Below, in pieces: positions 1 to 21,423 of a stretch of DNA of 21,423 bases. Source of the DNA: a virus. Every line of letters starts with the position of its first letter. The stretch's first letter is position 1. The position numbers were made by a program, and so were the translations under genes. The notes under the pieces are model-generated. The model did no database searches. It was not told the origin of the DNA and saw only the letters and a program-made list of their open reading frames with translations. Location of the stretch: IMG/VR virus record IMGVR_UViG_3300025889_001114, positions 1 to 21,423 of that record, one strand, 5' to 3'.

Positions 1-1481
1 TCTACGAGATAAAGATTTTCTCGTGTTCGCGTTACGCCAACATAAAACACACGGTGCAGATCATCGGCGTCGATAGCTGCCGCGGCCTCCGCCGCAGGAG
101 AAAGGTCCGTGAGCAGTACGACGTTGTCCGCCTCACCGCCTTTTGATCCGTGGATCGTGGACACCGTAACGCGGGGCTCGGCATTGAACTTCTCACCACG
201 GCGCAGCATGGCGACAATGTAAGCCCGCTCGTTATCGGGGATCAGGTCCATAGCTTCGTGCCAGATAGATTCCGGGTCAGCCAACAGGCCGTGATTATCG
301 ATCAGGTCTTGCATGGTCAGTTGGTCGCTGTCCTCGACACCCGGTAACTTTTTGAAGCCGCGTTCTATGCGCGTCTTTGTGCTCATGTAAGAGTATACAC
401 ATCTAGCTTCTTCACCACTAATGGCGGTTCCTTTTCTCAGGCGTTCCCACGCATTGACCGCTGTGCTGATCTTATCGGAGATGGACCGTCGTCCGCGGTC
501 GTTGAACAGGACGCCCATGCCCCGCAGTTCCTGTGACAGGGGCGAGAGCATGTACCCGGCCTGACCCATGATGAGCCAAGAGCCGTGGCTCATGTCCAGT
601 TCTGCGAGGCCCGAAATCTGCGCTACGCTGCCTCTTTCCTTTCGCGGGTTGTACTCCTTGCGATAACGCTTGTTGATGCGGTTGGCGATGCGCTCCGCGA
701 TCCGATGCACGGAACTCGGGACGCGATAGGACTGGGCCAGAATTTCGGCCCCGCCGGGCAGGTTGATGAACTGCTCAACGTCGGCCCCGGCCCAGCGATA
801 GATGGCTTGGTCGTCATCGCCCGCGCAGTACATGCGCTCTGACTTCTTGTCGAGAATGTGGGCGATGTCCCACTGGAGCGGGGACAAGTCCTGCGCCTCA
901 TCGAGGAAGGTCAGCTTGAAGCGCGGGCAGCACTGGTCTGCGTTCGCGATGAACTGACTCAACATATCTGTGAAGTCGTAGAGCCCGAACTTTTCCTTGT
1001 AGGCCGTGACGCTCTCGTCAACGTATTTGACGAGGTTCCAATCAGCGTAGAGGTTGCTGTTGTTATACTCGTCGCGGAGCTTGGTCTTCTTCAGGCGGGC
1101 CAGATTTATCAGCGACAGGATCGGGTCGTTTATTTTACCGGAGAAGATGTCGCCGTCGTCGTCTTTACCGTCCACGTTCTGGAATCGGTGCCCTATGACA
1201 CCGCCCAGTTCCCTATAGTTGGAGGGCTGCATGACCTCTTCTGGTCGGATGCCCACCTTCGACAGGGCCAGACTGTGTAGAGTGCGGAAGTGCCTCAGAT
1301 CCTCGTCGGGATCGAGCTTGAACCGCTTGGCTGCTCGTTCTTTTGCTTCGTTCGCCGCCTTGCGGGTAAAGGCAAGAAAGGCAATGTCCACGGGGTTGAT
1401 GCCGCTCTCGAGGGCATCGTCCACCATGTTAAGAAGCGTTGTTGTCTTTCCCGTTCCCGGCGGTCCGAATATCCGAAACAT
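1..1481 (-). CDS. UvrD/Rep-like superfamily 1 DNA helicase, C-terminus cut by window edge
   Basis: ATP-driven DNA helicase of superfamily 1A, probably unwinding DNA in phage replication or repair. The frame is open from the ATG at 1481 to base 1 (493 codons plus 2 bases), so the end lies outside the window. All core motifs can be read: Walker A GPPGTGKT (residues 6-13), motif Ia AFTRKAANEA (37-46), Walker B DEAQD (194-198), motif III GDDDQAIYRWAGA (221-233), motif IV QSYR (250-253), motif V TIHGSKGGEADNVVL (442-456) and motif VI FYVGVTRTRENL (479-490). Only a short C-terminal piece should be missing. The start is fixed because Walker A begins at residue 6 and the next Met would lose it. A GAGAG stretch about 9 nt upstream can serve as ribosome site. 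The first 53 nt overlap the 3' end of the HTH gene in another frame. Family is secure from motifs; the exact subgroup (UvrD, Rep, PcrA or a phage-specific form) is not. Confidence 0.93.
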   Translation of the reverse strand, partial: MFRIFGPPGTGKTTTLLNMVDDALESGINPVDIAFLAFTRKAANEAKERAAKRFKLDPDEDLRHFRTLHSLALSKVGIRPEEVMQPSNYRELGGVIGHRFQNVDGKDDDGDIFSGKINDPILSLINLARLKKTKLRDEYNNSNLYADWNLVKYVDESVTAYKEKFGLYDFTDMLSQFIANADQCCPRFKLTFLDEAQDLSPLQWDIAHILDKKSERMYCAGDDDQAIYRWAGADVEQFINLPGGAEILAQSYRVPSSVHRIAERIANRINKRYRKEYNPRKERGSVAQISGLAELDMSHGSWLIMGQAGYMLSPLSQELRGMGVLFNDRGRRSISDKISTAVNAWERLRKGTAISGEEARCVYSYMSTKTRIERGFKKLPGVEDSDQLTMQDLIDNHGLLADPESIWHEAMDLIPDNERAYIVAMLRRGEKFNAEPRVTVSTIHGSKGGEADNVVLLTDLSPAAEAAAAIDADDLHRVFYVGVTRTRENLYLV

Positions 1482-1608
1482 TTTTGGCTCTCTGTTTTGC
1501 TACGATCTGTCTTACCCGTTCGCGAGTAAGGCCGTATTTTTTCCCTATAGCGGACAAGGTCATCAGCTCGTCCTTCCACAACCGTAGAATCTCTTCATCG
1601 CGCTCCAT
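1429..1608 (-). CDS. 59-residue sigma-70 region 4-like helix-turn-helix protein
   Basis: Small DNA-binding protein. Residues 18-42 (LSAIGKKYGLTRERVRQIVAK at the core) closely match the region 4.2 helix-turn-helix of primary sigma factors, whose usual form reads like EEIGKKFGVTRERVRQIEAK. The preceding ERDEEILRLW resembles the end of region 4.1. There is no region 2, so it cannot be a full sigma factor. It could be a promoter-specific regulator, a decoy binding the RNA polymerase beta flap, or a general HTH repressor. The ATG overlaps the primase stop codon by one base (TAATG), implying translational coupling; a longer in-frame start further upstream would lie inside the primase gene and adds residues with no HTH similarity. 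Its last 53 nt are shared with the helicase start. Fold is well supported; function is inferred. Confidence 0.85.
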   Translation of the reverse strand: MERDEEILRLWKDELMTLSAIGKKYGLTRERVRQIVAKQRAKNVSDIRTAGNGKDNNAS

Positions 1609-3137
1609 TAGAACGGTACCTCTTCGGTCTGGAAGTGAGGGGCTTCGATGTCTACATCCGACACATCGAACGAGGGGATGGCCCATACTCGGACCGACCG
1701 CCCTTTGATCTTCATCACTATGCTCTCTCCATGTATGTCGCGTAAGCGCTGTGCGATCTTGTGCGTCTTCAGTTCAAAGAACTTGTTCTTCTTGAGGTGC
1801 CCCTCAAAGTCACGCAGTCGGAAGTAGGTCGTGCCGCGTTCTTCGTCGGTCCACGGTCGGCGCAACAGGATCTCTTCCTTGTCCTGCGCCTGCTGTAGAT
1901 GACGGCAGAACTCCTCAAGGTAGTCGTAGAACTGACCGTTGATGCTGGCGTCCTGCGCGACTTCCATGATGGCACTCTCGTTGTCCCGCATCTCCGCCAT
2001 CAGCGTGCTGATACGGGCCTCCCAGTTCTGCTTGCTCATGGTCATGGGCATCTGGTTTAGCTGCTCCATGCAAGCCTTCTGGAAGGCGGGCTGGTTCAAC
2101 AGCGCTTCGGTATCGAGTTCCAGCGGCTCCCCGCTCACATCCAAGAACCACACAGGTGGTGTCGAATTGTATTTGCGGAGGTTCGCTACCGCGGCACCCT
2201 GCATAGCAGCGCCCACCCCAAACTTGCGTGTCATGCACAGAGCTTTGTCGCAGTGGGCGTTGATCGGTGCGTCGTTGCACTTGTAGACATAGTCCTTTCG
2301 ACCAAGCTGCTTGGCGATGACGTTGACTTCGTTCAGCGGCAGCGGCGGTTCCAGATACGTCAGGTTGTAGGTGAGGATCTCGGTCTCCCATGTGTCGGGA
2401 TACGCCTTCCTCAGATACACGCCAATGTTGAACAGGCCGTTGTTTCGACCGCCCTCGCTGATCTTGTTCTTGAACAGGATCTGCAAGCACGGCGGCGCGC
2501 CCGCCCAGTTCGATTGCGGGTCGTCCTTAATCTGTAACGCCGTAACCTGCTCTGGTGTCTGGACGTGCTCCTCGTACAACGCGAAGAACTCTTCCAGCGT
2601 GGCGGAGGTGCCGTCATCGTTGATGCCGTAGCGCAAGCCGTCTTCGGCATTGAAGTACGGCAAGTTCAGGAAGTTTCCGACATCACCACGATCCAGATGG
2701 AGCTTGACCTGCTTTGGGAAGATTTCGCTGCCACCATATCCGAGGGCCGCGGACACTTGTTGAAGCGTCGTCTGCATGTCCTTCGCATCGATGGGCGTGA
2801 CCGTAAACAGGAAGCAGTGCGCTCCGCCTGACTTACTACGGCAGACAATGAGCGGTAGCTTCATGCGTCGGATTTTCTCGACAAGAAGCTTGTGGTCTAG
2901 CGGGTACTGATCGATATCAATACAGCCCCAGCGACACTGGTTGTTCTCGTCAATAGGAATTATGCCGAGCGAGCGCTTGCCCGCTAGGTGCTCCTCCCAA
3001 TGCGCCAAGGTCCGTGGTTCGCGGACAATGTACGCATCTCCCGTGTTCTTTCCGTTGGCGGCCTGCTTTTTTATTTCAAATGTGCCATGCGCCAACTGTA
3101 GTCCATCGAATATGGACTGAAATTTCTCTGAAGACAT
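1608..3137 (-). CDS. Archaeo-eukaryotic-type (AEP/TOTE-like) DNA primase with zinc site
   Basis: Primase, 509 residues, likely making primers for phage DNA replication. The N-terminal AEP domain shows the catalytic acidic pair in WGCIDID (residues 70-76), the SKSGGAH element (101-107) that supplies the nucleotide-binding Ser/His, and a third acidic region near HLDRGDVGNFLNLPYF (147-162), which also matches phage AEPs of the TOTE type. A PriCT-like helical stretch follows (about 228-285, EGGRNNGLFN onward), then a Cys/His cluster C287...HC(295-296)...C301 with RKFGVG, typical of zinc sites in AEP primases. The C-terminal 200 residues are helical and unassigned. The protein ends in TEEVPF, resembling an SSB tail. 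Start at 3137 is preferred over an upstream in-frame start at 3179 because AAGGGG sits 5 nt before it. The stop overlaps the HTH start. AEP assignment is firm; primase/polymerase balance is unknown. Confidence 0.88.
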   Translation of the reverse strand: MSSEKFQSIFDGLQLAHGTFEIKKQAANGKNTGDAYIVREPRTLAHWEEHLAGKRSLGIIPIDENNQCRWGCIDIDQYPLDHKLLVEKIRRMKLPLIVCRSKSGGAHCFLFTVTPIDAKDMQTTLQQVSAALGYGGSEIFPKQVKLHLDRGDVGNFLNLPYFNAEDGLRYGINDDGTSATLEEFFALYEEHVQTPEQVTALQIKDDPQSNWAGAPPCLQILFKNKISEGGRNNGLFNIGVYLRKAYPDTWETEILTYNLTYLEPPLPLNEVNVIAKQLGRKDYVYKCNDAPINAHCDKALCMTRKFGVGAAMQGAAVANLRKYNSTPPVWFLDVSGEPLELDTEALLNQPAFQKACMEQLNQMPMTMSKQNWEARISTLMAEMRDNESAIMEVAQDASINGQFYDYLEEFCRHLQQAQDKEEILLRRPWTDEERGTTYFRLRDFEGHLKKNKFFELKTHKIAQRLRDIHGESIVMKIKGRSVRVWAIPSFDVSDVDIEAPHFQTEEVPF

Positions 3138-3152
3138 TATAACCCCTTGAGA

Positions 3153-3179
3153 GTGGGGGCGGGGACTAGCCCCGCCCAC
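3153..3179 (-). other. GC-rich intercistronic stem-loop between SSB-like and primase genes
   Basis: The 46-nt gap between the ssDNA-binding-like gene and the primase gene holds a strong inverted repeat: an 8-bp stem GGGCGGGG/CCCCGCCC with a 5-nt loop (3165-3169), extendable by two pairs past a two-G bulge. It starts a few nt after the upstream stop codon and is followed by the primase Shine-Dalgarno AAGGGG. There is no U-run, so it is not a standard intrinsic terminator. It could be an mRNA-stabilising or processing element that sets the SSB-to-primase ratio. Function is inferred; the pairing is visible. Confidence 0.6.
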
Positions 3180-3183
3180 CTAA

Positions 3184-3969
3184 CTAGAACGGAACGTCGT
3201 CGGACTGCGATGAGCCGCCGCTTTCGTTCTCATGCTTCACGACGACATCGCCGGAAAGCACGCTCTCGGAGAAGTTTTTTGCGCGGGCATAGATCGCCGC
3301 GTCTTCAACAGGACCGACCCGGCTGATGTCCCAGCCGTGCCAAGAGCCCTTGCTGTTCTCCTCAGACACGCTTTTCAGGTGATAAACGTGGCTGAACCGC
3401 GGCGGGGTGAACGGACCGTTCTTGCCCTGCATGGTCAGCGAGGAGATCATGGAGTTCCACTTGCGGCTCTTCTTTAGCTGCGTGGACTTCATTGCGATGA
3501 GCGCGGTTTCGGCAGAGCCATCTTCACCGACGATCAAAACGAAGTGCTGATGCGTCTCCTCGATGTACTCACCGTTTCCGCCCACAACGTATTCCTTGTT
3601 GTCTTCGGAAGAACGCTCGGTCTTCGGAAGGTTCGGGTCGCCCGGTGCGTAGATCGCCTGCGGCGCTCCGCTGCCCGAACCACGCGGTGCCCACTGGATG
3701 AACCGACGCATGTAGGCGCAGGGGATTACATGCAAGCCCTCTTTGCCCTTGTAGATCGCATTGGTGACAGTGTTGAAGATGTCACCCTTACGCGCCTCTT
3801 CCATCTCATCAAGGACGGAGTCGAGACCGGACAGGATCTTGAGAAACGGAAGTGCGAGGTCCTCGACGCCCATGTTCTCCATACCCGCACCAGCGTCGGC
3901 CTCAAACATGCCGGGGTCAAACGCTGCTACTTCGGTCTTCTTCTTTTCTGCTACTGCTGTGCCAGCCAT
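3184..3969 (-). CDS. Putative ssDNA-binding protein with SSB-like C-terminal tail
   Basis: Protein of 261 residues. I do not recognise a named domain. The central part (about 36-230) is a mixed alpha/beta region with GDIFNTVTN (62-70), HVIPCAYMRRFIQWAPRG (80-97) and HQHFVLIVGEDG (140-151), a pattern I associate with a conserved phage early protein. The C-terminus is a Ser/Gly/Glu-rich linker ending SDDVPF (256-261), very close to the bacterial SSB tip DDDIPF that recruits replication partners. That tail and its place between a coiled-coil protein and the primase suggest an ssDNA-binding role; this is inference. Start at 3969 is chosen because AGGAG lies about 9 nt upstream and the upstream gene stops 4 nt away; an in-frame extension to 4215 would run through the upstream gene. 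Confidence 0.7.
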   Translation of the reverse strand: MAGTAVAEKKKTEVAAFDPGMFEADAGAGMENMGVEDLALPFLKILSGLDSVLDEMEEARKGDIFNTVTNAIYKGKEGLHVIPCAYMRRFIQWAPRGSGSGAPQAIYAPGDPNLPKTERSSEDNKEYVVGGNGEYIEETHQHFVLIVGEDGSAETALIAMKSTQLKKSRKWNSMISSLTMQGKNGPFTPPRFSHVYHLKSVSEENSKGSWHGWDISRVGPVEDAAIYARAKNFSESVLSGDVVVKHENESGGSSQSDDVPF

Positions 3970-3973
3970 ATCA

Positions 3974-4549
3974 CTAGCTCCTCTTGATTGTTGCACGTTG
4001 TCCGACCCAAGCGCCGAACATATCCATCGGGAATGAGTCCCCATTTTCGACACGCTCACGAACGAAGGCCCGGAGTGTTTGCGGGTGGATACCCGTCGTC
4101 TGGTCCGGAACGTAACCCTCTGCTTCGCAGAAGGCCCGGAAGGCCGACGCTTTGTCGTCCTCGCCACGCCCGAACTCAACACCGACCGTGTTCTTGATGA
4201 TGTCGTCATACCCATTCTCCCTTAACCATTCGTATGCTCGTTCACGTTCAGCCACGGGGATAGAAGCCCCGTAGGTCTGTTTGATCTCGACGGTCGATCC
4301 GTCATCGAGCGTTAGTTTAGAGAGCCCCATCTCCGCAAAGACGGTGGGCAGGTCTTCATCCGTGAGCTTCAGAAGTTCTCGTTTCTCCTGCTTGAGTTGC
4401 AACTCAAGCTCGGCTACTCTTTCTTCCTTGTCTCGGATACGACGGGCGATGGAAGCTACGTTCCCAAGTTCGCCCTGATCGATTTTCTCGACGGATGAGG
4501 CAACGGTACTTTCAAAGTCCTCTTCCATCTGTGACAGCAAGTCACTCAT
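3974..4549 (-). CDS. Conserved phage early protein with N-terminal coiled coil
   Basis: Protein of 191 residues, first gene of the leftward replication operon. Residues about 30-64 are strongly heptad-like and charged (IARRIRDKEERVAELELQLK region), predicting a coiled coil. After it come the segment LPTVFAEMGLSKLTLDDGSTVEI (67-89) and a C-terminal helical region with HPQTLRAFVRERVENG (155-170) and FGAWVGQRATIK (178-189). I recall this layout from phage early proteins encoded beside ssDNA-binding or recombination genes, but cannot assign a function. Good ribosome site AAGGAG about 7 nt before the ATG. It lies 4 nt upstream of the SSB-like gene, whose own ribosome site falls inside this gene's end. 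It could be a partner or loader of that protein; unproven. Confidence 0.82.
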   Translation of the reverse strand: MSDLLSQMEEDFESTVASSVEKIDQGELGNVASIARRIRDKEERVAELELQLKQEKRELLKLTDEDLPTVFAEMGLSKLTLDDGSTVEIKQTYGASIPVAERERAYEWLRENGYDDIIKNTVGVEFGRGEDDKASAFRAFCEAEGYVPDQTTGIHPQTLRAFVRERVENGDSFPMDMFGAWVGQRATIKRS

Positions 4550-4568
4550 TTACTTCTCCTTCGTGATT

Positions 4569-4580
4569 AAAGGATCCTTT
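4569..4580. promoter_or_regulatory. 12-bp perfect palindrome in divergent promoter region (candidate operator)
   Basis: AAAGGATCCTTT is a perfect dyad lying between the divergent genes. It falls at about -44 to -33 relative to the predicted rightward start site and within the first 25 nt of the predicted leftward transcript, so a dimeric regulator bound here could affect both directions. No second copy was noticed in the window. The operator role is inferred; it also forms part of a possible RNA hairpin in the leftward leader. Confidence 0.4.
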
Positions 4581-4588
4581 CGGTCCTT
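4570..4588 (-). other. 5' leader hairpin with GAAA tetraloop ahead of leftward early operon
   Basis: Read as leftward RNA, AAGGACC-GAAA-GGATCCTT can fold into a 7-bp stem with one bulged A and a GNRA-type GAAA loop. It would sit within a few nt of the predicted transcript 5' end (about 4592) and 8 nt before the Shine-Dalgarno AAGGAG (4556-4561). Such 5'-terminal stem-loops can slow RNase E attack or tune translation. Pairing is visible; the role is inference. Confidence 0.45.
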
Positions 4589-4597
4589 GACATTCCC

Positions 4598-4606
4598 TGA
4601 TATAAT
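4598..4606 (+). promoter_or_regulatory. Extended -10 promoter for the SNF2 helicase gene
   Basis: TGATATAAT is a perfect extended -10 (TGn plus TATAAT). The 17-bp-spaced -35 position (4578-4583, TTTCGG) is poor, as is common for extended -10 promoters. The predicted start near 4613 leaves a leader of roughly 35 nt before the ATG at 4647. A TTGACA at 4587-4592 is only 8 nt from TATAAT and so does not fit as its -35. Confidence 0.6.
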
Positions 4607-4627
4607 TAGATATGTAGGGATCGTCAA
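4599..4627 (-). promoter_or_regulatory. Sigma-70-type promoter for the leftward early operon
   Basis: On the minus strand TTGACG (4622-4627) and TATATC (4599-4604) are separated by exactly 17 bp, matching the sigma-70 consensus at 5/6 and 4/6 positions. Predicted start is near 4592, giving a leader of about 43 nt before the ATG at 4549. Its -10 uses the same base pairs as the rightward -10, so the two promoters would compete for polymerase. Confidence 0.55.
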
Positions 4628-4646
4628 CCACTTTTTTGAAAGAGCC

Positions 4647-6092
4647 ATGACATATCAATTTGAGACGGAGCCGTTCGCCCACCAACGCCAAGCGTTTGAA
4701 GATTCGTGGGCCGCGGACTACTACGCGTTGTTCATGGAAATGGGCACCGGAAAATCGAAGGTGGCTATTGACACCATCGCTGCGCTGTATGAGTCCGGCG
4801 ACGTAAACGCAGCCTTAATCGTGGCTCCGAAGGGCGTTTACGACAACTGGGTAAAGGGGGAGATCCCGGTGCATATGCCGGGTCGGATTGACCGGCTCGT
4901 TGTCCGTTGGATACCCGCGAAAACAAAAAAGTTCGAAGAAGAGCTTGAGGGGCTATCGGATCTTGAGCCTAAACATCTTCGCATGTTCGTGATGAACGTG
5001 GAAGCCCTTTCGACACCTCGTGGAGCCCGCGCTGCGTATGACTTTCTGAAGCGTTATCCTGACAACATCATGGTTGTAGACGAATCCACGACGATAAAAA
5101 ATCGCACCGCGCAGCGCACGAAGAATATCGTGACCCTCGGCACTTACGCCAAGTACCGCCGCATCCTGACTGGGTCGCCCGTCACGAAGAGCCCGCTCGA
5201 TCTCTACAGCCAGTGCCTGTTCCTGTCGGACCGGGCGTTGGGCTTCAAGAGCTACTTCGCGTTCCAGAACCGATACGCCGTCGTGCAACGACGCACGATG
5301 GGCCCCAAGGCTTTCCAAGAAGTTGTGGGCTATCGTCGTCTGGATGAATTGTCGGAGAAGCTCGACCGGTTCAGCAACCGCGTTCTGAAAGAGGACTGTC
5401 TCGACCTGCCGGATAAGGTTTACATCCGCCGGGACGTTCCACTGACGCCGGAACAAAAGCGCCTGTACGACCAGATGAAGAAGCTGGCGCTTGCCATGCT
5501 CGACAATGGCGAGCTAGCGACCACGGCCAGCGTGCTGACGCAGATCATGCGGCTCCAGCAAATCTGCTGCGGCTTCCTGACGCCCGACGACGGCGAGACG
5601 CAGGAGCTACCGCACAACCGCTTGAACGAGTTGATGGACATTGCAGAAGAGGTGCAGGGCAAAGTCATCATCTGGGCTACCTACACTCACGACATCCTTG
5701 AGATCCGTGGTGCGTTGGCCAAGAAGTATGGCGAGGACGCCGTGGCTTGCTACTACGGAGACACACCACAGGACGAGCGGCAGGAGATTGTCGAGAAGTT
5801 TCAAGACCCGGAGAACCCGTTGCGGTTCTTTGTGGGTCAGCCCCGAACGGGCGGTTACGGCATCACTCTAACAGCCGCCAGCACGGTGGTGTACTACTCC
5901 AACAGCTACGATCTAGAGATAAGGCTTCAGTCAGAGGACCGAGCGCATCGCATTGGTCAGAAAAAGTCGGTGACCTATATCGATCTCGTATCGCCCCAGA
6001 CGATTGACGAGAAGATACTGGGCGCGTTGAAGGCCAAGATCGATCTGGCCGGACAGGTATTGGGCGAGGACGCCCGGCAGTGGCTTATCTGA
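4647..6092 (+). CDS. SNF2-family superfamily 2 DNA helicase/translocase
   Basis: DNA-dependent ATPase of 481 residues, the only rightward gene in the window. Motifs in order: Walker A EMGTGKS (31-37), IVAPKGVYDNW (58-68) as motif Ia, Walker B VVDES (143-147, in place of the usual DEAH box), motif III TGSP (175-178), a C-terminal RecA-like lobe from about 335, and motif VI SEDRAHRIGQ (429-438), the SNF2 signature. At 481 residues it is a minimal two-lobe translocase with no obvious accessory DNA-binding domain. Phages often encode such proteins beside AEP primases, so a role in replication fork or D-loop processing is likely, though remodelling of host nucleoprotein cannot be excluded. The ATG at 4647 is chosen because the upstream in-frame ATG (4563) precedes the predicted transcript start. 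The ribosome site is weak (GAAAGAG). Its 3' end overlaps the convergent late gene by 8 nt. Confidence 0.93.
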   Translation: MTYQFETEPFAHQRQAFEDSWAADYYALFMEMGTGKSKVAIDTIAALYESGDVNAALIVAPKGVYDNWVKGEIPVHMPGRIDRLVVRWIPAKTKKFEEELEGLSDLEPKHLRMFVMNVEALSTPRGARAAYDFLKRYPDNIMVVDESTTIKNRTAQRTKNIVTLGTYAKYRRILTGSPVTKSPLDLYSQCLFLSDRALGFKSYFAFQNRYAVVQRRTMGPKAFQEVVGYRRLDELSEKLDRFSNRVLKEDCLDLPDKVYIRRDVPLTPEQKRLYDQMKKLALAMLDNGELATTASVLTQIMRLQQICCGFLTPDDGETQELPHNRLNELMDIAEEVQGKVIIWATYTHDILEIRGALAKKYGEDAVACYYGDTPQDERQEIVEKFQDPENPLRFFVGQPRTGGYGITLTAASTVVYYSNSYDLEIRLQSEDRAHRIGQKKSVTYIDLVSPQTIDEKILGALKAKIDLAGQVLGEDARQWLI

Positions 6093-6885
6093 TAGAGACG
6101 AGACTACCGATACCGCCGTGTACAGCGCCGCCTTGCCGATAGCCGCGGGCCGCGAACGAGGTTACTGCGCCTGAAGGGCTGTATCCGGGGTCCGGAGCAA
6201 AACCCGCCATCATTCCAGCCTCTGTTGAAGGCGTACTCACTCCGGGGGCAGACACGCTGGCCGAGGGGGCGGTCGTTTGACCGGGGTCAGTAACAGAAGA
6301 TACCGCATCGCTAATGGCGTTTGAGATGCTCTGCGTGGCCGCCGTCGTATCGACACCTATTGCACCAAGAGCGGCGTCTACTGCACCGGGTTGACTGGGT
6401 CCAAACGACACCGCGGGTGCACCGGGTGTTCCTATGTTAACGCTCATAGTGCTGGGTACACCGAAGGCGTCAGCAATAGTGGAAATACCTTTGGTTGCTA
6501 CCATCGTAGCTACAGGGCCGAGAGGAGTCGCCAGTAAACCCAGAGCGGGGATGCTAAAATCTATGTTAACCCCTTTAGGCCCGAACTGATCGAAACCTTT
6601 CGTGATGCCCAGCGCGTCCGTGACAAAACCCATAGACGGGCTATAAGCCTCCATCTCTCCCTTCGCGGCATCTACTGCTGCCGCTTCGGCTTCGGCCTCT
6701 GCAACGGTAGCTGGATTGTCTACTGCGGGATCAGTTCCGTGATGCCCACCCGCGCCGCCGTCACCACCGCCATCACCGCCCAGCAAAAGACGCTTGCGGG
6801 CCCAAACATCGCCCGCATCTACACCCGCCGTGGTGTAGATGTCGTTGAAGCCGTCTGCATAGGGGCTTTTACGCTCGTACTTCAT
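6085..6885 (-). CDS. Gly/Ala-rich hypothetical virion protein, last gene of late operon
   Basis: Protein of 266 residues with no domain I recognise. A charged N-terminus is followed by a Gly-rich stretch (36-50), an Ala/Glu helix (61-80), a hydrophobic Pro/Gly/Ala region with scattered Lys (about 94-145, containing SIPALGLLATPLGPVATMVA), a Ser/Thr/Ala/Pro-rich linker and a C-terminal YRQGGAV (249-255) followed by GGIGSLVSIR. The GGxV element recurs in other late proteins here, which together with position supports a structural or ejected protein. The start lies 17 nt inside the acyltransferase gene with GGAGAG as ribosome site. It converges on the SNF2 gene with an 8-nt overlap, and no terminator is visible at the junction. 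Being directly downstream of the acyltransferase, it is one of several possible acylation substrates; unproven. Confidence 0.8.
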   Translation of the reverse strand: MKYERKSPYADGFNDIYTTAGVDAGDVWARKRLLLGGDGGGDGGAGGHHGTDPAVDNPATVAEAEAEAAAVDAAKGEMEAYSPSMGFVTDALGITKGFDQFGPKGVNIDFSIPALGLLATPLGPVATMVATKGISTIADAFGVPSTMSVNIGTPGAPAVSFGPSQPGAVDAALGAIGVDTTAATQSISNAISDAVSSVTDPGQTTAPSASVSAPGVSTPSTEAGMMAGFAPDPGYSPSGAVTSFAARGYRQGGAVHGGIGSLVSIR

Positions 6886-7324
6886 GTTCCGCTCTCCGTG
6901 CAGCCAGCATGTCTTTCACGCCGGTAATATATGTCAGCCGGTCGTTCCTTGCGGCGCGCTTCATAAAAGCACCGTCCTTCATGTAAACATTGATGTAGCG
7001 GTTGGTAAGATCCTTTTGGATCATGCGTCCAAGCTTCAGGACGTTGCCATACGGCGCGATGAAATCAATGATGAACAGTTCCCCACACCAGTGGTCCGTG
7101 AACCAATCTTCGGGTTGCAGCTTCCGCGTCTTCATCAGGTAGCCTTTTGCGGCCTCGGGCGTGAGGAACGCGTGGCTGTACAGACCCTGCGGCTTACCGT
7201 CCTCGTAAAACACCTTCATCTTGCCCGCTTCGATGGCAGGCATAATCAGACGCTCAAGGTCGTGGACGTACCACTTCCTATGAACGTCTGACTGAAGCAT
7301 CAGATGTAGAACGTCGCCGATCAT
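6869..7324 (-). CDS. HlyC/RTX-toxin-activating lysine acyltransferase homologue
   Basis: 151 residues, resembling the toxin-activating acyltransferases (HlyC, CyaC, ApxC) that move a fatty acid from acyl-ACP to internal lysines of RTX toxins. Seen: SDVHRKWYVHDLERLIMPAI (12-31) lines up with HlyC around its catalytic His23 (HRNW...LPAI), placing the His at residue 15; DGKPQGLYSHAFLTPEA (42-58) matches the DNYPVAYCSWANLS region; EDW...LFIIDFIAPYGN (72-94) matches the DW...WFIDWIAPFGD block, placing the catalytic Asp at residue 87. The His-Asp spacing (72) is close to that in HlyC (about 69). It is slightly shorter than HlyC (170). No RTX toxin repeats occur in the window. The ATG overlaps the stop of the 1457-residue virion gene (ATGA), so the two are probably translated together, pointing to a virion protein as substrate. 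Family assignment is strong; activity and target are inferred. Confidence 0.85.
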   Translation of the reverse strand: MIGDVLHLMLQSDVHRKWYVHDLERLIMPAIEAGKMKVFYEDGKPQGLYSHAFLTPEAAKGYLMKTRKLQPEDWFTDHWCGELFIIDFIAPYGNVLKLGRMIQKDLTNRYINVYMKDGAFMKRAARNDRLTYITGVKDMLAARRAEHEVRA

Positions 7325-10300
7325 CCGAGAAGGCCACCAATACCTTGGCTACGGATCATGGATGATGCCGAATCGTTAGGAAAGAGTGCCGCATATCGCT
7401 GCCGTGTCGCTGGGGATGCCGGAGCTTGGGTGGGAGCCGAAGCAACGGACTGAGGTACTGGGGTCGGTGCAGGACGTGGCGGGATAGGCGGCGGCTGTAC
7501 CGCCGCAACCGTGCGGGTGGGAACCGCGGGTGGGCGGACAGAACCTTGTGTGCCGGGGGTTTCAGGTTCAGGAGCGGGCTCTTTTTTAGGCAGCGGCCCA
7601 ACTTCTTCTTCGCCGTACTCCATAACCCCAAGAGGGATGGCGCGTGCTGGGGCAGGAGTGGCCAAACTTATACCGATAATTTTTAGTTTATCTAAAATAA
7701 AATTAAGAGCGCCCGCTTTAGCCTCGTTTGTTCGACCCTTGCGAAGGGCCATTGCAAGAAGCTCCGGATCAAGAAGAATGTTTTCCAAAGCGTCATATTC
7801 CGAAAGGGCTGGTAGCTCTTGCGTGATCTTTCTAAGAAAACGGGAACCCGCTTCGGCTTCAATTAGTCCAGCACCCGTAGCACTGCGGCCCCCCATCATG
7901 CCGCCAACCATAGTACCAAGGCGGGCACCAGCCAAACGGGTATAGAAATCTAGCAAAAGAGGCGCATCCGCAGTGAACACGACATCACCCGCCAGCTTTC
8001 GACCCTCCGCCGCAATCAGAGCACGAAGACCTTGTTGCATGGAATTTAGCTGCGGCTCGCTAATGATTTTATTAGCCACCATCCAGTTACCAAGGGTGTT
8101 AGTGTCGCCTCTCGCATTTGGGATCTTGTCAAAGACCGCGTTATAAACAGCAGAGGGGCTAAAGCCGTCTTCTGAGCCTTTACCTCCGCGTGTAAAGACA
8201 AAATCCATAACAGCTTTTTGTAGTCCGGAACGGGCTTGCTCCAAATCGATTTCGGAAAAATTAATGCGGCCAGAGTATTTCGCTCTACGAGAAGGATCGG
8301 CAGCAGCGTTCAAAATTTCAACTAAGCTATCAAGCTCTTTCATGGGGTTCTTTGAGTTCCATGCAGCTTCTACGGCTTTAGTTGGATTCTCGTGCCCGAT
8401 CAAAGCTTGAAAAGCTTTAGCGTCTTTCACCCGATCATCAAGGCGCTTGATGACTCGATCAGATTTCAGCAAAAAGTCTGCCGTGGAGTCCGCCTCTTCA
8501 ATCATTTTCTGAACAGCGGGGAAGGATTCCAGCAAGTCGCTGTATTTTTCCCGCCATTGCATCAAAGCTAGATCTTGCGCGTCGGCAACCTGTTTTGGTG
8601 ACATCCGACGATCAATCGCCGCTCGGGTGGTAACATCGCGAATAGCCAGACGGAGCATGTTTGACAGAGTTTCGTCTGCGTTACCAATTTGATCTTTAAC
8701 GTCTAGCTCACCCATTTCGATTTCACGGGTAACCTGACGCACGGCTCCGTTCGGGTCCGTGACGGTTTCAAAAACTTCTACCGTGATCGGGTAACCCGTC
8801 TCGTTCAGCCGCTTGACGATCTCATTGTTTACCTCTTGGATCTGGTCAAGACGGATAGAAACAGCGTCGGGCTGACCCGAAAACAACTTAGTGGTCACCA
8901 TCCCCGGATCAACAACGCGTTTTCCGCGAGGGGTGGTTCTCATAATTTCGCCGGGGAAAGCCCTTCGGAGATACTCGTTGAAGGCAAACGACATGTCACG
9001 AGCGGCATCGTAGGCACCTCGCCCGTTGGGCATGCCGTTTAGGTCGTCTAGGGCAGCTTCCGCCATTGCATTAGCATAACGAGCCCATGAGGGATCGCTC
9101 TCAGCAAGACGACGGCCTAAGTTACGCATCTCCGAGTAGATCGACACTATGTTTTGTACCGTTATCGGATCAGATACAACGCCCGAGGCTTGCCTAGCGT
9201 CGGTGGCGCTTCTACGGGCGATGAGTTCTTGCCGCTTTAAGCCTAATAGGCTTGCAGCTATGCGGTCTTCTCCTCCGCGGGCAGCCTTTCTACCCGTCAG
9301 AAGCTTAGATTCCTCTCTTCCCAAAGCCTCGATCAAAGCAGTCGCGGACTGCTCGGACAAGTTCGCTTCGTCAAAAGGTTGGTCACCCATGACCCCGGAG
9401 ACGACCCGATTATACGTCCTGTTATACAAACCTCGTCCGGGTCGTCCTTCGGCTGTATCAAAAGCTTTCCGAAAATTTTGAGTTTCGCTCAGTTCGTCTA
9501 GTTTGTTTACAGAACTAAACCCGATCTGGCTCTTTAGCTCCATAATTCGGTCGTTCAACAGCCCAAATTCTGGAACGCGGGCCCTCAAAACATTCTTTTT
9601 GAGAGGATCTAACTCATCAACTATCGCATCCCATTCTTCAAAAATGTTAGGAACGGGGTTTTCCACCAGATCACCCGTTTCGGGATCCGCGCGATAGAAC
9701 TTATCCAGAACCTGCTTCTGATCTACTTGCCCCCACGCACGTCTTTCCAATGCGCGGAAAAGCTTCTCCTGATCTTTCACCGTGTTGGAGAGCGCCTCTC
9801 CAAGAGCTCGTCGGGCTTTTTCCCCGCCTTCCGGATAAATCTGTCGGATGGCGTCTATGTTTTTCTGGACAGCGTCTTCCATTCGTTTGGCGATAAGAAG
9901 AGAAATGCGGTCCTGCATCATCTCTCCAGCCATTTTTACAAGCTCAGTATCACCGGTTCCACGCAGGGCGTAAATGAGGCCCCGTTGAATTTCCTGACTT
10001 TTGTTAAAGGAAGCGTCTCGGGCTTGTTCTAATGCGCCCCTTTGACCGGAGCGGCCCATAACGGCGTTTTCCAACTGCGTAAGCGCCGCACTATCCATGT
10101 ACTGGCTAGAAAATATGGGGAGATTATCTCCCCCCTCGGGGGTTCTGCTGCCAAATGCGTCCAGTATCTCTTTTTTCAAAGTGTAGTTTACGACGTTTCC
10201 TTTGCCGTCAGTAACCGGATCCACCAAATAGGCTTCTAGGTTGGCTAAGATCGTATCGGGATCTTCTTGGTTGGCTTGAAGGACATCAAAAATGTCATCT

Positions 10301-11694
10301 ATAGCCCGACGACGCGCTCGGTTTTTAATTCCGAAAAGGTCTCTGCCTTCTCCGCGAGCTTTCCCTTCAGCCATGAGGCGTCTTTTTTCGCCCACCATAG
10401 AAAACAGGCGGGGCATGTACTTTAGAATTGACAGAGAAGGAGCCAAAGAACCGATGGTTTCCGCCCCAAGCCGCGCCCCTTCGGATCTAGGGGCATACCC
10501 TTCCGACATGTAAACAAGACCGCCCGTGGCCGGAGCCGCCGCGGCCTCCACACCGAGTGTTACCCCTTTTCCGACCGGGCCCATCTGTCGAAAAGATTGG
10601 CCCCCACCAACCAAAGCGTTTTCAACGTAGTCAATTCCACGAATAGCATTACGCGTGAAGAAGCCCATATCCGGAACTTCCTTAGATGCACGAGCCGCGG
10701 CTTCTTTTAAGGTTAGTCTTGTTTTATTGAAGGCGGCATCACCCGCTTTATTCGCAGCATCCTCTGCGGCCCTACCCGTAATTCCCCTTCGGGCACTTTC
10801 CTCAAGGCTTTTGTTTCGTGCCGCGGTCCGCGCTGCATCCGCAGCTTTTTCCGCCTCTGTAAATATCTGATTGCGGCGCTGCTCCATTTGAATGCGATTT
10901 GGACGGCCAGCTAATTTGCCAGACAAGTACCTCTGAATCAGGGGATTCTCGGCTTGTTCTGCCGTGATGACCGTTGCTTGGTTGGCCACCGGTAAATTTC
11001 TTATGTTATAAGCACTGTTTAAGACCGCACGTGGAGCCAAATACGGCATTAGTATGAAGGGGCCTACGTTTCCAGCCGACTCGAAGCTTCGGAACGCTCT
11101 CTCAGCAGACGGGGTCAAAAGCGCTCTTTCGGGATTTTCCGCTACTGCATCAGCTAGCTTCTGGCCCAAGAAAGAGTCCGCAAGAATGGAGCCAACGACA
11201 AAACCCGTAAAACCCGCAACAGGTTTTGATAAAACGCCAAACGGCGCGAGGGGACCGGGGAGAGGAACATAGGCAGGAGCCGCCGCCGCTGCAAGTTTTG
11301 CTCCCGCTACACCTCCGGCAAAAGTGGTTCCACCTCTTGTAATACCCCGTAGAAAAGCGTCTACCTCCGTAGGGGCCCCGTCTTCGCCCAGAGATTTCAA
11401 TCCGGAAAAGAGTTGAATGATCTGGTTGTCGGACAAGCCCTTACCATAAAGTTTCGAAGCCTGCTCCCCCGGCAACATCCTTATGATATCAGCCCGGCCT
11501 GAAATAACGTCCTCGTACCCGGCCTTACCTTCATAGCGAGGGTCCGAGTTGAGTTCATTGAGAACCAGTTTTGCAACCCCTTGCTCTACGTCAGACCCGT
11601 AGATTTCATACAAGCGGTTTAGCCCCTCGGGGGTAAACTCAACGGCCTTAAAAGGATTAGGCGTGGTGTCCTCGGCTACAGTGGTATCGGTCAT
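7321..11694 (-). CDS. Very large internal virion/ejection-type protein (1457 residues)
   Basis: No catalytic domain recognised. Length, high helix content, many charged Ala/Glu/Arg/Lys-rich segments and position suggest an internal virion or DNA-ejection protein comparable in role, not sequence, to the large core proteins of podoviruses. Residues 121-175 are Gly/Ala/Pro-rich and hydrophobic (GGTTFAGGVAGAKLAAAAAP, then FTGFVVGSILA), a candidate membrane-inserting stretch. The C-terminus has a Pro-rich linker (about 1365-1430, with PPPIPPRPAPTPVP) followed by RYAALFPND and a final GIGGLLG, which looks like a small docking or end motif. Base composition is lower in G+C than the neighbouring 13.5-17.3 kb genes (sampled 60-nt rows give 45-50% against about 67%). 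Starts are coupled: ATGA with the gene upstream and with the acyltransferase downstream. A GAGGGT ribosome site precedes the ATG. Function inferred. Confidence 0.85.
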   Translation of the reverse strand: MTDTTVAEDTTPNPFKAVEFTPEGLNRLYEIYGSDVEQGVAKLVLNELNSDPRYEGKAGYEDVISGRADIIRMLPGEQASKLYGKGLSDNQIIQLFSGLKSLGEDGAPTEVDAFLRGITRGGTTFAGGVAGAKLAAAAAPAYVPLPGPLAPFGVLSKPVAGFTGFVVGSILADSFLGQKLADAVAENPERALLTPSAERAFRSFESAGNVGPFILMPYLAPRAVLNSAYNIRNLPVANQATVITAEQAENPLIQRYLSGKLAGRPNRIQMEQRRNQIFTEAEKAADAARTAARNKSLEESARRGITGRAAEDAANKAGDAAFNKTRLTLKEAAARASKEVPDMGFFTRNAIRGIDYVENALVGGGQSFRQMGPVGKGVTLGVEAAAAPATGGLVYMSEGYAPRSEGARLGAETIGSLAPSLSILKYMPRLFSMVGEKRRLMAEGKARGEGRDLFGIKNRARRRAIDDIFDVLQANQEDPDTILANLEAYLVDPVTDGKGNVVNYTLKKEILDAFGSRTPEGGDNLPIFSSQYMDSAALTQLENAVMGRSGQRGALEQARDASFNKSQEIQRGLIYALRGTGDTELVKMAGEMMQDRISLLIAKRMEDAVQKNIDAIRQIYPEGGEKARRALGEALSNTVKDQEKLFRALERRAWGQVDQKQVLDKFYRADPETGDLVENPVPNIFEEWDAIVDELDPLKKNVLRARVPEFGLLNDRIMELKSQIGFSSVNKLDELSETQNFRKAFDTAEGRPGRGLYNRTYNRVVSGVMGDQPFDEANLSEQSATALIEALGREESKLLTGRKAARGGEDRIAASLLGLKRQELIARRSATDARQASGVVSDPITVQNIVSIYSEMRNLGRRLAESDPSWARYANAMAEAALDDLNGMPNGRGAYDAARDMSFAFNEYLRRAFPGEIMRTTPRGKRVVDPGMVTTKLFSGQPDAVSIRLDQIQEVNNEIVKRLNETGYPITVEVFETVTDPNGAVRQVTREIEMGELDVKDQIGNADETLSNMLRLAIRDVTTRAAIDRRMSPKQVADAQDLALMQWREKYSDLLESFPAVQKMIEEADSTADFLLKSDRVIKRLDDRVKDAKAFQALIGHENPTKAVEAAWNSKNPMKELDSLVEILNAAADPSRRAKYSGRINFSEIDLEQARSGLQKAVMDFVFTRGGKGSEDGFSPSAVYNAVFDKIPNARGDTNTLGNWMVANKIISEPQLNSMQQGLRALIAAEGRKLAGDVVFTADAPLLLDFYTRLAGARLGTMVGGMMGGRSATGAGLIEAEAGSRFLRKITQELPALSEYDALENILLDPELLAMALRKGRTNEAKAGALNFILDKLKIIGISLATPAPARAIPLGVMEYGEEEVGPLPKKEPAPEPETPGTQGSVRPPAVPTRTVAAVQPPPIPPRPAPTPVPQSVASAPTQAPASPATRQRYAALFPNDSASSMIRSQGIGGLLG

Positions 11695-13523
11695 TGTTTT
11701 ACCCTCACGCCCCCGCCTTCTCTAATTTCCCTGCTGATAGAATCGATGTCCTTTTGTGTACCGAAACCGGCGGTGGGAACATCAATAACCATACTCAGAG
11801 CAGACTCAGTTGCACGCAAACGGCCCTTTAGCTCACGACGAATGGTTGAGTCTGATTCCGTTTTCAAAGCGTTATATAATTCAACTTGTCGTCTCTGAAG
11901 CTCTCTCTTAACTATAGCGAGTTGGCTCAAAGCCGCTCGGGGGTTTGTGAAGAAGTTGTCTGCGGTTGGAACCAGATTCGCGAGACGCTCCTGTTCCGCT
12001 TCCGCAAATCGAGGACTTTGCGCCAAGCCCACGCGGACCAGTACGTTGAGGGTGTTAATATACTGACCGGCTTCCACCTCATCGATGGCATACTCTTGCA
12101 AACCCTCAAATACGGCACCGCCAACATCGGAGATAACCCGGTTAAGTTTCGGGAAAAACCCGACACCTTTTCGTACAGCCTCTACCGCATTTGACACATA
12201 CTGCGCCCGATCCTCCGGCCTCAAGTTAGGAAGAACCTGTGCTACGAGCTCCCCGGTAGTCAATTCAGTTTGTTCTTTCCCGGTTGCGTCCGTGTAGGTT
12301 TTCACCGCCTCCTTAAACGCGGCTGACGGGTTCTCAAGAAGATTTTGTACTTCTAGGATATCCGCTCGTGCCCCCGCCGCTTCTTGCTCTTCTACTAGCC
12401 TGCCAAGTTCGAAAGCTTTGTCGTCACTTACGAAGGCCGAACCCGCTAGTTCCGACGGAGTGAGTTCTAAGGGTTTTCCCTCGATATCGAAAAGTTCGAC
12501 ACCTTTTTGAACGACTTTAAGAATTTTGCCACCGGGCAGTATTAGGTTTCGGTACGCCGAGGCAAGTTCTGTTTCGCTAGTGTACCTTTCTAAAAGAGTA
12601 GGAGCCGCACTTACTTGGGTGGGGGTTAGTTGTACGATCTGACCCTCGGCCAGAGAAACCTTAACTCCCGGGATGGTGCCCGCAGGGATATTTTCAAGAG
12701 CTTTGAACTGAGTAGTTGCGCCGCCGTGTTTTTCCGGTCGGAATAGTTCAATCTTGTTAGGAGAAATCCCTTTTATTTCTTCGGAAGTGAGGGAAATTCG
12801 TCCGCCCACAGGTACTTCAACGCCTCTAACCGTTACCGGGGCGATTGCAACGAACTCTTTCATACTGTCTGAGGAGCTAGACCCCGGAGTTCCGTAGAAG
12901 CTTCCTTTGTTTTGATCTTTGATGCGTTCGGCCTTGGCGTACTGGCTGGGGTCATTTTCGTTAAAGCTAAACAAAACTGTAGTTTTGTCTGGTCCAACCA
13001 GATTTTTTAGGCTCGGGCTCTTTGCGTCTTTTGCTCGCAGGTCCGCCTCGGCCTTGAGCGCCGCGGCCCGTTCTGTTTCTGCTGCCTGCAACGCCGCCAG
13101 ATCAAACTTCTGCTGGGCTTCCCGCTGCTGCTGAGAAATCGCAGAGATGGAGGGGAACAACTGGGAGCCTTGCGCCGCCTGTGCCAGTTTCTCACCAAAG
13201 CTAGCGCCGACACGGCCACCCGTTGCACCGGCTAGCTGAAGACCAAAGTTGGCAATCGTAAACAACGCCTGAGACTGAGAGGCGCGGCGCTGTTCTTCGG
13301 GGTCGCCCAGAATACCTCGGTAAACGTCCCGCTTCTGTTCGAAGATGTCCTGCAAGGAAGCCACTCCGCTCTTTTCCGGAACAGGAATCATAACAGGCTG
13401 AATGAAGGTCTGATCGCCGTAGGGGCTACCCACGTTTAGACCAGCAGCACGCTGCTGTGCGGGCGAATACCCCGCCTCCATCATTGATGTCAGATCTGCC
13501 GGAACGAGAGGTTTCAGAGCCAT
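11691..13523 (-). CDS. Hypothetical virion protein, 610 residues, helical
   Basis: No named domain recognised. N-terminal region is partly disordered; residues about 85-160 hold a hydrophobic helix (ALFTIANFGLQLAGATGGRV) and a long Gln/Ala/Glu coiled-coil-like stretch (QQQREAQQKF, ETERAAALKAEADLRAKDAK). The middle (about 210-360) is rich in short beta-type segments such as VTVRGVEVPVGGRISL and LPGGKILKVVQKGVELFDIEG, looking like repeated small beta units; the C-terminal 200 residues are helical again. I have the impression of similar proteins in uncultured marine phages, always unassigned. It lies immediately after the 331-residue gene (stop and start abut, TAA then ATG) and overlaps the 1457-residue gene by ATGA. 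Likely an internal or tail-associated virion component; function unknown. Confidence 0.82.
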   Translation of the reverse strand: MALKPLVPADLTSMMEAGYSPAQQRAAGLNVGSPYGDQTFIQPVMIPVPEKSGVASLQDIFEQKRDVYRGILGDPEEQRRASQSQALFTIANFGLQLAGATGGRVGASFGEKLAQAAQGSQLFPSISAISQQQREAQQKFDLAALQAAETERAAALKAEADLRAKDAKSPSLKNLVGPDKTTVLFSFNENDPSQYAKAERIKDQNKGSFYGTPGSSSSDSMKEFVAIAPVTVRGVEVPVGGRISLTSEEIKGISPNKIELFRPEKHGGATTQFKALENIPAGTIPGVKVSLAEGQIVQLTPTQVSAAPTLLERYTSETELASAYRNLILPGGKILKVVQKGVELFDIEGKPLELTPSELAGSAFVSDDKAFELGRLVEEQEAAGARADILEVQNLLENPSAAFKEAVKTYTDATGKEQTELTTGELVAQVLPNLRPEDRAQYVSNAVEAVRKGVGFFPKLNRVISDVGGAVFEGLQEYAIDEVEAGQYINTLNVLVRVGLAQSPRFAEAEQERLANLVPTADNFFTNPRAALSQLAIVKRELQRRQVELYNALKTESDSTIRRELKGRLRATESALSMVIDVPTAGFGTQKDIDSISREIREGGGVRVKQ

Positions 13524-14519
13524 TTAGGCCATTCCTTGCATCTGCGGTTCTGCGCCACCGGCCAGCGTCATAACGCCACCTGCCATGTCACCCTGAACCG
13601 GAGTCGTCATCTCCTGTGCGGCTAGTGCGCCTACGCCAGCATCAACATTATCGCCCGGGGCCATCGTTTCTTCAACCAGAGAAAGCTGAACGATAGGCTG
13701 GACAAGAGCCAAAACCGACTCCGGCGTCTGCATGGCGTCTTCCTCGCCCACCAGCATGGCAAGCTCGGAACGGCGCTCTTCAACCGTGGCCGTATCGCCA
13801 CGGACCATGTTCATCATCTCTTCGTAGCTTTGGGCGGTTTCCGGATCGCCGTAGGACTGTGCCTCAGACGCAATCATCTGCTGGACTTCCGGTCCACCAC
13901 TAGCCTGCATCGCGCCCATCACAACTTCTTGCTCTGGCGGCGTCATCGCGGCAGCCGCCGCGGGCATCTGCTGGGCCATCGAGGCCATGTCAGAAGGCAT
14001 TACCATACCGCCGTCAGCGTATCCCGAACCCTCGTCCCTTACCTCCGGAGGATAATAGGACTCGCCTTGTGGCGGCATCATGTCTTGAAAGAACTGCTGG
14101 TCCAGACGGATAGGCGGAACGTATTCGGGGCGCTGATCCGTGGGCCGTGGGCCGTATACCGTCTCTCCTACCATAGGGCCCAAAATCTGCGGAGGTAGAT
14201 AATCGTAACCTTCCGGTCCCGGCCCGTCCGGAGACATAGTAGAAGGCCCCGTCGCGCCTTCCTGCATCATCATACGCTGTGCGTCCGCAATCTGAGCAAT
14301 TTCTTCCCGAGTGGGGGACCGGCCATACTGATCCATGAACGCAGCAATCGAAGCTTGCAGCGCAGCATTATCACTCAGCGTCGGCATAAGGCCCTGATTC
14401 ATCAGGATATCCATCTGCGTCGGCTTAAGGCCCCGATCCCTCAGAATATCCCCCTGCTGCATCTTAACGTCCCCGCCATTACGAAACATCTGTCGATCCA
14501 TTACGCCGCGGTTCATCAT
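13524..14519 (-). CDS. Met/Gln/Pro-rich hypothetical virion protein with GGxV motifs
   Basis: Protein of 331 residues, low complexity, very rich in Met, Gln, Pro and Ala. N-terminus MMNRGVMDRQMFRNGGDV is of a kind I associate with short conserved leaders in marine phage virion proteins. An imperfect repeat follows (ILRDRGLKPTQMD at 25-37 and ILMNQGLMPTLSD at 38-50). Further on are YADGGMV (167-173) and a C-terminal AGGVMTLAGGAE. No transmembrane helix or enzyme motif is visible; the acidic, unstructured character suggests a scaffold-like, internal or linker protein. The start is a double ATG overlapping the upstream stop (ATGATGA arrangement), so either Met could be used. Its stop abuts the ATG of the 610-residue gene. 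Function unknown. Confidence 0.82.
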   Translation of the reverse strand: MMNRGVMDRQMFRNGGDVKMQQGDILRDRGLKPTQMDILMNQGLMPTLSDNAALQASIAAFMDQYGRSPTREEIAQIADAQRMMMQEGATGPSTMSPDGPGPEGYDYLPPQILGPMVGETVYGPRPTDQRPEYVPPIRLDQQFFQDMMPPQGESYYPPEVRDEGSGYADGGMVMPSDMASMAQQMPAAAAAMTPPEQEVVMGAMQASGGPEVQQMIASEAQSYGDPETAQSYEEMMNMVRGDTATVEERRSELAMLVGEEDAMQTPESVLALVQPIVQLSLVEETMAPGDNVDAGVGALAAQEMTTPVQGDMAGGVMTLAGGAEPQMQGMA

Positions 14520-15511
14520 CCGAATAGTCCTGATTTAGAGGCACCCGCCGCCGCGCTAAGACCGGCGATGCCAAGACCCAAGAACTGCTGGGCCGGGGAC
14601 ACCGACGGAGAAGCTGCCGCCGAGATGGTCTGTTGAGTAGAAGGAGCGCCCTTATAGATGTCCGACAGGAACGAAACGCGCTGGTAAGGTTCGTACAACT
14701 GGGCCAATTCGCTCTGACGCTGCGCTTCAAGCTCGGCCTGCTGCTGGGCTTGCTGACGCGCACCCATTTCGTAGACCGCCTGCTGCTCGCGCAGAAGACG
14801 CTCGGAGAGCGTCTCGCCAAGGGCGGACTGTCGCAGGCCGAGCGTTCCAAGCGCCTCGCCGGTCTGAAGTCCCAAAGTTCCAAGCTGCTGACCGGCCTGC
14901 AAGCCAAGAGATCCGATCTGCTGACCGGCCTGCTGACGACGAAGCAGTTCATTCTGTGCCGCCTGCTGGGCCTGAAGGAAGTTCTGCGCCTGCGCCTGTG
15001 CAAGGGCCGCGGCGCGATTACGGTTGATCTCGGCCTCTGAAATGGCCGCACGGCCCCCGCCATACGCACCAGCGCCCGCGGCTTGCAGGCCCACCTGCGA
15101 TGCCTGAATGTTGTAGGCCCGGTTGATCTCGTCCTGAACCGCCTGCTGATAGGGGTTCATGTAGCCCTGAATCATCTCGCCGGTAATCGGACCAGCGCCC
15201 GCGGCCAACATGCCTTGGCCCGTGGCTACGCCGGGCTGAATGTAATCAATGGCCTGCTGCTGTGCGCCCATGATCGGGGCATAGCCCTCGCCCATCGTAA
15301 GGCCCGCTTCTTCCAGATACGGACGATACGCACCGATACCAGCCTCACTAAGACCAAAAGCGGCCTCCTGAAGACCAGATGGAGCCGCTACCTGCTGGGT
15401 CGGCAGGGTGATAGGCTGATCTGCCAGATCCTTGGCAGACTGTAGAAGCCCCAGCTTGAGGGCTTCAATTTCCGGGGCTTCACGTTGAATTATTTCTTGT
15501 GTTTCAGCCAT
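14516..15511 (-). CDS. Gln/Ala-rich internal virion (ejection-type) protein
   Basis: Protein of 331 residues. The central block YMNPYQQAVQDEINR (117-131) followed by QASQVGLQAAGAGAYGGGRAAISEAE (136-161) is characteristic, to my knowledge, of small internal or DNA-injection proteins encoded beside nozzle genes in many aquatic phages. Next comes a long Gln/Ala helix (167-195), three tandem 11-residue repeats (195-227), another Gln-rich coiled-coil-like region (240-272), and the motif FLSDIYKGAPSTQ (281-293) near the end. The C-terminus is Gly/Ala-rich and ends SGLFG. No enzymatic motif. A 1-nt TAATG overlap links it to the 601-residue gene, and its own stop overlaps the next start. Probably ejected with the DNA or lining the tail; inference from composition and context. 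Confidence 0.83.
   Translation of the reverse strand: MAETQEIIQREAPEIEALKLGLLQSAKDLADQPITLPTQQVAAPSGLQEAAFGLSEAGIGAYRPYLEEAGLTMGEGYAPIMGAQQQAIDYIQPGVATGQGMLAAGAGPITGEMIQGYMNPYQQAVQDEINRAYNIQASQVGLQAAGAGAYGGGRAAISEAEINRNRAAALAQAQAQNFLQAQQAAQNELLRRQQAGQQIGSLGLQAGQQLGTLGLQTGEALGTLGLRQSALGETLSERLLREQQAVYEMGARQQAQQQAELEAQRQSELAQLYEPYQRVSFLSDIYKGAPSTQQTISAAASPSVSPAQQFLGLGIAGLSAAAGASKSGLFG
14831..14929 (-). repeat. Three tandem 33-nt / 11-residue repeats inside the Gln/Ala-rich protein
   Basis: Residues 195-227 of the host protein read AGQQIGSLGLQ, AGQQLGTLGLQ, TGEALGTLGLR. The first two are also repeated at DNA level: CTGCTGACCGGCCTGC occurs on the plus strand at 14885-14900 and again at 14918-14933, exactly 33 nt apart. 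The 11-residue period with alternating Gly/Leu and Gln suggests hendecad-type helical packing. This is a site where repeat number could vary between related phages. Confidence 0.85.
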
Positions 15512-17316
15512 TACGCCATCGCCCTTCCGCGCCGCTCAAGGCCACGCATGATACCATACATGTTGTTGATACCGCGATTTAGATCACCGTTACCCGCGCC
15601 CTTGACGGCATTCGTTGTGAATACAAATTCGCCCGGCATTAGCAGGGCACGAACGCTGTCTTCGTTCGGGGTGCCTTCATAAGGCATGATGCCGCCAGTT
15701 CGGCGCGGGTAAACTTCTCCACCTTCTGCCGCACGCATCGGGCCAAACGGATTCTGTAGGCGTTCACGCTGCTGGCGCAGATACTCCTGAAGGCTTGCAA
15801 CCTGCGGGGATTCTGGGAGCCCGTAAGCGCTGGCGACCGTGGTCGGGCCGGTAGCCGAAGTCGGCGTGATGGCCGAACCGGGAAGCGTGTACTTCGTGCC
15901 GCCACCAGCCACGTCGGCGGCCAGAAGTTGTGCGCCGGTCGGGCCGCTCTTCAGGCCAAGAGGGGATTTCTCTTCTTCCGTGGGTTCCGGTGTGTCGAAG
16001 AAACCCAAGGCCGCAGCGCCTGCGGTTCCCGCAGCGGCGAGAGGACCGTAGGTTCGGAAAAAGCCGGGGCTCATTTCGGATTGAACTTTTTTAAGAGCCA
16101 GATCCGGACTAACCCCTTTTTCAAGTAACTTGGCATATTCAGGGGTTTTTACTACGTCTGTTGACGTTGGCCCGGACGGGAAGAACGTATCACCTAGCGT
16201 GGTCAGGGGTTCGTTGACCAGTCTCGTGCCATAATCCTGAACGGCAGCCACAGAGCGGTCAAAGAAATTCGAATCCATCGCCGCACCCGTGTAAATTGGT
16301 TCGCCACCGGGCATACCGGAAGAAAACTTACTGACGTTGATTGGGGGCGTGGGGCCAAAAACTTCGGCCATATTAGGTTGGTATGTACCAATCTGCATCC
16401 CGGGAACGCTAGGAGCCGTTGCCGGGGCAACTGCCACCTGAACAGGCTGGGGCGTTCCCGCAGCAGCAATGGTCTGATCCACCATACTAGGCGGCGTGGC
16501 GGCAATAGTCGGATTGACCACACTGGGCTGCGTGGCGGCACCAAGCTGCTCTGCTGTCGGAGCACTAAACACCGACCCACGCTCAAAGAACGTGTTGGTG
16601 TCCAGCGTCTGACCAACGCGAGCACCAACGGTGTCAAGGTAGCTTCCGGCGTCCATAGCGCGGGATACGTTTTCTCCGAAGGAGCTTCCAGCCGGGCCAC
16701 CAAAGCCCGCGGTTACCGCACCGATACCGCCAGAGATCGCAGCACTGATTGCAGCGTCCTTCAAACTACCACCGTTAATCAGGGTGGCGATGCCCGAACC
16801 AAGCGCCGCGCCCCAAACCGGGCCAAGAACCGCCGTACCAATGATGGGCAGAATAATCGGAGCGGCCTTCTTGAGAACCTTGCCGACGCCCTTAACAACC
16901 TTCTTGACGCCCTTAAAAATCTTGGAAAGGAAGCCAAACTCCATAAGGCCCGTTTCCGGGTTAATCGAGTTAGCCGAAGCACCCACAACATACTGTTCCG
17001 GGTTCTCAATACCCATCTCGCGCAGATGACCAAAGATGGAGTCGCGCAGTTCAGGGTTATTTTCAATAAGCGGGGCAGGAACAACAATCTCACCCGGAGC
17101 CAGATGGGCTACAAACTGGTCGCCGCCGCGGCCATACTTGGCCATGCGGGCGGCCTGCTCCTGAAACTCTGCAATACCGCCGGACTCACCGTAGGTCTTT
17201 CGGGCCTCCTGACGGGCAAGCTCATCATAATCCTCATCGGAAATGATGAAATCGGCAATACCCCCGTCGGGGATGATTACCTCTTCTAGTTCTTGTTCTG
17301 CCGGTAACGCCATCAT
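15511..17316 (-). CDS. Putative membrane-active virion protein with Lys-rich amphipathic helix
   Basis: Protein of 601 residues, no named domain recognised. After an acidic N-terminus comes a small motif YGRGGDQFVAHLAPGEIVVP (61-80) that recurs in shorter form near the end (MPGEFVFTTNAV, 560-571). Residues 128-152 form a strongly cationic amphipathic segment with eight Lys (SKIFKGVKKVVKGVGKVLKK at its core) running directly into a hydrophobic stretch (153-180: IILPIIGTAVLGPVWGAALG) and a second Ala/Gly one (187-208), reminiscent of membrane-disrupting peptides. The rest is a long Pro/Ala/Thr/Val-rich linker, then AAEGGEV (529-535). Context, upstream of other ejection-type genes, suggests a protein that inserts into or crosses the host envelope. 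Double ATG start overlaps the upstream stop; GGAGCAGG is the ribosome site. Function inferred. Confidence 0.83.
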   Translation of the reverse strand: MMALPAEQELEEVIIPDGGIADFIISDEDYDELARQEARKTYGESGGIAEFQEQAARMAKYGRGGDQFVAHLAPGEIVVPAPLIENNPELRDSIFGHLREMGIENPEQYVVGASANSINPETGLMEFGFLSKIFKGVKKVVKGVGKVLKKAAPIILPIIGTAVLGPVWGAALGSGIATLINGGSLKDAAISAAISGGIGAVTAGFGGPAGSSFGENVSRAMDAGSYLDTVGARVGQTLDTNTFFERGSVFSAPTAEQLGAATQPSVVNPTIAATPPSMVDQTIAAAGTPQPVQVAVAPATAPSVPGMQIGTYQPNMAEVFGPTPPINVSKFSSGMPGGEPIYTGAAMDSNFFDRSVAAVQDYGTRLVNEPLTTLGDTFFPSGPTSTDVVKTPEYAKLLEKGVSPDLALKKVQSEMSPGFFRTYGPLAAAGTAGAAALGFFDTPEPTEEEKSPLGLKSGPTGAQLLAADVAGGGTKYTLPGSAITPTSATGPTTVASAYGLPESPQVASLQEYLRQQRERLQNPFGPMRAAEGGEVYPRRTGGIMPYEGTPNEDSVRALLMPGEFVFTTNAVKGAGNGDLNRGINNMYGIMRGLERRGRAMA

Positions 17317-17546
17317 CCTGCTCCGCCGCCTAAAGCTTCAGGCACTGTTACTTGTATGAATATACTTTTTTCTTCGCTGCCAGTCCACGCATTACCGCAA
17401 GACGGACAATTTCCGCTAGGATAGCTGAGAATTTCCTCCGGCGTATCCACTAGGTTATCACAAGAAGCGCATTTCACCGCTTCACGAGACGTAGACGGGC
17501 TCCAACGAGAGCCGTCACCCATCACAATTACATCAGAATCGGACAT
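17313..17546 (-). CDS. 77-residue zinc-ribbon protein
   Basis: Small protein with two CxxC knuckles, CASC (26-29) and CPSC (47-50), separated by 17 residues, which is the geometry of a rubredoxin-like zinc ribbon. The flanks are MSDSDVIVMGDGSRWSPS at the N-terminus and a short beta-like SIFIQVTVPE at the C-terminus. No family beyond zinc ribbon can be named. It sits in the late operon, 9 nt after the 98-residue gene and overlapping the 601-residue gene by ATGA, so it is expressed with virion proteins. It could be a minor structural subunit, an assembly factor or a regulator; the sequence does not decide. Confidence 0.82.
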   Translation of the reverse strand: MSDSDVIVMGDGSRWSPSTSREAVKCASCDNLVDTPEEILSYPSGNCPSCGNAWTGSEEKSIFIQVTVPEALGGGAG

Positions 17547-17555
17547 TTAGAGCAC

Positions 17556-17852
17556 CTATGGGGTCAATACTGCAACAGAACCCACCGCGCCGGTGCCGCT
17601 GGATCCCGCCACATGCGGGTTAGAAAGCCTAGAAATCTTAACAAAACCATCCACTTCGAACAGAGCGCCCTGCTCCAAGCCTACATCGTTCGTCGGAAGC
17701 GCCGTAAACGTGCCCACGGTAGCCCGCATCTCACCCGGCTGCTGCTCTTGGATAATGTACGTCGTTAACAAACGCACCATATCCGAGAAATATGTGCTGT
17801 TATACGTGTCCGGCGGGACCGCAAAGCGAGGTGGGACAAGACCGCGGGGCAT
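17556..17852 (-). CDS. Small hypothetical virion protein, 98 residues
   Basis: No domain recognised. N-terminus is Pro-rich (PRGLVPPRFAVPPDTYN), followed by one helix (YFSDMVRLLTTYIIQEQQ, about 21-38) and then beta-type segments (GTFTALPTN, ALFEVDGFVKISRL) with a Ser/Gly/Ala tail. The layout (helix then small beta domain) fits a minor head-tail or tail component. Its ATG overlaps the stop of the gp10-like gene by one base (TGATG), so it is translationally coupled to it, and the conserved pairing of a small protein with the stabilisation protein is suggestive. Function unknown. Confidence 0.78.
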   Translation of the reverse strand: MPRGLVPPRFAVPPDTYNSTYFSDMVRLLTTYIIQEQQPGEMRATVGTFTALPTNDVGLEQGALFEVDGFVKISRLSNPHVAGSSGTGAVGSVAVLTP

Positions 17853-19669
17853 CAGCGTGCTCCATCCGGTCGAACATCAAGCCGTGGCGAACCTAGACGC
17901 CATGCGACACCGAGCCCGTCGCTCTCGACGCGGAGACCAAAGGAGCGGCCTCGGGCTCGGATATTGTTTTGCGTTGCAGATTCCCCCACGGTGGTAGCCG
18001 TAGAGCTTGTGTAACCCGTACCGGGGAACCGTTCTGTCTTAATCGTAAAGGTCGCCTGCGGCAGAGCCATGTCGCTCGAATTAGCAAAGCTGATGTCAGG
18101 TATCAAACGCCGGGCAAATACGAATTTATCACCTTCCCCTATGTCTACGGGGCTAGACTCAATATATGCGGTAAAGGCCGACCCGTCGTCATCTGTACCT
18201 ATTTCGTGGTTGTAGAGATAGCCGTTGTTGAAGCCCGCAACAGGGTACTCTTTCAATCCTCGATCCAACCAACAATCACGGCCCAGATTACCGAAGTACC
18301 AGATGTTCTGTTCGTAATTGAAGGTGACGTACTTGTCGTTGTCGTCTGAGCTTGCAGACGGATAAAACCACGTGATTTCACCAAAAGAAGTGTTGGCGCA
18401 GGCAAACACCTTTTCAGCCTGCGTATCGTTAAAGTCGCGGAACACCGTGTCGCGGACCGTACACGGCAGCGCTTTAACCTGACCATCGTAGAGATAGAAC
18501 CGATTGCGGCCCATCCAGAATACCGCGTCGTTAAGCGCAACCGCGGCATTCGGACCAATAATGGTGGTGCCCGCACTGATCTGGGTCAGCCCAAAGGTAA
18601 ACGGTGCGCCAATAAACTGCATCGAATGCACAGATGAGTCCGTGATGATGACAATCTCACGTCGTGTCTCAATGGCCTGAACAATCTCAGTGCCACTGCC
18701 CACGATCAAGTCACCCGCTGTATTCTCCGCCGTCGCCGCCCAATCTGTGGCGTTTTCCTGATCGCTAAAGCGGATCAAGAGCTTGTCTTGCACAGAGCTA
18801 CCCTCGGGGTTACAGCCGAAAGCGACGACATGACGGTCACGGTCAGATACCAGTACCTGACGAGCCACCGTCGGTGCCGAAGACCCCAAGCTGGAAAGGG
18901 TTACCGCACGAGCCGAAAAACCGCCGGTGTAATCCCAGTAGTAAACACCTGCGTCTCGGATATTGAAGACGAGATCCTCGCCGAAGTTGTCCTGCTTCCA
19001 GATACGGATAGAGCCGCCACCGGCTACCGTGGTAGCTGCCGAGCCCCACGTGCCACGGCTCCATGTTCCTGCACCCCAACCTGTACCGGGGACCACGGTG
19101 TCCAAGCCCACGTTAATCTGGTAAGCCGCAACTACCGCACCGCCGCCATTTCCGGTGTCCGAACCGTCCGCGGTCACAGAAACCGTAATCGTATAGGTGT
19201 TGTCGTTTGGAACCGTCTGGATCTCGTATTCCTGATTAAGGATCTCCGCCGTCACATTGCCGCCAAGGCTCACGGCGTCACTAAATGTAACGTAATCGCC
19301 AGCGATGGCCCCGTGTGCCGCATCCGTAACGGTTATGGTCGAGGAACTGGCGGTGGCGGAGAAGGTAGCGGCATTCGTTGTTGTGGAACGAAGGGGCGTG
19401 ATGTCGTTATACCCAAAGCCCTCTTCGACATAAAACTTCTTGTTGGTGCCGACGCCCATGAGCTCATTGCCATCTCCGGCACGCCAAGCGTGTAGAGAGC
19501 GGGGCGTTCCAACAATGGTATTGCTGCTGTATTTCTGCCAGCCGCCAATCTTTTCTGGGAACCCGAACCGGAATCGCACCTTGTCACAGTCGTTCCACCC
19601 GCCCTCGTTAGAATAGGCAGTGGTTTCTGTGTTCACACCCGGCTGAAACTGGAGCTTCGTCAGGGTCAT
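17852..19669 (-). CDS. Packaged-DNA stabilisation/tail nozzle protein, P22 gp10-like
   Basis: Structural protein of 605 residues, probably part of the tail hub that closes the portal after DNA packaging. The N-terminus reads LQFQPGVNTETTAYSNEGGW, then DKVRFRFGFPEKIGGWQKY (29-47), a signature I associate with the P22 gp10/phage stabilisation family found in many podovirus-type phages. An Ig-like or beta insertion rich in Thr/Ser/Gly lies at about 97-180 (SATASSSTITVTDAAHGAIAG region), then a beta-propeller-like series of short strands with Trp/Gly turns (for example FWMGRNRFYLYDGQVKALPC, and DKYVTFNYEQNIWYFG), and a C-terminal beta region. Length is in the range of such proteins (P22 gp10 is 472 residues; this one has the insertion). 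Spacing to the upstream gene is 8 nt. Family call by recognition, not by search. Confidence 0.78.
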   Translation of the reverse strand: MTLTKLQFQPGVNTETTAYSNEGGWNDCDKVRFRFGFPEKIGGWQKYSSNTIVGTPRSLHAWRAGDGNELMGVGTNKKFYVEEGFGYNDITPLRSTTTNAATFSATASSSTITVTDAAHGAIAGDYVTFSDAVSLGGNVTAEILNQEYEIQTVPNDNTYTITVSVTADGSDTGNGGGAVVAAYQINVGLDTVVPGTGWGAGTWSRGTWGSAATTVAGGGSIRIWKQDNFGEDLVFNIRDAGVYYWDYTGGFSARAVTLSSLGSSAPTVARQVLVSDRDRHVVAFGCNPEGSSVQDKLLIRFSDQENATDWAATAENTAGDLIVGSGTEIVQAIETRREIVIITDSSVHSMQFIGAPFTFGLTQISAGTTIIGPNAAVALNDAVFWMGRNRFYLYDGQVKALPCTVRDTVFRDFNDTQAEKVFACANTSFGEITWFYPSASSDDNDKYVTFNYEQNIWYFGNLGRDCWLDRGLKEYPVAGFNNGYLYNHEIGTDDDGSAFTAYIESSPVDIGEGDKFVFARRLIPDISFANSSDMALPQATFTIKTERFPGTGYTSSTATTVGESATQNNIRARGRSFGLRVESDGLGVAWRLGSPRLDVRPDGAR

Positions 19670-19677
19670 CGACGTTC

Positions 19678-20247
19678 CTAGATGGCGTCGGGCCAGTTGT
19701 AGATCGGTGCATTACCCGTAGGGTTGCCGTCTGCGTCAGTCGGGACGACGAACAAAGCCTTGAAAGCATCAAGATCAGCACATGCTGCGATCTGGCCCTC
19801 GATGGTTCCCGCCGCCAAGCGAACTTCATCGCGGTACGTCTGGATTTCAGTCGGAACCGCAATACCCGTGTCCACCTTACGAACGTATGCCCAGTCCGTC
19901 TGCGACAAGAGGCTACCCTGCGTCGCCTTGGTCTGCGCGATGTACTGCGACTTCAGCCCCGGCGTTACGATCTGCACACCGTCAGCGTCAAGCAGCGGGT
20001 CGCCGTTCTCGTCAACCTCGTTGCGGTCCTCCAGTTCACGCGGCGTAGAAGTGTACGCACCTGTGATGTCCGGGCCCGTAACCCAGTAGAACCGCTCGTC
20101 AGGCTTGGCTTCGACCGTGACTTCCACGAGGCCAATGCTGGCCTTATAGCTGGCTTCATAGGTTCCCCACGAAGCAGGGTGCTTGACGCCGTTATCGTCG
20201 ATAAATGAGCGTCCCTCGCGGATCACTCGACCGTTCAAAGTCCACAT
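19678..20247 (-). CDS. Tail-fibre-assembly-like protein
   Basis: Protein of 189 residues. The C-terminal half (about 115-170: DWAYVRKVDTGIAVPTEI then YRDEVRLAAGTIEGQI) follows the pattern seen in phage tail-fibre assembly chaperones, where a TDW..x.R...G..VP..v..YR..vR motif is followed by a helix; here the protein is also next to the fibre-like gene, as those chaperones usually are. The N-terminal half (NGRVIREGRSFIDDNGVKHP, then a beta stretch with WVTGPDITGAY) is a small beta domain of the kind that carries short peptides in such chaperones. AGGAG ribosome site 8 nt before the ATG; 9 nt after the fibre-like gene. It could alternatively be a minor tail component. Motif-level assignment only. 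Confidence 0.62.
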   Translation of the reverse strand: MWTLNGRVIREGRSFIDDNGVKHPASWGTYEASYKASIGLVEVTVEAKPDERFYWVTGPDITGAYTSTPRELEDRNEVDENGDPLLDADGVQIVTPGLKSQYIAQTKATQGSLLSQTDWAYVRKVDTGIAVPTEIQTYRDEVRLAAGTIEGQIAACADLDAFKALFVVPTDADGNPTGNAPIYNWPDAI

Positions 20248-20256
20248 GTCTTTCTC

Positions 20257-21423
20257 CTATCGAGCCGGGACGGGGGCGACATCAGCGCCGCCAAAGGGGT
20301 GTTCTGCAAAGGCCATGAAGATGTAAGTGCTTCCTGATCCATTTACTCCGCCATCACTAGCGCGAAGTTTAAAACCGTTGGACAAGAAATCATGTATCGT
20401 AGAAGTAATGTCACCGGTGGTATTGTCTGGATAAAGCCTAAGATTTGTCACGTTGTATGAATTGCGACTACTGTCAACTATTACCCAGTTATCGGCAGTG
20501 TTGGTACGCTTCACCAGTACAAAAGCAGGTCTGAGACCGCACCAGACAAACGGACCCGCTGTTGAGCCGTTGCCGGTGTAGGTGCCGAATCGGCTATACC
20601 CAGCGATTTCGGCCCAGCAAAAAGCAACATACGTTCTGCCACTGCCGTTGACGTTGGGATCAGTTCCAACAGTAAATGTGGTGGACGATCCTCCGATAAT
20701 CTGGGTGCTGCCTGTACTAGTGGCGGCTTCAGTGTCGTTAAGTTTTAGTTTTTCGGTAAATGCGGTGACGCCTGTTTCCCAGTTAGAAACAAGTTTATGG
20801 TCTCCATTTGAGACGGGAAACACTATTACTATAGATGGCGTTACCCCAAGACCATGCCCGATTGTTTGACTGGCGCTTCCATTACCAGTATACCCAACAA
20901 CAGAAAAGCCTGAAGTTGTGTTTGCCGACACCGTTGAAGTTATGTCACCATCAGTATTACTTCCGGTGCTGTTACTTGCTAACCACTGCCACGCAACTGC
21001 GGTAATTCCAGATTGGTTGACGTTGTTCCAAGGTCCTAACGTAAAACCGTCAGCGTCAAAACTAGTTACCCCCTCCGTCGTCTGAACAGCACTGTTCGTA
21101 TTGTTAACATAATGCTGATAACCATTATATGAACCGTTAACAATGTCTGCTGCAATGTGATTGTCAGTTTTATTGCGTTGCTTAATCCAGACAAAATCAG
21201 GCTGGAAAGTACTGTTTCCGGTCTGGTTTACTTCGAGCGTAGAACCTGTTCCTGTGAACAGCGTCTGCTGAAAATACGCCGAGCCGTCAGCGATTGCAGG
21301 TGTGGCATAGGTGTCCTGCACAGCACCAACATAGGTAAAGCCAGTCGGCACAGTGCCGGTCGCTTCGCTTTCTTCAAGTAGCGTGATCTTTGTGCTGCTC
21401 CGTGAGCATAGTGCAAAGTTGTA
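20257..21423 (-). CDS. Tail-fibre/adhesin-like beta protein with three internal repeats (DUF7483-like), 5' end cut by window edge
   Basis: At least 388 residues; the frame is open through the right edge (first visible residues YNFALCSRSS), so the true start lies outside. A GTG at 21351 is in frame but has no good ribosome site and the sequence upstream reads on smoothly, so it is not taken as the start. Three tandem units of about 105 residues can be seen, each starting near a TGN(G)S turn, followed by P-x-F/I-V-hydrophobic, an N-x-x-D-N/H type stretch, then a Gly/Asn-rich part ending in aromatic strands. I associate this with the DUF7483 family of marine phage fibre-like proteins, but that name is from memory. 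It is Asn/Thr/Ser/Gly-rich with almost no Lys. Sampled rows are 37-43% G+C, well below the rest of the operon, consistent with module exchange. Confidence 0.75.
   Translation of the reverse strand, partial: YNFALCSRSSTKITLLEESEATGTVPTGFTYVGAVQDTYATPAIADGSAYFQQTLFTGTGSTLEVNQTGNSTFQPDFVWIKQRNKTDNHIAADIVNGSYNGYQHYVNNTNSAVQTTEGVTSFDADGFTLGPWNNVNQSGITAVAWQWLASNSTGSNTDGDITSTVSANTTSGFSVVGYTGNGSASQTIGHGLGVTPSIVIVFPVSNGDHKLVSNWETGVTAFTEKLKLNDTEAATSTGSTQIIGGSSTTFTVGTDPNVNGSGRTYVAFCWAEIAGYSRFGTYTGNGSTAGPFVWCGLRPAFVLVKRTNTADNWVIVDSSRNSYNVTNLRLYPDNTTGDITSTIHDFLSNGFKLRASDGGVNGSGSTYIFMAFAEHPFGGADVAPVPAR
20293..21231 (-). repeat. Three ~105-residue tandem repeats in the fibre-like gene
   Basis: Unit 1 (about 20977-21231) begins VNQTGNSTFQPDFVWIKQRN; unit 2 (about 20605-20910) begins FSVVGYTGNGSASQTIGHGL; unit 3 (about 20293-20595) begins SRFGTYTGNGSTAGPFVWCG. 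GDITST precedes the second-half strand in two of them. They are diverged at DNA level, so the duplication is old. Suggests a stacked beta-domain fibre or adhesin. Confidence 0.65.

What the first reader, a model, noticed from the sequence alone, without database searches (positions are those of the whole stretch)
6869..7324. HlyC-type lysine acyltransferase inside a phage virion operon, with no RTX toxin in sight
The sequence carries the HRKW (His15) and FIIDFIAPYG (Asp87) blocks that match the catalytic His and Asp of HlyC/ApxC/CyaC. Known members acylate lysines in RTX toxins to make them membrane-active. Here there is no toxin gene, no RTX repeats, and the gene is start-stop coupled to a 1457-residue virion protein. 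The simplest reading is that the phage fatty-acylates one of its own ejected proteins so that it inserts into the host envelope during genome entry. Acyl-ACP would come from the host. This would be a post-translational lipidation step in virion maturation.
Basis: partly seen in the sequence, partly recalled or inferred. Interest (0 to 1): 0.85.

Follow-up and report, generated by a model that had tools for sequence, protein, structure and literature searches.

The report
Phage acyltransferase paired with ejected protein
Many uncultivated phages carry a relative of the enzyme that attaches fatty acids to bacterial pore-forming toxins, nearly always directly in front of a gene for a protein with a shared short tag near its start, which suggests that phages lipid-tag a protein of their own particles that they inject into bacteria.

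Summary
ORF 6869-7324 (minus strand, 151 aa) is a true HlyC/TAAT-family protein: Pfam HlyC 77.6 bits against a cut-off of 25, predicted fold closest to ApxC (Z 15.0), His15 and Asp87 aligned with ApxC's dyad. It lies in a phage virion operon without RTX repeats. The proposed substrate, the 1457-aa neighbour, is probably wrong. That protein occurs without HlyC (phage DSL-LC04), and HlyC occurs in other phage types where no homologue of it was found. The constant companion is the gene directly downstream (window 6085-6885, 266 aa): Gly/Ala-rich, with an N-terminal module ending in C/L/V-F/L-x-G-D-G-G. In loci fetched by HlyC alone, 75 of 79 with visible downstream sequence carry this motif, against 5 of 1998 other ORF ends. 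A motif-only scan led back to HlyC. In one phage family, both HlyC+ members have the partner's CFGG-like element behind an N-terminal extension, while eleven HlyC- contigs begin M-CFGG. Some partners contain no lysine and others no cysteine, so neither is a universal acceptor. Best model: a two-gene cassette that acylates the N-terminal region of an ejected virion protein, analogous to CdiC-CdiA. Substrate and chemistry are inferred, not shown.

The parts
6869..7324 (-). HlyC/TAAT-family acyltransferase, 151 aa; His15 and Asp87 dyad, Ser12
6085..6885 (-). Conserved partner: 266-aa Gly/Ala-rich protein, overlaps the end of HlyC by 17 bases; likely substrate
   Evidence: ATG preceded by GGAG
6766..6885 (-). 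N-terminal module of the partner (residues 1-40) ending in RKRLLLGGDGG, the window's form of the HlyC-linked motif [C/L/V]-[F/Y/L]-x-[G/S]-D-G-G
6496..6552 (-). Most hydrophobic 19-residue stretch of the partner (residues 112-130), possible membrane-active segment
   Evidence: Kyte-Doolittle mean 1.59
6088..6132 (-). C-terminal GGAVHGGIGSLVSIR; a GIGS/GIGN ending recurs in several group A partners
7321..11694 (-).
11691..13523 (-). 610-aa protein of the same operon, no confident family
13524..14519 (-). 331-aa protein of the same operon, no family
14516..15511 (-). 331-aa protein, PHROG 4287 'DNA ejection protein' (E 2e-7)
15511..17316 (-). 601-aa protein with weak tape-measure matches
17852..19669 (-). 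605-aa virion structural protein, PHROG 3287

Best explanation
The gene encodes an acyl-ACP-type lysine/amine acyltransferase of the HlyC (TAAT) fold. It forms a two-gene cassette with the gene directly downstream. I infer that, during virion assembly, the enzyme takes an acyl chain from the host's acyl-ACP and attaches it to the N-terminal module of the downstream protein, which is then packaged and ejected, the acyl chain helping it to engage the host envelope. Shown by computation: the fold, the catalytic residues, the operon position, and the specific and repeated pairing of HlyC with the motif gene across phages with different gene neighbourhoods. Inferred: that the motif protein is the substrate, that it is packaged and ejected (direct hint only from a transglycosylase-type domain in one clade), that an acyl chain is transferred, and which atom accepts it. 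A lysine in the motif is not universal. The N-terminal amine is the only amine or thiol common to all partners read, with Lys or Cys possible in subsets.
For: HlyC family, fold and dyad. Pairing: of 81 loci fetched by HlyC queries, 79 have visible downstream sequence and 75 of these carry the motif (58 of 60 distinct HlyC proteins), against 5 of 1998 other ORF ends in the same loci. Reverse test with the motif alone: of 52 ORFs of 100 aa or more with the motif in the first 70 residues, 41 have HlyC directly upstream and 4 are cut by a contig end; one of the 7 others, L107, has a HlyC fragment. The motif is conserved at the protein level, with varied synonymous codons, in partner clusters that blastp did not join. 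Natural contrast: with a shared portal (82.7-85.1% identity; PHROG 1216), HlyC+ L164 has a partner starting MFLFLKPQI-CFGGDGGGG, while 11 contigs with homologous partners and no HlyC in the stretch held start M-CFGGGG. A second HlyC+ homologue, L321, also has an N-terminal extension. L114's partner matches transglycosylase families of phage virions (PHROGs 873 and 7182; no Pfam family). Precedent: CdiC, an HlyC homologue, acylates CdiA and raises binding to the target cell (PMC8510554, abstract and passages).
Against: No biochemistry. No conserved nucleophile in the motif: partners of L065, L081, L082 and L083 have no Lys at all, and partners of the window clade, L035, L040, L042 and L061 have no Cys at the motif. 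L164's HlyC has lost both Ser and His. L051-L054 have HlyC but no motif downstream. CRP-235, which is not in the counts, has a downstream protein annotated to start MGGGGGD without the motif, and none was found in the 40 kb held. Most partners match no family, and the partner's presence in virions is not shown.
Confidence: 0.55

Rival explanations
1. HlyC acylates the 1457-aa ejection protein upstream, and the downstream gene is a bystander.
For: ATGA start-stop coupling; a cluster 3 member precedes HlyC in 40 of 40 group A loci that show an upstream gene.
Against: DSL-LC04 keeps the homologue but has no HlyC match in 61.5 kb. Records of groups B, C, E and CRP-235 have HlyC and give no match to the 1457-aa protein (that search also missed four divergent group A records, and several records are fragments, so a miss is weak evidence). 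It does not explain the motif downstream.
Confidence: 0.12
2. The HlyC-like protein is a dedicated chaperone or packaging adaptor that binds the N-terminal module of the partner, with or without catalysis.
For: Tight pairing with a short peptide module that has no universal nucleophile; L164 lost Ser and His yet keeps the pairing.
Against: Apart from L164, Ser, His and Asp are kept in all 50 other rows at identities to the window protein down to 29%, which a pure chaperone would not need. PMC8510554 reports residual activity of His mutants of CdiC and ApxC (passages), so L164 need not be dead.
Confidence: 0.17
3. The phage enzyme modifies a host protein, or is accessory cargo unrelated to the virion.
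For: A HlyC-type gene has been annotated in a phage record as toxin-activating acyltransferase.
Against: It lies within structural clusters in several phage types, is translationally coupled and is paired with one motif gene.
Confidence: 0.07
4. A remnant or domesticated RTX toxin operon, the partner being a degenerate RTX toxin.
For: Same gene order, enzyme then partner; cellular relatives have RTX genes directly downstream in 8 of the 14 loci the script could read, of 20 fetched; Gly/Asp-rich partner.
Against: None of 80 viral HlyC loci (the window apart) has an ORF with two or more RTX nonapeptides, against 12 of 20 cellular loci. The partners tested match no RTX family, and the motif lies N-terminally.
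Confidence: 0.05

Closest known systems
HlyC/ApxC/CyaC toxin-activating acyltransferases (Pfam PF02794; ApxC structure 4whn)
   Same: Family, predicted fold, Ser-His-Asp residues, enzyme gene directly before the presumed substrate gene
   Different: No RTX toxin and no secretion genes recognised in the window; the partner is a Gly-rich phage protein with a GDGG-type N-terminal motif, and some partners have no lysine
CdiC of class IV contact-dependent inhibition systems (PMC8510554)
   Same: HlyC homologue that acts on a non-RTX protein delivered to other bacteria and raises envelope binding
   Different: CdiC acts on one lysine of a large surface effector; here a phage virion cassette with a short N-terminal module and a different partner
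Phage HlyC homologues already in databases: CRP-235 gp30 'putative toxin-activating lysine-acyltransferase' (MZ892989), A0A6J7WXX7, PHROG 20210
   Same: Same enzyme family in Caudoviricetes; CRP-235's lies among its late genes
   Different: Annotated singly; in the searches named in Tried and rejected I found no account of the partner gene or its motif
GNAT genes next to internal virion proteins (T7 gp13 slot; SIO1 pc40 as read in passages of PMC6775973)
   Same: GNAT-type gene directly before or beside an internal virion protein; some of the GNATs found here precede proteins starting M-CFGGGG
   Different: Ordinary GNAT folds, expected to use acyl-CoA; no sequence link to HlyC. T7 gp13 itself is only weakly aligned and is named 'probable scaffold protein' in Pfam

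Membership tests
HlyC / TAAT acyltransferase (PF02794) | Sequence match over the curated cut-off | tested here: met
   77.6 bits against 25
HlyC / TAAT acyltransferase (PF02794) | ApxC-like variant of the GNAT fold | tested here: met
   Model pLDDT 91.8; 4whn best, Z 15.0 against 8.8 for the next entry
HlyC / TAAT acyltransferase (PF02794) | Conserved Ser-His-Asp residues | tested here: met
   S12 50 of 51, H15 50 of 51, D87 51 of 51
HlyC / TAAT acyltransferase (PF02794) | Uses acyl-ACP and transfers a fatty acyl group to an internal lysine | not testable with these tools
   Needs biochemistry; lysine-free partners argue against lysine as the general acceptor if the partner is the substrate
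RTX toxin operon (hlyCABD type) | RTX repeat toxin next to the acyltransferase gene | tested here: not met
   No nonapeptide in any window ORF; none of 80 viral loci with two or more in one ORF
Class IV CDI (CdiC-CdiA) | CdiA effector gene beside the enzyme gene | tested here: not met
   Neighbours that match a family are phage structural and replication genes; the 1457-aa and 266-aa neighbours match no CDI family
T7 gp13 family (PF11090) | Match to the Phage_T7_Gp13 profile | tested here: not met
   Window HlyC matches HlyC only; T7 gp13 matches PF11090
Podovirus-type ejection operon | Ejection-protein genes beside the cassette | tested here: met
   For the window: PHROG 4287 ejection protein, weak tape-measure matches, DSL-LC04 'DNA transfer protein' homologue. 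Other groups place the cassette by portal, terminase or head genes

The most novel reading that the evidence does not exclude
GNAT-superfamily enzymes, HlyC in some phages and ordinary GNATs in the T7 gp13 slot of others, form a general class of phage virion-protein N-terminal acyltransferases. They cap or lipidate the N-terminus of an early-ejected protein whose hallmark is an N-terminal C-F-G-G-(D/G)-G-G element. HlyC-bearing phages bury that element behind a short extension and acylate that extension, on the alpha-amine or on whatever nucleophile is near, to anchor the ejection apparatus in the host envelope.
Probability: 0.2. Interest if true: 0.88.

Novelty: new variant of a known kind. 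Interest (0 to 1): 0.72.

Why it matters
If true, some phages lipidate a protein before ejecting it, a step that I did not find in the passages searched of a review of ejection proteins (PMC8954989: 'acyl' 0 occurrences, 'modification' 1). It would widen the HlyC family from toxins and CDI to virion maturation. It also gives a concrete enzyme-substrate pair to test (window 6869-7324 and 6085-6885) and a recognisable motif, so the open question of how ejected proteins enter the envelope gains a simple mass-spectrometry test.

Tried and rejected
Rejected: the 1457-aa protein as universal partner. A nested reading frame or nucleic-acid signal as the cause of the motif (codons vary, GAC and GAT both used). 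A universal motif lysine or cysteine as acceptor. RTX remnant. Sequence homology between HlyC and the gp13-slot GNATs (hhalign E 0.15, 18 columns), and between those GNATs and T7 gp13 (E 0.27); only a GNAT-type fold is shared by HlyC and one of these clusters.

Led nowhere: single-sequence scan of viral contigs with the 1457-aa protein (no relative found); tblastn of CRP-235 gp30, which found only itself, and of a group D partner (none) in the phage collection. The tree of 51 viral HlyC rows (window included), 20 cellular rows and CRP-235 is unresolved at depth, so one or several origins of phage HlyC stay open.

Literature searched in the open-access library. (HlyC, acyltransferase or acylation with phage, virion, ejection protein or marine) returned 0 papers; one search listed 5, by their titles bacterial genome or secretion papers, seen in the listing only. 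The CRP-235 source paper PMC9038755 has no 'HlyC' and no 'lysine' in its main text. The statement that I found no account of the partner motif rests on these searches only; most subscription papers are not held.

Of its 90 usable ORFs, 61 had an upstream ORF to examine; none of these was HlyC, and no HlyC was found anywhere in the 120 loci. The GNAT association (13 of those 61, by two blastp clusters) has no control: in the 6-locus cluster 4 members were tested with Pfam and 2 passed a GNAT cut-off; in the 7-locus cluster the 4 members tested had no GNAT match in Pfam, but a model from an alignment of those 4 is a GNAT fold. Set 1 includes near-identical contigs; distinct counts are given beside it. 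The control of 1998 counts every stop-to-stop frame of 100 aa or more, spurious ones included. In one search, 6 of 20 cellular loci gave no readable HlyC ORF and were left out of that count.

Full report
What is there. The ORF at 6869-7324 on the minus strand is a HlyC-family acyltransferase: Pfam PF02794 at 77.6 bits against a cut-off of 25, and ApxC (4whn) as the only solved relative by sequence (E 3.7e-8; 8.8e-23 with a 51-row profile). The AlphaFold2 model built from the window and 50 viral relatives has mean pLDDT 91.8. ApxC stands well above all other matches (Foldseek E 1.8e-10; Z 15.0 against 8.8 for the next entry, a putative acetyltransferase). Ser12, His15 and Asp87 are kept in 50, 50 and 51 of 51 sequences. 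The window has no RTX nonapeptide. Its structural genes match PHROG 3287, weak tape-measure profiles and PHROG 4287 'DNA ejection protein', and the 1457-aa gene is related to the 'DNA transfer protein' of phage DSL-LC04. HlyC starts inside the stop of the 1457-aa gene (ATGA), and the next gene, 6085-6885, overlaps the end of HlyC by 17 bases with GGAG before its ATG.

The partner. A first scan gave 17 viral relatives; with an alignment the scan confirmed 141, of which 80 were kept. Gene neighbourhoods fall into several types: group A (the window type, at the end of the ejection operon), B (before terminase and portal), C (after head genes), D (before genes similar to PHROGs 5107 and 3287) and E (between portal and major head protein), plus the Roseobacter phage CRP-235. 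The proteins before HlyC differ between groups. The gene directly after HlyC codes for a protein with long stretches rich in Gly, Ala, Ser or Asp in the representatives that I read. Although blastp puts these partners in separate clusters, they share an N-terminal module in which C-F-G-G-D-G-G-G, or a variant, begins at about residue 12 to 41. Synonymous codons vary, so the constraint is on protein.

Statistics. In the 81 loci fetched by HlyC queries alone (window included), 79 show the downstream region and 75 of these carry the motif (Cys form 59, Leu 9, Val 6, Tyr 1). The four without it are L051-L054. By distinct HlyC protein it is 58 of 60. The same test on 1998 other ORF ends in the same loci found 5. 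CRP-235 came from another collection and is not in these counts; it lacks the motif. In the reverse direction, a DNA pattern for the Cys form of the motif, blind to HlyC, returned 86 stretches. Of 52 ORFs of at least 100 aa with the motif in their first 70 residues, 41 have HlyC directly upstream, 4 are cut by contig ends and 7 do not. Of the 7, L107 has a HlyC fragment, L139 has a different 169-aa gene upstream of a protein that can start M-CFGGDGGGG, L155 has none, and L101, L108, L140 and L160 look to me like chance.

A natural contrast. L164 shares a portal (PHROG 1216 for L164 and L171) with L171, L209, L215, L222, L240, L249 and L261 at 82.7-85.1% identity, the same small gene with six of them, and a homologous partner. 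HlyC+ L164 has its partner start MFLFLKPQI-CFGGDGGGG. Eleven contigs with homologous partners and no HlyC in the stretch held (L171, L209, L215, L222, L240, L249, L316-L320) start M-CFGGGG. L261, also without HlyC, has a Met directly before CFGG but can be read with an upstream start; L322 shows only a fragment. The whole records of L171, L209, L215, L249 and L261 have no HlyC match, although they are fragments. A second homologue, L321, has HlyC (E 1.9e-14) and again an extension, ending PIKPLIAYGGDGGGG; its portal region is not held. So in this family HlyC goes with an N-terminal extension and with Asp in GGDGG, in 2 of 2 HlyC+ and 0 of 11 clear HlyC- contigs, several of which are close copies. 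In the separate scan for M-CFGG(D/G) starts, 89 of 90 ORFs had Gly at that position and no HlyC was found in the 120 loci. A caution: L164's HlyC has lost Ser and His, and L321's is cut by its contig end.

What the partner is. In L114 the partner (784 aa) matches PHROG 873 ('endolysin', head and packaging) at 1.6e-23 and PHROG 7182 ('tail injection transglycosylase') at 2.1e-15, though no Pfam family. This points to an injected virion protein in that clade. Other partners tested match no functional family. The partners examined have a moderately hydrophobic Gly/Ala stretch (window residues 112-130, mean 1.59; 12 partners between 1.02 and 1.90), compatible with membrane contact but not proof.

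Chemistry. [quoted passage not shown] PMC8339906 (passages) gives HlyC's Ser20 and His23 and the GNAT-like fold of ApxC. In the phage partners no nucleophile is universal. Partners of L065, L081, L082 and L083 contain no lysine at all. Those of the window clade, L035, L040, L042 and L061 lack Cys at the motif, and L061 has neither Lys nor Cys in its first 50 residues. The N-terminal amine is common to all. I therefore commit to acylation of the partner's N-terminal region, most economically the alpha-amine, with Lys or Cys possible in some groups. This is inference.

A wider pattern. In HlyC-less phages the M-CFGGGG start is common. In one cluster, Pfam GNAT hits are above cut-off for L168 and L273 and below it for L187 and L266. 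The four members tested of the other have no GNAT hit in Pfam, but their model is a GNAT fold (pLDDT 92.7; 462 PDB matches at E up to 0.001, those listed being acetyltransferases). T7 gp13 also sits directly before gp14, which starts M-C-W, and PMC6775973 (passages) suggests that the GNAT pc40 of roseophage SIO1 corresponds to gp13. My sequence comparisons do not prove a link to T7 gp13. That this is one theme, an acyltransferase before an early-ejected protein, is my boldest reading.

Cellular relatives. Of 20 cellular loci, 14 gave a readable HlyC ORF; in 8 an RTX gene is directly downstream and in one it is upstream. So the enzyme-then-substrate order of toxin operons is mirrored by the phage cassette. 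In the tree, the three group B rows sit with L033, L040 and L044 of group A in one supported set (99/97), in line with movement of the cassette between genome contexts; deeper branching is unresolved.

Verdict. The substrate should be sought in the downstream gene. The HlyC gene is a member of a known family in a new setting (phage virion cassette), hence 'new variant of a known kind'.

Noticed in passing
L164 1907-2314 (minus), L321 3-326: Divergent HlyC genes in a phage family whose other contigs show none; L164 has lost both the catalytic His and Ser yet keeps the partner pairing, perhaps an alternative mechanism or decay.
   Followed up: partly
L169, L196, L208, L214, L248, L251, L268; L168, L187, L216, L266, L273, L283: GNAT-fold or GNAT-like genes directly upstream of proteins starting M-CFGGGG, including one of 1572 aa in L266; a possible second kind of acyltransferase/virion-protein pair.
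   Followed up: partly
Viral contigs L167-L286: The N-terminus MCFGGGGG recurs in many different phage proteins of about 80 to 1572 aa; its role is unknown.
   Followed up: partly
window 4563-6092 (+): SNF2-type helicase gene on the opposite strand, ending 8 bases inside the end of the partner gene (convergent).
   Followed up: no
window 3184-4215 and 3974-4549 (both minus): Two same-strand ORFs overlap by 242 bases; the Pam3_Gp34 match of the first begins at residue 105, so its real start is probably later.
   Followed up: no
L065, L066, L081, L082, L083 partner genes: Partner proteins of 329-390 aa without a single lysine (L082's 374-aa copy is cut by its contig end), while most neighbouring proteins counted in L065, L066 and L083 do contain lysine.
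   Followed up: partly
L291, L294, L296-L301, L303: Roseibium/Labrenzia genomes carry HlyC relatives with RTX-repeat ORFs nearby; the five read as one long ORF are 1060-1188 aa and begin MGSSSKSIHQTYKLYGLYG.
   Followed up: no

What the first reader, a model, noticed from the sequence alone, without database searches (positions are those of the whole stretch)
16777..16935. Cationic amphipathic helix plus hydrophobic hairpin in the 601-residue protein: possible membrane-penetrating and acylation site
Residues 128-152 contain eight Lys with V/I/L/F in an amphipathic spacing, then a hydrophobic stretch 153-180 with central Pro/Gly, then another at 187-208. This looks like a pore- or peptide-type membrane module rather than a normal structural region. 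It includes a Gly-Lys pair (residues 145-146) next to hydrophobics, the local setting reported for acylated lysines in RTX toxins, so it is a reasonable candidate target of the acyltransferase in the same operon.
Basis: partly seen in the sequence, partly recalled or inferred. Interest (0 to 1): 0.6.

Follow-up and report, generated by a model that had tools for sequence, protein, structure and literature searches.

The report
Phage DNA-injection protein's membrane-binding segment
A protein of a marine short-tailed phage carries a conserved lysine-rich helix followed by an oily helical hairpin that probably binds host membrane during DNA injection, but relatives show it is not tied to the phage's toxin-type acyltransferase, whose partner is more likely the start of the neighbouring protein.

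Summary
Residues 128-152 of the 601-aa protein hold 8 Lys in a strongly amphipathic helix (moment 0.68; shuffles 0.21 +/- 0.10), G145-K146 is present, and hydrophobic stretches follow. The module is conserved in all relatives examined that cover it. Its length varies only by -7, +4, +7 or +11 residues, all whole helical turns, so an amphipathic helix is probably under selection. It lies in a DNA-ejection gene block of HTVC023P/CRP-901-like podoviruses, so membrane docking during DNA injection is the best reading. The acylation half fails. Relatives whose records contain no PF02794 (HlyC) gene keep the same helix, and more often keep Gly at 145 (12/16) than relatives with it (11/23). No lysine in five shared proteins tracks the enzyme. 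Complete phage CRP-235 has the HlyC enzyme but no such protein. The enzyme's constant partner is the next gene downstream (P0011 here), which across otherwise unrelated phages opens with a short leader ending in C/L-F/L-x-G-D-G-G. An independent DNA scan found 40 such leaders directly behind HlyC; two others sat behind non-HlyC genes, one T7 gp13-like. I propose the phage enzyme modifies that leader. The modification itself is untested.

The parts
15511..17316 (-). P0001, 601 aa: tape-measure/ejection-type protein carrying the module
   Evidence: ORF and translation; relatives and synteny; C-terminal 70 aa match tape-measure PHROGs
16861..16935 (-). Residues 128-152, Lys-rich amphipathic helix (8 Lys)
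   Evidence: length variants only -7/+4/+7/+11
16777..16860 (-). Residues 153-180, first hydrophobic Gly/Pro segment
   Evidence: Kyte-Doolittle 1.96 at 154-172; helices in the models
16693..16758 (-). Residues 187-208, second, weaker hydrophobic Gly/Ala segment
   Evidence: helix 185-206 in the model
6869..7324 (-). P0012, HlyC-family acyltransferase
   Evidence: PF02794 E 9.8e-22; profile matches ApxC 4whn, invariant His15 and Asp87 aligned
6085..6885 (-). P0011, gene directly downstream of HlyC, 17-nt overlap; proposed enzyme partner
6766..6885 (-). N-terminal leader of P0011, residues 1-40, ending LLLGGDGG
7321..11694 (-). P0002, 1457 aa, DNA-transfer-type protein directly upstream of HlyC
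   Evidence: homologue in DSL-LC04 annotated DNA transfer protein
14516..15511 (-). P0005, DNA ejection protein (phrog_4287)
   Evidence: E 2e-7
17852..19669 (-). P0008, stabilisation-type virion protein (phrog_3287)
   Evidence: E 1.9e-74

Best explanation
The segment is a membrane-docking element of an internal ejection protein of a short-tailed phage. Before infection the protein would be packed in the virion. After ejection the lysine face of the helix would lie on anionic lipid headgroups and the Gly/Pro-broken hydrophobic hairpin would enter the bilayer, helping build the trans-envelope conduit for DNA. It acts without acylation. The HlyC-type enzyme of the same operon instead serves the protein encoded next to it (P0011), at or through its N-terminal ...GGDGG leader. 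Shown here: sequence, conservation, helix-phase pattern, synteny, independence from HlyC, HlyC-leader linkage. Inferred: membrane insertion, presence in the virion, chemistry of the enzyme and its acceptor residue.
For: Helix and hairpin are present in every relative examined that covers the region. Length variants between fixed anchors are only -7, +4, +7, +11, all within 40 degrees of helical phase; 35 variants in 4 classes. K/(K+R) is 0.91 and acidic residues are nearly absent. 154-172 is TM grade. The gene lies in an ejection block with phrog_4287, phrog_3287 and a DNA-transfer-type protein, conserved in other contigs and in isolate DSL-LC04. Independence: PF02794 is absent from 18 records whose helix is present, while 3 control records were found; K+R 8.3 vs 7.4 (p 0.06) and Gly145 11/23 vs 12/16; no HlyC-linked lysine in five shared proteins. 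HlyC is present without this protein in CRP-235 (complete) and in contigs G022 to G027. HlyC is followed by a leader gene in nearly all of 70 distinct cases; all 47 local genes with the C-containing leader lie directly behind HlyC; a separate CFGGDGG scan of viral contigs found 40 leaders directly behind HlyC (some contigs shared with the earlier set).
Against: Both structure models are weak (pTM 0.24 and 0.30; helix pLDDT 39-63), so they do not prove a membrane fold. No PDB or viral structural match at E 0.001. No virion proteomics was found. A basic amphipathic helix could bind DNA or a partner protein instead. The second hydrophobic stretch is marginal.
Confidence: 0.6

Rival explanations
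1. One reading: the lysine helix (K146 in Gly-Lys) is the substrate of the operon's HlyC-type acyltransferase, as in RTX toxins.
For: The enzyme is real with its catalytic His/Asp aligned; K146, K149 and K150 are nearly invariant; G-K is present in the window.
Against: Same lysines in relatives without PF02794; Gly145 replaced by A/T/V/K in half of HlyC carriers; HlyC occurs in a complete phage without this protein; the genes are about 8 kb apart, while the enzyme's fixed neighbour is another gene.
Confidence: 0.07
2. The lysine helix is a DNA-binding or genome-organising element inside the capsid; the hydrophobic part only oligomerises.
For: High positive charge, almost no acidic residues; internal virion proteins contact packaged DNA (general knowledge).
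Against: Strict amphipathic phase with a V/I/L/F face and direct fusion to a TM-grade stretch are more typical of membrane surface helices.
Confidence: 0.2
3. The whole segment is an oligomerisation element (Gly-rich helical bundle) of a soluble tape-measure-like protein with no membrane role.
For: C-terminus matches tape-measure PHROGs; second hydrophobic stretch is only 1.42; models show a helical hairpin.
Against: A Lys-rich face with almost no acidic residues would repel itself in a bundle; the gene block is that of short-tailed phages, which have no long tail to measure.
Confidence: 0.13

Closest known systems
Podovirus ejection proteins (T7 gp14/gp15/gp16, P22 gp7/gp20/gp16; review PMC8954989)
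   Same: Same kind of gene block; hydrophobic helices proposed to enter the envelope; neighbour P0005 is phrog_4287 DNA ejection protein
   Different: No sequence or structural match of P0001 itself to T7 or P22 proteins; the Lys-rich amphipathic helix before the hairpin is its own feature
Homologues in Phage DSL-LC04 (annotated tail tape measure), HTVC027P gp82 and 023Pt_psg01
   Same: Shared C-terminal domain; basic helix then hydrophobic segment; profile E 4e-45 to 2e-15
   Different: No HlyC in those records; the HTVC027P and 023Pt proteins are shorter (339 and 459 aa) with the basic helix near the N-terminus
RTX toxins with HlyC-type acyltransferase
   Same: A genuine HlyC-family enzyme is in the operon
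   Different: No RTX family match in P0001, enzyme not adjacent, lysines independent of it
T7 gene 13 / gene 14 pair (PF11090 / PF24072); GNAT beside internal virion proteins in cobaviruses (PMC6775973)
   Same: A small GNAT-like gene directly before an internal virion protein, as HlyC before P0011; a T7 gp13-like gene precedes an MCFGGDGG protein in L252
   Different: HlyC family rather than gp13; no sequence homology between the downstream proteins was found

Membership tests
Podovirus ejection protein | Encoded in the ejection block beside known ejection proteins | tested here: met
   phrog_4287 and phrog_3287 neighbours; conserved order in many contigs and DSL-LC04
Podovirus ejection protein | Hydrophobic segment able to cross or enter a membrane | tested here: inconclusive
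   One TM-grade stretch, best window 1.96; family mean about 1.5-1.6; low-confidence helices
Podovirus ejection protein | Present in virion and leaves it at infection | not testable with these tools
   Needs proteomics of particles before and after ejection
Tail tape measure protein | Match to a tape-measure family over most of its length | tested here: not met
   Only about 70 C-terminal residues of phrog_934, E 1.2e-4
RTX acylated protoxin (as claimed for P0001) | RTX nonapeptide repeats | tested here: not met
   No Pfam match at E 1
RTX acylated protoxin (as claimed for P0001) | Lysine pattern goes with the acyltransferase | tested here: not met
   Present without PF02794; no linked lysine
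HlyC acyltransferase family PF02794 (P0012) | Match above curated cut-off | tested here: met
   77.6 bits vs 25
HlyC acyltransferase family PF02794 (P0012) | Catalytic His and Asp | tested here: met
   Invariant H15 and D87 align with ApxC 4whn; their catalytic role is from general knowledge
HlyC acyltransferase family PF02794 (P0012) | Transfers fatty acyl to lysine of a neighbouring protein | not testable with these tools
   Some downstream proteins contain no lysine at all but one leader cysteine (L150, L166)

The most novel reading that the evidence does not exclude
Phage HlyC-family enzymes are virion-protein modifying enzymes, not toxin activators. They act on an N-terminal leader ending in C/L-F/L-x-G-D-G-G of the protein encoded next door, possibly giving an internal virion protein a lipid anchor, and stand where T7 gp13-like GNAT proteins stand in other phages. 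In Cys-bearing leaders the acceptor could be cysteine rather than lysine.
Probability: 0.4. Interest if true: 0.75.

Novelty: new variant of a known kind. Interest (0 to 1): 0.5.

Why it matters
How short-tailed phages push DNA across the envelope is still argued, and I found no paper describing lipid modification of ejection proteins in the library searched. The module gives a defined peptide for liposome tests. The HlyC-leader pairing gives a specific, testable substrate for phage HlyC genes; a published survey of marine phages listed hlyC as a hemolysin virulence gene (PMC7003362). If right, such genes in marine phages are part of virion building and not a sign of virulence.

Tried and rejected
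Gly-Lys as acylation site: rejected on the with/without HlyC comparison. Other lysines in five shared proteins as HlyC targets: none was above 80% in carriers and lost in non-carriers; best weak cases lie in P0005 (93% vs 47%). Cys as universal acceptor: not met, as the window's clade has Leu there; Lys as universal acceptor: not met, as several leaders lack Lys. Structure searches of both models gave no significant match. Raw helix lengths measured from the E-F motif showed no phase rule (19% compatible) because the N-terminal cap varies by 1-2 residues; fixed aligned anchors do; both results are given because the choice of anchor was made after seeing the first. Papers on phage HlyC as a virion enzyme: none found.

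Full report
What is there. The window is a 21.4 kb IMG/VR virus record of a phage related to marine short-tailed phages. The finding's segment is residues 128-180 of the 601-aa ORF at 15511-17316, minus strand. All stated features are present: 8 lysines in 128-152, Gly145-Lys146, and hydrophobic 153-180 and 187-208. Neither the lysine density (0 of 5,000 shuffles) nor the amphipathicity (0 of 20,000) is a chance result. Only 154-172 and windows overlapping it reach TM grade.

Relatives. A scan of viral contigs gave 388 relatives, of which 80 were fetched. The gene order is stabilisation protein (P0008) - P0007 - P0001 - ejection protein (P0005) - DNA-transfer protein (P0002) - [HlyC - P0011-like] - SNF2 helicase. 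Isolates related through P0008 include DSL-LC04, HTVC023P, HTVC027P, CRP-901 and CRP-902. In alignments K146, K149, K150, A152 and P153 are invariant or nearly so; G145 is not.

A helix under selection. Between fixed anchors (K132 to K150) the length differs from the window only by -7, +4, +7 or +11 residues. All four keep the helical face within 40 degrees. There are four length classes, not 35 independent events; about 28% of lengths up to 18 would fit by chance, so four of four is suggestive, not overwhelming. Lengths measured from the E-F motif instead, where the N-terminal cap varies, do not show the rule. Composition is 30% Lys, Lys over Arg 10 to 1, with virtually no acidic residues.

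Structure. The full-length model leaves 115-153 below pLDDT 50 and makes helices 146-180 and 185-206. The segment alone gives one helix over 128-162, a break at the LGP, a second helix and a third after the GG turn, at pLDDT 50-63.

The acyltransferase. P0012 is a true HlyC-family protein whose invariant His and Asp align with ApxC. Eighteen relatives of P0001 lie in records without any PF02794 match, while three control records were found; many records are fragments, but in most of these the P0002-to-SNF2 interval where HlyC would lie is covered. Among non-redundant segments with HlyC (23) and without (13, plus 3 less certain), K+R in the last 25 residues is 8.3 against 7.4 (7.7 in the three), and Gly145 is 11/23 against 12/16. 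On the tree the HlyC label changes at least 4 times by parsimony, of which strongly supported branches force 1. No lysine of five shared proteins tracks HlyC. Conversely, HlyC is present in complete phage CRP-235 and in contigs G022-G027 without P0001; G021 has only the C-terminal domain. Those contigs may be fragments.

The better partner. The gene right behind HlyC starts with a leader ending in C/L-F/L-x-G-D-G-G while the rest of the proteins is largely unrelated. All 47 distinct local genes with the C-containing form are directly behind HlyC; the 11 other matches are not leaders. That set was fetched partly by HlyC itself, so I also scanned viral contigs for the DNA of CFGGDGG: 40 leaders have HlyC directly upstream. 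The other 42 frames are mostly stray frames or cut by contig ends. Real exceptions are L252 and L273, behind a T7 gp13-like gene (phrog_308, E 2.6e-16) and an unassigned gene respectively, and the tandem MCF genes of L181/L269. In contigs without HlyC the slot holds other genes, and no leader was seen. Some HlyC-linked proteins have no lysine and exactly one cysteine, in the leader (L150, L166); the window's clade has lysines and no cysteine. So the acceptor is open.

Verdict. The module is real and probably a membrane-docking part of an ejection protein. The acylation reading is not supported. The lasting lead is the HlyC-leader pair.

Noticed in passing
6085-6885 (P0011) and the gene behind HlyC in L015-L168, L176-L289: N-terminal leader ending C/L-F/L-x-G-D-G-G follows HlyC in nearly every case, on otherwise largely unrelated proteins.
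   Followed up: yes
L252:2944-4187, L273:6100-7391, L181/L269: MCFGGDGG proteins without HlyC: one directly behind a T7 gp13-like gene (phrog_308), one behind an unassigned 150-aa gene, and three tandem MCF-starting genes in L269.
   Followed up: partly
L169:20178-21014 (HTVC023P gp81) versus window P0005: The HTVC023P ejection protein homologue starts MSFIFGGGGGG behind a small gene (gp80); the window homologue lacks that leader.
   Followed up: partly
P0002 and P0011 C-termini (about 7321 and 6085) and relatives: Both end in a similar tail, QGIGGL / GGIGSL, also seen in P0011-like proteins of other contigs.
   Followed up: no
L150, L166: HlyC-linked downstream proteins of 364 and 329 aa with no lysine at all and a single cysteine in the leader.
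   Followed up: partly
L055, L062, L069, L078 between the P0002 homologue and the SNF2 gene: In contigs without HlyC the slot holds a small gene resembling an M15-type peptidase (by eye, not scanned); other contigs hold unrelated genes.
   Followed up: no
Window 4563-6092 (+): SNF2-type helicase facing the structural operon, in the same place across the group.
   Followed up: no
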